Assembly (NCBI GenBank): GCA_037892935.1
Contig: JAYXKI010000007.1
Coordinates: 868,001-932,000, forward strand
Origin: Phlebopus portentosus
Lineage: Eukaryota > Basidiomycota > Agaricomycetes > Boletales > Boletinellaceae
Direction of reading: 5' to 3'
DNA length: 64,000 nucleotides
A program made the translations under genes and the position numbers. Every line of letters begins with the position of its first letter. The first letter of the stretch is position 1. The notes below the pieces were generated by a model. The model searched no databases. It saw only the letters and a program-made list of their open reading frames with translations, and had not been told where the DNA came from. Below, piece by piece: positions 1 to 64,000 of the stretch.

Positions 1-447
1 AGTTCCCTACACTTCCGACTTGAATGATATTAGTTGGAAGGCTTGAGAATTACACATAGCTGCTGTGCTTACCTTGAAATATGGTGGATAAGACAATATA
101 CGTGAGTGAAAAGAGCCTGACGATAGAGTGAGAAATAGGAGCAGCACATATATAGTATTATAGCTCGCTCACCTTGAAACGAAATATACAACCACAGCTG
201 GAACAATTCTTGACTTGAAAAGGAGTTGGTAGTCCAAGGGAACATTGGAAAAGAGATCCCAGGCGAAGGCCTTTAGTAACAATGTTAATGAAATGACTGC
301 ACTGCATCTTTTTATCGTCCAAAAACGTACTCCGAGACTCGCCACATAGATATACCGCGATACTTCAAGCTCTTTCGCGGTGTCCGGAGGTAGAAATGCA
401 AGAGCGGTCGTTGGATTGAGTAGGTCCGAGCAATTCAGTGCGGACAT
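1..447 (-). CDS. DUF6533-like fungal integral membrane protein (3' partial)
   Basis: Reverse-strand gene entering from the left edge. Exons read 331-447, 173-270, 73-116 and 1-18, with GT-AG introns between. Joining them gives a continuous N-terminus starting MSALNCSDLLNP at 447, then RYIYVASLGAFAWDLFSN, the LLFK segment, VVYFVSR and STIFQ followed by VGSVGN. This order (YIYVA..G.FxWD..., LLFK, PxVVYFxSR, STIFQ.xPVGNC) is typical of the large Agaricomycete multi-spanning membrane family with a DUF6533-type N-terminus, whose function is unknown. The start at 447 is preferred over 531 because the upstream residues do not resemble the family. The C-terminal part lies outside the window. Confidence 0.75.
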
Positions 448-1464
448 GGCAAGGTATCTTTTCCGCGAGGAAGGTGAGAGAAGAAGAGTTAAAAGGCATG
501 GCCCAAGACCCGGGTAGCTGGCCAGTGGCAATTCAGTTCATTGATGGGCCTTTGCGAAGAGTATTGCAGTGCCGCTAGAAGTAAGCATCACACAAGATTA
601 GCGCTCTGGCAGCCACTGAGAATCTCTTCACCATCATGGTGATACAAATCTTATGAACCCACGCGTATCATCCAATGATTGTGGGGATGAGCGGTGTCGA
701 TTACAAAGGTCTCCTGGTTAAAATTAAAAATCACTCATAAAGGAAGGCGTTTCTTGCGAAGACGAGGTTCTGTCCCTTCTTCAAGGAGAATTCTGCAGGC
801 ACCATCTTTAATCTGATTTCTGCGAGCGCAAACGAATCTTCGAGTGTCAGCTTGTAAGTCACACAGAATAGAACCGAGAGGGAATCGCACTTAGGAAGAA
901 AGAGATGAACTTGTGTTTTGTCACGTATTATGTAAGAAACATCTCATACAGACGTGACTTGATATCATCAGGTATTTACTGTAGCTTGGCGTTACATATT
1001 GGTTTACTGTAATTCTTCCACCGCCGCGGTCTATGTACTATAATTATCGGTACCGTATCCATGCCCGTGTTCTACGAACACAACAGAGGTAATATTTGTT
1101 TTGAAGGGCGCGACCGGCTTTGTTTCTATGCTACAGGACTTACAGTGCCGAAGTGATGCCGCTTTATTCGGTGTAACTGGTTTCTGTGAGAATATTTTAT
1201 AAAACACGGCCCGGAAATATTTTTTTGCAGCATGCGGAGACAGTTGCGTCTGGAGGAGGATATAAAAACAGAAAGGACGGCAGTCTGACTTTTTATTTCT
1301 CATTCCTCTTTTTTTCCCTGACTGGATCAGTTTCTTTTCAGTTTCTTTGGGTTTCTCCCTCGCCGTCTCGCACTGGTTGCAATTTCGTTTCGCGTTTCCC
1401 AGCTCTGCACTCTCTCGAAAAAATCCGTCGCCTTTGAAAGCAATCGGAAAAAGTAGACGTTAAG
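448..1464. other. intergenic region, no gene recognised
   Basis: About 1 kb between the divergent membrane-protein gene and the secreted-protein gene. Only short, mutually overlapping open frames without family resemblance are present. A pyrimidine-rich stretch (about 1290-1400) precedes the secreted-protein start, as is common in fungal promoters. Confidence 0.5.
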
Positions 1465-1994
1465 ATGCTTTTCGTCCTCTTCTTCTCGTTCCTAGCATTG
1501 TGCTTTGCCGCTCCCACTTCAAATCTCTACAAGCGTCAGGAAACGGTGTCAAATGTCGTTTGTACTGGTGAAGAGTGAGTGATTTTTGAATTCTCTTTTT
1601 ATGAAGGCAATCGATTTTAGCCTTCTTCTGTCTTCTATGTCAATAATAGTGCCCTCGATTTTCACACCGTAAACGTTGCGCTACTTCAAATCTGCGGCTC
1701 CATTGCCGGTTCAATTCAGAAGTGCCAGGGCAACCCTACGTCGACGACAGGCGAATCTGGCAACGTCAGGTTCACGATTGCGCCTGTTCAGGATGGAGCG
1801 ACCATCAATATCTCGAAGGGCCGTTGGGAACGTAAGTTTAACATAGTATTGCCGATTACCCTTTGTGTCTCATGGCTGTTATAGAGGGCATTAAGGCAGC
1901 CTTCGCTGTCTGCGGACAGGACATTCCGTTCACTGCGACCTTCACGGGCGGTGCGAGCAAGGGAGACGTCAACGTCACGCTCGAGCAGATTTAG
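1465..1994 (+). CDS. small secreted cysteine-containing protein
   Basis: Three exons (1465-1574, 1650-1831, 1885-1994) give 133 residues. The N-terminus MLFVLFFSFLALCFAAP is a clear signal peptide. A Kex2-like Lys-Arg site follows (LYKRQE, about residues 22-26), so the mature protein probably starts near Gln25. The mature part has four cysteines (VVCTGE, QICGS, KCQG, AVCGQ), enough for two disulfides, and segments such as VRFTIAPV and FTATFTGGASKG that look beta-rich. Introns are 75 and 53 nt with GTGAGT and GTAAGT donors. Size and layout match basidiomycete small secreted proteins, whose functions are mostly unknown. I do not recognise a named family. It is convergent with the epoxide hydrolase. 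Confidence 0.8.
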
Positions 1995-2269
1995 TGGGGA
2001 TGCAAAATTTTCCTTTCCTTTTGGTGAGCATAGCTCCCACCAGTATTAAGGAAGCCAAAAGCTAACTTGACCTAATAGGATGCCATTCGTTAATTTGGGA
2101 TTCGTGTCTGTCCTTCCAGGAATGCTAGGATACAAATTTTATTTTCCAGGTGATCCAAATTTGATGCTGTTGTTTCAAAATGGGGAAATATTCGAGTCAG
2201 GACGACATGAGCTTCTTTTTGCAGAGCATGAGAAACCGCGAAAGTACGGGAAGATTATCTTTGACCGAA

Positions 2270-3622
2270 TCACATTAAATTCAAACCTTGCAAGAATGCC
2301 TTCAACACCACAAGCAGATCTTCTGGGTTCTCCTGCTGCACCCAATGTCCCGCATTCTTAATGAATGTAATTCCCTCGTTCCCCGGCCTCATTAAGGGAC
2401 AGAGACTCCTCATCTTGTCAAACGCACCCGGATATTGATACGGTCCCCAATCTTTGTCACCTGCGACGAATAAAGCTGGAACTTCGATCTTCTTTCGAGA
2501 AAAGAGCGTAAGCTCGGAGATGTAGTCCTCTTCAGATGCTGAGATGGAGTTGAGAGTGTCACTGACGCGTCCGAGGCGTGTAGCTACGCGATAGCGGTTC
2601 AAGCCGCCTTGGAATCCGGTGCGTCCATATTCGGTGGTGAAGACGTCTACATCGGCGTCGCTCAGCCACGCGCGAGCACGTTCCAAGCCATCGCCGCGCG
2701 GAAGGCGCGCGCCAACGACTGCGGACATACTCTCTCCACGTGGCATCATGTAGTACGGTGGCAGGTAAGCGATCTCCTCAATGCTCTTCAGTGTGCGAGG
2801 ATCCGTAAAGTTCTCGACATCTTCTGGTGATGAGGACGAATCTGGCCAACATGCCGACTTGATATGGAAGTATGCGCGCACAAAATTGTGCAGCTGCTTC
2901 GTTGAGAGCTCTTTGTGCATATGTATGTTTACCTGCGGAAGCGAGTAATAATGCTGGTAGTACATCCTTGGAGGATCGAGACTGGCAAGCATCGCATCTA
3001 CCGTGAGGCCCATATGCGGAGATTTGGGCAATCCGCCAGCTGAAATTGCATCTGCCAAAGACGAATACGTCTGCGAGTTGAATTGCGTATCAGGTGTGCC
3101 AAGAAAGGGTGCGCTCATGAGCACAACACCCCGGTATATGTCAGGACGGACGAGTGCGCACGAGCTTGCTGTGATGGATCCGGAATCATGACCCATGACG
3201 CATGCGACGCTGTCATAGCCAAGCGCATAGACAAACGCGACATCGTCTCGAACGAGGTTTGCGAAGCTGAACGGTGAAATGGGATCCTGATATTTGTATG
3301 GATATGCTACGGATGCGTTAGACCCTTCTTTAGCATTCGGATTAGGCACGGTCCGCCCGAAGCCGCGTTGATCAGTTGCGACAACGCGAAATCCGAGGTC
3401 AGCAAGTGGACGCATTATCTTCCGCCAGGAATATGCAAGTTCGGGAAAGCCGTGGACCAGGATGATCAGAGGTGGTTTGGTCTCATCTTTAGGAGGTCTA
3501 TTTGGATGCGCATCGAGGAAATGCACGATTAGGTCGTTCACTGAGATGTACTTGGACTCGATACCCTCGGGCAGAGGCAATGGAGGCAGATTTAAATCGA
3601 GATTGATTGTCTTCCGGCTCAT
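2270..3622 (-). CDS. soluble epoxide hydrolase-like alpha/beta hydrolase
   Basis: Single-exon gene of 450 residues with all landmarks of the alpha/beta-hydrolase epoxide hydrolase group. The oxyanion-hole motif HGFPELAYSWRK begins at about residue 57. The nucleophile elbow GHDSGS has Asp146 as the predicted nucleophile. The acid lies in AGDKDWGPY (about Asp391) and the base is His426 in NAGHWVQQE. Tyrosines in the cap (for example TTEYGRTGF) could polarise the epoxide. Members open epoxides to diols through a covalent ester intermediate. The protein is longer than the usual ~320-350 residues, mostly from insertions in the cap and an N-terminal extension. No signal peptide is seen, so it is probably cytosolic or peroxisomal. 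The physiological substrate cannot be told from sequence. Confidence 0.9.
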   Translation of the reverse strand: MSRKTINLDLNLPPLPLPEGIESKYISVNDLIVHFLDAHPNRPPKDETKPPLIILVHGFPELAYSWRKIMRPLADLGFRVVATDQRGFGRTVPNPNAKEGSNASVAYPYKYQDPISPFSFANLVRDDVAFVYALGYDSVACVMGHDSGSITASSCALVRPDIYRGVVLMSAPFLGTPDTQFNSQTYSSLADAISAGGLPKSPHMGLTVDAMLASLDPPRMYYQHYYSLPQVNIHMHKELSTKQLHNFVRAYFHIKSACWPDSSSSPEDVENFTDPRTLKSIEEIAYLPPYYMMPRGESMSAVVGARLPRGDGLERARAWLSDADVDVFTTEYGRTGFQGGLNRYRVATRLGRVSDTLNSISASEEDYISELTLFSRKKIEVPALFVAGDKDWGPYQYPGAFDKMRSLCPLMRPGNEGITFIKNAGHWVQQENPEDLLVVLKAFLQGLNLM

Positions 3623-4361
3623 AGCTATGTTGGATCCTTTAAGTGTTTTGTTTTGATCTTTTCAATCACGCAAGACTGAAGTAGAGCTTACCAGCAACTT
3701 GGGAATGTAGAATGTGGTAATCCAAGTAGTAGTCCTCCGGCGACTACATATATTTGCTGTCCGTGGCAGCAGCCTCCTCCGTCACGGTGCCTGGTAAGAA
3801 GAGTATTTATAAGATCGGCCTTCTGCCTTGTGCGACGGAGTTCTTGCGATGGATCATGTGAAACTGTTTCCCCGTTCGAAAGAAAGACCCAAATAAAACC
3901 GTCTCCAATTGGGGGGCGAGTTGCGAAAGGAGTAGCGAAAGATAATGATTCCGAGCGACCCAGACTTCCAAACACACTTAATCCGAGCCGGCGATCGATG
4001 ATGACGGATCAAATTGCCTTGATTGGGTATGGCGACTGTGACGGAAGTGACGAGTCTGCAGTTGCAAATGGAAATGTTTCGTCATGTGACTTGCATACCG
4101 TTGACAACGAGGTTTGTGGCAAAAGTTAGGAGTCGATACCCATCTCACGCTGTTGCTTCTTAACGTAGCTCTTGTTCTTGCGGCCTTTTACTCGACCAAC
4201 GGGCCAACTCACTGCCGCGCCGCATCTCACTCTGGGAAAGATCGTGCAGAGTGACGACTGCGGGACGTGTGTCGTGAACGTGACCGAGATCAGACCACTC
4301 TGCGGAACAAGAGCCAGAGGGTTCACGAGCGATATCCGTAAGGTTGACCTCCTATTCGACC
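3623..4361. other. divergent intergenic region between hydrolase and sphingomyelinase-like gene
   Basis: About 740 bases separate the start codons of the reverse-strand hydrolase (3622) and the forward phosphodiesterase (4362). It should hold both promoters. Short open frames on both strands lack recognisable domains. No clear TATA box or repeat was identified. Confidence 0.5.
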
Positions 4362-7199
4362 ATGAAGCCTTGCGTACCTCTGGAACGCTTCAAGGGCCAT
4401 GCTGGTTGCCTCGGTCTCTTGCTCATCTACTTCATAGTGGTTGCACAGCTCGTGGTTGGATCCCAAACAGTGCTGCATCTCGAGGACGCAGCGTCGATCA
4501 CTGAGGACATTCTGTTAGCAGCGCGGAATGCCAGCGTTACAAAGAGCTGTAGATCATGTCAGGCACTTCTTATTCCTCTGAAGCGTCTTGCGGTACTCGG
4601 CGACGATAGTTTCGTGTCCTCCATAACGCGCATATGCAAGGTGCGCAAGGTATGTGTTCTCATTTCTTTTGCTTGTGGTCTTTTCTGAGTCATGCGCGAT
4701 ATAGCTTCAAGATCCAGATGTATGCGAAGGTGATATAGGCGCGCAAGGACCTATCATTGCCCATGCGCTGCGACGCATGTCACTTAGTGGTCGTACATCG
4801 CGTCTATTCTGCAATGCACTCTTCGGAATGTGTGACCAGGAGTCTGTGGAACCATACGATGTTGCCTTCCCTGATAACTCTCCTGTGAGGCGGACACCAG
4901 CACATCCTAGACGCAAGCCGTTTCAGGTGGTGCATCTCAGTGACGTGCACATTGATCCAGAATACTTAGTAAGCATCTTGTTTTGATATTTGTTCATGCT
5001 ATTATTGACTAGTAACCCAGGTCGGCTCAGAAGCCAACTGTACAAAGTACATTTGCTGTAGAGACTTTTCATCGGGTGGCGAAAGTAGAACGGACGATCA
5101 GGTCATACATCCTGCTGAACCGTTCGGGAACAGGCATTGCGATGCCCCTGTCGGGCTTGCCAACAGTATGTTTCACGCAATTAACGAGCTCGTTCCACAA
5201 GCGCGATTTACCCTTTCGACCGGTGACGTCGTTGATCGTAAGTTTTCACTTTATTTTCAGACCCGCACGCGGCTCAAGGTTGCTTGTAGATGCCAACTGG
5301 CTTCTTAGCCGGGAGTGAGTGCATCGAGATTGAGATTTCTTGAGTTTACTAAACGTCAAGTTAGGACCGTCGAGGATGAGCTGCATAATTTCCATACACA
5401 GCTCTTTGTGAACCTCTCCAGCACCAATGCCTTTTATGGATCTATTGGTATGCATGCTCAGTCGTTATCTGTTCCTTCTCTGACCAAGCCCCGCAACTAC
5501 AGGTAACCAGTAAGCTGAACGCTCGCATGCATAACGAAGTCTACTGCTAAATATGTAAATTAGTGATGGGTATCCGACCAATGATTTTCCGCGTACTACG
5601 GCAGAAGAACCCAACTCAGTAGATTGGGTATTCGATTTGTTAAGTCGTGATTGGGAGGTTCATGTCAATTTTTTGGATGCTACTTGGACAGACGATTAAC
5701 TTTTAGTCTTTGCAGCGTTGGATCGGTGATACTGGTTCGTCTTCTGTGCGACACACGTCTGGATCCTATGCTGTTGTGCATCCGGGAACGAAGCTCAGGT
5801 AAATGTTATCCAGCTTATTCTGAATTAAGGAGAAAGACGCTAACGATCGGTAAAGGCTGATTTCCGTCAACACGCAATACTGGTATAAGTACAAGTAAGC
5901 CTCATGCGCTGGCTGTCAATAAGGATCGCTAGTTGATGACGCTTTTGAAGCTTCTGGATTTATGATAGCGATGAGTTTCAGTGCGTTATAGGCTTCCTTC
6001 ATCGAAGCTATCATTCTGATTCCCTACAGACCAGACCCGAATGGCATTTTGTCATTCCTTGTCTCCGAACTTGACGCTGCCGAGAAATCTGGTCAAAAGG
6101 TGTGGATATTTGGTCATATTCCTCCTGGTTCGAGTGATACCATGCGGGATCAGGTTCGTTCCTGCTTTTTGTTCGTACACGAATAGATCAATAGTAGGTG
6201 CTGACGGCATGCTTCACACAGTCAAACTATTTCAATCAGATTGTGCATCGATATCACGACACAATTGCCGCACAGTTTTACGGGCACACACACTTCGACC
6301 AGTTCCAGATTGCTTATAGCAATTATTCAGATCGAAGTGCGGAGACTGCAATGAGCTTTGGCCTTGTGGCGCCATCTTTGACACCCACGAGTATGCTTTT
6401 TGTTCTAAACATAGTTTTTCCTTGTAAATTTTTCTAACTACACTGCGTGTTAGACGGGAATCCTGCATTTACTGTGTACGATGTTGATCCTGATACTTAC
6501 GATATCATGGATGCCAAGGTGTATATTGGTAAGTCGTCCAGTCTTGCTTATGCTTCTTCTGTTAAACGACTCCTCCGTAGCAAATATGACCAAAGCAGTC
6601 TACCGTGAGAAGCGTAAGACTTCATTGCTACGCATGTGACGACGATTTGATCTCTGAACTTCATAATGTAGCGCATTGGGAACTTTACTACAGTGCACGC
6701 GACGCTTACGGTCCTCTCGTTGCTTCGCTATCTTCTGCATCTTCGTCTGAGCATCAGCCATCATACCCCTCATCTGCGCCGCTCGATGCGCCATTCTGGC
6801 ACCGTGTAACAGAAGTGTTTGAGGCGGATAATTCTACGTTTATGGCATATCGGGAACGTATGAATCGAGGAGCTTGGATGATGAGATGTGGTGAAAAGTG
6901 CAAGAATGTGACGATATGCGATATACGTGCTATGCGTGCCGAGGATAGTTGCGTGAGTACCTTTCTGAGAGTGTTATCTTGAGCACCTTTGAACTTATTG
7001 CTGAAATTTGGGATATGTGCAGTATAAGCAGAGTCTGAATCAGATCATCATCGCACCTCCGGGCGAACAGAGCGACACTTTGCGAGAGCCTGTTAGTGGT
7101 GACGATGCAGAATTGACGTCGGACCTCGAGGCTCATACTGCATGCGAAGGCAGTACGTTGCCTCTCGTCATGCGACGCCTAGTTGGATGGGCTGTCTGA
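4362..7199 (+). CDS. acid sphingomyelinase-like phosphodiesterase with saposin domain
   Basis: Sixteen exons splice to 670 residues, all junctions in phase: 4362-4649, 4705-4968, 5021-5237, 5290-5314, 5365-5447, 5503-5509, 5564-5657, 5716-5798, 5856-5894, 5951-5980, 6030-6153, 6198-6390, 6454-6528, 6581-6613, 6672-6952, 7023-7199. A hydrophobic N-terminal segment (GCLGLLLIYFIVVAQLVVG) serves as signal or anchor. A saposin-B type cysteine domain follows (CRSCQALL ... RLFCNALFGMCD). The calcineurin-like metallophosphatase core has the metal-binding signatures LSDVHID, STGDVVD, GNHDGYPTN, IFGHIPPG and YGHTHFDQF. The family hydrolyses sphingomyelin or related phosphodiesters in secretory or lysosomal compartments. 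The tail after the last conserved Cys is weakly conserved. The start of exon 12 (6198 or 6222) and an alternative start at 4344 are uncertain. Confidence 0.88.
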
Positions 7200-7536
7200 G
7201 TAATTGACCGAACGCTAGTCCATTTTTGACGCTATAGAGTCCTAACGTTATGTAGAATTTTGGAGATCTATTGGACCTGTCTTGATTGCTATGTTTGCTC
7301 GTCATGACCAAATGTATACTTTAATCAATGTACTGTCTGTAGTCACCCTGTTAATAGCTTGCACGTGTGTCATTGTAATTTATATTGAACATGTATTGCT
7401 TTTTAAGCATGCTAGAGAAATGGCTACAGTAACTTCTGCTTATTCTTTGTTTCTCTTGGTATTTACAGGATTCAAATTTCTTTGGGGGAGTAAATGATTC
7501 GATAGCTTGTTTCCAGCTCCAATACGATCGGATCGA
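7200..7536. other. convergent intergenic region
   Basis: Between the convergent phosphodiesterase and the PRGK-family gene. An open frame at 7282-7497 (+) encodes hydrophobic stretches but has no family resemblance and probably lies in 3' untranslated sequence. Confidence 0.4.
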
Positions 7537-7961
7537 TCATTTCTTGACAACAGTGGGCTTGTTCAACTTGCCACGCGGCAGGAATGCCGGAGCGGGACTT
7601 CGTATCTACTTAACACAACACTTCACTCAGGCGCGAATACAAGCGAACTCACACATCGTCATCATCATTGGCTGCATCTGCGCCTTCTCCCGGACCATCA
7701 TGCTCTTGTCTGAGAGCGGATGTAATTTGTGTTAGGTCCTTTTAGAGGTCCAGAGCGATAAGAAGTCACCACTCACGCTAATTCCGAGTCTAGCTTTGCT
7801 GGCTCGTCTCTTTGGCCATAAAGAGCTTCCTGCTGTGCAGCATCACGGCTAATCAGTGCATTGCCTTCATCAGTCTGTGCATCGATAGAGACAAAATAAA
7901 ATTAGATTTTCTGAACGACTCACTCGTTCAAGGCTCTTTGCTCGACTTCTTTGTCACTCAT
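7537..7961 (-). CDS. PRGK-family small protein, distant member (probable single-base defect)
   Basis: Four short reverse-strand exons are visible: 7924-7961 (MSDKEVEQRALNE), 7777-7874 (TDEGNALISRDAAQ...), 7653-7709 (an acidic segment ending ANDDDD) and 7537-7597 (PAPAFLPRGKLNKPTVVKK, stop). The last exon matches the island gene at 28527-29032, which ends IIPRGSLNKPT and then a lysine-rich tail. All donors interrupt codons after the second base, as in the island genes. The join between exons 1 and 2 is out of frame by one base: exon 2 is 98 nt where a multiple of three is expected. The gene therefore has a one-base deletion, an unusual splice or an assembly error. Function unknown. The protein would be about 84 residues, strongly hydrophilic, with no signal peptide or membrane segment. 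Confidence 0.5.
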
Positions 7962-8342
7962 GACGTCTGAACAAGCGCTACGAAGTTCGGCTAGTATAAA
8001 GTTGCTTTGGTACCCACAAACTTGGTAGGAGGGAGAGTTGTCTAAACAGGGGACAGATGGCTGCGATTGCGCGATAGATAAACAGATTCGGCAGGTCCGT
8101 GATTAGGTTACCATTAATGATATTCGAATAAACGAAAATAAAGTGGAGTAAAGTTGATGGCGCTAATTTTCTCCATGTTCTTTGCTGAGCGCCCGTGAAT
8201 TCCTTCTAATTTCAATGCTTTTTGCACTTCCCGCCTTAGAATTGATTTACGATAGTCCCTACATCACCCCGTCGCAACATCCATGGAAACTCACTATTCT
8301 CTATTTCCGCATTGTCTTCGCATATACTATAGTCCGGCGGAT
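7962..8342. other. intergenic region
   Basis: About 380 bases between the 3' end of the reverse-strand MFS gene and the start of the small PRGK-family gene. It must contain the promoter of that small gene. No further gene or repeat seen. Confidence 0.4.
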
Positions 8343-10553
8343 TTATAGCACATAGCGAAATGCCAGGTTCTCCTTGTCTGTCAAGTCCAAAAAGGCCTTG
8401 TCTACTTTCTGTCTAATGACTTCCCCATCTTTCATTATTTCAACGATCTGGAAATCTTCGAAGACTTCCTTTCCAATACCTGTTTGCCTGGCCATTTCCT
8501 TCATCTTATCCCTGCGCTTATTTTCCGCGGATAGATCATAGCGAAGGACAAGTGTTAGAAGAATAGAGGCGAGATGCGACATGAGAGTAATCCCAAATGG
8601 TATGCGATTCGTGGGCCTGTATTGGCTACGCCAATATTGTGTGCAAAGGATCTGTCCCATGGCGTATCCGATTAGGAAGATAGCCGTGGTCGTAGTCCTC
8701 TAACAATGAAACATTGTGGCAAATCGCGTTAACAACCCGGGGAATTGCTTGATAAGAGAAAAGATGCGGTACCTTCGTGTGTCCGGAGACGGCAGACGTG
8801 ACCCAGGACATTGTCATAATAAACGCTGGTGAACTGCCCAAGTCTGCATGAGCAACGTCAGATATGCGAATTTACCTCGAAATCAGCCTTCAGAACATAT
8901 GAAGCTGTCAAGGACATACACAGGAGATAAATGCCGACCAGATGAGCAACTCTACTCTCCAGAGGAGTACATATCTCGATAAGACAACCGACAATAGCTG
9001 GGATCCAGGAAATAACGCTGATCCATGCTCGTGAATTCTGACAGTCGGCAAATCCACAAGGGTTAATATGGTCGCTCAGCGCTATAAGCAAGCAGGACGA
9101 GCAAACGTCGAAACATACCGGAAATCGTCGCAAAGCATAGCACGCAGAAGTAATGCCGATTATCTGCACGACGCCATTCGGTATACTGAGCAAACTCGTC
9201 TGTAGAGTCGTAAATCCAAAGCTCTTGATCAAAAGACTATATTCCACTCCTATCCCTCCAATCAGACTCGCGAACCCAGCAAAGGCTGCGAACAACCACG
9301 TCTTCAGATCCAGAAGTGCCTCCTTAACTTGATAAGATTTCCACGCCTTCGTTTCAATTCCGTTTTGATTTGCCTGGACTCGACGGACGGCCAATATCCT
9401 CTCCTGCGGTGTAAGAAATCGTGCAGTCGTCGGGTTATCCGGGAAGAAGAACGAAAATGCGAGAAAGGGTATCAAAGTAATCAAAGAAGTTGCGATCATG
9501 AGCCATTGCCATTGACTCGGCTTAGAGGTAGGAGAAGTGTGAACCATTGCAAATTGAAGGAAGGACGAGCAGATAGCAGCGAGACCGTTGCATTGGAAAA
9601 CCCACCCGAGTCGCTCGCCAATTTCAGTGCGAGTGTAAAACATCCCGCAGACAAGCATGAGTCCTGCCGTCATACTTCCTTCGGATGCGCCTAATAGGAA
9701 GCGAACCGCAACTAGATATCGCGGTAGAATCAACCAAAGCCACTAAAGCAAATGAAAAGCAAACTTACAAAGTTGGACGAAATTACGGCATGCTGCATGT
9801 AATCCTAAAAACAGACACCTACAGTTGTGCATTAGGTCTGAAGCTCAACAACAAACTCCCACAAATCGATTTACCAGAGGAAGATGTTAAATGTTAGCCA
9901 TGTTCCGACAGGCTGCCTCTGCAAAGCCCAGTTCTGGGGCCATGAGAAAACCAAATAGCCTGCAGAAGCCTTGAGTAGACTGTCGACAAGTCAGAATGAA
10001 GATAACTCACCGATATAGAAAGCAGAACTAAGTGTATTAAATTGGTCTGTAGTAAGATGATTATCGCTGATTAAGCCTAGGATGGATGTTGACGCAAGTG
10101 TGCTCCTAAACAAGTCGGAAACATAATTGATTGAGCTGGATGTTGAAGGAAGCAGCGAAAGGAAGCGTAAGGTAATTCTCGTGTCGATCATGACTGCGAA
10201 GAAGTGTGAATTACTGTAGTGTTTTGACTCACTTGTCGATGAACTGGACTGTGCTTCCAAACCATGTCAGGCAATCCTCTCCACCCTGCAGGAATGAGAA
10301 AGAACGCACTGGTATAGATCACACAAAGCAGAGGTAAGAGGTGTCTATCAATTTTCCGCCGGAGACGCTTCGACTCTTCTGGAAATATCTCTTGTTGGTC
10401 AGAGTGGCCGGCAAGCAACTTGAGAGCAACGTCAAGACGCTTTAGATTTCCATGAATATATTCTGCGTCCGGTACGATGGTCTTCTCGTCGATGAAAGAC
10501 ACGCTTCGCGAGTGATCGTTTGATGATCCAATCCTTTCTCTGTCGTGGTTCAT
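8343..10553 (-). CDS. MFS transporter, allantoate permease (DAL5)-like, copy 1
   Basis: Nine reverse-strand exons (10310-10553, 10233-10248, 10011-10105, 9875-9959, 9769-9818, 9119-9711, 8920-9037, 8773-8843, 8343-8699) give 542 residues in frame. The N-terminal cytoplasmic region contains KRLRRKIDRHLLPLLCVIY at the first membrane helix. Then come GLISDNHLTTDQFNTL, the helix-4/5 signature RFLLGASEGSMTAGLML, FFFPDNPTTARFLT in the central loop, WIPAIVGCLIEICTP and GYAMGQILCTQYW. This order is typical of the anion:cation symporter family (DAL5/TNA1/VHT1-like) that imports allantoate, nicotinate, vitamins or similar organic anions. The substrate is unknown. Exon lengths are identical in all nine exons to the gene at 52510-54686. 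Confidence 0.9.
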
Positions 10554-11687
10554 GCTTCACCTGATCCTCGTGTACGGAACGAGGCTGGCGGAAAGACAAG
10601 GGCGCGGCCAGAGGAGACATGTTCGTCTGAAGCGAGATATACATCCGCTCCAGTAAATTGCTCTTCAGCTGTTCCGCCTGAAGTCGGACACTGTGTAATC
10701 CACACTTAATAAATGTGTACAAATCTGATCTGCGGAAAGATGAACCTTTATCCGTACCGAGTTTCTGCTATATTTGTCAATAGGCATCTGATTGCAGAAA
10801 GGAGAATTTCCCTGCGAAGCTTTTTGTCTTTGTATAACCTGTCTTTTATTGGCTGAGTGGATAGAACATTGGCTGGAATTTGAAATTTCAGAGAGGCGCT
10901 CTAATCAATCACTGGAAGAGATGACATACCAAGTCCTCAGCCGAGGATATCCGGTATATTTCTGGAGAATAGGCCAGACCCGTCAACTTGGCCTGTGGAT
11001 AGGGGTTCAGCCGAACTTTGCGGCATTATGATCGATGGAAGAACATCGGACCTATCCAATATCCGCTCGCAACACCGGAGCAAGATGTCACTCACACACC
11101 GGTGTTCAGCTCCATTGTTACCTATAAAACTGCAGAAAGGCGAGCGGCGAATGGACCTCACTTACCGTAAAGCCCCTTTTGCAACATGTTATTCACCGTG
11201 GCTGAATTTACAATTCGGTCTGTTCGGGTTGATGGAAACAGCAGAAACGACTTGATGCCATAATTGACGAGGTTCCTTGAGAAGGTCATCAGGCTTCGCG
11301 CACGGTTACAGACACATTAGAACGACTGGCGTGCGAAGGGCAGAAGCAGATGACAAGATGTTCAGGTCTCCACAAAGTCCTGTAGTTCAAAAAGATAAAG
11401 GAAAACCCCAAGCACTCGATGGCAAACATGATCTTGCTCCTTTGCCCGGACGGAACCTTGCAACACTCTATGGAGTTGACCGAATGCGGGACGACATGCT
11501 ATATTCATGCTTTACTCAACATTTTGCGCCTTTCGCACAGGCACGAACACATTGTACGGTGCTTAGCCATAAAGAGTTGATAAACCACTTATCTAGAAAT
11601 GAATTCAGCGGAACTGCGTCGGCTGTGGGATGATCTATTCCACTCACAGAAAATAAGGTTAATGAATACACTGCTAAAAGAACTCAG
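10554..11687. other. intergenic region, no gene recognised
   Basis: About 1.1 kb between the MFS start and the end of the NDUFAF2-like gene. Several open frames (for example 11277-11633, +) occur, but none shows domains, plausible splicing or similarity to other proteins in the window. It includes the MFS promoter. Confidence 0.4.
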
Positions 11688-12534
11688 CTATGCGCCGCGT
11701 TGTATTGCTCTTGGCGTCCATGACTGAGGCTCATCAGAAGCTGGAGGTGGAAGCCACGGGTCGTGCTCGTAATGCCTTTCTTTTCGTTGCTGTTGATCAT
11801 GTATCCTTGTCTTGGACACTGAGGACCTTTGTTCATTTGCGGTGGAATTTGCACTCGCATCCTTGGGATCATGTTGCGGTGAGGATAATACAGGTTGGTC
11901 AGCATTCTGACCAGCTGCAAGCCTGAGGCGCTCTTCACGATCTCGTGCCTCAATAAGAGCGACATTCCGTCGGAGGCGTTCTTGCCGCAGTACGTCCGCC
12001 TGGAGTTCCTAGATTGCATAAGGATAGATTGCTCAGTTGTTTACAGAAGGCCACTGAATGAGGTTGCCATAGCCCGTACCTCGAGTGTAGGCGGATACAC
12101 CCTCGTGTGAGTTAACCATGCCTTCCACTGCACTGCGCTCCGAACGTGAACATAACACTTAGAGGTAACGATGAAGAAGAATTCATGCCACACCTGCAAG
12201 CGCCCTACTCCTCTGTACAACGGCAAGCGTGTCGGTCTGACCTCTGTATTTTACTACTCGCCGAGATCTGTCTTCAAACGCGTGAGCTGAATCGGATATA
12301 CACCGGACAACGAGAAAGCGTACCACCCGTTCGTGAAGGATATTCATAGAAGAAGTTCCCTGAATGAAGCCTCAGGTCAATTCGACCGCGTTGAATGGTC
12401 AATGAAATTCGGACCTTGAAGATCTTTTCCTACGTAGCCTGTCTAGCCAGTATATTAGATTTCGCTCTCCCCGAACGTGCTCGCGAGCTTACAGGTCTAC
12501 GAATGAAGTTCCAAAGGCGAGCGAACATCGACAT
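11688..12534 (-). CDS. mitochondrial complex I assembly factor, NDUFAF2/mimitin-like
   Basis: Six exons (12493-12534, 12415-12442, 12327-12359, 12194-12271, 12080-12132, 11688-12008) give 184 residues with every junction in phase. The product starts MSMFARLWNFIRRP and continues with YVGKDLQGNFFYEYPS and RRVVKYRG. It then carries the diagnostic QWKAWLTHTRVYPPTLEEL, followed by a basic coiled-coil (RQERLRRNVALIEARDREER) and a C-terminal DPWLPPPASDEPQSWTPRA. This matches the NDUFA12/NDUFAF2 family. The long charged C-terminal extension and the HTR...PPTxEEL segment favour the assembly factor NDUFAF2 over structural subunit NDUFA12. It helps assemble NADH:ubiquinone oxidoreductase in the mitochondrial matrix. 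Three exons are under 45 nt, so automated prediction could easily miss them. It shares a 185-bp promoter with RPN3. Confidence 0.85.
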
Positions 12535-12719
12535 GGTGTAGAGAAAGTTGGAAGGTGCTTGAGTCGGGTGTCTAGGTATTAGGTAATGTAGTCGCCAGAA
12601 ATTTTGGAATAGTTCCCACGAATACAACTATTCTTGGTGCGACGCGACGGGGTGACGCGTCGCGGTCTTCGCATGGAATCCGAATTTCCTCTTGTTTAAG
12701 TACTTCACCATCCACCACC
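12535..12719. promoter_or_regulatory. compact bidirectional promoter with GC-rich inverted repeat
   Basis: Only 185 bases separate the divergent start codons of the NDUFAF2-like gene and RPN3. Within it, 12639-12663 holds a perfect 8-bp inverted repeat (GCGACGCG ... CGCGTCGC) around a 9-base spacer. This could be a binding site for a dimeric transcription factor or form a hairpin. No TATA box is evident. Confidence 0.6.
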
Positions 12720-14461
12720 ATGGCTCCCGGCGACGTCGACATGAAACCTGCCGCAGATGCGGGCAAAGGCAAAGACAAAGATGATGAGAAGGCTGAAGAC
12801 AAAAAGAAGAGTGAAGAAAAGGAGAATCCGACTGCTCCTCCGTTGACCCCAGCACAGGAGATCAAGGCGAACGTCGCGCTCATCGAACGAGGCGTGTCGA
12901 CTCTTGAACCGAGGTTTATGCATCGCGTGCTGAGGAATCTGGCTTCGATAAGGAAAAAGCTTACAGATTCTGCGCTGAGGGAGGCGCTTGAGGAGATCTA
13001 TGTGAAAGGTAAGCCGAGATCTCCTTGTACCTTGTATAGCGGGAGCCGGTCGGACTGATATGTATCTCAAGATTCTGTGGACAAGGAAACCCTTCTTTCA
13101 TGGTTACCTGAAGCACCTGCACTTGCGGAAGGTGAAGGCGCAATGGAGATCGATGCAGGTCCGCCTACAGCGCCACAGCGGAAGTCCCTCCGCCGTCAGA
13201 TCCACTACCAGAAAGCGAGGTGTACCTTCGTTTATTGCTCGTCCATCACCTACTAAGCAGTCCCGAAACCGTTCCGAAGGCACTTCAGCTTGCCCATGAG
13301 ACAGTTGAGAAAATTCAAGCGTGGAACCGTAGAAGCATGGACCCCCTCGCGGCTCGAAATTGGTTCGCGCTGGGTCGCGCGTATGAACTTTCTGGAGAAC
13401 TGGAGAATGTGCGAGCGTAAGCATCTCCATTTGATCTTTGGCTAGTTTGTGCTAACATGAGACATTGCACAGGCTCCTGCTCACTGCACAGAAGACTGCC
13501 TCGCTGCGTCGGGATGACGAATGCCAGGCAGTGCTCATCAACCTCCTCCTGCGCAACTACCTTCATTACAACCTGTATGATCAGGCGGATAAGTTAGTAG
13601 CGAAGACGACTTTCCCTACGTCAGCGGGAAATCCGCAGCTTGCGCGGTATCATTATTACTTGGGGCGTATCAAAGCAGTCCAATTGAACTACTCGGATGC
13701 ACATACAAACTTGCAGCAGGCCATTCGGCGAGCGCCAGCTGCAAAGGCCGCTCCAGGGTTTTTCCAGGCTGTGCACAAATTCTTCGTCGTCGTAGAGTTA
13801 CTCATGGGTGATATTCCAGAACGAAGTCTGTTCCGACATCCCGTCCTGGTGAACGCGCTCGCAGGCTACTTTGAGATTGTGCGGTCCGTGCGTACGGGCA
13901 ATCTAGCTCACTTCCAAGAAACTCTTCGTGCATACCAAGCACAGTTCACCTCGGATAAAACCCGTACTCTTATTGTGCGTCTACGGCAAAACGTCATCAA
14001 GACGGGAGTGAGGAGGCTGTCGTTGTCCTATAGTCGAATTTCACTTCGTGATATCTGCGTGAAGCTGCATCTCGACTCGGAGGAGGATGCAGAGTATATT
14101 ATCGGGAAGGCCATCCGAGACGGTGTCATCGACGGTCGAATTGTACATGAAAAGGGATGGCTGGAATGTGCTGGTGCGAAGAGTGGATATGGCCCAGACG
14201 TTGCGGAAGCTTACCAGCGACGAATCGGGTTCTGTTTGCAATTACACAACGAGAGCGTCAAGGTCAGTTTCCTTATGCAGTCATTTCTCTTCGTCGTGCA
14301 TACCTAATTGACTGCTTTCCTCGCAGGCGATGCGATACCCACTGAACGCACATCGCAAAGAAACCGCGGCAGCTGAGGAGGCACGGGAGCATGAAAAGGA
14401 GCTTGCTATGGAGATCCAGGATGGTGACCTTGATGACGACGATGGGCTGGATGGCTTTTAA
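12720..14461 (+). CDS. RPN3: 26S proteasome regulatory subunit RPN3 (PSMD3), with frame problem near 13178
   Basis: Main exons are 12720-13008, 13072-13416, 13473-14262 and 14327-14461. The protein has a low-complexity charged N-terminus, then IKANVALIERGVSTLEPRF. Strongly conserved segments follow: NRRSMDPLAARNWFALGRAYE, LLRNYLHYNLYDQADKLV, YYLGRIKAVQLNYSDAH and HKFFVVVELLMGDIPERSLF. The PCI winged-helix part carries SYSRISLRDICVKLHLDSEE and HEKGW, and the tail has AMRYPLNAHRKE. RPN3 is a PCI-domain lid subunit of the proteasome 19S particle. Between MEIDAGPPTAP and AEVPPPSDPLPESE the frame changes by one base. Either a base is missing near 13178, or a 47-nt intron at 13132-13178 (GTGAAG...CACAG) is spliced, giving 503 residues. 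Confidence 0.9.
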
Positions 14462-14746
14462 ATACTCTTCGAGATGTGTCGACTGTATCTTCATGCTATC
14501 CTGTGCAATTAATATTTAAACATTCCGTTTGAATTTTATTAATATTTTAGACGCCGATTATTATTGTCGATCACATGATCGTCCTTCTCTTTACCGACGC
14601 GTTGTCTTCTTCCTCTCTGGTTCAATCCGCGACCTGCCTCAGTCCTCAACCCAGATAATTTGTATATATTCTGCGAAATCGTATGAACTTGGAATACCCG
14701 AGACCACAGAAGAAAGAATATATTCTCCTGCTTTTGACTTGAAACG
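14462..14746. other. short intergenic region between RPN3 and AFI1
   Basis: About 285 bases in tandem orientation, AT-rich just after the RPN3 stop. It must hold the RPN3 3' end and the AFI1 promoter. No gene seen. Confidence 0.4.
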
Positions 14747-17700
14747 ATGGGGAACGGGAGCGATGAGCATTGTGCTTTTGTGCTCCTTGCCGAGTTCGAT
14801 ATCGACCGCGGTGCACAGCTCACGTACCAGTTTCCTCAGCCTCTAGGGACAGATGAAAGGTATGTCTTATATCTTCTCTTAATGTCATATCTCCTTAGCT
14901 GAACAGGCGGTACTACTCAGTCTGCTCGCACATCAGATGCTCCCGGACGGTGCGGAACGACAGTTAGAAGACTGGACGATATTCTTTCTCAACCAAACGC
15001 CTTTTAATCGGATATCTCCCGTCCTGGCACTCGAATCGGATTTGAAATCTGGTGTTGAAGATGGAGTTGAGGACGGGAGTGAGCTGCTATACGTGCTTAA
15101 CCTTGTGCGGACGAAACATGACAAGACGGTGAGGAGGTGCGATGTATAGCTCATATCTCAAGTGAGATCGGTAACTGATAGAAAATGAAGAGGTGCAGTA
15201 GTTAAGGCTATGGCTATATGCACCCGTCATCCATTCATCCAAATATTCAAGGTACGGCGTTCGCCAGTTTCGTCTATAGGTCCAGCTCAACTTAAGCACC
15301 GTAACGCCCAGCCCGTTCTCCTCATGGCACTGGACGACTACTTTGCCGACCCATCACAAGAATGCCTCGCGCGACTTTTCGACGCTGTCAACGCAATGGA
15401 CATGTCAAACGCACCAACGCTTTCGCGAGACGAGAAGCTCATCATGCGCGTCTCGGAGAGGAAAGATATTTTCATTGAGAAATTTACTCCGTCTACGCCC
15501 GGTCCTTCGAGCCAAGCATTTCAACCTAATTCGATCAAGAAACCTTCTCAAGGGAGCAACCACGGGCATGCGTCACATCGAGACCGAGACCGAGATACTC
15601 TGGTCACGCATGCTGGAGAAGGCGGATCGCGCTCGAGCTTTGATACTGGAACGGGGCGCGCTGTAAACCAAGTTCAGAGCCGGAGTCGCGCCGATAGTCT
15701 CAAGAGTCACAAGAGTGCTGGAGCATCTGAAGCATCTGGTCCTTCTTCGCTTGGGGGTAGCACGATCTGGGTTGGCGAAGATGGAATGCTCGCATTTGAA
15801 GGATTAAGCCTCGGCGACTCGAAGGACAAAGATGGACGGGGCCAGAATCACGCTACTCCGCAGCCTCCGCAGAAAGGACGAAGATCGATGGACTCAAATT
15901 CCACCAGCTCTCATGTCCGTAAGGAGGAGCCACCTATACCCGTCGTCGACATGAACTCGCGGGGACCGAAAGATACGCACTTTTATACGACATCTATTGT
16001 GTATTGTGGGCATACCCTGCCTACGAAGATGCCGTTAGCGACTTTCCCAGAGGAAGTAGGCGACGTGAGTTTTCTTTGGATTTTCATGCTTGATGGAACC
16101 TCAATTCGTACATTATTCGTTATAGTACTCCCTTATCACACTCATACAGACATTCTCTGTGGCTACTACCACAGTGGTTGGTCCCCAACACCCACATATT
16201 CACACGAACGGAGAACGAACACACCCGATGATACTGTTATTCAATGCTCTTATCACGAACAAGCGCATTATTTTCCTTGGCTTCCAACGCCCTGCAGGAC
16301 AGGTTGCTAGTATGGTGCTTGCTGCTTGTGCGCTTGGAAGTGGATGCGGTGCGGTATTGAGAGGATTTATTTCGCGGGCTTTCCCGTATGCGAACTTAAC
16401 AAATCGAGATGAATGGGAGCAAGTGTACGTTTTCTCATTCCATCCACGATAATTACAGATTTCAACTTTTATACAGCCCAGGTTTTATCGCTGGCGTGAC
16501 AAATCCAATTTTCAAATCGGGAGGCTCATGGGATGTTCTCTGTGATATGACCATGAATAGCGTCGGGATAATCGTTAATAAAGATATCCACGCCTCGTGT
16601 CCCGTCGGATCCGCAGCTTCTGCACCTCCAGGTTCAGGAAGTGTGATACGTACAGGGACCATCCGCGGGGAACCTCCTATTGGTATTGGAGGTAGCGAAG
16701 AGGACGTAGGAAGGATGAGTGCGCAGATCAACGCTCCGCCTCTGACTGCCGCGAAGTCCGAGTTCTCTGGAAAAGCGGACAGTTCGGATAATCTTTTCAT
16801 GGAAGATGTGAGCATACTTTATCTACATTTCGAATTTGAGTATGTTTCTGACTGAAGGACTATGGAACGAATAGATCGTGAACGCGATTCAATGGCACTT
16901 CGGCGAAACCCTCATCCGAGCTCGTTTCACGGAGTATGTCCAGCGCTTCGTTCGATTGGCAGGGCGATACGAAGAAGAATACCTGGGTTCAACAAAAATT
17001 GGCTACCCAACTGCATCGTTTGATCCATACTCCCAACAGCTGGGAAGCGGTTTGATTTTCCCGATGATGTGTCGGCATCGCGGGAGCTTGCTCTGAATGC
17101 ATATCGTATCGAGGGATGGCGAAGGACGAAGATGTATGAGTATTATATGGTGGTGCGTCCTTAATATACTATGTATTTCGAGAGCAAGGGCGCTAATAAC
17201 AAGTACAGGACTTTCAGCATGCGCTGCAAACGAAGCCAATACAAGGGTTCGATGTGTATCACCAGATCGTCAGGCTGAAGACGGTGAAGAACATGAGCGA
17301 TCAGGAAGCTGAGCTCATCATGCGAACACTTGCTGAAAACGTGCAAACTTACGATCAAGTTGTCGAGGTACGACACTAGCTCAGTTTCTCGATGCGCATG
17401 AGGTCATTAATCAATTTTGTTTAGCTGCTGTCGTTATTGCCTCAGTACCTCGGCGGACTCTTACCACTAACCTTCGGTCTCTTCCACCAGCAAGAATCAG
17501 TCCGGAATCACACAGTCGATCTTTTGACGACTCTCCGCATGTATTCGGTACGTTTCCCATCCCTCTTATCTCGCCGTTGTCTTTCAACGTAACAAGAAAG
17601 CTCACTCTGTCATCATGAACCGTTTAGATCGGCGTGCAATTCTTACAGAACCTGAATCACTTCCATCGATATGCGTTTGTGCGTCAAGCACATGCGAGGG

Positions 17701-17816
17701 AGACCAAATTTCTCCGCGATCAGAATTCAAATAATGTTCTTCTGTCTCCGCCATTACCGAACATGGCTTCATGGACGCCCTCGAACCGGAGTGAGTCAAG
17801 TCTTGGCGGTAGCTGA
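14747..17816 (+). CDS. AFI1: AFI1/Mesa-like DENN-domain protein, with probable one-base deletion near 17060
   Basis: Ten exons: 14747-14859, 14921-15136, 15191-15251, 15312-16064, 16126-16424, 16477-16807, 16875-17152, 17209-17367, 17425-17547, 17628-17816. About 840 residues result if one base is supplied near 17060-17062. The N-terminus FVLLAEFDIDRGAQLTYQFP with HQMLPDGAE and EDWTIFFLNQTPFN is the longin/uDENN-type start of fungal Afi1 (Arf3-interacting, polarity) proteins. The core DENN part includes PMILLFNALITNKRIIFLG and AGVTNPIFKSGGSWDVLCD, and the tail LLPLTFGLFHQQESVRNHTV. The region at residues ~185-320 is low-complexity. Afi1 docks Arf3/ARF6-type GTPases at sites of polarised growth. 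GLIFP and DDVSASRELALNAYR lie in different frames within one exon. Confidence 0.85.
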
Positions 17817-18114
17817 TTATTCTGGCGCTTTTCATCGACTCCGAGATTTATTATGTATGCTATCTGTAAACTAATCTCTCCGAAGACTTCGCATGATACC
17901 TCATTTTGCTGCGCGATATATGGATTTGTATTTCTAGATGCATCATCCAGCATCCACTTCGGATCGTACTCTTTTACTTGTGAAGGCCACTTCTATAGTC
18001 AGAACAAATGCCATACAATTCAATTCTCTGTTGTTCTCCTTGTCGGTTCGTGCGGCATTTGCAACCCAAAATTTTGATTTGGGGAAATTCAGTAAATGAC
18101 AGCGTGTTGACTTC

Positions 18115-18237
18115 GGTCAATAATGCTCGAAGGCGCAGAAACTTGCAGAGATTGCGAACGGATACTGGAACTACGATAAGGCTGATGCCGAAAGGAACGA
18201 AGGCGCGTATAAGAAAGTACACTGCATTAGAAAGTGA
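18115..18237 (+). pseudogene. coding relic 1 downstream of metacaspase 1 (WNYDKAD relic)
   Basis: A forward frame reads GQ, stop, CSKAQKLAEIANGYWNYDK and then ADAERNEGAYKK before a stop at 18237. It is similar in frame and order to 20762-20925, which reads GQNYARARKLLEI and later NYDKADANSDGKE before a stop. Both copies lie directly downstream, and antisense, of the two tandem metacaspase genes. Relic 1 has an in-frame stop where relic 2 has Asn-Tyr. I infer the C-terminal remnant of a gene that was duplicated together with the metacaspase. The parent family is not recognised. Confidence 0.4.
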
Positions 18238-20251
18238 ATTCATCGTCATAGATCGTTTCCTGTACTCCGTAAGTGTTGCAACCAAGAAAATCTGAAAAAA
18301 ATGCAACTTACAAGAGGCCGAATACTGCCAAGCTAATCGCAAAGATCCCACACGAAAGTTTCAGAATGGAGATACTCTTGAAAGCGGGATCATCAAGATT
18401 TACTTACGCTCGGTTTGGGTTGCGGGAGTTCTCCCCAGTTGTGTGCTCTGAAAGCATGCTTCGCTTCCTTGCCAAACTGGAAGAGCCTCTTGCTGTATTC
18501 GTCGAAGATGTTAGATACAGTGCAGAGAGTGTCAAAGGATTCTGACCTGAGCTCGTTAAGCATCTCTTTGTTTGTTCCGTTTCGAGTTTCCCCTGTCCAT
18601 CAGGTTTTCCGTTAAGTGCCCTTCCTCAGAGCGGTATTTATGTAGTACTCACGAAGAATTCCGTCGAAAGCCTGACCAATGCAGCGAAGACAATAAATTA
18701 TGAGATCCACTCTATCAAATGGAACTTACATGTGTGAGTATACCGCCATTGAAGGAATCAAGGCCAAGTTGATCATCCATGCATGCAGACCAAGAAAGCT
18801 GTAGTCTAGTCAGATATGACTAGTAGATGTGAAAATTGAATATTGCTGACCGCATACGGCAGTTCTTTCTGCTCTTGTTTAGGCACTGTCCGTTTATCTA
18901 TCGATTCAGTCTCCTGGATGGTTTGTTCCCCTGTGAATGGATTGGTCGCAATAGAACCACGACTGCTGTATGGCATCCCTGCATGATGGTTGACATGAGT
19001 CATTCAGTCAAAGAACGCAGAGTTGACCTAAATGCAGGACTTACGTATGTTGCGCGAAATTCCTCTAACACCATTGGTCTTTTCCTGGTTTCCCATTGTC
19101 ATTGTAGAGGCACGCGAGAGAGCTTTTACGGTATCGATCGACATTCTGCGTTTTGGAGTTACCTTTCCTTCAGCTTCTGGATGAGTAATTCTATGTAAAG
19201 CATTTGACATCGGCGAGACGGGAGAGTTCACTGGAGAGTTCCATTGCTCGTCAAGACTACTGTCAGAGTGATTGTGAGGAAGGTCTTCCGAGTTCATGAA
19301 TATGATATGAATCACGTCAGTTAAGTCTGAAAATTATATATGTGGTATCTCGACTATACCTAGAGCAGTTCCCGAATGACAGCAATCCAATAAAACCTGG
19401 TTCGAGAGGAGAAATTCGGATCGAAGGGACAAATGTGGCTGGTTAGCGAGGAGAAACGTACGGTTAGACGGGTGTTAGCTGGAAGGTCATCCACCAGAAT
19501 CTTTTTCAAATCCTTCGTTGTGTCAGTGAACATTAGAGAGTGAAATAAACTGTGACAGACATCGTCTATTATGAACCCAATTACTTTCTCATCATCTGGC
19601 TTGGTCGGGTCATACTCGACGTCCGATGGCCAAATCACTTGATTTTGTGGTTATCAGTTGGATGAACTCAAAGTAGAGCTGCTCTACAATGCCCGGAGCA
19701 TAGATACCTTCATCCATCCCATCCTCCTCTGTCTGATCCTTGTTCGTTATCTGTGAACCATGCCCCGAAACTATGAACATATGAAGATTCAGATCAAATG
19801 TAAGAGTTAGCTTTATAGTCGGAATAATTACTCACAGCTAAACACGAGATGGTCTCCGGACTGAGCGTCGTGTACAAGATTCTTGAGCTCCTTACGCTGT
19901 AAAAAATACCTGATAAGCACACCCAAAATTATCTATAGATCAGGATTACTGACCATCCTGTCTTCTGTTGGTTCGGCATGATGGCCGTCATCCATAAGGA
20001 CAACAATATTTCCTTCATCATATCCATACATTTCTGTGCGTCCACGAGTAATTATGGAGTATGGCGTGATCGATCTTAATATTCTTACCGGTCAGCAGTT
20101 TCTTGAGCCTAAGGGGGTCTCTGTGCGCCCCTCTCAGTATAAACGGAGGGCTCTCTTTCGGATGTTCCCCATGAAGTTTGCTGTAGCTGACTGCGACCAA
20201 GAGAGCCTTCTTCTTTGGCGCGTCTCTTTGGATTGGAACGACCGGAGCCAT
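18227..20251 (-). CDS. metacaspase-like caspase-domain (C14) protein 1
   Basis: About 14 reverse-strand exons. The N-terminus is MAPVVPIQRDAPKKKALLVAV, with an alternative start nine codons upstream at 20278. It continues with MYGYDEGNIVVLMDDGHH. The catalytic His lies in VFSGHGSQ (19708-19770), followed by WPSDVEYDPTKPDDEKVIGF and the catalytic Cys in VLLDCCHSGTAL (about 19370-19410). A Ser/Thr-rich linker of about 100 residues follows. The C-terminal segments are LSWSACMDDQLGLDSFNGG, THAFDGIL, KRLFQFGKEAK and KPSLGSIRPL, with a predicted end DDEFTF at 18227-18229. The order p20-like His/Cys, linker, SWSACxDD matches fungal metacaspases, Ca2+-dependent Arg/Lys-specific cysteine peptidases. 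No Pro/Gln-rich prodomain is present. The last two exons are the least certain. Tandem paralogue at 21001-22815. Confidence 0.8.
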
Positions 20252-20761
20252 CGCCAATTGAATACGAGTAAAGGTCAAGTGGGCAAGAACCGGGTGGGAG
20301 TCGTAAAGCCTCAGAAAGCCGACTTCGTTGACGTTGCATCCTCAGAGCTCTCAAGTTTATATACTACATAGACCCTTGTAGTCCCCGCACTTGCATTGCG
20401 GAGCTGTGCTCGAAGGCACTTCGAGGTGTTCGCATCTCGTCGGCGTGATGATGGTCACCGTTCAATCCGAGCGTCAATCATTTGCTCGGGATCGATCACG
20501 CCGGGCGGCGATCATCTATATTTGGATGTCTATCTCGAGTTTTGTTTCAATGGTCGAGGTATTTTAATTTAGGCCCGAGGCGTCTATCAGTCGTCATAAA
20601 TGCAATGAAACACGTTTCATAGCCACGGTGCAGATAACAAGCTGCTACAGAAGGACAAAAGGAAGTAATACATACATAAACGATATGCCGAAGAACTGTG
20701 AACGACGACGATTGCAAATAACTCGAAGGAAATGTCAAAATGCTCATGCAGTGAGGTGAAG
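20252..20761. other. intergenic region between tandem metacaspases
   Basis: Contains the promoter of metacaspase 1 and the space before relic 2. Open frames here are short and largely overlap the first exon of metacaspase 1 in other frames. No other gene recognised. Confidence 0.4.
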
Positions 20762-20925
20762 ATGTTGACGGAAGAATCTATGAAAGGCACAGCAAATATT
20801 CTTGGTCAGAACTATGCGAGGGCGAGGAAGCTTCTGGAGATCAGTACGCGTAAAATTAACCATGCTGGACGGATACCGACCGGAACTACGATAAAGCTGA
20901 TGCGAATAGTGACGGGAAGGAATAG
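20762..20925 (+). pseudogene. coding relic 2 downstream of metacaspase 2 (NYDKAD relic)
   Basis: A forward frame from 20762 reads MLTEESMKGTANILGQNYAR and ARKLLEI. After roughly 27 extra bases and a change of frame it reads NYDKADANSDGKE, then a stop at 20925. It parallels relic 1 at 18115-18237 in sequence and in position beside a metacaspase. A small intron or a decayed insertion could explain the frame change. No start-to-stop gene could be built, so it is listed as a relic. Confidence 0.4.
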
Positions 20926-21000
20926 AAGATCGGAGCAACGAATAACAATATTAATTACTGAACACAGCAATGCTCTCACAGCATCAACGTGCCTCTGGGC

Positions 21001-22815
21001 TTAGAAGCTGAAGGGCAGTGGATGAATGAGATCCAGTTTTGTCAGGCTCGAGAGCTACCGACGTAATCGTTAGCAGTCATCTAATAAGCGATGCATCACA
21101 CGTACAACGGGCTTTGGGTAACTCAGCCCCATTTCTAGAACTTGTTTCTTGCCACGTCTGGCATACCTCACTAAATGCTCGCTGTTGGAGGTAAGTTAGC
21201 CAATGTATTATTTATGTAAGCAAGGAATCGTACGCAATCGCTTTGTACAGCTCTAGGTGAGTCCAGTTTTGGTTTTTGTCTATTGATCACGTTAGAATCC
21301 AGTGTCAGACTTCAAGATAATGCCAATACATACGTAGGACGTTCCAGAAAGCCTATGAAACAGAGGGCCAATCAATGCACGCCCTCAGCATGTACGACAC
21401 GAGACGTTACGTACCATTGTCAGCATACCACCATCGGCACTTTCGAGCTCCAACGTGTCATCCACGCAAGCCGCCCAAGACGTCTAGACGTTCGATGAAT
21501 ATTTCAAGAATTGGGATACCGTTGCTCAGGGAAGATAACATACGACATGCTTTTCGTGGTAGACCCCAGACTTCACCTCCTCAATTTCCTTCCTATGAAG
21601 ACTCCCAGCTCTTCCATGATAGTTCCCCTCTTCTGGGAGGCTATTGATTATTCGTAATAAGGAATTGTTTCAAAACAGTGTAAATGCGAAGACTTACCAG
21701 CTTGACCGGCCCCCGACCCGACGCCTTTCCTGCACCAGTCGTTGTGATATTCCATTAGCGTTGGGCTAAAGTTATCGCTACAAGTAGAACCTACGTGACA
21801 AATGAGAGAAGGGAGCCACGGATCTAGCTTTCGGCGAGATCGGGGACCATAGCTTGTGTAGCATTTGGTCAATTTCATCATCGCTGTCCGAACGTATTTC
21901 TGGTAGGTCTGGAGAGATGTAAGTCACCGTATTGTCAGAACGTCACGTCTTGAACATACCTACTCCAGTGCCGGAATGACAGCAGTCAAGGAGTATCTGA
22001 TGACCACATATTAGCTTTGAAGTTCATGTCGGAAATAACGACTGAACTCACTGTGAGGTACGTTCCAGCTGGAAGAGCGTCGATAAGTCGCTCCCGCAAC
22101 TCCTGTGCACGATGACAATCGTTATTACCGAACGCAGGGATAGGATATCGGAAAATTCCTACATCATCCACAATGTAATTCCCAACTCCTTCGTCCAACT
22201 CCTGATCGTAGATGATGTCCACAGGCCAAATGACTATGATTTCTCATCAGAGACAACCTCGAATGACAAGAGGGAAACTAGATAACCTTCATCCATATTA
22301 TCCTCTTCGTCTCCACTCTCGTCGGTAACCTGAGCTCCATGACCAGAAACTGAAAATTTACCAATTAATTTCGGAGGCAAAAATAAGATATATAGCGAAC
22401 GTACAGTGGAATACGAAGCGGTCTCCAGCTTTTGCATCTTTGACGAGATCGTCAATCGCTCTCAGCTTGAGAACCAATAGATCATCAACACATAGCAAGA
22501 TATACTATCGTCACATCTACGCACAATGTTTTCTCGAGTTGGCAGAGTATGTACACCGTCATCCTTCATAACAACGATGTCCTCCTCTTTGTATCCATAG
22601 AACTCTGAAGAGCGCTTCAGCTTTCCACCGGAATAAAGTAACAATTAATGCTCACGAGTAAGTATCTTCTTTATGACCTCTGAATCGCCATGGGTGGATT
22701 CGAGTTTGCGTGGAGCATCTTTCGTAACGTACTCTTCACGGTACTGAATTCCGATAGACAATGCTTTTCGAGCACCGGTGGAGCTTGCTGGAGCTTCTTT
22801 CTTAAGCCCCGGCAT
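21001..22815 (-). CDS. metacaspase-like caspase-domain (C14) protein 2
   Basis: Reverse-strand gene with about 15 short exons, starting MPGLKKEAPASSTGARKALS at 22815 and ending HPLPFSF at 21001. Conserved parts in order: FYGYKEEDIVVMKDDG, LPTRENI, the catalytic His in FHFSGHGAQVTDE, then WPVDI and the catalytic Cys in ILLDCCHSGTGV. After a linker come TSWAACVDDTLELESADGGM, AFWNVL and EHLVRYARRGKKQVLEMGLS. It aligns segment by segment with metacaspase 1, with most introns at matching places, so the two are tandem duplicates. Linker exons around 21600-21900 can be joined in more than one frame and are uncertain. The predicted activity is Ca2+-dependent cysteine peptidase cutting after Arg or Lys, linked in fungi to stress and cell death. 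Confidence 0.78.
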
Positions 22816-23646
22816 CGTAGCAGATCAGAGTCGTAAGTCGTTGAAAATCCGAAGGAAGCGACAACAGAGACGAAAAGAAATTTAAAGAAAGGAGTCGAAG
22901 CAAAGTCCTGACTGAATCGAGAGGATCCTTATCTACCCTTGCGAACATCGGCTAGACCCCATGCGTATCGTATTCGTATTGGCGAACACAAGCATCACTG
23001 AATTGCAATGCAGTGTCAGTTCTCGGCGCCGTGATTGACGCTGTCAGGATCAGGTTTGAGAAGTGCGTATCAGGCAAAGATCTTCGTCCCTCATCTCCAT
23101 CTCCATCTGTTCAACAGCAGGAACACTGTCATTGTCTTCAACGACTGCACTAAGCATTGCTTCTAAGGCACCTCCGAGCAGTCTTTGATACAAAGAACCA
23201 CGGCTTCCGAGTCCAATGTAATGCCATCCAAAACCCACTTGTTTGTCCGCGTGGGAAACGGTCTTCCATTTCTATCTAAGCGCGCCGGCCTCTCACGGAA
23301 CTTCATTCACCTTTAGTGACTCGCACGCCACCCAGAGTCACCAAAAACAGGTCTATCAAGCCGCCCTTGATTCAGTTATTCAATAAATGGAAAGAAAAGG
23401 ATTATATTCATTGCATGATTCGTTTTGATCGTGAACTGATCTACAGTTGAATACAAGTATTTTACACTTCTTGTCACGGAGGAACTGCTACTGTGGAAAG
23501 TGTCTTTTCTTAAGCGAACACCGTACACGTACAAAGCATCGTTCATCAAGTTAACGTGAGCTGGGGGTATAGCAGGATATAATCGGCTCATCGATGAAGC
23601 GATGATTTCGAAGAGACTAAAGTGCATGATGGCGTATTTTTCGATT
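22816..23646. other. intergenic region upstream of metacaspase 2
   Basis: About 830 bases. A reverse frame at 23050-23238 could encode 62 residues with an acidic end. A second reverse frame around 23140-23270 starts MEDRFPRGQTSGFW. Neither has support beyond being open. It includes the metacaspase 2 promoter and the 3' end of the membrane-protein gene. Confidence 0.35.
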
Positions 23647-25563
23647 TTAGTCATCATTCCTCTCCAAATCGTCGTGATGAGCAGATGACGGAAAAAAGGA
23701 AACGGGGATCCAAGAGAAGAGAGTCCTCTGGAGGCGCAGAACGTAGGCGACACCGAACAGTACTGCAACCATCAAGTACGCAATGCTCCCCGCGACGTAT
23801 CGATTGGACATAGGTATCACATCGAACAACGCAAAGGCTGTCTGCAAGATCATGAGACCTGTTGACCAGAACAGAAGCGCCTTCGGGATGCTGTACATCC
23901 ACGACAGGGGAGTGAATCCAAATCTAGAATGGCACATCCGACTGAGATAATCAGCCTGATTTAGAACATAGGAAAGTCAGTATCAATCTTCTCTGGATTA
24001 ATATGCAAACTGACTGCTTCTTGAGTCTCATAGTTCATTGGCAATCGATGGTAGTTGGCCAGGGCCATACTAGAGATGAAACCGGATATGGAGAGCGCCA
24101 GAGCTGCGACACTGATTGCTGATGAACCCATTGATGCGAAATAAATCACAGCGTGCATCCTTAAAAGCCTATTAGTCTAGGGACCACAAACAAATTTCTT
24201 CCTGCTCACGAAGTCAGACCGGTAGTCCAAAGGGCCATTTCTCTCCATTCATCAACACTTCTTGTAATGAACGTCTTCCATGGCTCGGCATACACGATGT
24301 TATCGATCCAAAGATTCTCTAATTCCGCAGCGTATCTCCGCGGAGTATCAAGTAGAGCAATTCTCGAGAAAACCCTCAGCAGGAACGGAAGATTGTCCGG
24401 AGGCGAATTTACAACCCTCTGGTCTCGCGAGAGGCGCGCACATTGCTCTCCATAGAAGTTTAGGAACCTGTGCCGAGCTGCCATGAAATCCATCAGAAAA
24501 AAAGGCAGTGCGAAAGCTTGGAACGGAAAGCTTACCGACTTGCGCCCATAGGCGGGCGACAACACAGATTATGTACTTATCGGACAGCATCTCGGAAGAT
24601 CCAGAAATATGATCGCGCAGCAAGTCCTGAAACTCCTTGCACTGGTCAGCGGTATACGGGAACGTTCCGACTAATGATGTCAAGTGATCTAATGAAACGC
24701 CCAGTCCGAATCTGTAGCGAAATTTTCATTTAAAGCACGCTTACCAGCTCTAGCATGAGTCAGAATGCTGTACAGGTCTCGTGCCCAGGACATTCGGAGT
24801 CCGTCTAGATGCGCCGAGAAGTACTCGACATGAGTCCAATACAACTCATTGGAAGTCAGACCTATAAAATTTGACCTCGTGTCGGCCGGAGCTTTAGCGT
24901 GAAAAGTGGAAGTTTGCGTACGGCACTGGGAGATAGATACTGAGTCGGGTATACCAAGTTCTTCCGAGGTGACCTCCTGCAGCCAGAACACCGTCGCGCA
25001 ATCATGGTCAACTAAGTAGTACCCGCAAGTGTTCTCGTTGTCCTCATCGAGCTGAAGCATAATCTCAATGGTGCCTGTAATCACGATCCTCTGTGCTTCG
25101 GCGAGTTTGTGTACGACGAGCATCCAGTGCGCGATGCTCTGATATTTTCCCGCGTCATAGATATTTGCTTCCGTGACAAAGCCGGCCTTTTTGAAGTAGA
25201 AGTAAGGCTGTCCCTCAGCCTGGATGTGGCTTGACCATCCTGAAGCTGAATACGGCGGCCTACGTGTCGTGTTACGTCATTAACACGCCCTTACAGCACG
25301 ACTTTGGTTTGATACTCACTCAGGCTCCCCTTGTCGTGAAAAGTATGCTGGAGGGATCCTCTTGCAAGAAAGATAAACGCTGAGAGAGAGGCATTCATCA
25401 GCACGAAAGCGATAAATAGAAGAAAGAATGAAACTAACCCGCTAGGTTTAGAATAGCGCGTGGATTGAGCTGGCGTGATGGGATAGAGGCCAGCAAAATC
25501 TGCGGAACACGTTTTCTGAGGCATGCCTTTCACGGAGTCCATTGACGCTCGTATGTGAGACAT
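23647..25563 (-). CDS. Agaricomycete-specific membrane protein, copy 1
   Basis: Eight exons (25439-25563, 25320-25379, 24922-25259, 24745-24861, 24536-24688, 24210-24477, 24015-24168, 23647-23955) splice to 507 residues, all in phase. The N-terminal soluble half contains SASGWSSHIQAEGQPYFYFK, GYYLVDHDCATVFWLQEV, NELYWTHVEYFSAHL and RFLNFYGEQCARLSRDQR. The C-terminal part has hydrophobic helices (IYFASMGSSAISVAALALSI, PKALLFWSTGLMILQTAFAL, YLMVAVLFGVAYVLRL), so the protein is probably anchored by several C-terminal spans. It is paralogous to 41703-44425: one internal exon is exactly 338 nt in both genes and the next is 117 against 114 nt. The family appears common in Agaricomycetes but has no known function that I can name. 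Confidence 0.78.
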
Positions 25564-26949
25564 AAGGCTAACAGGCGCAGGTAGTATAGAGCACTTTACG
25601 CGCGGAAAGGAGATATGGGAAAGCTTTCTGGGCAGTCGTCTTTATATGGAGCCGAAGTCGAATCGAACCAGGGTTCACACACAGCCTTTCGCCTTCTTTT
25701 GGTTGCTATGCTGATTCCTCTCATTCTTCCTACCTAAGCTCAGATAAAGAATATACATACCGGTGAATAGACGCTATGGCCAGTGGCCTGAGTGTACTTG
25801 CAGCTCGTCAACGTTGTGTTTGAAGGACAAGCCACGGCCACGGAATGAGTTGAAAACGAAAAAGTTCATTCGGAATTTGCCGGTCAAGCCGAACGAACCC
25901 CATAACTGATGACCTTCCATACTCAGTACGACGCCTGCAGTATTACTCCTGGTTACTCCATGAATCATCATCATTCTGTCCTAGATTCCACAGAGCTCAT
26001 GTTGGGAAATTCATTTTGTCATACGACTGCGGACGCCCGATTGCGCCGATTTCCAAGGTATTAAGGTCTCCTGCGGGACGAGACCCGAAGAGAATGTCAT
26101 GTAGAAACTGTTCTCCTCGCACTGCTATTCAGGTCGGCTTCTCATGAAGCGGGAAGCCGAGCTGAGGCTTGCGGTCGAAAAATCTGACCGTTTTTTTTTT
26201 GCCCGTGGCGCCGGACATGGTTGATTTGCGGAAACATTCGCCTCTTAAACTGCGTTCGGAAGACGGTAGACCCGGGGAACGCTCATGAAGCAACACCTAC
26301 TCGACATGTCGTTTCCACAAGAGTGCGATACGAGAGACGACGATTTTAGACCATCATCCCGATTATTTTCTGTCTACATTTGCGCTTCCTTGCATGGATA
26401 CTATCCAACGAGATGAAGCCGCAAATTAGGTAGGTGCGTATCATTTCACAGGAGGCTCCTAGTCAGATGAGACCGCTTCTGGACACGTGCGGTGCCTCCA
26501 ATTTGCGGAAGTTCTCCAACTTCTTTTGTATACTTACGTCTGTATAGCCCCTAGCCCCTGTGTTACTACTTACGCTGCCTCATGGCCGTGCAACGTGGTG
26601 TTCCCGGGATTTGCCATATATGGGGGCAATGCTCATTTTTAGCACTGCCTTCGCATGCTCTCTCGCTCTGATTTTAAACCGCACTGCCATTTATTTAGAA
26701 TGTCCTTCTCAACTGTCTGGTCAGCAAAGTTACAGGATGCTATAGTCGTCTTCTATAGTCGTCTTTTGGCCACTATTTGAAATCTCACTGACATACGGAT
26801 TCTTGGTAACTCGTAAGATGCCCGGCAAGCGCCTTCACTGAGCGTCTAATAGCACTTATAAACCTGGCAAACACCGTCGAGCGTCTCTCGACCGACTCTA
26901 ATAGCCATAACAGCTCTCACAGCTCACGATCAGAATATCGATTCAAGCT
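25564..26949. other. intergenic region, no gene recognised
   Basis: About 1.4 kb with scattered short open frames and a poly-T run near 26190-26200. No domain, tRNA or repeat could be supported. The TATAAA motif near 26857-26863 belongs to the following PRGK-family gene. Confidence 0.4.
26857..26863 (+). promoter_or_regulatory. TATA box of PRGK gene A
   Basis: A TTATAAA motif about 90 bases before the start codon at 26950. Similar TATA motifs precede genes B, D and E of this family. Confidence 0.45.
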
Positions 26950-27620
26950 ATGTCTGTACCGGAATTTATTCACACTGATTCCTCGACTGCCTTGGGAGGC
27001 GATGAAATGAAGTAAGCATTCAATACAGCAATTTGCGATAATCAAACACTTTGACTGGGTTGCCCTGACATAGGAATGATGGCTTGCCATCCGGGCACGG
27101 AGGAGCTGATTTGGAGGCGACTACTCAGACAGGCGTGGTAGACTTTGTCGACTCCGAGATCGGGGCCCTCAGCCGCCCTGGCCTCGTATCGATGACACAG
27201 GCCTTGGTGCAATTGCCCCGAGAGCCATACAGCGATGGAAGTTCTCCTGCGGCTGGATCCGATATTCCCAAGCTGTAAGCATACCGTATATAAGGTGGAC
27301 CAACGATCCAGATTTTGACCTGGAACTTCGCAGGGGAGCTATAAGAGCTGATATTGATGGCGCTTTACTAGCTGGCGAGGATGGCTGCGAGTAAGTCTGA
27401 TTCGAGAACTTCAGAAAGCGACGATCACCCTAACATTCTTGACTTAAGGTCAATCCCTAGCTTCACATCGAGGGGATCATTTAACCCACCAACCACCGTC
27501 GTGAAGAAGGATTCGAAAAAGGATTCGAAAAAGGATATAAAAAAGAACATGAAGAAGGACACGAAGAAGGACACGGAGGACACGAAATGTAACAAGACGG
27601 TGACAACTAGTAAATCATGA
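26950..27620 (+). CDS. PRGK-family small protein A, lysine-rich C-terminus
   Basis: Four exons (26950-27011, 27074-27274, 27334-27390, 27449-27620) give 163 residues. The first three exons each end after the second base of a codon, the phase pattern of the whole family. The last intron (27391-27448) contains CTAAC shortly before its acceptor. A nearer AG would make a 24-nt intron and is rejected as too short. The protein starts MSVPEFIHTDSSTALGG, continues with an acidic, hydrophilic middle, and its last exon has SFTSRGSFNPPTTVVKK. This is the divergent counterpart of the PRG[K/S] motif, followed by a Lys-Lys-Asp repeat tail. No signal peptide, membrane segment or CAAX box. Function unknown. 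First of five tandem paralogues. Confidence 0.65.
27501..27575 (+). repeat. short in-frame coding repeat (KKDSKKD type)
   Basis: Within the last exon of gene A, imperfect 9-15 base units built on AAGAAGGA encode Lys-Lys-Asp-Ser/Thr/Ile repeats. They form a strongly basic tail that could vary in length by slippage. Confidence 0.7.
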
Positions 27621-28526
27621 ACGATGCGAAGCCTACATGAATCCATAGAGCCACGACGATTTCATGATAAACTATACAAAACTTGTTCGTGTCACTTTTG
27701 GTGTATGTCCTCGCTATCAGACTGACTTGTTCACTAGTCACAATTTGCTATTATCTTGACATGGTTACCTTGCTACTATAATTACGAAAATGCTATGCAA
27801 AGTAGGCGGTACATGGTGCCTCTTTGAAGTGTATCTCATCTTTGGAAGACAATACATGGATGCTTCTACTCACTTCCATATCCTGCTAACACTGCCGGGG
27901 TTTGATAGCAGCTACAAGGATCTGCTGTGTCGTTGAAATCGTGTGAAAAGCAGTGCATAACAGAAAGCAGTCTTATCATATAGAAGTCGAGCAGTATTGA
28001 CTTTGACTTGAACACGTTTTTTCGTATTTCATCACCTTCCTCTCCCGAAATTCAATCGGATCGGAACAGCTGCACACGATTCCTATGTTGATAATCGCTC
28101 AATTCCCTGCTTTTCTAGGCAATTTAGTTTCTGACCCTTGGTTGCTGTGAATCATGCTGTTCAGGAGTTCCGGCTAGAACTTGATCTCTTTCCGTAAAAG
28201 CAAGCAATCATTCCGCAGATGACCGATTCACATTCATAGAATTGGCGGCCAAGTCCCCCTGCTATGCAAAGAGCAAGTATAGCATTCTGCTAATTTTAGC
28301 TCACCATTCCAGAATCTGCAGCGCGTTTGCTCTTCTGCACCACGTTGACTTCATGAGCTCGAATTTCCGTAAAGGCAGAGCACGTCGACGAGACTGTTGA
28401 ATCTTAAGGTTGAATTGATGCTAAAGACTCATGATATAATTTCACCAGAAGGGCTGTGCACGTGCGTCCGATTCATTCAGTTATAAAAGAATATCTTACT
28501 TGCCTGAGAGGACCCAGAAGCTAGCA
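27621..28526. other. intergenic region between PRGK genes A and B
   Basis: About 900 bases. No open frame with support. A TTATAAAAG motif at 28481-28489 lies about 40 bases before gene B and is a likely TATA box. Confidence 0.45.
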
Positions 28527-29032
28527 ATGTCCGCCCCTACTACACATACTACGAACAATATGAGGCGAGTCGCCAGTCTCTTGTGCAGTACATACGTGTC
28601 TGACTCAACATATACCAAGTAGCATCACCGTTGAAGCTGATAAAGGAGTCGAAATGGAACCACACATTGTTGAGAACGTCGTTTCGGACTATGTGCCAGG
28701 CATCCATAGCACTTCAAACGAATTCAAGGACGAGACGCCGTCTCCCGAAGCGTGCGTTTGCCACTTAGTATCTGTTCTGAATATGCACTGATGTCATGTC
28801 TACTTATTCTCAGATCTGCACAACCTAGCCCAGTCGTCAAATCCGACATCATCGAGGAGGAGGAAAAGCCCCCCATAAGAGAGTAAGTCTCGTTTGTTTG
28901 GCTCTTGACGTATCTTACGCAATCCGCCTCCCCAGTCACGATTCATCTGGTATTCATATAATACCGAGGGGCTCCCTTAACAAGCCGACCATAACAAAGC
29001 CAAAGCCAAAGCCAAAGCCGACCAAGAATTGA
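28527..29032 (+). CDS. PRGK-family small protein B
   Basis: Four exons (28527-28564, 28623-28751, 28814-28882, 28936-29032) give 110 residues with all three introns in phase 2. The first intron must start with GC (AG|GCGAGT) to keep the family phase, so it is a GC-AG intron. The protein starts MSAPTTHTTNNMR, has an acidic middle (DIIEEEEKPP) and ends with GIHIIPRGSLNKPTI and a Lys-Pro repeat tail. Its last exon is the closest match to the distant gene at 7537-7961 (FLPRGKLNKPT). No targeting signals. Function unknown. The conserved last exon beside fast-changing upstream exons suggests the C-terminus is the functional part. Confidence 0.65.
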
Positions 29033-29575
29033 ATGGAGGGGAATTATCGCACTGCTCTCGTTCTTTCTTACGCTGTTCATCATTTCTTTTTCATCACATG
29101 CTTGTTACACTTTTGAATTCCATTGCCAAGACTCACTTGACTCATGCATTCTTACCTCATTTCGTGTCAAAGGTCGAGTCCCGTCATGATCAAGGCCTCC
29201 GACAGAATAAGCATCTAAAGGGTAGAGCAGAATGGATCGAACCTGAATATTCCTAACCCTCCTTCCAGGAATTTGCAATTCGCGCCAACATGTCTGGAGG
29301 ATGCCTAAGTGCAGCCCTCGCTTCAGAAGTGTAATGAGTACTTAATCAGGCCTAAAGTCATCATGTGTGCCCCTTTGCGATTACTTCACTGGACCAGCGT
29401 CTATCTTTTGACCAGGATCTCTCACAACATCTTACCCTGAAACGGCCCGGTCTGGTAACTCCGTGCTGACTACAAAGTGCTATCTGCTCATAGACTCCGA
29501 GTGTTCTGATCGAGTTCTTACAATTACCTTTCATACACTGGCAGACCTGGGTCGACTTCACGCTCTTTTCTTAAG
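29033..29575. other. intergenic region between PRGK genes B and C
   Basis: About 540 bases with the promoter of gene C. An open frame at 29029-29256 is a run-on of gene B in another frame. Nothing else recognised. Confidence 0.4.
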
Positions 29576-30083
29576 ATGAGCGGTTCCGTTTGCACAAACG
29601 ACGACCTTCGGTGGGTTCGATAGTCAAGCTCCTGGGCTCAAAAACTGGACTGAATTGAACGCTAACCAGCGATCATTTGATCCACCACGCGGAGAGTATC
29701 GGAAAGGGATCCATCGAAAGTACAAATGTCACCGACGCTTCAACGAATAGTACTATCTTGAATGATCCCAAGGAATCAGGCTTATCTACCGAAGAGTACG
29801 TGTTTCATTCTTCGAATTTTCGACAGATGATAAAAGCGAGTTTGAGTAGCCGTGGTGATTTGGGCAATTCTGAATATAGCGATGAGACTGCCGGACACGG
29901 AGAAACTGATACATCTGAGTGAGCGCGAGCCACATTTTCTTTTAGTGCTGTGAAAATATTCCTTCCTTTTCTTTGAACAGCGAGACCGGCTCTGCAGAAA
30001 CATTTGTGCCTCGGGGTAAAATCACTCTGCTGACCACGACATCGAAGCCAACGAAGGATGATAAGAACAATGAAAGGTCGTGA
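29576..30083 (+). CDS. PRGK-family small protein C
   Basis: Four exons (29576-29610, 29670-29795, about 29841-29918, 29981-30083) give 113 residues, again with all introns in phase 2. It starts MSGSVCTNDDLR, has a Ser/Thr/Asn-rich middle (STNVTDASTNST) and ends ETFVPRGKITLLTTTSKPTK with a charged tail. The acceptor of exon 3 can be placed at 29840 or 29846. Both keep the frame. The motif FVPRGK is shared with genes D and E (FIPRGK, YIPRGK). No CAAX box or signal peptide. Function unknown. Confidence 0.6.
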
Positions 30084-30994
30084 ATTCCTACTGTTCCAGG
30101 TATTATTGAGTTTACGTCGGAGACCTGAATATAATATGTCCATCGTGATTTATGCACGAAAGCTGAGCTTGCTGCTCTTCGCGTTTTCCGTTCACGAATT
30201 TCGGTCAAGGATTGTCACTACGCCATAGCATGGGCTGGTCACTAACTTTCAGTAGTACAAGAAATCGGAGCGATATTCATCGAAATAGCTGTGTAGATGG
30301 CAGTGATGAGTTATACTCAAAAATAATCGAGCTTGTACCTACTTGAGAAGATCAGATCGTGAGATTCGTTGCCGGATGGCGCTCATTACTGACTTTCGCT
30401 TGTCGGTATCTTGATGGACGGTACGTAGAATGTTACTATCTATCTTTGGTCCAAATCTCGGACTAGGAATGAATGTCAACAATCTAGCTCCGGAAAGGGC
30501 AGATATGAAGGTACCAGAATTTGAGGGAATTGAATACTGGGTTTTCAAGAAGCGCACGGCTAAGGAAAGCTCGTACGTCAAGGTTATTGCATTCACACCG
30601 GATTGTTTCCGTACCTCAGTGCGACGTGTTGCATCTTGTGGAAATGGATCAATGGAACTTCTTTCCCTACCCCATCCACCTCTTACAACTAGTACAAGAG
30701 CGCCTTCCATGGTATTTAACCTCCACATGCATCTGAATGATCTTGTGTGATGCCAGGCCGCCTTGGCTAGCATGATGGTCGTCCACCGGAATGCATCATG
30801 ATCAACGTAGAAAATCAAAGGTGTTTTGATGGGATGGCACAGCACAGCCACTCATCATCACAGGAATACCTAAAGTGGCTATCACCGTGAGACTGGCAAA
30901 GCATCTGAGGCCGATTATAAGTAGTAAGATCAGGCCGCTCGAAGCCGAATTTATCCAGCCTTTCCCTCCTCTCGACGCTCTGTGAGAACACATC
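30084..30994. other. intergenic region between PRGK genes C and D
   Basis: Contains the possible gene fragment at 30430-30750 and, near 30916, an ATTATAAG motif about 75 bases before gene D that may be its TATA box. Confidence 0.4.
30430..30750 (+). pseudogene. possible gene fragment of unknown family
   Basis: Forward frames joined by a short intron-like gap (about 30581-30619) read from PERADMKVPEFEGIEYWVFK to CDVLHLVEMDQWNFFPYP and LLQLVQERLPW before a stop. The composition looks protein-like, but there is no credible start or upstream exon. A 170-codon reverse frame overlaps it. I treat it as a remnant with low confidence. Confidence 0.25.
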
Positions 30995-31699
30995 ATGAAT
31001 CACCCTACCGACGCTGAGATGCCGCTAGACGTCCCTGCAACGCCCGTTGTTGGAAAAGAGGCGGGCGAATCCACAACAACAGAAGCTCAAACTGCCGCCT
31101 TATCACCTTTGCCTAATGAAAATGGGTAAGCTCGCCGGAGAACCGATTTGTTCGCTGAAGAACTTAAATTCAGCTATTTCGCTTATCAGGATCGACAAAC
31201 CTAAAGAGAATATTGTGCAAACAGCAAAAACTGAACCTGCGTCTTCGATCGAGCAGCCCATTGCCAATGGAGCTCTGCAGAAAACTATAGCAATTGCTCA
31301 GCAAGAGGTTCAGTCCCCCACGCAAGAAACCGATGGAAATACCCGAGGCGATGCTGAGCAGTCCAATGGCGATGCCTCAGGAAATGTCCGTATTCCTGCT
31401 GATGCCGACCTATCCAAACCCGAGTGTGTTTTCCTTTCGCTGACACGAGAGAGTAAAGCGTTGAGTGCCCTATCATGTAGACGAGAGAACGGAGAACAAC
31501 TTGAAGGAGGCGTGAAAAAGGTTCGGAGAAGCAGCACTTTGTCAACCATCACGTAAGTTTTCTGTATCAAATCGTCTTCCATGACGAACATTCATATCGT
31601 TATAGTCAAAAGACCAAAGCGTTTATCCCGAGAGGGAAAGTGCATAGAAGAACCGCAGCTAGCCACGGTCGTAGTGGTGGTGGTTGCGTGATCTTCTAA
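30995..31699 (+). CDS. PRGK-family protein D with C-terminal CAAX box
   Basis: Four exons (30995-31125, 31190-31423, 31481-31552, 31606-31699) give 176 residues with all introns in phase 2. It starts MNHPTDAEMPLDVPATP. The body is Gln/Glu/Asn-rich and disordered-looking, including GNVRIPADADLSKPE. A basic patch follows (KKVRRSSTLSTI). The last exon reads KAFIPRGKVHRRTAASHG and ends SGGGCVIF. The terminal Cys-Val-Ile-Phe is a CAAX box, and a terminal Phe favours geranylgeranyl transfer, so the protein is predicted to be membrane-attached or processed to a lipidated peptide. It lacks other features of mating pheromone precursors that I could recognise. Close paralogue of gene E. Confidence 0.7.
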
Positions 31700-34011
31700 G
31701 AGCCGTGCAGACTGAATCGTCATTTATTTATTCACTATTCTCATTCAGCATGATGCAAAACTTCGTTTTTGTTTCGTATCAGTATTCATCGATGATGGAC
31801 ACGCTTATTGTTCTCTTCACCTTCATAATCTCCGTTTCTTGAATACATATCTATTCAGCATCATCAGTTTCCTTCCAGGCATTTTTTGGATCTTACGTAC
31901 CGATACGCACCTAATACCACTACCTTACTAGCTGCATGCCCGTATATTTTATCATGGATTCCTCTGAGAAAACGCTTCATAAAATTCATTTATATCGTAC
32001 CTTGTACTATTTTTTGAGGATAAACGCACTTGTAAAGTTCGACTCTTCTAATGTCGTCATTCACCTTCAAGAGAGTATATCACCCCTCAAGGCATCCATT
32101 TTACACGGATACAGGAATACAGTAGGAGCCGAATTTGGCCACAGCTGTGAAGAAGTAGAAATTTCCCGGAAGAATGCCTGACAATAGAAGTCGAAAAGCG
32201 AGGGATGGCAGGCACGTAAGGCGAGTACAATACACAGCTGGTGAGTACCGCTAAGGCTATTTTTGCTCGGTTTAGCTTGACAAACAGTAGCTGAGGTCCT
32301 GCACGTATAGTAAATAGACAGTCGAACCAGGACTCTCAATTGGTCTGAGAAAATTGTGAACGTCTGAGCAACGGGATTCCTTCATACGACACGGAGATAG
32401 CGATGCACATCCCCATTGAAGAAACATACAAACAACCCTGTTCGATTCAGGTATTGATATAGTATTCCAGATGGAGCTCTACAAATAACCAGAAAATTGC
32501 TGATGAAATCCCAAGATGCGTAGCGGAATAACGGCGCATGCCTTCGGCCGCCCAAATTCGGCGCAAGTTATCGGCCTGGCCGAAAATTGATATGCGCCGC
32601 AACGGTGTGGATCATCCATTTCAGTCAGCCTGACCGCCGTCGGTGTCCAGGCTGACATTGCCAATATTTGTTCACCGAGCGCTACAAAGGTATTGCTTAT
32701 GTAAATATTAGAGATACTATCCCGCAATATGAGCGGCAGAGAGCAACGTTGGTGGGCTTAGCACAATTATCCAACTGTTGTTGTGGTTAGTGAAAAGCGC
32801 GTCGCGGATGGATGGCTTCTCATTCCAAAATGAGTAACAGTTCTCACGCCTCCAGGCAAAATCACATTTTTCACACTCTCAAGATTCCGTACAAAGGTCG
32901 CGGCATGGCTCAATTCAAGCTATGGAACATCTTATCGGTGAAATTAAGTAGGAATTCAGGCCTTATTCAGCCCAACAGCATATGCATGTAGGGCTTATAA
33001 CGAGAAGGTATGTAAGAACCATCGATACTATGACTTAAGCTTGTTTACGTTTGCCTGTTTTGTTATTAAGGTGTGAAGTGTCATCCCTGTCGGATTTCAT
33101 GGTTTCATGATTGCGATTCACCTTCATCCGATTGCATCTTCAACTTTCGGTTCGGCCTTTGCTTCAGGTATCCGAGTAGATGTCTGGTTGTATTAGAGAC
33201 GCTGGTGCTCAGAACCAACGGCTTTCCGATACTAACTATGACGCAAAGAAGGTCAAAGGATTCATCTTTAAATCCGAGCAAACCTTCCGTATCTGCCACC
33301 TTGTGACATCGGTGAAGGCGCGGACACACGTACAATACATAGGCTAGTATCTGGAGTCGCCGTAATGTCAGATACTTTCTCTGAGAATAGGACGATAGAG
33401 AGTAAGATATTCTACTTCAGAAGTTAAGTGGCGCCTAAAATGAACCATAGTCTTACAGGTTGACCATTTCTTGGGCCGAAATGGAAAAGTTACTTATTGC
33501 GGGCCTGACTAACTATCCATACAAAAGGACGGGCCTATTTCAAATTTTAAGCGCTCGACCAAAGAGAAGATGTAAGTAAGATTGTAAATGAAAAATATGA
33601 TTTGATGAATTTATGAGAACGGATTCGGATAGTTTCCTTTTCTTTTCGCACTGCTAAGCGATGCGAACCTTGTACGGGCTGGTACAGCATCACTACTCCG
33701 AGTCGCCAGCAGAACTTCTTTGCCTCGTCTGCTACCCAGAAGTGTCAATCGTACCGTTCAATCACCATATGCATCAGAATGATTAGTGTGGTTGTCGCGA
33801 GCCTAGGCTCGGTGCTCATCGTCTGAAACGCTTTCATCAGGCTGGCATTACATTTATGATAACTGGAAATGTTCCCCATCATCACAGCATTGCTGAGTTA
33901 AGCTGATCGCCGACAGCACTGGCACACCGCCGAGGACGTATATAAGTAATGCTAGGTTGCTAGAAGTGGGACTGTCATCTCTCCTCTCTCGACGTCTTGT
34001 CTAGATTCGAC
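31700..34011. other. 2.3-kb gene-poor stretch between PRGK genes D and E
   Basis: Only short open frames without resemblance to anything else in the window. No terminal inverted repeats or target duplications were noticed. A GTATATAAG motif near 33938-33946, about 70 bases before gene E, is its likely TATA box. Confidence 0.4.
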
Positions 34012-34729
34012 ATGCCTCACCTTGTCAACGCTGAGATGCCACTGAACATCCCTGCGAACCCTGCAGTCGTGAGTGTTTCAAGAGAGACGAGGCCTGATGA
34101 ACAATCGACCGCTCCATCAGCCCCGCCCGGGTAAGTTTACCGAGTATCCGCCACATTCCTTCCCACATTCCTTTCCGGTCTATGAACTGATTTCTTCCGA
34201 TTGATAGGATGAGTAACGATCTATCACACAAGGAAAGTATCGCAATAACAGAGGGACAATTCGCGGCTCAAACCGAGCAGACTATTGCCAACCACGACTT
34301 GCCTCAGGGAATCACGGCCTCTGAAGAACATGAGGTTCAGTCCCTCGCAAAAAACCCAACGGCGATACTCAGAACGACGCTGACCAGCTAAGTGGTGGCG
34401 TATCAGGAGATGTCCGTATTCCTATGAAGGTCGAAGCCATCAATCCCGAGTACGTTTTTCTGCGACCATGAAGTAGACACCACTCAGCCCGGAACCATAC
34501 AGCCAAAACGACGAGGGAGAAAGTAGTAATGTGAAACAGGCTCGGAGAAATAGTGCCTTCGTGGCTATCGTGTGGGTATTTTATCATATAATTCTCTTAA
34601 TGTTTGAAGTATTCATGCATAGTCTGTAGTGATTTAACAAAACTATATATTCCGAGGGGCAAGGTGCACAAGCGAGCCACGGCTAGTCATTCATACACCC
34701 AAGATACCCCCGGTTGCGTAGTTTTCTAG
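34012..34729 (+). CDS. PRGK-family protein E with C-terminal CAAX box, one base short in a poly-A run
   Basis: Exons 34012-34130, 34208-34449, 34503-34571 and 34630-34729 parallel gene D. The start is MPHLVNAEMPLNIPANP, and the middle ends GDVRIPMKVEAINPE, as D does with GNVRIPADADLSKPE. The third exon has QARRNSAFVAIV. The last reads KLYIPRGKVHKRATASHS and ends TPGCVVF. In exon 2 the frame shifts at the six-A run 34349-34354. With one more base the total would be 176 residues, exactly the length of D. As written, the frame would stop after LAKNPTAILRTTLTS. The Cys-Val-Val-Phe end is again a CAAX box. Either an assembly error or a recently broken gene. Function unknown. Confidence 0.6.
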
Positions 34730-35652
34730 CATGTTTATATTTGACATTGACATTCATTTATTGCTTTCAGAGCAGTCCAGAGCTCGTGGTAGCGGCAGGC
34801 CAGCCAGCCACAACCTTCGAACAAAAAGTGGGTTCCCCTTACAGAGATCGCTTGGATACTTATGGTACTGTAATGATGAATAGAAAATGGTCGATGGCAC
34901 GGCACTTTGGCAAGTTCCTAAAGATCTTGTCCTCCCCGAAGCCAAGTACGTAGTGTGTTCTTTCCTGGCGGTGAGAAGATAAAGCTCAACTTCATTTCTT
35001 GTAAATGATATTGTAAAACACAGCACCCAAAGGCGTGAAAGAAGTCAAGAGGAGCAGCAACTCCGAACATAAACAGGCTTCTTGATTTTGTCTGTGATCC
35101 TCTGCAGTCGAAATGGTGGCTGCACTGTTTCAACCTCGCAACCTGCACTACCTCATCTTCTGATGCTTTGCGCGCTTTCTATCTCAGTCCGCATTTCATG
35201 GAGTCCATATATGTATATATCAATAGCCTTTAACAGTAGGATATAGATCCAATGAGTTTTGTTCTTTCTAGGCTATAAATATTACTCATATTTCATGTCA
35301 TGATGAATACTAGTACTAGTAGTACTGGTCATTCTGAAGAGTTACACTTGATGTGGACGGTTTATCGCTCAAACAATGCCTGCAGTGATTTCAAACTGAT
35401 AAATCTTGTGTCAAATTTTCGAACAGGTTCCGCAAAGTAGTTGCGATTTGTCCCTAGTTTCATAAGCGACGAATATCGCATCAAGTTTATGCACTGCATG
35501 ATATTCGAACAGAGATTATCATTAAACTATTATCAGCGGGATAAGTTGATTATCACTCCGAAGAGTAAGAGGAGCTTCTGAAATAGCACCGAGTCTGAGA
35601 GAAAGGCTGATAACTAAGAGTGCAAGAATTGAAGCGGAGAGTAGTAAGAGCC
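34730..35652. other. intergenic region
   Basis: About 920 bases between PRGK gene E and a reverse-strand hypothetical gene. A short ACTAGTACTAGTAGTACTGG-like microrepeat lies near 35310-35329. No gene recognised. Confidence 0.4.
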
Positions 35653-36276
35653 CTAGGGTCCAAAGCCAGTAAGAGTTGCCAAAGCTGCCTTGATTCGCGC
35701 GACAAACTCGACTAGACGAATACGGGTTTGATCTGCATGATTAAGCGGTCAGTACAAGAAGCTCTCAGAAAGCCCAAGTGAGTGAATGGATACGGGAATG
35801 CGATTTCGCATACCGAAGAGAATAGACCACATGCCTTGTTCCTCTTCAAGCCTTTGAATGACACGCGCCTCCTCAACTAGCGCCTCTCCAGCCGACGCTG
35901 TCTCAGAGTCGGGTCTAGACGTAGACCAGGCATGAAATTCTAGGATCAGATCAAGGAGCTGTTGGTGGAGCTCTACAAATCAGAGTATATGCACAGATAT
36001 TCAGTATTGATGGGTATCTGCGCAGGAACCTGCATCGACGAGGCAAACCTCACGTTCTTTGAACTCATCATCGCGACGCATATCATCCTCGTAGGGCTCT
36101 TTGATTAGGTCCTGATGCGCGAATGGCGTGAACGGTTTGGCGAGTGTCGCGTCGACGCTCATGTTGCCGACGCGTCCATCACGCATTTCAGAGATGCCGT
36201 TGAGTCCCAATAACACAGGTTGTTTTTGTTCGTTACGCGTCTGCGAACCGGGCGGAGAGGTCAATGGCGAGCTCAT
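35653..36276 (-). CDS. small conserved-looking hypothetical protein
   Basis: Three exons (36030-36276, 35814-35972, 35653-35732) give 161 residues in phase. The N-terminus is MSSPLTSPPGSQTRNEQKQP, followed by GLNGISEMRDGRVGNMSVDA and a charged helix. The second exon has LHQQLLDLILEFHAW and an acidic helix ending RLEEEQGMWSILFG, and the end is RLVEFVARIKAALATLTGFG. The helical, heptad-like pattern suggests a coiled-coil or small complex subunit. It lies 235 bases downstream of COPA on the same strand. No family recognised. An upstream start at 36300 is also possible. Confidence 0.6.
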
Positions 36277-36510
36277 CGTTATTCTGAATTGGGACCACAC
36301 GCAGGATGGTGGTGGCCAAAAGCAAGGAGTGTTTTGCCAGGTGAGAGAAGGTTCCCACGTTCGTCAAACTCAAATACACTGCGCATTTGAACGAAGAACA
36401 CCAAACAATAGAATATATCATTATGTAAAGTGCAAGACTTTTACAGACAGAAAACGCATCGTCGTAAGTCTCAGACCTCGCATTTCGAACAACAAGCTAT
36501 GTATTCATCC

Positions 36511-39500
36511 TCATCGCGGTGCCGGAAGACCCGATGCAGCAGCACCAATCTCCGTAATCTCCAACAACGCATCTAGCTTGCCCTTATGTTCAGGAAGGTA
36601 GGATGCACCGGTATAGGGGCACGTCACGGATGATGAGCCTTTGTAGATTGGAGTAAAAGTAGCCGCGCAGATTTCGAACTCTGTAAACTCGTCGTAGTCA
36701 ATCTCGACTGCGTCTCGTGGATTCCTGTCACCTGCAGCAATACGCTGTCGAGCCTGCAGGTAACGTCAAGTAGTAAGTCTTCATGCAGATCAATACCTTA
36801 CTCAGTTACTGACCTGAGCTACGATCTTGGGATCAGGGTTAAGGTCCAGCAACCGTCTTGCAAATTTTGCAGACGTCGCATGATTATTTGCCTTCGTAAA
36901 GGCACCAATTGCTCTTCGAAGTGCAAGCTGGAGATGCTGGGGCTGCATCTTGCAATGCGTAAAGTATGCAGCCAGTTCCAAGCGGCGCTTGACGTTGTCT
37001 GGTTCAGCTTCCTGCAATCGACGGTTCTCGAGCTCTATCGATACTCCAAGTAGGTATTCGCGAGTAGAAATAACCGCTTGGCGCCACTAAGCAACGAGGT
37101 CAGAACGAACTAATCTATTCCGAGAGGAAAGAAAACAAACCCCTGCTGCCTCGGCGTCCGAAGTAATCGGTACCAACAATAAGCTTAGAAGAACAGATTT
37201 GAAGACAGCCTTTGCATCTGCCAGCCTGGCGCCAGAGAAAGCTCGATAGCCCTCTTGCAGCTCTGACTTGATCGACTGCAATGTCTTCACGGCAACCGGC
37301 AGAACTCGGCTTGCTGATGATTCTTCGGTATGTCGGCGAAGATGAAGCGCAAGAGGCGGGAGAGACGCGTTAGGTGATAAGTACGTATGAGCGGAACGAT
37401 AGACCGAAAGGAATAGCGGTTTTAATGGCTCGAAATCCACAACACCATGTTGACGATTGAGTAACTATTCAATTTCCGATTAGCCATTTACTCCAAACCG
37501 TCGCAACACTTAGAGGACATACCTGCATCGCAGTCTCGAATGACCCCGCGGCAACGTGGTCTGCTGGGAAAGGCGAATTCCTCACCCACAACTCGGGTTC
37601 TTTGACACCAGGACTCGCGCCAGCGCCAGCATCAAGCGTCTCTTCCACCTCGGCCTCTGCAGCGACTTCGTCAGGCTGAGCCTCAGCGGCATCCGCATCA
37701 AGATCCCAACCGCCTTCTTCAACTTCATCTGCGGTTTCTTCGTCTCGTGCCCAATCGTCCAACGCGGAAGACGCCGCGGCGCCGCCAATGCCGTTCACGT
37801 ATGGCACGTCTCCGTCAGCTTCGAGATGTCCATTGGCAAGGGCACGGTCGAAGAAGCTCTCGCCTTTGCTGAGTGTTGGCCAAGTCAAGTCTGTGCTCGG
37901 AGTAACGACAGGCGGAGGCTTCAATGTTGAAATACCGAAGTCCGGAACATCGTCTACGTCTGTCTCGTTCAAACCCGCTTCCTCGAGAATTTCCTGAGCA
38001 AGATCTGTTAGACCGCTGGTCTTCGCGGTAAGATATGCCAGAGGGTCTACAAGCAAATCAGGGCATAGTATTTAGAGCAGAACAAACGAACATACACATT
38101 CCGACATCCCGAAGAACAGCAATTCTGTTCTCCACGTCACCAGCATACAATGCATTGTGGAAGCGAGACATCGGATCACCGCGAGACGATGCAATTTTCT
38201 GCATTTTTGAGAGCTTCTCCGTACTGCCAGTGGCAAGGTATAAGAACGACAGACGGTCGAAGTTCTTCGTCTTTTGGTATGCTTTTTCCACGATCTGCAA
38301 TCAAAAGTTGAAAATGAAAATTTATCATGCAGGTCGGAATCTTACCTTATGGTTTCCTTGCTTGAGTGCCTGTTGAGCGAGGCGATTCCAGCTTTCCGGC
38401 CTATCTATGGTGGTTGCCATTTCCAAGGCTACATCCAGGTTTCCGCATTCAATAGCAAGATCGAACCGCGTCTTCTTGTCCTCCACGAAGTGCAAAGCAA
38501 TCTAAAGTCGGAGCTCAGAAACGTCCTGTTGGAGCAGGACTCAGAACTGCGAACCTCTGGGAAACCTTTTTGCTGCAAGTACGCTATGATGCTCTGGCCG
38601 ACCAAATTCGACGTTTTGATGATATGCAGCATCTCCTCGTAGTTGTGGCGCAGGAGAGCAAGCTTGAAACGGTACTCAGTCGGGTCGATGTTGATCGTCC
38701 TTGGGCGAGCAGAGCGATCGAGACAGTGCACAACGGGACCTTTCACTCGTGTGAGGTATACGGGGTTGTCAAGCGTACGAATAACACCAGTGTCCCTGGA
38801 AAATACAGGTTATCGTCTGAGAGATATCACTTTATGCTTGGGTGACTTACCCCTGAGGCAGGCAGTATTTGATATGGTTCAGCGTTGAGTATATTAGTAC
38901 ACCAGAATCATCCCATGCACCAGACTTGATCCTGATGGTCTCATGTATCAAGCTACTCTGACTAAAGTTCTTGTTCGCGATCGTTATAGCTAGAGAGCGC
39001 TTGAGTGATAAAACAGACATGTAGAAAGACCCGACTTACTATGCTTGCTTAGCAGGGCTACTAGAGTACCATCGTTACTCCATACAACGTATTTGATAGG
39101 AGGAGTGGTGATTTCAGCGAGCTTTTTCCCTTGCTGAATGTCGTACAAAAGGGCTGTACTTGTGGAGCTGAGAATGAGACTCGCAGTCCCACCGTAAAAG
39201 ATCTCATTTGTCTGCACAGGCGGCTTCACAGATTTGACAATTGAGTTTGAAAGGTCACGAATTTCAATCAGCTAGATAAAAGCACATTAGCATTTTATGA
39301 CAAGACACGATATTTTTTTAAGACCTGGTTTGTCTTGTTGAGAACCGCGAACCTATTTCGCGCGACGAAGATTGCACTTGAGCCAGAACCGCGCTTGCCT
39401 TCTGTTGCCGAGTCGCGAACTTCTCCAACACCATCCTTCGGGAGATGCGAGAGTTCGAAGAGACCATTATCCGAAGAGATTGTGATCACAACAGCGCGTT

Positions 39501-40834
39501 CCGCTGGGTTGAAGCTCAGGGTCCTGGGAGGTATGTACGGACTACCGAACTTCCGCACGCTAAGGACACCAACGTCTGCACCTGAGGTAAAATCGTATTG
39601 TCGTACATATTTGTCACGGATGTAATAAAGCGTGTCTCCGTGAACAGCATACGCCGGACGTTCTCGCTCGAGCTTGAAGACGATTAGACCGTTGTCATGT
39701 CCAGCAGCAAAGAGGTTGAGCTCCGGATGAGCTGCGAGAACCCAGAAGCGGTCATGTTCTCGCCGGAACGTCTGAACAGGCGAGCGCTTTGCCATATCCC
39801 AGACACGAATAGTTTTGTCTTCTCCGCAGGAGATAATCAGCTCATGACGAGGATGGAAAAGGGCACTGGAGACATTATTGAAATGTCCACGACAAGTGTC
39901 GACTTCCCATGCCTTTGAGTCGCTCATTCGCCAGAGCTTGATTTGGCGATCGTCTGCTGCAGATACTATGAGAGGAAGAGTGGGATGGAAAGTCGCCCAG
40001 TTGACGCCGCGGTCATGTCCTTCCAAAACGTATTTTACAGTGGAAAATGTGTCAAAAGTCTCAAATCCACCAGGAGCAGAGCTCGGAGTACTCTTGCGAA
40101 GACCTGAAATATCCCATACGCGCACAGTTTGGTCCATCGAAGCCGACACGACTAGGTCTTCTTTCGGATGGAAAAGTGCAGACATAATGTAATGCGAGTG
40201 ACCCGTTAGAATCGCGATGCAGTTACGCGAAGTGCTGTTCCATATCCGTATCGTTTGGTCATCGGAGCAAGAGATCTAAGTATGAAGGCGCCTTCGGATA
40301 CAAAACCAAGCAGAATGAAAAGAGCTAACGCACAATCCAGGGCATTTCGTGATGGAACATGACAGTCCGCACATAATCGAGATGCCCGTGTAGAGTGAAA
40401 AGGCATCGTCTAGTTTGCGGTCGTATATCTGGCTTCACGTCAATCACCGCTCATTGTGCATCAGGGCAAAACTGTGCTTACCCCAGACTTTGATTTTATA
40501 ATCGTCTCCACCTGTTACTAGCAAAGGACGCGATGGGTGGAAATGAACGCCGCGAACTGGGCCTAAGAGAAGCAGAACATTAAGTTAATATTCAAGCAAA
40601 TCACGCTCCAAGTTCACCGTCATGTTCTTCGAATCGATCTACTAACACGCCCATTCGGTAATTCCAGAGCTGCACGCTACCATTATGCAACGAAGCCGCC
40701 AGTAACGGTCGGGTCGGGTGGAAGGCGAGGCCTAACCGCAGGCTAAGCAAGGTAAAGCAGCATAAAAAAGCTTGAATCTGCTCACCTTTGACCCTGTTGC
40801 TTTTAGACTCGAATTTCGTGAGCATCACCGACAT
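36511..40834 (-). CDS. COPA: coatomer subunit alpha (alpha-COP)
   Basis: Fourteen exons splice in phase to 1206 residues, the usual alpha-COP length. Exons: 40786-40834, 40618-40731, 40482-40562, 40334-40428, 39325-40275, 39040-39271, 38851-38989, 38555-38795, 38346-38501, 38096-38294, 37523-38046, 37141-37464, 36814-37086, 36511-36753. The N-terminus [13 protein letters not shown] opens a WD40 propeller ([25 protein letters not shown] then [34 protein letters not shown]). The coatomer WD-associated region contains [18 protein letters not shown] and [16 protein letters not shown]. The C-terminal COPI domain has [20 protein letters not shown] and [16 protein letters not shown]. It forms the outer COPI coat for Golgi-to-ER transport and binds dilysine cargo through the propeller. 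Confidence 0.95.
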
Positions 40835-41702
40835 GATTGCAAGTTGTCCCTCGGTGTGCTCGCCGCCAACTCAAAAGCCAGAAAACGGGAGAGATTTACA
40901 GCAAGGCGTCACCAGCAAGCAAATCAGAGTCGGTCGATCGTCGTTGTGGGCTTGAACAACCTGCACAGAAAGGTAGCGATGTCGCTTGCGATTTGAGAAG
41001 AGTAGTGTGTACGCGACGTGGAAGTTGTGAGATGTACACGTACAGGAGCGGAGAAACGCGTTACACGTAGGTCCCCTTCCATATAAGGAGTACACGTCAC
41101 AAGAATTAGAATACTGATTTACTTACTTATTTTTACGCCTTCTCGAGTAAGTAATTCGGAAGCTGCGCTGCCGCCCAGCACCAGCAAGTTTCGTATCTAC
41201 CACCACCACTTCTGCTTTACTAGACTGCCTGAACCCAATCAAAGCGAGCAACGATAATTTTTTGTGTTACTTGTTTTCTAGAAGTGTTATTCATGAATAC
41301 GTTTGAATTTCCAGTATGCCTCGTGTTTGATGGGCATTGCCTCAGTTATTCCCGGGTCCTATATGTACGGGACCGCTCATGCTGTGACTCTTCCTCCTCA
41401 TCCACCTCAGAGGGGCATACCTGCAACAGAGCTTTGCCCTCAGTCATCATATGGACCAGCGGCTGTTACTGATTTTGTTTCGAAATTTGCTTGATCTCTG
41501 TCGCCGATGGGGTCGCCGATCGCTGCACTGGTTACTCCGAATAATCTCGGCTCTATCGCCGCGACTGCTGAATGGCTCGCGCTTTATCGCTCAGGCTGGT
41601 GACAAAGAGCGATATGAGAGCAAGCAGCCGCTTGACTCGACGACTTTCAACGAAGTTCAGCAAGATGGGCATAGCAATGCTCCTGAGCGTCCAGTAGTAT
41701 TC
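40835..41702. other. divergent region upstream of COPA and membrane protein copy 2
   Basis: About 870 bases. Open frames from 41303 and 41451 could be upstream coding sequence of the membrane-protein gene (the 41303 frame reads VTLPPHPPQRGIPATELCPQ), but no clean splice to the downstream frame was found. Confidence 0.4.
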
Positions 41703-44425
41703 ATGGCTTGCTCTACTACTCCCAGAAAGCCCCCGCCAGCTCGCTCCTACACAAGGCACACATCGCTGGAATCGTACCACATGGGACCTACCTGTACTTC
41801 TCCTACATCGACTCTCCGCGAATTGCCAGGTTCCATATCCCCCTCGCCCATGTCGCCCAGGAACCCTACTTTATGCTTATCTGACGAGGACGGAAACACG
41901 ACGTGCGAGTTACCTGTACCACCGGGAACGACGGTCGCAGAACCTGCCAATATCGTCGCGCTTCCGGAAAAGCCATTCAAAAGCTTCCTTCCGTCTATGA
42001 CTTCACGATATGATCGTAATATAACCATGTGAAGAATTATATTGCTTCTAGTTCAATTTCATGCTAATTTGCTCTTATCAGACCGAATTATGTTGGACCC
42101 TGGGTATTCGAGCCTTTGGAGACGCTCACGGTTTACGAGTTAGCAATCTTTCTATACTTTTCGGAGAACTGATATGCTGATCGTGTGGCTCAGCGAATTG
42201 GACGTCCCGTATTGGAGACACTACATTCAACCAGAGGGACAACCCTACTTCCTCAGAGTCTCTGGAAGGTTCCATTACCTTACTGAGGAGAATCTCGACA
42301 ATCACTCGACACTTTCCGAGGCTGAGCACTTCATAAACACTTTCGAGCGCCGAGTGGAGAATTATAAAAGTCTGCCTACCAATGTGGAAGTCATGTTCGA
42401 GCTGCACAAAGATTATTGGTCGTACTACATGGTGGATCTCGACCATCGACGTCTTTTCTGGATAGATGAGTGCATCATCGACGACTCGGTTCTTCCGGGA
42501 AAGTTCGGCGTCGAGTATCGCGAACATTTTCGTGAGTTCCTTGCCATGTTTGTTTTGAACGTGATGTTTAAATGAAGTATCATGCAGGGTATGTATTTGA
42601 GTTTGAATATTGGCAGCACATCGACTACTTCCCGAACCACCGTCCGCTACAAAATGGTCTGTTGGACGAGTTATTAGGTATCCTTCTCCAGCAGCACATC
42701 GGTACGTTACCATTCTGTGAACCATATTGCAATCCCTGACCTCCTTCCCAGACGTTGAAACCTCACTAAGCTCTACCTCTGGCTTCAACGGTAACGAGCT
42801 CAAGTCAGCGATAGGATCTGTGAAGAAACTGCGATGTAAGCATAAATATATGTAATGAATGGTCTTTGGTGAAGTACTGACAGCAAAATAGCTCTTCAGA
42901 CATCGGAAAATGCTTTGCCTTATGTTGTCCAGGCATCAGGTAAGCCTTATCCATTCAGGACTCGCAGCATTCCCTCTGATAATAAATTCTATCAGCCCGC
43001 ATGATGGCCGTTCTCGGTAAGGCATTCCATGTCGCATCTCGTGCAATATCTCATGCTATAAACCATGTGCAGCAAACGAACGTTTCTTCAACTTTTTCGG
43101 CTTCAACGGCGCCCGTCTCTCACCTTACCAGAGCGTGCGCGGTCAAAACGGAAAGAAGAGGCGTTCTCCGCTGATCGCACTGCTTTCCCCCGCTCTCTTC
43201 TATGCGCCAGAGGTCCATCTTGTGGCGCTTGAGAAGGTGTGGGTCGATAACGTTATCAAGGTACGCCATTGGAAGGACTTCCAGGGGAAGATTGAGAGGG
43301 ACTGGGAACAATTCATTCTTTACGTGCGTTCACACCGCTCCTTTTTATGTCTTTTTCTTCCGCGGTAGGACTGATTATCGCGTTGTGTTGCACTATGGTA
43401 CGATAGGCGACGGTGCTCGTGAATGCCAACGTCGCATTCCTCGCTATCCCAAGCATCGTATCGGACGACCTAGGTCCAGGACTCCTCACTTCGCCTGCAG
43501 GCGTTGTGAGCCAGATCTCCATCATCGCGAGTATCGCGAGTATCATAATCGGATTATTGCTCGTTCGCCAGATGCGCATTGGGACCAAGGATTCTGGTGA
43601 AGATTATGTGCGTGATTAGTACCTTTCATTTTAATGTCCGAGAAAGTTTTTGCTCATAATGATAACGGTTGTTCAGCTCGCATTCGTCGAGAGTCGGACT
43701 CATCCTCAGCTGGGTCTCGAGACGTTAGCGATCTTGTACAGTCTGCCATATGCACTTCTGATCTGGGGGTACGTCCTTCCCCGTTGTTCTCTTCCTTTAC
43801 ATCTCATCTGAACCGAAATGCTACATTCTTCAGAATGGCGACATTCCTCGCTTCCATCGCCGTTGCCTGCTTCTACAGCATGGATGGGGACATCACGCTC
43901 ACCGAGCGAATCATCTACGGCATCGTCTGGGCCTTCGTCCTCATCTTTATCCTGTGGACTATCCAGACGGGCTGGGAGAAGAAGCGCAGGCGGTCTTCAT
44001 CGCTTCCTTCCTCACCCGCTCCCGATAACGATTCTGAGACTGAGTCGACCGTGCACTCTGACACGGCTTCGGGACCGGAATTGACGCGGCGAAAGGCCAG
44101 CAAGAACTTGGGCCCCAATCTGCATGGGAGCATAAGCGAAGCCGATGAGATCGAGCTTGACGCGATAGACTCGGACGCACGTTCCGTGCGTTCACAGCGC
44201 TCGATGCGCTCGGTGCGGTCTCGTCTTACAGCTTCTTCCACTCTCGCATCTAGCATCGGACATCCGTGGCGCTTGCGTAACGCACGGAATCGTTCTGAGC
44301 GAGCTGAAGGTCCCAAAAGGAGCGGATTTTTGTCTTTGTCGTGGCCATGGTGGGTAAGAAGTGCGCCGATGGCGGAGAGGGATCGTGGGGGCTTGCCTAA
44401 ATTCGAGACGAGGCCTACTGTTTGA
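41703..44425 (+). CDS. Agaricomycete-specific membrane protein, copy 2
   Basis: Eleven exons (41703-42028, 42082-42138, 42194-42531, 42588-42701, 42752-42835, 42892-42939, 42996-43016, 43073-43323, 43407-43607, 43677-43768, 43834-44425) splice to 707 residues, all in phase. The frame is open back to 41451, which would add 84 residues. A Ser/Pro/Thr-rich N-terminus precedes ELDVPYWRHYIQPEGQPYF, ELHKDYWSYYMVDLDHRRLF and ERFFNFFGFNGARLSPYQ. The hydrophobic C-terminal segments are ATVLVNANVAFLAIPSIV, ISIIASIASIIIGLLLVRQ, LGLETLAILYSLPYALLIWG and YGIVWAFVLIFILW. A basic, Ser-rich cytoplasmic tail follows. Paralogue of 23647-25563 on the other strand. A 21-nt exon (42996-43016) is notable. Function unknown. 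Confidence 0.8.
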
Positions 44426-44700
44426 ACATACCCGTAACGGTCTCATGGATGGATGGATAGTTGTCTCTCTTGTTTATCTCACTTGGCGCTCATTCTGTAG
44501 CGATAACTTAACCCAAGCTGTATCTTTGCTCTCCAAGAATCTAACATATCCTTTTCGAACGAGCTGTCAGCGCATGACACGCTGACAATAATCTAACTCT
44601 TAAGATGACTGCACACCGACGAAATACCAGGAGAAACCAGGAAAATCAATCATAAATATGAATACACGTAAGGTAGAAATACATGTGTACATAAAGCGCT

Positions 44701-45295
44701 TTATTTCGGGTTCGCGCTCGAGAACTGTAAGCACAGGTCATGAGAACAAAGTCAACAGGAATAAGCTGCGTGACAGCGTACCTTGGTGACCGACTTGGTC
44801 CCCTCAGAGATGGCGTGCTTGGCCAACTCGCCAGGAAGGATGAGACGAACGGAGGTCTGAATTTCCCGCGATGAGATGGTCGACTTCTTCGAGTACGACG
44901 CAAGCTCTGAAACACGCACGAGTCAGAATGAACATGGCCAAATAATGAGTAAGAGAATACGCACTGGATGCCTCAGTGGCAATTCGCTCGAAGATGTCGT
45001 TGACAAATGAGTTCAGAATGGCCATCGCCTTGTTGGAGATACCAGTATCAGGGTGGACCTGCTTGAGGACTAAAGAAACGACTAAGTCATCCGCATTCTC
45101 GAAACCATTTGGAAGTAACTCACCCTTGTAGATGTAAGAGGCATACGTCTCCTTACGGATCCTACGCTTCTTCTTCTTGTCGCCGTCACCGGGTGCGGTC
45201 TTCTTCGCAGTTTTAGTTGCTTTCTCAGCAGCTGGAGCCTTGGAGGCGGTTGAGGCAGGAGCCTTGCCAGCGGTCGAGGCGGGTTTGGGTGCCAT
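44701..45295 (-). CDS. HTB1: histone H2B
   Basis: Four exons (45124-45295, 44965-45069, 44782-44906, 44701-44724) give 141 residues. The Lys/Ala/Pro-rich tail starts [16 protein letters not shown] and leads to [18 protein letters not shown]. The histone fold reads [40 protein letters not shown] and [20 protein letters not shown], and the end [16 protein letters not shown] carries the lysine normally ubiquitinated (SVTK). It packages DNA with H2A in nucleosomes. It is divergent from the H2A gene across 340 bases, the usual fungal arrangement for coordinated S-phase expression. The last exon is only 24 nt. Confidence 0.97.
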
Positions 45296-45635
45296 TGCGG
45301 TTTGCTTAAGTTATTGAAAGTTGTTGAGTGTACTGTGTAACGGTGTTGGTGGGTGCGTCGAAGATGTGGTCGAAGGCGAAGGAACGGAGCGGCGAGCATT
45401 TATGCGGATCCGGTGTTTGCATGTATTTGGTCAAGTCGCGTTATCGGCACGGTGTGACTCAACAGTCACGCGGTGGTTATCCCTCAATTCTGGCACAGCC
45501 ACGGATCGCACCATATAAGACCAGCTAGCGTCGGCTTGCGAAGTATTTCTCAACATTTTTGCTGCCCTCATCACCCGTCACTTCGACGCTTCAACAACTC
45601 AACTTTTCGTCTTAACCAATTCAACCGCAACAACA
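45296..45635. promoter_or_regulatory. shared H2A-H2B divergent promoter
   Basis: The 340 bases between the two histone starts hold a 6-bp inverted repeat GTGACT-CAAC-AGTCAC at 45454-45469. This could be a site for a histone regulator. A CATATAAG motif near 45510-45518 is a likely TATA box for H2A. Confidence 0.6.
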
Positions 45636-46209
<574 letters not shown>

Positions 46210-46520
46210 GCGCATCTTTCTGCTTCGTTTCTGGGTTCCATGTATTACCTATTTATCACCACCTGTATTCTGTGCCTATCTACGCTTCGTGTAATGACCA
46301 GAACAAACGTTCAAATACCTAATTCTGAGTGGTAAATAGTCGTGAGAAGTTATGACCAAATCTGCGTCGAAGTTCAACCTGACACGCTTCCGACCAGCCA
46401 ACTAGTATACAACGTCAGTCTCATTAGTTTTGAGTTACCGTTGATGTCGTGTGTCCGAACAGCAAGCAGACGGCGGACAGCAACGACGAAGACGCGTCTT
46501 AACGCGCGTAACAGCGAGCA
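46210..46520. other. intergenic region upstream of LIM gene
   Basis: About 310 bases with the H2A 3' end and the LIM-gene promoter. No gene seen. Confidence 0.4.
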
Positions 46521-49500
46521 ATGAACCACTATCAGCAACAATACTATGCGCCGACGGCGCCGTCAACGTCGGGCGGTGCTCCTGTCTCGTTCTGTGCTGC
46601 TCGCCAGGGTTACGAGCAACCTTCTCAGCCGACGACTTCGATACCACTGCATTTGCGTCCGAACGCGTATGACTATCGACAACATGTTGCACCTCCAAAG
46701 CATCCAGTGCAACAAGCGCGTTCATCTGATGGGCAGAACCAGAGGAAGCAACAGTATCAGCAGCATTCTGGATATCCCGGACCAAGCCAGCCGCAGATAC
46801 AGCTGCAGAATCATCAACAGCATAATCGGCCGCAGAGTCAATATGGCCAAGTACAGCATCCGTATCAACCACCGTATACTCATGCGCAACAGCAAACACA
46901 GGGGCAGACTCAACCTCAGCCTCATGCTCAATCAACGTACGCGCCTTCTTCTCAATACGCGGTCAGACCTCGCTTCGAATTCAACCCATCGACGTACGCG
47001 CAGAGCATGCATGGCTATTCTCCTTTCCCGATGCTTCCGGGGCCTCAACCAACGCCTGCTCGGGCCTTTGCGCTGTATGAAGCATACAATGCTCGCCAGC
47101 AACAGCGTGAGGCTGCTGCCGCCGCCGCCACCCAACAATCCCAGCCTCAGAATCATGTTCAACTTCAGCAGCAACCCCAGCATCAGCCCCAGGTTACGTA
47201 TCGGCCTCCTTCTCAATCGCAGCCTATCCGACAACCTCAACAATACCTGGCTCAGCAACATCAAGCTTCGCATGTTCTGTCTTACGCACCTTCACTTCCT
47301 CAGAGTCAGACTGGACATCCAACAAGTCCTCAGCGAGCGGCTCCTCCACAAGTTGCTTCATCGTTCTCTGCAGCTCCTGCATTTGCGTGTGCACCTGCAC
47401 CTTCGTTTGTATCAGCTCCTATAGCTCCCATCCCACAACCGCAACCTCAATATCATTCTCAATCGCAACCTGAAACACCTCAAAGAACCCCAATCATCGG
47501 TTCAAGACGTCCATTACCGCAGCCGGGCCAATCTCGCCCTCGGCCAATGTCTATGCCTCCTCGGGCGCAATCTCCAGGATTTGCCTTCCAGGTCAACTTG
47601 CCGGGTCGTTCATCACCGTCTTCTGTATCGAATATACTGCCTCAGTCCTTCCCGAGACCAGTAACGATTATACAGTATCCGTCAGCATCTTCGGAAATGT
47701 CTGCGACACCTTATTCTCCGTGCGCTGGCTCGTCAGCGTCTCCCAAATCGTCAAATATTCTGACGCAAGCAAAGGCATTATCGGAAAGAACTCAGACCCC
47801 AGAGCAAATGCCTCCATATAGCGATAGCACGAAAGATATCACGCCAACCCAGCGTCGCGCTCTTCCGCAATCTTCTACTGCTCCACCCGATTTCTCTCAT
47901 CTTGAGAAGCGCGGAAGTGTTTTGAATTCGGTGTCGACACCTTTCCAGGCCTCCGAATCCATTGCACCTCCGTCAAGTTCTCCACATGTCGTTTCCAAGA
48001 CACTCCTTCCTGAGGTATCCATTAACTCTGAAACAGAGGACGACGATCGTTTGTCTGTTAAGAGTCGGGAAAGTAAACAGAGTCATCACCGAACGCCTTC
48101 TCCACAACACTCTCCACAATACGGAATCCTCGACCTCCCGAAGCGTAACTCTTCGGTCTTTGGTGCCGTTGCGAAGGCCGAAACCGCTTCTCCAAAGTAT
48201 GGAATTAAAGACTTACCAATGCGAACGAAGAGTGTTGTTGATCGACGCAAGGCATGGGAGCGTGCTGAACAGGGCATGAATGAAGCCATTGCGCGGACAC
48301 AAACATCTTCCAAATCTGTTTCACCCGCAAAGTCTGCGGCTCCGAAGCTGTCTATCTCTGCACCACCTTCCACTGTTTCACCTCGGTCGCCTCAGCCTCA
48401 GGTACCTCAGCAGCAACAAAAGTTGCCGATGCCTGTGGTGCGACAACCGCAACCGTCACGGACTGAACGAACGCCGTCATGGACGCTGCCGACTGCGGAC
48501 CTGGAGAAGATTGCTGCTGCTAGTGAGCCGAAGACTTCGATGGCTCTTCGATACGCGAGAATGTCGTTGGAAGAGGAGAAAGCCAATTCTAAACAGTCAA
48601 AGCCTCAGCCAGCTGTAGCTTCGCCAACCCAAACCAGCAGCAAGTCACGATCAACCTCGCCGACAAAGTCCTACCCGTTTTCTACGCGTACGCCCCGTCG
48701 ATCGTCGACTATCGATTTGAACTTGGACGATGCACCACCTCCTTCATTACGTCGCACTCCCTCCCCGTCAGCTTCGACTTCATCCTCGTCGATGCCTTCG
48801 ATCCCGTCGATCAAGACGCCTGACGATGTTCCGCAGATATCGCTTCCACCTGTTCCTCAAATCAACTTACCTGGAGGCTTTGATTTTGATGATGCGCTGG
48901 CAAAACCGTCGAGCCCTCAGAAACCTAATGTACCCATCATCAATCTTCCTGGCGGTGACGATGCGAATAGTCTGAGTCCGACGTTTTCAGGATCATCTCC
49001 TCCGAATGCAAGACTGGATGCTGTTGCTATGCCAGTTATCCTAGACGACCTCGCCAGTTCAGCATCCAGTCCGAGGTCGCGTGGACTTCCTCGACCTCCG
49101 AGTAGTTTGGCTTCATCCGTCACAGTGGTCTCGAATTCTGGTTCAAACCAGCGCTCTAGGGGAGGCGGACTTGTATGCGGAGGTTGTGGCAGGGGTATTT
49201 TTGGTCGGATTGTGAGTGCGATGGGTCTGAGGTGGCATCCTCAGTGCTTCAAGTGCTGCCAATGCGGCGAGCAGCTGGAACATGTCAGCTCGTATGAACA
49301 TGATGGCAAGCCTTATTGCCATCTTGACTATCACGAGGTAGGCAAAATTCTGGTTTCTAGGGTTTCTAGGTTGAAGGTTGATTATTGATTCGATCTTTAG
49401 CTGTTCGCACCACAATGTTACTCATGCAAAACACCGATCATTGACGAACGTTTCATAACGTTGGACGACCCAGCACTAGGCAAGCGGACATATCACGAAC

Positions 49501-49959
49501 AACACTTCTTCTGTGCAGAGTGTGGGGACCCATTCCTCGCTCCTTCTTCCGCCGAATCTTCCAAACGCTCCGGTCCGAATGAGATCAGCATAAAGGGCGA
49601 TGGAGCGTTTGATGTCGCCGTTGACGAGGATGGACTAGAGGTCGGGTTCACCGTGTTCCGCGGGCATCCGTATTGCGAGGCTTGTCATGTACGGCTGAGG
49701 GCGCCTAAGTGTAAGGCGTGCAAGCGCAGCATACGCGATGGCATGCGTGCTGTGGAGGCGCTTGGAGGAAAATGGTGTTATGAGTGTTTTGTTTGTACGG
49801 TAAGTCACTGGCCCCTATATACGTCGTGATTGTGGATGTATTTCTTATGCTTAATCTTAGGGCTGTCAGAAACCGTTTGAAGAACCATCGTTCTTCCAGA
49901 GAGACAAGAAGCCGTTTTGCGAACATTGTTTCAGTATCATCCTCAGGAACGAAATTTGA
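46521..49959 (+). CDS. three-LIM-domain scaffold protein, paxillin-like (Pxl1-type)
   Basis: Three exons (46521-49337, 49401-49799, 49861-49959) give 1104 residues. The first ~870 residues are disordered, Gln/Pro/Ser-rich and probably unstructured, with short repeated motifs (PKRNSSVFG, PMRTKSVVDRR, SYPFSTRTPRRSST). The C-terminus has three zinc-binding LIM domains. LIM1 reads VCGGCGRGIFGRIV with HPQCFKCCQCG. LIM2 reads CYSCKTPII with HFFCAECGDPF, a long insertion, and HPYCEACH. LIM3 reads CKACKRSIRDG, then CYECFVCTGCQKPFEEPSFF and CEHCF. The order disordered N-terminus plus C-terminal LIMs resembles fungal paxillin-like Pxl1, which acts at the actomyosin ring and polarised growth sites. The match rests on architecture more than on sequence. 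Confidence 0.88.
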
Positions 49960-52509
49960 CCGCGATGATAAAACTTTTTCTTAGCGTAGAAATTAGAATG
50001 TGAGTCTTCCGTTAAGTACTTTTCATGATCTCTTGTGGATATCCTCTGGTCTGTTATCTTTGTTTATCCTATGTAACTGTATCCGTATTTATTCATCTTG
50101 ATGACGACTCAAATACTTCTGATGAAATCGCACTGTGACTACAGACTGTTATTGATTTCTTTCGATTTTTGAATTGACCCGCATCATATACTACTCCAAA
50201 AATTTTAGCATCAATCAACCGCGAGTACTCTGATCAGGTCAGGTATCAGTCTATTCATTCTCCCGGTCTTTTCCCGCATCTTTACAACACTGTTCAATAG
50301 GATTGCTCATTCTCCGCAGATGTCGGCCAGTCATTCAATAGGTCGGTCTTGATATCGAGAGGTTGACTCTTCCATGACGACGCGCTGATAAGTTGGAAAA
50401 CTGAAGACTGTCAGACTCCTCTGACAGGGAGATTCCTAGTTCATTAAGCTCGACGAACATGCGGTATGATATTCTGAGCTAGGCTACTTATCTCCACATT
50501 CTGAGCAGACTGTGATCCACCTAGAAAAAATCTGAAAAAGTCTTGTGCAAATTAGGTACCTTGAAGAAGTATATGCCGCATCGGGCCCACCTCTCGGCAA
50601 TACCTCCGAGTCCGAGTCCGAGTCGCTCAGCAGTCAAAGAAGAAAAAATGAGCTAGTTCCTCTGACGACGTTCTCCACTTCCTTGTTTCGATCTATTTCA
50701 CTTAGCCATACTTTCGCGAACCTGACGTTATTTCTTTTGCCAACGTCATTTGGGGTCCGCCGGTGCCGTGGGCTAAACTTCTCAGAGAGGAAAGAGAATC
50801 TGGCCTCCCTATGCGGAACTAATTAGATCTTGGGAGGCTCAGGCTTTAACTGGAACAAGGCTAGACTGCAGCTGACATTCATGCTTACGATACTTCTGAG
50901 GATGAACTCGTGAAAACTTCAAGTATACCATCATGCATGGCTAGGAGCTTTTGCGCCACCGTCACCAGGAAGAGCTTGGTCTGGACTTTCAATCATCAAG
51001 CGCTGATTAGTTGATGATCATAAGGTAGAATTTCTCTTTGATTTGTTCGAAATCTTTTAAAGACTACATTACCGGGCAGGTGCTGTTCGTTCTCTCATGA
51101 GAATTTTGAGTGGTACATCTGCTCCTGTGATAACGGAGAACTAGGAAGGGCCTTTCGCAGCGGATTGATTCCGACTCCAAAGAATTCTGGATCAGTCAGC
51201 GGCATGGTTTTCTGTGACGACATGCATGATTCTATCCTATCGCGCACGCTTCCTTGATTCAACGCCTCATGATGGCCGTAAGCCCGCAAGTACCCACGAG
51301 AGCAATGAATGCCTTCAGCACTGAAACTGTGAAAGCACTCAAGCGGACTAACGTACATTTGTATCTAGCTCTTCCTGTGAATATGTTCCTCGCCTAACTA
51401 CTGGAAGATATTGGACTTATCCTTCCTCCAACCTCGAATACGTGACTGATAACACCTAGGTAATGGATTGAATTCATTTCCGGTTACAGTCTACATCCCG
51501 CAAGACGGCGTATTCAGAACCCAGCCATTCTTGAGAAAACCGGCTAGGAATAGTCCTGATCTCCATAGGTCCGAGGGGCACTGAGGTCGAAGAGAACAAA
51601 AAGATTCTCCGGGACAGCCGTACGCCGTTTGAGCAAGAGATCAACTGGTTCCGGGACGTTCAGTTCACTCCGTCTTGGAACGGCTTGGGACAGTGTGGAC
51701 CGAAGATTAGACACGGATAAGGTACCTGGCAATTTCTGTCTCCGCCAAAGATCAGTTTCGGGGCTCCCATAAATATCCATGGGCCAGTAAGGTTCAATAC
51801 AATGTGTTTTGAATTCAGGAGGTTCAGAAGGGAGAGAAATTTCTGATGCCGCTGCGCTGCGATCAGACGCGGCGAGGCGGATAGAAGCGCCGGCTCAGGC
51901 CAAGTTCACGGGTCAGGTTTATTTTTTTCTGTTGACCCGAGAGCGATAAGGTAAATCGACGCTATTGCAGGATTGAGTAAGCCGGAGGACTCGTGTCAAG
52001 CCGCGTCTTCTGAAATTCTCGCTTCTGAATCTCAGCTTCAAGTTCATGGGAGCTTTACGCAACTGATTGAGATGTGTTGGTCGATCCTTCAGGATGATCG
52101 AGTGCTTTATTTACACGCTCCGTCTTCGGTGCAATGTGTCGTGTCCAGGAAATTACATATAAATTGCCGAAAATAGTCGACAAATGGAGAAAGTCAGGCT
52201 ACGGAAAATCGATTCAGGCACACCTGACTTTCCTCAATCAGTCGCTAAACCTCTTGATTTGGAGAATTTGGAGTGCGGCTGTACATAAAGGGCGCTTGAA
52301 ATCAAATTAGATCTGATCTCAGACGGGTGTTTTGCATCCGCCGAGTCCAAGGTGTTGGAAAGGAATTATCGAAGCAACCCTCAGTCTGTCATATATCTTG
52401 CCTCAGCGGCCATATGTCCTGGTCCGTCCCCGTCCTGCTTTTTCGTCTCCCCTTTTCTTCTTTGGCTCCTTGACAACTCTGCGGGGGGTGGACACATCGC
52501 GCTCGCATC
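49960..52509. other. 2.5-kb gene-poor region upstream of MFS copy 2
   Basis: Several open frames occur (for example 50545-50826 +, 51095-51358 -, 51544-51780 -), but none has a recognisable domain or joins to others in a convincing gene. A (TCCGAG)n microrepeat lies at about 50604-50622. Decayed genes cannot be excluded. Confidence 0.4.
50604..50622. repeat. hexanucleotide microrepeat (TCCGAG)3
   Basis: Three consecutive TCCGAG units within an open frame (encoding Ser-Glu repeats) in otherwise gene-poor sequence. Confidence 0.6.
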
Positions 52510-54686
52510 ATGACGGACGACAGGGAAAAAAACGCGGACATCAATGGCCCCTCGCGAAGTGGGTCATCTATTGATGAGAAGGTTTCCCCCGATGATCTCG
52601 AGCTGGTGCATGGCGACTTCAAGCGCATGGATGTCGGTCTGAAGCTCGTCACAGGGCATTCCAAGGAACCAGAGGTCACGCCCGACGAGTCAAAACGCCT
52701 GCGACGCAAAATCGACTGGAACCTCCTACCTCTCCTGTGTGCCATCTATATGGGTACGTTTCCTCTCCCTTTCTATACTTCATCCTATACGAGAAAGTTC
52801 TAAATACATGCATAGTACAATTTGTTGATAAGTGAGTAGAAGCGCCCTTCGGGATCGACACGAATGATGTCTTCCGCTTCTTTGGCTGCTTCCGTGTTAG
52901 TGTCTAACCTAATCGATCGATCATTTTATTTTGCTCAGGGGAACACTGGCGACGAGTTCCATTCTCGGTCTGCTCACAGATAATAACCTCTCCACCAATG
53001 AATACAACACCCTTGGTTCTTCCTTCTACATTGGTGCGTTCATCCCCTAGTTCGAATCTATGGTTAGCAATGTTTAAACTCTCATAAACCTTCAGGTTAC
53101 TTGGTTTTCGTACTGCCTCAAAATTGGGCTCTGCAAGTGTTTCCTGTTGCGCGATGGCTTACACTCAACATTTTCCTCTGGTATGTTTTATGACTTGGGC
53201 CGAAGGGATTTCGAGGCGCTCTTACCGAAGTTTCATGATTCAGGTGTCTTTTCTTAGGTCTTCACGCTGTTTGTAAGAACTTCGGTGGACTCTGTATGTT
53301 CTCAATTCTGTAGCTACTCACCCAGAAAACTGATAGACTTCTCGCTAGTCATCCTTCGGTTCCTGCTCGGTGCATCAGAAGGAAGCATTGCTGCCGGGCT
53401 TATGCTTGTCTGTGGCATGTTCTACACGCGCACTGAGATTGGTGAACGACTGGGGTGGACCTTCCAATGCAACGGTCTCGCGGTCATCGTATCCTCCTTC
53501 CTCCAATTTGCTATGGTACACGCTTCATCAACAGCCACGCCCAATCAATGGCAGTGGCTTTACCTCATTACGACGATGATGACATTCGTCGTCGGCCTTT
53601 CTTTCCTGTTCTTTTTCCCGGACAACCCGACGATTGCACGATTCCTTAAGGCGGAGGAAAGACTGAAAGCCGTCCGTCGAGTGCAGTCAAATCAGAACGG
53701 CATTGAGACAAAGACATGGAAGGTGTACCAAGTCCGGGAAGCTCTTTGGGATCCGAAAACTTGGTATTTCGCGTTCTTTGCTGGATTTGCAAACCTCATC
53801 GGTGGTATCGGAGTCCAGTATAGTTTGGTCATCAATGCATTTGGTTTCACCGTTCTCGAGACTAGTCTCCTAAGCATTCCATTGGGCGTGGCGCAGATAG
53901 TTGGAATTACGACCGCATGTTACGCCTTACGAAAGTTCCCCGTCAGTATTTCACTCGTATCTGCTATTTTCGTCGAGCACTGAGCGATCGCCTTGTGATC
54001 CGGATATCCAGAACTCCCGCGCCATAATTGGTGTTATCGGATGGATTCCAGCTATCATCGGATGTCTTATTGAAATGTGCACTCCACTTGACAAAAGAGT
54101 CCCGCGTCTCATCGGAATTTACTTCTTGTGTACGTGCTGTTCGTTGCTCTGGTGGTCGACGAACTGCTAAAGATTGATGGTATTTTAGATCTCGGCAGCT
54201 CTCCATGCTTCATCATGGCCATGTCCTGGGTAACGTCGACCTTTTCCGGACATACAAAGGTGAGAACTTAGACCTCCTGGCTCTATATATACAAACTCAC
54301 TTTGATATCGCATCCATGTGCACATGAAGAAATCGGTTGCGAGAGGCTTCTTCCTCGTTGGTGGTGCTTTGGGCCAGATTTGCTCAACACAATTCTGGAA
54401 GGACAAATATAAACCGTCGTACCGTGTTCCTTTCGGCATCATACTCATGTCGCACTGCGTTGCCGCAATACTTATGCTTGTTGCGCGCTTCCACCTTGAT
54501 GCAGAGAACAAGCGCCGAGATCGATTGAAAGCAGAAGCAGAAAAGACCGGCATCGGCAAAGAGAGCTTCGAAGAATGGGCGATTGTAGAGGTGGAGAAGG
54601 ATGGTAAAATCGTGAAGGAGAAAATTGATAAGACTTTCCTAGACCTGACGGATGGAGAGAATCTTGCGTTCCGTTATGTGCTTTGA
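52510..54686 (+). CDS. MFS transporter, allantoate permease (DAL5)-like, copy 2
   Basis: Nine exons (52510-52753, 52816-52831, 52939-53033, 53096-53180, 53244-53293, 53349-53941, 54012-54129, 54189-54259, 54330-54686) give 542 residues, each exon equal in length to its partner in 8343-10553. Shared signatures are KRLRRKIDWNLLPLLCAIYM, LTDNNLSTNEYNTLGSSFYI, FLGLHAVCKNFGGL, RFLLGASEGSIAAGLMLVCG, FFFPDNPTIARFL, GWIPAIIGCLIEMCTPLDKR, MAMSWVTSTFSGHTK and the end DLTDGENLAFRYVL. It is predicted to have twelve membrane helices and import an organic anion or small N-containing compound by proton symport. The 16-nt second exon encodes QFVD at the start of the first extracellular loop. Confidence 0.92.
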
Positions 54687-55314
54687 AGAGTGTTGTTTAG
54701 CTGGAATGCTTTCTTCATCGCTATTAATCCCGTTGCTGATGCTCTACGTTTCTCTTATCATTGGATTATGCTTCTTACGACATACCATATTTTCATTCAC
54801 CTCACTGTGATTTCTTGTTGCGCAACATGCTATGGTTCCTCCTCGCTTTCGTGTACACAATATAATCCCTGTCGTAGTTTTCCTGTCTTGGGTCGCGTCG
54901 GGTCACTGGCTCTTCTGTAGATACATGCGTTCATTGTCACTAATCTAATCATTTCCTACCCATTGCTTGTCTCAAGATTTTCGCGCGATTCCAGGCCCGA
55001 CATTTTTCATCCGATGAATGACACAGAACGCCGATGACTGGGGCTACAGATGGACGTGCGTAGTCCAACTGCTTGAGTATGTACGTTACTTGCGTGGCTA
55101 TGATCGAAATAGAGTTTGATCGGAGTTTGATGTTTCTTGCTTCTTTCGCCCCCAAATTGGTAACCATTTATAAACGAAGCCACGGTAACTTTCAAGGTCT
55201 AAACACGACCACGACATTGACCGCATACGCAAGCAACGCGTTAATTGTCCGCGTCTAAGCTAGACGCTAATCCCTCGCCCTCTTGGATAACTATTACTGC
55301 CTTCGCTCTCCCTC
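54687..55314. other. intergenic region
   Basis: About 630 bases in tandem orientation between MFS copy 2 and the Lys-rich hypothetical gene. Short open frames only. Nothing recognised. Confidence 0.4.
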
Positions 55315-55983
55315 ATGAAATATTCACGCACTATTAGGACTTATCCGACTCAACCAATCCCAGAGGAGGATCCCAATCCCGTCCTTGCTCCTCCAATCCA
55401 ACAATTCACTACTGTGACAGGGATGATTCTGCTCTTTGACGATGAAGATTCTGCAGGAGATGCCTTAGCGGAGGCGGTTCCCGCGCCAAAGATCGACTGT
55501 CCTTGTGAAATGTACGGGTCATCGTCAAATCTCGGTGCAGAAGCAAATGAAGAGGCGGAGAACATTTTGAAGGAAGTGTCTAGTATCGGAGTGGAAGCAC
55601 CGCAAGAGGCCACACCGTCTTCCGAGGTGTCCAGGCCGCGTATAAAAGCCTATCGCAATAACAATCTGGCAAAACCTTTGGCTTTGAGAATCAAGATGGC
55701 TGCCAGGAAGGTCAAATTGGCAAAGAAGGCCAAGAAGGTCAAGAAGAGTCGAGACTTCGAGGACGAGGCGGATCAAAATAAGATTACTACCTACGACTGG
55801 GTATGCTGCTTCTCTTGTTTCGCGTGTTTTATTTCTGATCATATACGTATACAGTCCATTCTCGAGAGAATCCGCAATCCGGTAAAGTCGAGTGCAACCA
55901 TGGAACGCTTGTTCGAGACTCGGGAGATTACGTTCCCAGAAAGGTCACTCGCCTACAATCCATTCTTTGACGAAGCGGAATAA
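55315..55983 (+). CDS. hypothetical protein with lysine-rich segment
   Basis: Two exons (55315-55800 and 55855-55983) give 204 residues. The 54-nt gap starts GTATGC, ends ACAG and translates to an unlikely Cys/Phe-rich stretch if retained, so it is taken as an intron even though it keeps the frame. The protein starts MKYSRTIRTYPTQPIPEEDP, has an acidic middle and then a strongly basic segment (MAARKVKLAKKAKKVKKSRD) that could be a nuclear localisation or nucleic-acid-binding region. It ends SLAYNPFFDEAE. No family recognised. Retention of the in-frame intron would be an easy source of an 18-residue isoform. Confidence 0.55.
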   Translation: MKYSRTIRTYPTQPIPEEDPNPVLAPPIQQFTTVTGMILLFDDEDSAGDALAEAVPAPKIDCPCEMYGSSSNLGAEANEEAENILKEVSSIGVEAPQEATPSSEVSRPRIKAYRNNNLAKPLALRIKMAARKVKLAKKAKKVKKSRDFEDEADQNKITTYDWVCCFSCFACFISDHIRIQSILERIRNPVKSSATMERLFETREITFPERSLAYNPFFDEAE

Positions 55984-56496
55984 GCCTCGAAACTTGGTTA
56001 GGCGCCTGTCCGCCTTGCAATTTGTATCCAATGTTCCCATGTCTTCTCTTACGCATATTTCCTGGTGCCGCAAAGCATGTTATCTGATAGATCCAACGCC
56101 GCCTCTAGTCCTCTAGTCACCACCAGCATGTCGATTACCTCATGTATTTGTATCGCGGGAATATCAAGGATCTGGATCTGCACCAAGCTTGCATTACACC
56201 GAGAGCGAACAAACCAATGCCGCACCTGCGACGGAGTGACAGACTTGACAGTGCTGCGTTTCACTCACAGGTCCCTTCAAAAGCAAGTCCTCTCTACAAT
56301 CTCACGGAGTGACAGCAGCTTTCAACGTCCCGGTCGAAATCTCTCATCACCACGAACGATATGAGCGCAAGGTCAAAGAAATAAAATAATAATTTCAAAC
56401 AACGCCGAACAAGATAGAAGCGAGAACATAAAGAAACTAGAATCTACAACGAAGCTAAGTACTTAGTGACAGCCTCCAAGTGTTTTGAATCGGACA
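55984..56496. other. convergent intergenic region
   Basis: About 510 bases between convergent genes. It should hold both 3' ends. Open frames here show no resemblance to known proteins. Confidence 0.4.
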
Positions 56497-58656
56497 TCAG
56501 CCAAGCGACTGGAAGTTGCCTTCGGCAGAAGGGGCAGCATCGCCGTCCACCGGTACACCACCTTCTACAGCTGTAACTTTAGTACCCTGAGGCGTAGTCT
56601 GAGCAATAGCACTAGCAACCGCACTGCCATTCGGTAGCACCCCGCCGTTCTTCGCGAGCTCGGCGCGAACACTCTCAATTGTGCGTCGTAAACTCGCGCG
56701 CTCGTTCGCGACAGTGAGACGTTGCGCCGCAAGTGCACGACGTTCCTCTTCGAGCACGGTCTCCATCTCTTCGAACTGACTCATCTTGAGCTCAAGTCGC
56801 GAGAGAGTAAGCTTGATAAGCTGCGCAAGAGCCGTGCGGACCGAAGACACTTCTGCCTCTGCGAGTGCGCGAGCAGCTTTCGCGGATGATTGGAGCGCCA
56901 GACGTGCAGCTCGTTGAACCTTTGAGTGTGGGATCACCGGCTGTGCTTTCGATTCGCTCTTATCGCCTGAAGGCTCGTCCACAGACATATCATCCCTGCC
57001 AACTGCGCCATCCTGTTCAACCGCGGCTACCGCCTCAGGCTCAGCGGACCCCTTTGCCTTCTGTTCTCTCTCCCCTTCCTGCTTCTCCCCATCTACCTTG
57101 GCCGGTTCATCGGTGTTCTCCCCTTCACCTTCTTTCTTCTCTTTACTACCGTCGGTAAGCTCGTGCAATGCCGTCTTCGCAGCTTCGGCTGCAACTCCTG
57201 GACCTACGACACCAGCCAGGAATGCAACAACACTCATGACTGGGTTGTCTGCCTGGTCGAACGGTACACGTGCATAGCGGAGCGGTCCCCTGGCCCCTTC
57301 GCTTTCGGCCTCGAGGTACGGGTCTTCTATCGGAAGTTCAAGGAACTTGCGAATACATTGCTGGGCGGTCCTAGTCCCAACATGCTCTTCGATTGCCGAC
57401 CAGTCGTCGTCGTACATTTCCACAGCCTCAAGCAAGAGGAGGATCTCTTGGTCGGTCCAACCATCCTCCGCTGGATTGCTCTGCGATGAGGTGAGTTTTA
57501 CAAAGTCACCGCTGAACATCGTCGATGGGAAGCGGCCATCAAGATAGCAGGGTGGACAGAGTTCGAAGTTCGCGTGCTTGAGCGAGTGGTAGCGGACCGC
57601 GGTGCAATCGACGCCACAGGTGTCGCAAGAAAAGCTGGCTCCCCGTGCGCCTGCCTGAGCGGCGCCGTTTGCAAGAGTATTCGCTTCAGAAGATGAGATT
57701 TCCCGCGACGCCTTAGCAGTGGTCTGATAGATGTTCTGACGGAGCTCTAAGGAAGCCGAACCAGTAGCGGCAGCTTGCTTAGGTGCGCCATTCACAGCGG
57801 CGGCAGTTTCTTTCGCTGAAGGTCGTGTTCCGGGGTGCAGGGACTGCAAGCCACGCGGTGTATCAAGCACCACTCTGAAGTGACCCGTGAATGGAGGTGC
57901 TAGAGTTGCTGGTCGCGTGTCTGGGTCGACCTGTGCCAAGGTGGAGTATGTTAAGCACTACAACCCAATGAGTGATATAGAACGAACCTGGTAGTTGATC
58001 AACCCCCATTGTTCAAGAAAAGCATGAACGCGCATGATAGCACAGACATCTCCAGCAAGGTTTCTTCGGCAAGCAGTGAAAGTGAGGTACTCTGAAGGTC
58101 GCAGTCTATATGTGTTGATCATGAAGTCGCGATACTCTTTGTAAATGGATGGCGTTTTTGAGCGATTGCGAGAGTTGAAGAACTCGGGCAGCGCCTTCTT
58201 TTCGACCGGGTGGATCTTCGACATATCGAACCAAGCAGCATACGAAGGAATAATGACTTCGTGTGTTTGTGCAGCAAGGTATTTGCGTGCCTGTTCTTCT
58301 AGACGGAGACGCGTTGCTTCCAGTTGTGCTGGGTCTTCATCATCATTCTCCTCGCCCGACTCATTCTCTTCCTCCTCGGCATCTGCCATTGGGACATCTC
58401 CGCCTTCTTCATCTCCTTCACCCTGTACTTTAACTTTTACGCTGCTACTTGCTTCTGGCTGCTTTTCTGCCGCTGGCTCAGCAGGTAAATTCGCAATATC
58501 ACCAGACTGCAGAGGTTCGAGCTCTGAACGCTTTCCAGGCGCGTTCTCAGGGTCGACCGGAGTGACGCCCTGGTTTTGCTCTGGCACCGTGAGCTTAACG
58601 CGCTTTATTTCCTGAGAGCTGCTCGAAGGTGAGCCCGCGCGTTTCGGAGAGTCCAT
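56497..58656 (-). CDS. RSC8: SWI/SNF-RSC chromatin remodelling subunit RSC8/SWI3
   Basis: Two exons (57988-58656 and 56497-57930) give 700 residues. An acidic N-terminus ([20 protein letters not shown]) precedes the SWIRM domain (about residues 125-220), with [38 protein letters not shown] and [21 protein letters not shown]-like zinc motif follows ([20 protein letters not shown] ... LCPPCY). The SANT domain reads [40 protein letters not shown]. The C-terminal coiled coil ([20 protein letters not shown]) mediates dimerisation. This SWIRM-ZZ-SANT-coiled-coil order defines Swi3/Rsc8/SMARCC proteins, core scaffolds of ATP-dependent remodellers in the nucleus. A second start at 58677 would add seven residues. 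Confidence 0.95.
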
Positions 58657-58985
58657 GGTTGTGAGCGGTAAACGCAAGACCGAAGTTGTGCGTGATCGCC
58701 GTGACTCTACTGTGACACAGTGACTCTTCGGCCCTAACTTGATTAGTAATCTACTCCATATGAAGAACCGAAGATCATTTGCCGATCATCACGTTTAGGC
58801 TGATAACCTCGCCCTACCGTGACGAGTCGTTACTGAAAATCACCCTGTAGATGGGAAGGCAACCCTCTTCAAGCTGCTAGCAACTCGATGGCATAGTGAA
58901 CTCAACTCCCTGCATTTTGTTTTCGAAGTATCTGACTTCTCCGATTTTTTAGGTGCCGAGCATATTTTTTCTCTGACGGTTACGC
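58657..58985. promoter_or_regulatory. divergent intergenic region RSC8 / PPR gene
   Basis: About 330 bases between divergent starts, expected to contain both promoters. No motif could be assigned. Confidence 0.35.
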
Positions 58986-61066
58986 ATGTCAATTTCGTTG
59001 AGAGGTCTAGCAATATTCAGATTTTCTCTCTAAGCCGTTTGACGCTGAATCAGTCCAATCGCCCATTTTCCCACCCTCTGCGACGCGAGAGCACGTCATT
59101 GCGATTCACGAACGCGTCGTATGCGTTCCCCTTAAGTCCACAAGACGAGGCCGAACCGGAAGAGACTGGACACAGTCGAGCGTCTTTTCTTGAGGAGCCG
59201 ACAGAGGAATATGGCCATCTGGAGAGCTCAGAGATACATGATGAAGGAGCGGCAGCAATGGCACAGTCACCAGCGCAGCAAGCGATGCATCTCATCCTTC
59301 GGTTGATCGCGAAAGGCGACATGGATAGAGCATTAGCTGCGAGGGACGAATACGTCAAACTCGGACAGAAAATAGCGCAAGATGGCGCTTTTGCTCGAGC
59401 TGCTGTCGATGCGCTGTCGATTGTCGACCCCGAAGTTCGAAGTAGGAAGTTCATTGCATGGTGGTCACTAACCCCGTTGCATGAATTTCCTGAGCAGGTC
59501 GAATTGGCATGTTCAAGGATTTTTAATCACCCATTCGACATTCCTTTGCTTATGGACTTCTGCGTTCTCTGTGCGAAATCCGGATTTGCACGCACCATAG
59601 AGCGATCGAGGTTGCTCCCGCACATTTTTCGATACGGACATCCAGATGCGACGACTGCTTTTTTAGTGAAACTCGAGCACGAGGCGAAAGAATCCTGTAC
59701 AGATGACTCGCCGGACGATTGGATGTCGATGCGCAATCTTGCCATCCGAGCGCACTTGACCGCAGGACGCAAAGAAATCGCGAGGCAGCTGTACGATGGC
59801 GCGGTTGCAAATAACTTTCGAATTGAGCCTGAGATTTTGAAAATATTAGAGACCAATACTTTTGCTGAGGCACTTCCTCGCGCGGACACCAGAACCTGGC
59901 AACTACGCTCGCACACACCAAAAAATCCACATCGTCCGATCCCCGCCCTAGCTCGAGAGCTCCGCATTCTACGACAGATAACAATCACACGATCAAGGCC
60001 GCCTAATTTCGAACGTTTCCTCGCCGAGTTCATTCAAGCTTATGAGCTCCTCGGAAGGGAATCTCGTGCGATTCGTATGCTTCGAGAGAAGGTCTTCAGA
60101 AAAAGCACATACTTTGTCCGATCTCGTTGGGCCGCAGGAGAACAATTGGCATATTCATGGAACAAGAAACCTCTCGCGGTTCTTCGAACGTATATGAACT
60201 ACTTCCTGGCTGACAGCATACTTGCTGCCGAATCAAGACGCATTTTATCTCACTGGAGATTGCGGCAAAAACCCTCGAGTCCGAAGCGATGGAGGGTCGA
60301 CTGGAAGCTCTCGCAAAAGCCAGTCAAGGTCGAATGGAAAATATGGCCATCCAAACCTTGCATGAGCACGGCCTGGAAAGCTGTCTTACAGCTTTCGAGC
60401 AAGGATGAGATCACGCGCCTTTACACTTTACTTCTGCGGCACGTAGAGCAGTCGCGGGTGGCTCCGGATAAGCTCTCGCCTGGAATAGCGACTACCTCTG
60501 ATCGGGATAAAGCAGATAAGCAGTACTACGACCCCTCCAGCCACTTCGTAGCTATCCCTCCAGTTATATTTCCCGATCAATATTACTTTCACCATTTTGT
60601 CGTTGCTTTCGCGTCTCGCTGTGCACCTCGACAAGGATTTCAGGTCATAAAGGACATGGAGCGTCTCGGGTTCACGCCATCAAAGGAAAGCTATGGCGCT
60701 CTTGCGGGGGCTTATGCGCGTTCTGGGGATTTGCGACGGGTTTTGCGGATCCTTGATTTCATAGATCGGGATACTCGAGATTCTCCTCCCTCACGGACTC
60801 TCTTGGCGACGTACAATAGCGTTTTACGAGGCTTTATGAATGCCAGGATGTATCACGAGGCGCGTATCATCCATCAACTCATGCAGGATCGCGGATGCTT
60901 CAAAGACAGAGACAAACGCACTCGTACTATTGTCCATAAATTATCGCGTTACGAAAAGGGTAAATACGACAAGCAGTTGTTTCGTCTGCGCAAAGTTGTC
61001 CTTGTCAATGGTAGGCAGCTTATTATTGACAAGAATAGAGCGGAGTGGCTGAAGGAGTTGGAGTAA
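58986..61066 (+). CDS. PPR-like mitochondrial protein with frame disruptions
   Basis: The frame 59039-61066 is open for 675 codons but has no ATG until about 59258. An ATG at 58986 (MSISLRGLAIF) would supply a presequence if one base were added near 59020-59030. The following Arg/Ser-rich stretch (SRLTLNQSNRPFSHPLRRES) suits a mitochondrial targeting signal. The middle has helical repeats, and the C-terminus resembles pentatricopeptide repeats (MERLGFTPSKESYGALAGAY, ARSGDLRRVLRILDFIDR, TYNSVLRGFMNARMYHEARI). Between about 60240 and 60408 the main frame becomes Trp/Arg/Lys-rich nonsense. There an alternative frame reads EIAAKTLESEAMEGRLEALA and QTLHEHGLESCLTAF, which looks like the true sequence. 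It probably acts in mitochondrial RNA metabolism. Confidence 0.75.
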
Positions 61067-61386
61067 TAATTTATGTATGTTTGCACTCTCTCTTTGCATA
61101 GAATACTAGAATGTTTTCAGGTGTACACGCTTTCGACTATTGTAATGATGTTCTAATGCTGAAATATTAGACGCGGTCACGTTATTCGTGTCATCGCGAG
61201 ACGCTTCTACTGTCAACGCCACATGCTTGCGAGACACGAGACATGCTTCTCTTTAGGTTCGGAATCCCCGTCAAGAACAGGTATATAAGCAAGGCGCTTT
61301 CGAGAACTACCTTGTTTCCTCTTATTCCCGAACACCCATCTCGGTGTCCCGTCAGATACAACAAACTCAACGCGAATCGGGAAAAG
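61067..61386. other. short intergenic region
   Basis: About 320 bases between the PPR-like gene and the DUF5872 protein gene. A GTATATAAG motif near 61280-61288 is a candidate TATA box for the latter. Confidence 0.45.
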
Positions 61387-62662
61387 ATGGCGAAGAACGA
61401 CGATAAGTATACCGATCCAGGCGAGCTCTTCCCATTCTCCAGTCGTTCGCGTGTCGCGTTTGACGCTCGAGTACAGAGCTTCGTAGTCAAATCAAAGAAG
61501 ACATCCAGGCGGACGGTAAGGGTGGCCAGCCTGGGTGAGCACACAAATCTCAGAGATGCGCCTGCTTCCAAACTCATTATCCTCGTTTATTACAGACAAT
61601 GGTCCGCCCGAAAAGCACAGGCCAGTCGATCTAATAGGTATCATTGAATCACTAAACTCAAGAGAATGGAAATAGATGATGGCCTCCGAGTACAAAAAGC
61701 AAATGCACGAGCGTGGAGAAGAGCCATACACCACAGATAACTCTGAACAATCCGAGGGTCAGAAACACCTCAACGACTGGACGAAAGAAGAGTGGCAGAC
61801 CAGTGAAGGAAAAGGAAACGCGAAGCAAACCGATGGTACCGAGCAGCGCTACCTTCCGAAGAAAGCCTGGGAGAGCCTGACGGAGGAAGAGAAAGAGGCG
61901 ACGAACAAGGCAAAGTTGGAAGGGAGCGCAAGGGGAGAGCAGGTTTGTTCTGCTGCTGTTTTGAGAATAGTACAGATCGCTGAATTTGCGCCATTCATTT
62001 AGTATGTCCCAAACACTAGTGAGGCACAGAAAGCTCGGAAGGATGCTAAAGACAACGGGACAACGGCAATTGACGGAGAGGACACGGATGGTGATGCTTA
62101 CGAGCTGACCGATGGCGAGCACGAAACGGAAGAGAATGCTTCACCGAAACGTGGGTCAAAACACAAGCGCGACGAGAAAAGCGATGCAAACGAAAGCGAC
62201 GCCGATGGGGAGACAGCTGTGAATGAAAAGGGAGAGGAACAAACTGCGCAATCACAACCACCAGCGAAGCAAGCCAAAGGAGACGATGGGGAGAAAAGGG
62301 CGACTCAATCAAAGTCAAAAGGCGAGTCCGAATCAGCGAAGACAGATAAAGAGGCGCATGGCAAGAAAAGTGACGAAGAACACGGCGAACCGGCAAGCGC
62401 GACTCGTCTTCCCAACGAGGGCCAGCACGTATTTTGGCGCGCAACCCCAGGATGGGTCGAAGGTAGGAATACATAATTGAAAGCAAGTCACGAGATGCTG
62501 ATGTATGCGGCTTGTAAAGGAACCGTCGTCGAAATTTGTCACTCTGAGAAAGAGGTTGATGGCAAACACGTCAAGGCCTCTCAGGATGACCCACGCATCG
62601 TTCTAAAAAGTGCAAAGTCTGGAAAGACAGCCGTGCACAAGCCCGAAGCAGTGTACTTCTAA
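61387..62662 (+). CDS. DUF5872 + HVA1-type Tudor (DUF2945) protein
   Basis: Six exons (61387-61420, 61477-61534, 61596-61620, 61676-61942, 62003-62462, 62520-62662) give 328 residues. The N-terminal part reads MAKNDDKYTDPELRSQIKED, GGQPGQWSARKAQMMASEYK, then LNDWTKEEWQT and RYLPKKAWESLTEEEKE. This matches the short fungal/bacterial DUF5872-type domain. A long Lys/Glu/Ser-rich disordered linker follows. The C-terminus GQHVFWRATPGWVEGTVVEI ... KTAVHKPEAVYF is the small beta-barrel once named HVA1, a Tudor-like fold. Introns 1 and 3 appear to start with GC (G|GCGAGC, CAG|GCCAGT), since the conserved sequence joins only that way. Function unknown, possibly nucleic-acid or chromatin binding. Confidence 0.8.
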
Positions 62663-62785
62663 AATTCTGCCTCGGTACTGCAGTTCCATTCTGGCGTGTA
62701 AGCTCTATGTACATCAACAATAATTTATGATGAAAATGGTCCAAATAATACTGGCATATATCTTTTGCTCATTGGAGTTTTCACT

Positions 62786-64000
62786 CTAAAGGAAATCTTT
62801 GAACAGCTTCTTCTTCACTTTCCCCCTCATCGTAACTGATGATTGAAAGACGGAGAAGTCAGTCCCGCAGTCAATAAACTAAGAAACCAGTAAACCGCCA
62901 CTTACTTTCGTCGCCCAGAAGGAACCCAAAAATTAGTTCCACATTTCCCTTCTTCGCTGCTTCAAACGCTGATTTGAATTTGAGCAACGGTGACAGCCGC
63001 CACAACCATACGGATTCGACCATCAGGCGGACCAGCTTCAAGTTGGGCAGCGTGCAGCTTCTGAGCCTAAGTTGGAGGAGATCGCCTAATTTCGCTTCAA
63101 CCTCCTCGAGTAAACGAATATCCTGCTCCTTGAAGTCATTTTCGGGGTTTCCGGCGAGAATAAGCCGTCGGAGGGTCGGAGGATACCACACAAGATTCCA
63201 TCGTCGATACGTTACGAGCGGTATGCATAGCTCCGTCAGGGCAGTGAGATATCTGAGATCGACGCAATAGCAATGGTAACTCCCAACTTCGATTGCCGTG
63301 ATAGTGAGCGATTCTAACGTCTTTGAGAACTTTCGGAGGTCCTGATCGAAGAAAGAATAGGCATTCCAGTAATTTCCACCGAGGAGCTCGATGATTCGCA
63401 ACTTGTCTGAATGCTCGGGGAATGTGAAGCACCCGTGTGCGACGTACCAGTTCTTGATGCAGAGCCTCGTAAGCTGTGGCATTTGCGGCCAGGACATGCT
63501 ATGCTGCGTCCGGTTTGGCGGTGATGTTGCTCCCTTTTGCACATCCAGGATCAACTCCCGCAGAGCAGGAAGAATCAAATCGGACGAGTAGACCAAGTAG
63601 GAATTGCATGGCATGCCATGAAGCAGCTCCACTTCGAGACGGGTGAGTCTGGCTAGCCTGCCTGGATCAAAGCCATCAGCGCATGTGGTGTAAATGCGTT
63701 CTTCCCCCAGACGGACGCCTCCAATATCAAGCGACCGCTGGACGGTGAGAGAATCAATATTTGGACATGCGCGATAAATCCGCTTGATGTTCCACAGATC
63801 CGACTGCGAAATGTCAATCCTCGCGGATTTGTACATGGTACTGGCAAAGTGGAAAGAATGCACCAGAGGCTGTAAGTCCGGGTATTTCGTCACCGCCCGT
63901 GCGAGAGCAGACAAGGCGTCCGAAGAGGACAGGTATATCTCGCGATACAATATTGGCGTCAAGACGTAGTACCATGTCTGACAGACACGCGACAAGCGAC
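62786..64000 (-). CDS. F-box/leucine-rich-repeat type protein (5' partial)
   Basis: The gene runs off the right edge. The visible part is an exon 62906-64000 and a last exon 62786-62835 (end MRGKVKKKLFKDFL), joined by a 70-nt intron. If the intron is retained the frame stops at 62871. The first visible residues, SRVCQTWYYVLTPILYREIY, are the usual sequence just after the F-box in Agaricomycete F-box proteins. Irregular leucine-rich segments follow (LARLTRLEVELLHGMP, LRELILDV, ALTELCIPLVTY, TLRRLILAGNPENDFK). Such proteins recruit substrates to SCF ubiquitin ligases. The F-box itself lies outside the window. Confidence 0.75.

Follow-up and report, generated by a model that had tools for sequence, protein, structure and literature searches.

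The window, a stretch of 64,000 nucleotides, holds several small genes whose last exons encode one short motif and whose upstream exons hardly match. Are these genes a single family, and what does the last exon do? We conclude that the family is real and apparently undescribed. Its proteins are small and probably unstructured, and what they have in common is the short last-exon motif. The family was detected by reading gene structure and motif jointly, and the same rule then yielded a further gene, g0, bringing the count to at least six copies (g0 to g5). The original prediction had placed five genes on one strand, and g1 to g4 do lie on the plus strand, but the sixth member, g0, is on the minus strand. 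The genes, their last exons, and one possible fragment are as follows.

7537..7961, minus strand: g0, four exons, 75 aa, motif LPRGKLN
7923-7849, 7776-7710, and 7652-7598, minus strand: introns of g0, all phase 2
7537..7597, minus strand: last exon of g0
26950..27620, plus strand: g1, four exons, phases 2,2,2, 159 or 163 aa depending on the acceptor, motif FTSRGSFN
27461..27620, plus strand: last exon of g1 with the acceptor of most public models (27449 in the original prediction)
28527..29032, plus strand: g2, four exons, phases 2,2,2, 110 aa, motif HIIPRGSLN
28936..29032, plus strand: last exon of g2
29576..30083, plus strand: g3, four exons, phases 2,2,2, 110 aa under the present model, whose acceptors are uncertain, motif TFVPRGKIT
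29981..30083, plus strand: last exon of g3
30995..31699, plus strand: g4, four exons, phases 2,2,2, 176 aa, with KKVRRSST, AFIPRGKVH, and the CaaX box CVIF
31606..31699, plus strand: last exon of g4, with the motif and CVIF
34012..34729, plus strand: g5, g4-like paralogue with the CaaX box CVVF and a frame break in exon 2
34630..34729, plus strand: last exon of g5, motif IPRGKVH plus CVVF
35031..35059, plus strand: possible degenerate fragment similar to g4 exon 3 (GVKEVKRSS versus GVKKVRRSS)

Gene plan and occurrence of the family

The predicted extents of g1 to g4 were correct, each being open from ATG to stop. The proposed plan of four exons with phase 2 introns was found in g1, g3, and g4, and in g2 as well, given a GC-AG first intron at 28565-28622, with which alone its phases are 2,2,2; it did not hold for the g5 model, which is broken in exon 2. 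There the frame changes near a run of six A (34349-34354), and this break is either an assembly error or the mark of a recent pseudogene. The g1 model is open with phases 2,2,2, but it has two in-frame acceptors separated by 12 bases; of the four public orthologue models, three take the acceptor that was not predicted. With g5 read by its downstream frame, all six members have four exons, phase 2 introns, and an exon 3 of 57 to 72 nt, and in five of the six, retention of intron 3 would place a stop codon directly 3' of exon 3. The bodies of g0 to g4 carry a charge of -10 to -13, and the last exons of g0, g1, g2, and g4 one of +5 to +9, with a net charge of 0 in that of g3. By eye, no N-terminal signal peptide is evident in the family proteins. 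The fragment at 35031-35059 matches g4 exon 3 as DNA (z 4.7, p 0.007) and as peptide (z 5.7, p 0.0003), but it was chosen by eye before testing and is not significant against g5, and is hence listed only as possible.

Four members have separately annotated orthologues. Those of g0 are the 75-aa proteins P0012 and P0013 (S. vaninii and S. baumii); those of g1 are P0005 to P0008, all four models having FTPRG where this strain has FTSRG. The g2 orthologues are P0009 to P0011 and the second half of P0005, and those of g4 are P0001 to P0004, with P0004 (S. baumii) annotated without the last exon. All 13 protein database matches for g0, g1, g2, and g4 (E up to 10) came from Sanghuangporus, a genus-only result limited by the dependence of the search on shared 5-residue words and by short genes often being unannotated. 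The best match, at 97%, is to S. sanghuang and assigns the window to this genus of medicinal wood-decay mushrooms. Among the protein searches made, no annotated orthologue of g3 or g5 was found.

A Pfam scan of the g1 and g4 models, g3, P0001, P0005, P0006, P0010, P0011, and P0012 gave no match above the curated cut-off (best E 0.1, below cut-off), g0 and g2 being covered via orthologues alone and g5 left out. Likewise, no described family was found in the literature under six of the family locus tags or under motif strings, and no matching paper in the basidiomycete literature on disorder, C-terminal motifs, and prenylation. These searches agree with the original statement that no described family with this pattern is known.

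The shared last exon

The motif has the form hydrophobic-P-R-G-[KS]-hydrophobic-[NHT], with S for P in g1 of this strain; most copies have a basic tail after it. The peptides originally reported, TSRGSFN, IPRGSLN, VPRGKIT, and IPRGKVH in g1 to g4 and IPRGKVH in g5, are all encoded. The motif had been called C-terminal; it does lie in the last exon, but between 7 (g0) and 44 (g1) residues follow it. Across the six frames of the window, a loose pattern, written after the five peptides had been seen, has five matches, all in family genes, where 30 first-order Markov simulations average 0.17, so the motif is indeed beyond chance there. A stricter pattern also has five matches, four in family genes and one elsewhere (37117), against 0.4 expected.

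Profile searches point the same way. A profile of the five last exons of g1 to g5 retrieved g0 at E 2.9e-7, with the next piece at 0.9. When each member was left out in turn, five of the six ranked directly below the training pieces (E 2.9e-7, 6.1e-4, 4.5e-3, 1.9e-7, and 1.3e-5), and the best non-family piece in these runs had E 0.5. The exception was g1, which was not recovered in its leave-one-out search (rank 200) and stood at rank 6 (E 0.021) without composition correction. In pairwise tests of the last exon, g0 gave z 6.7 to 9.1 with each other member and g4-g5 gave 18.4, which bears out a family united by this exon, but the pairs g1-g3, g1-g4, and g1-g5 were not significant, and g1 connects with g0 and g2 alone. 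The upstream exons are as dissimilar as predicted: none of the 10 pairs among g0 to g4 exceeded shuffles, in a test that omitted g5 and used an early g2 N terminus.

Dispersed copies elsewhere in the genome were considered and rejected, as three degenerate motif patterns run genome-wide gave 4, 8, and 2 matches, no more than chance by the reversed controls (3, 6, and 1). What is striking is that five of the 14 matches fall on g3, g4, g5, g2, and g0; the other nine (L027 to L032 and L034 to L036) lie outside C7, the contig of the window. Against the family profile, the nine score at most 11.0 bits (L032, E 0.082), versus 38 to 47 bits for the members (short pieces of g1 excepted). Because the degenerate patterns do not include TSRGSFN, a g1-like copy would escape them. 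Full-length genome searches covered g1 to g4, leaving out g0 and g5; g4 returned itself and g5, and g1, g2, and g3 each returned the query gene alone, so such searches would miss diverged copies. Families recognisable by one short exon are thus nearly invisible to similarity searches.

g4 and g5 are alike in all exons and are under purifying selection (pN 0.35, pS 0.71, omega roughly 0.22, with synonymous sites near-saturated overall and saturated in the last exon, at pS 0.85). The family had been described as fast-evolving, a term that needs care here, as this omega points to constraint; the difference between the two genes reflects constraint and age, not positive selection. The further proposal that the last exon carries the function fits some members better than others. 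In g0 and g4, it is the exon most conserved across the genus, and three of the four g4 orthologue models, those having the exon, keep the motif and CVIF (89 of 90 compared residues). In g2, the last exon (0.86) comes second to exon 3 (0.95), and in g1 it is lowest (0.78 versus 0.79 to 0.82); g2 and g1 contradict last-exon conservation as a general rule.

What the last exon may do

Two of the six members, g4 and g5, end in CaaX boxes (CVIF and CVVF), a feature absent from the original prediction. A whole-genome search for GCV[VIM]F directly before a TAA or TAG stop gave two matches, g4 and g5 alone, and the reversed control gave four, so the two matches are no enrichment by themselves. A CaaX box alone is no proof of prenylation; judged by sequence, this lipid-attachment signal could tie the g4 and g5 proteins to membranes. 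Both FT and GGT1 can use the CVIF box of R-Ras2/TC21 as a substrate (PMC1175975), and the polybasic-CaaX anchors of such Ras-like proteins share with g4 the CVIF box and basic residues upstream. The resemblance of g4 to Ras-like proteins is limited to the C terminus; as it has no Pfam match above cut-off, g4 is without a GTPase domain, unlike those proteins.

The reading we prefer, with a probability of about 0.4, is that the proteins stay inside the cell and are largely disordered, that their last exon docks a common partner, and that two copies are membrane-tethered by prenylation. The last exon would be the working part, acting as a short linear motif, and the basic tail would favour acidic surfaces, for instance the inner leaflet of the membrane. 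Charge, spacing, or turnover may depend on the acidic body, whose sequence could diverge freely. The CaaX box in the same exon of g4 and g5 would lead to prenylation and hold the protein at the membrane, and g0 to g3 would remain soluble, giving one docking motif two locations. If this is true, the array shows how a short motif can come to lie both in the cytosol and on a membrane as genes gain or lose a tail of four residues. Between the two functions originally suggested, a processed peptide or a binding motif, the binding motif is favoured because four of the six members have no CaaX box. AlphaFold2 gave g4 a mean pLDDT of 49.1 and no secondary structure, low confidence that is weak proof of disorder because the alignments held 2 and 3 sequences. 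For g0 it gave one helix at 3-23 and nothing else, which speaks against a wholly disordered reading. The zero charge of the g3 last exon sits poorly with docking, as does the last exon of g1, the least conserved of its gene, with S for P in the motif and no match to g3, g4, or g5. An AT-hook reading of PRG was dropped, as the PRGS members do not fit it.

It is also conceivable, though unlikely, that the target of the basic last exon is RNA, DNA, or an acidic protein in the nucleus or cytosol, the family being charge-polarised chaperone-like or stress proteins and the CaaX copies an accident of drift. The acidic body and the Lys-rich tails of g1 and g2 would suit such a role, as would TATA-like boxes upstream of four of the six genes (versus 5.7% of random 80-bp stretches, a rough comparison, since 130 bp was examined per gene and the pattern was picked with those sequences already in view). 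Drift, however, hardly explains CaaX copies in which CVIF is unchanged in three of four g4 orthologue models, those carrying the exon, and CVVF is retained in g5 despite saturated last-exon synonymous sites. Exon sharing, in which unrelated small genes each acquired a copy of one last exon and the members are therefore not whole-gene duplicates, seems to us rather improbable. It would account for upstream exons without pairwise similarity above shuffles in the 10 pairs tested, but not readily for the four-exon phase 2 plan and the narrow range of exon 3 lengths in all six members, the acidic charge common to the g0 to g4 bodies, or the likeness of g4 and g5 across all exons. That the models are noise, open frames with a chance motif rather than genes, is hardly credible given the separately annotated orthologues of g0, g1, g2, and g4, the low g4-g5 omega, and the recovery of members by leave-one-out profiles, even though all support for the models is computational and g3 and g5 found no annotated orthologue.

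Comparison with pheromone precursors and orphan families

Alternatively, g4 and g5 might be precursors of prenylated peptide signals, cleaved upstream of the Gly/Ser-rich segment (e.g., after HRR) to give a lipopeptide whose last residue is the CaaX cysteine, in the manner of basidiomycete pheromones, with g0 to g3 having lost or never had the box. Like the CaaX pheromone precursors of the B locus (phe/mfa), g4 and g5 are small proteins with CaaX ends. Such precursors have a maturation site of the ER or DR type a short way before the CaaX box; read by eye, g4 has HRR upstream of TAASHGRSGGG, with no ER or DR there. A mating-locus reading of the cluster was rejected by a STE3 search, as all 12 matches lie on contigs C9 and C6 and the window on C7. 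Four STE3 places were scanned in 8 stretches, 76 kb in total, for an ATG and a CaaX box in one open frame of 25 to 130 residues, a form that a split gene would escape. Five ORFs came out, and judged by eye none of them is pheromone-like; one is the tail of a receptor frame, and one presumably contains a ribosomal protein-like stretch. This outcome counts for the reading, as does the S. sanghuang MS2 genome paper, which reports no pheromone precursor gene (PMC8537844); g4 and g5 are candidate CaaX genes in that genus. We nevertheless find this quite improbable. The two genes are unlinked to STE3, and S. sanghuang, S. vaninii, and S. weigelae share the g4 tail TAASHGRSGGGCVIF without a difference, which makes it ill-suited to allele-diverse mating pheromones. 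Furthermore, four of the six members lack a CaaX box, and g4, with 176 aa and four exons, exceeds the 100 to 200 bp open frames allowed in a Trichaptum study that set aside precursor matches >200 bp or far from STE3 (PMC8970355).

It is very unlikely, in our estimation, that g4 and g5 are unconventional, receptor-unlinked CaaX-lipopeptide precursors in which the motif directs processing or export and intron 3 retention switches between motif-bearing and motif-free protein. Repeated processing units are typical of the h-type class of pheromone precursors, and none was seen in the family by eye, unlike in that class. The likeness to the Trichoderma h-type precursors (PMC3068285) is that of a fungal CaaX type departing from the standard form.

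With lineage-restricted (orphan) tandem families, this one shares detection in one genus, tandem copies, and no known domain. It differs from them in that similarity among copies, except between g4 and g5, is limited to the last exon, and in that putatively soluble and CaaX forms occur within one array.

Family membership and genomic setting

The tandem genes belong to a real family of the genus Sanghuangporus, one that is bigger than the five plus-strand genes (g1 to g5, 26950..34729) listed in the original prediction and whose function we infer. We found no description of this family. A profile built only from the last exons of those five genes, which encode the shared PRGK-type motif, ranked a piece of a sixth gene, g0, next after the five training exons among 2895 six-frame pieces (E 2.9e-7; the following piece had 0.9). 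The sequence FLPRGKLNKPTVVKK is encoded on the minus strand at 7540-7605 of the window, within g0:

7961-7537, minus strand, g0, four exons with three GTGAGT donors, intron phases 2,2,2, 75 aa

This model was fifth by splice score, below four four-intron models. Orthologues in S. vaninii (ACEPAH_1538, 92% identical) and S. baumii (ACEPAG_8717, 89%) are both annotated and exactly 75 aa long. Because of the profile match and these annotated orthologues, the rule proposed from g1 to g5 (motif plus structure) can be said to have predicted a gene absent from its own list.

Three protein searches (E up to 10) returned 4, 7, and 2 matches from 102, 1137, and 4 candidates, and all 13 were from Sanghuangporus, a genus aged 15.39 million years according to the abstract of PMC8537844. 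Tags of the g1, g2, and g4 orthologues are consecutive in S. baumii (8725-8727), S. vaninii (1530-1528), and S. weigelae (9969-9971), the g0 tag is eight away from that of g1 in S. baumii and S. vaninii, and S. sanghuang has 1393 (g1 plus g2) and 1394 (g4). Gene order is thus conserved as far as the tags show; the annotation behind them came from BRAKER3 with its fungus option, according to a passage of PMC12001456 that is silent on RNA evidence. In a protein database clustered at 90% identity, no S. sanghuang or S. weigelae g0 protein was returned, and the searches made gave no annotated protein from any species for g3 and g5.

Two inverted gene pairs flank the cluster, with outer limits that are our own reading of open frames:

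8343-10556, minus strand, MFS transporter gene, middle frame matching Pfam MFS_1
52474-54686, plus strand, MFS transporter gene, middle frame matching Pfam MFS_1
23376-25641, minus strand, second-pair gene with a marginal PA14 match
42126-43368, plus strand, second-pair gene, a distant relative of the 23376-25641 gene

The MFS genes, one on each side, are 72% identical over 210 residues, and the second pair is 27% identical over 106 residues. g0 lies directly downstream of the minus-strand MFS gene, whereas past the plus-strand MFS gene the family profile had no match.

Gene models and intron 3

Starting from the sequence, we reconstructed each of the five gene models. The proposed plan of four exons with three phase-2 introns holds for g1, g3, and g4, which splice to open frames, and g2 of this strain fits it given an apparent GC-AG intron 1 (28565-28622), with which its product resembles P0011 of S. 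vaninii. This nonstandard donor may explain why a public S. sanghuang model (P0005, ACEPAF_1393, 258 aa) joins g1 and g2, a fusion that is probably an artifact of prediction. The g3 model used has uncertain acceptors and ranked third by an ad hoc splice score; the two higher-scoring models have the same donors and, by arithmetic, the same phases. In g5 the splice sites remain good and the last exon is retained, yet the reading frame shifts within exon 2, near a run of six A at 34349-34354 (region 34340-34360). Each half of that exon, read in its own frame, still resembles g4 exon 2, so the break would be either an assembly error or the mark of a recent pseudogene. Four of the six genes (g1, g2, g4, and g5) have TATA-like boxes lying 46-94 bases ahead of the ATG.

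Because the phase-2 introns start with GTAAGT, GTGAGT, or GTGAGC, a transcript retaining intron 3 would meet a stop at the first complete codon in g0, g1, g2, g3, and g4, though not in g5. For g4, the public model from S. baumii (P0004) terminates at precisely that position. The stop is a generic outcome of phase 2 and such donors, and does not by itself prove regulation.

Similarity and conservation among copies

Last-exon comparisons gave z values of 18.4 for g4-g5, 6.7-9.1 for g0 versus each other member, and 3.1-6.9 for g2 and g3 versus g4 and g5; similarity was not significant for g1-g3 (p 0.13), g1-g4 (p 0.39), and g1-g5 (p 0.26). For the upstream exons (the body), none of the 10 pairs among g0 to g4 rose above shuffles, the g2 body used being an early one with a partly wrong N terminus. 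Leave-one-out profiles recovered five of the six members and missed g1 at default settings. Without composition correction g1 reached E 0.021, and its four orthologues 4.7e-5 to 0.015 (0.0035 to 16 by default). The membership of g1 therefore comes mainly via g0 (z 8.2), g2 (z 3.4), the phase plan, and position. Outside the family, the profile scored best (11.0 bits, E 0.082) at a locus of another contig (L032, C5:168193, plus strand) with VPRGSLN in an open frame.

For g4 versus g5, taken one exon at a time and with the two parts of the interrupted exon 2 treated separately, synonymous differences numbered 79.8 over 112.8 sites and nonsynonymous ones 131.2 over 370.2 (omega roughly 0.22). Omega was 0.20 for exon 1, 0.56 for the second half of exon 2, and 0.33 for exon 3; it was not computable where synonymous change was saturated, in the first half of exon 2 (pS 0.77, pN 0.37) and exon 4 (pS 0.85, pN 0.30). 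Orthologue identity to the window over exons 1 to 4 was 0.88, 0.88, 0.89, and 0.97 for g0; 0.82, 0.79, 0.80, and 0.78 for g1; 0.33, 0.75, 0.95, and 0.86 for g2; and 0.88, 0.87, 0.97, and 0.99 for g4 (P0004, without a last exon, is uncounted there). The last exon is thus the best conserved in two of these four genes.

Proposed role of the last exon

Charges were computed for g0 to g4: each of the five has an acidic body (-10 to -13), and the last exon is basic in g0, g1, g2, and g4 (+5 to +9) but at 0 in g3. Two members end in a CaaX box (GGGCVIF in g4, PGCVVF in g5). Genome-wide, a pattern for GCV[VIM]F with TAA or TAG directly after it (TGA being outside the pattern) matched only these two genes; the reversed control gave four matches, so what the scan shows is the absence of further matches of that form. 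KKVRRSST (g4) and ARRNS (g5) resemble basic-directed kinase sites. The predicted structure of g4 has no elements (mean pLDDT 49.1), that of g0 has a single helix at 3-23 with no elements after it, and Pfam gave no match above cut-off for the family proteins scanned.

We favor a mechanism in which the last exon would act as a docking motif plus an electrostatic tail, and two copies would be prenylated. Its strongest points are a motif that runs through copies with unmatched bodies, and the retention of the CaaX box. That the CaaX copies are instead lipopeptide precursors, as in pheromones, seems unlikely to us: the box is absent from most members, and the g4 tail is invariant across three species, although a Gly/Ser-rich run does precede its CaaX cysteine. 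The pheromone receptor (STE3) matches lie on contigs other than that of the window, which also argues against a precursor; more in keeping with one, a scan around them (L038-L045, on C9 and C6) found no pheromone-like CaaX ORF, and the available text of an analysis of S. sanghuang strain MS2 reports no pheromone gene (PMC8537844).

Orphan tandem families are common; similarity limited to the last exon, in a single array that holds both CaaX and putatively soluble forms, is unusual and easily tested. A candidate decayed fragment at 35031-35059, like g4 exon 3, suggests a possible earlier extra copy of the CaaX type.
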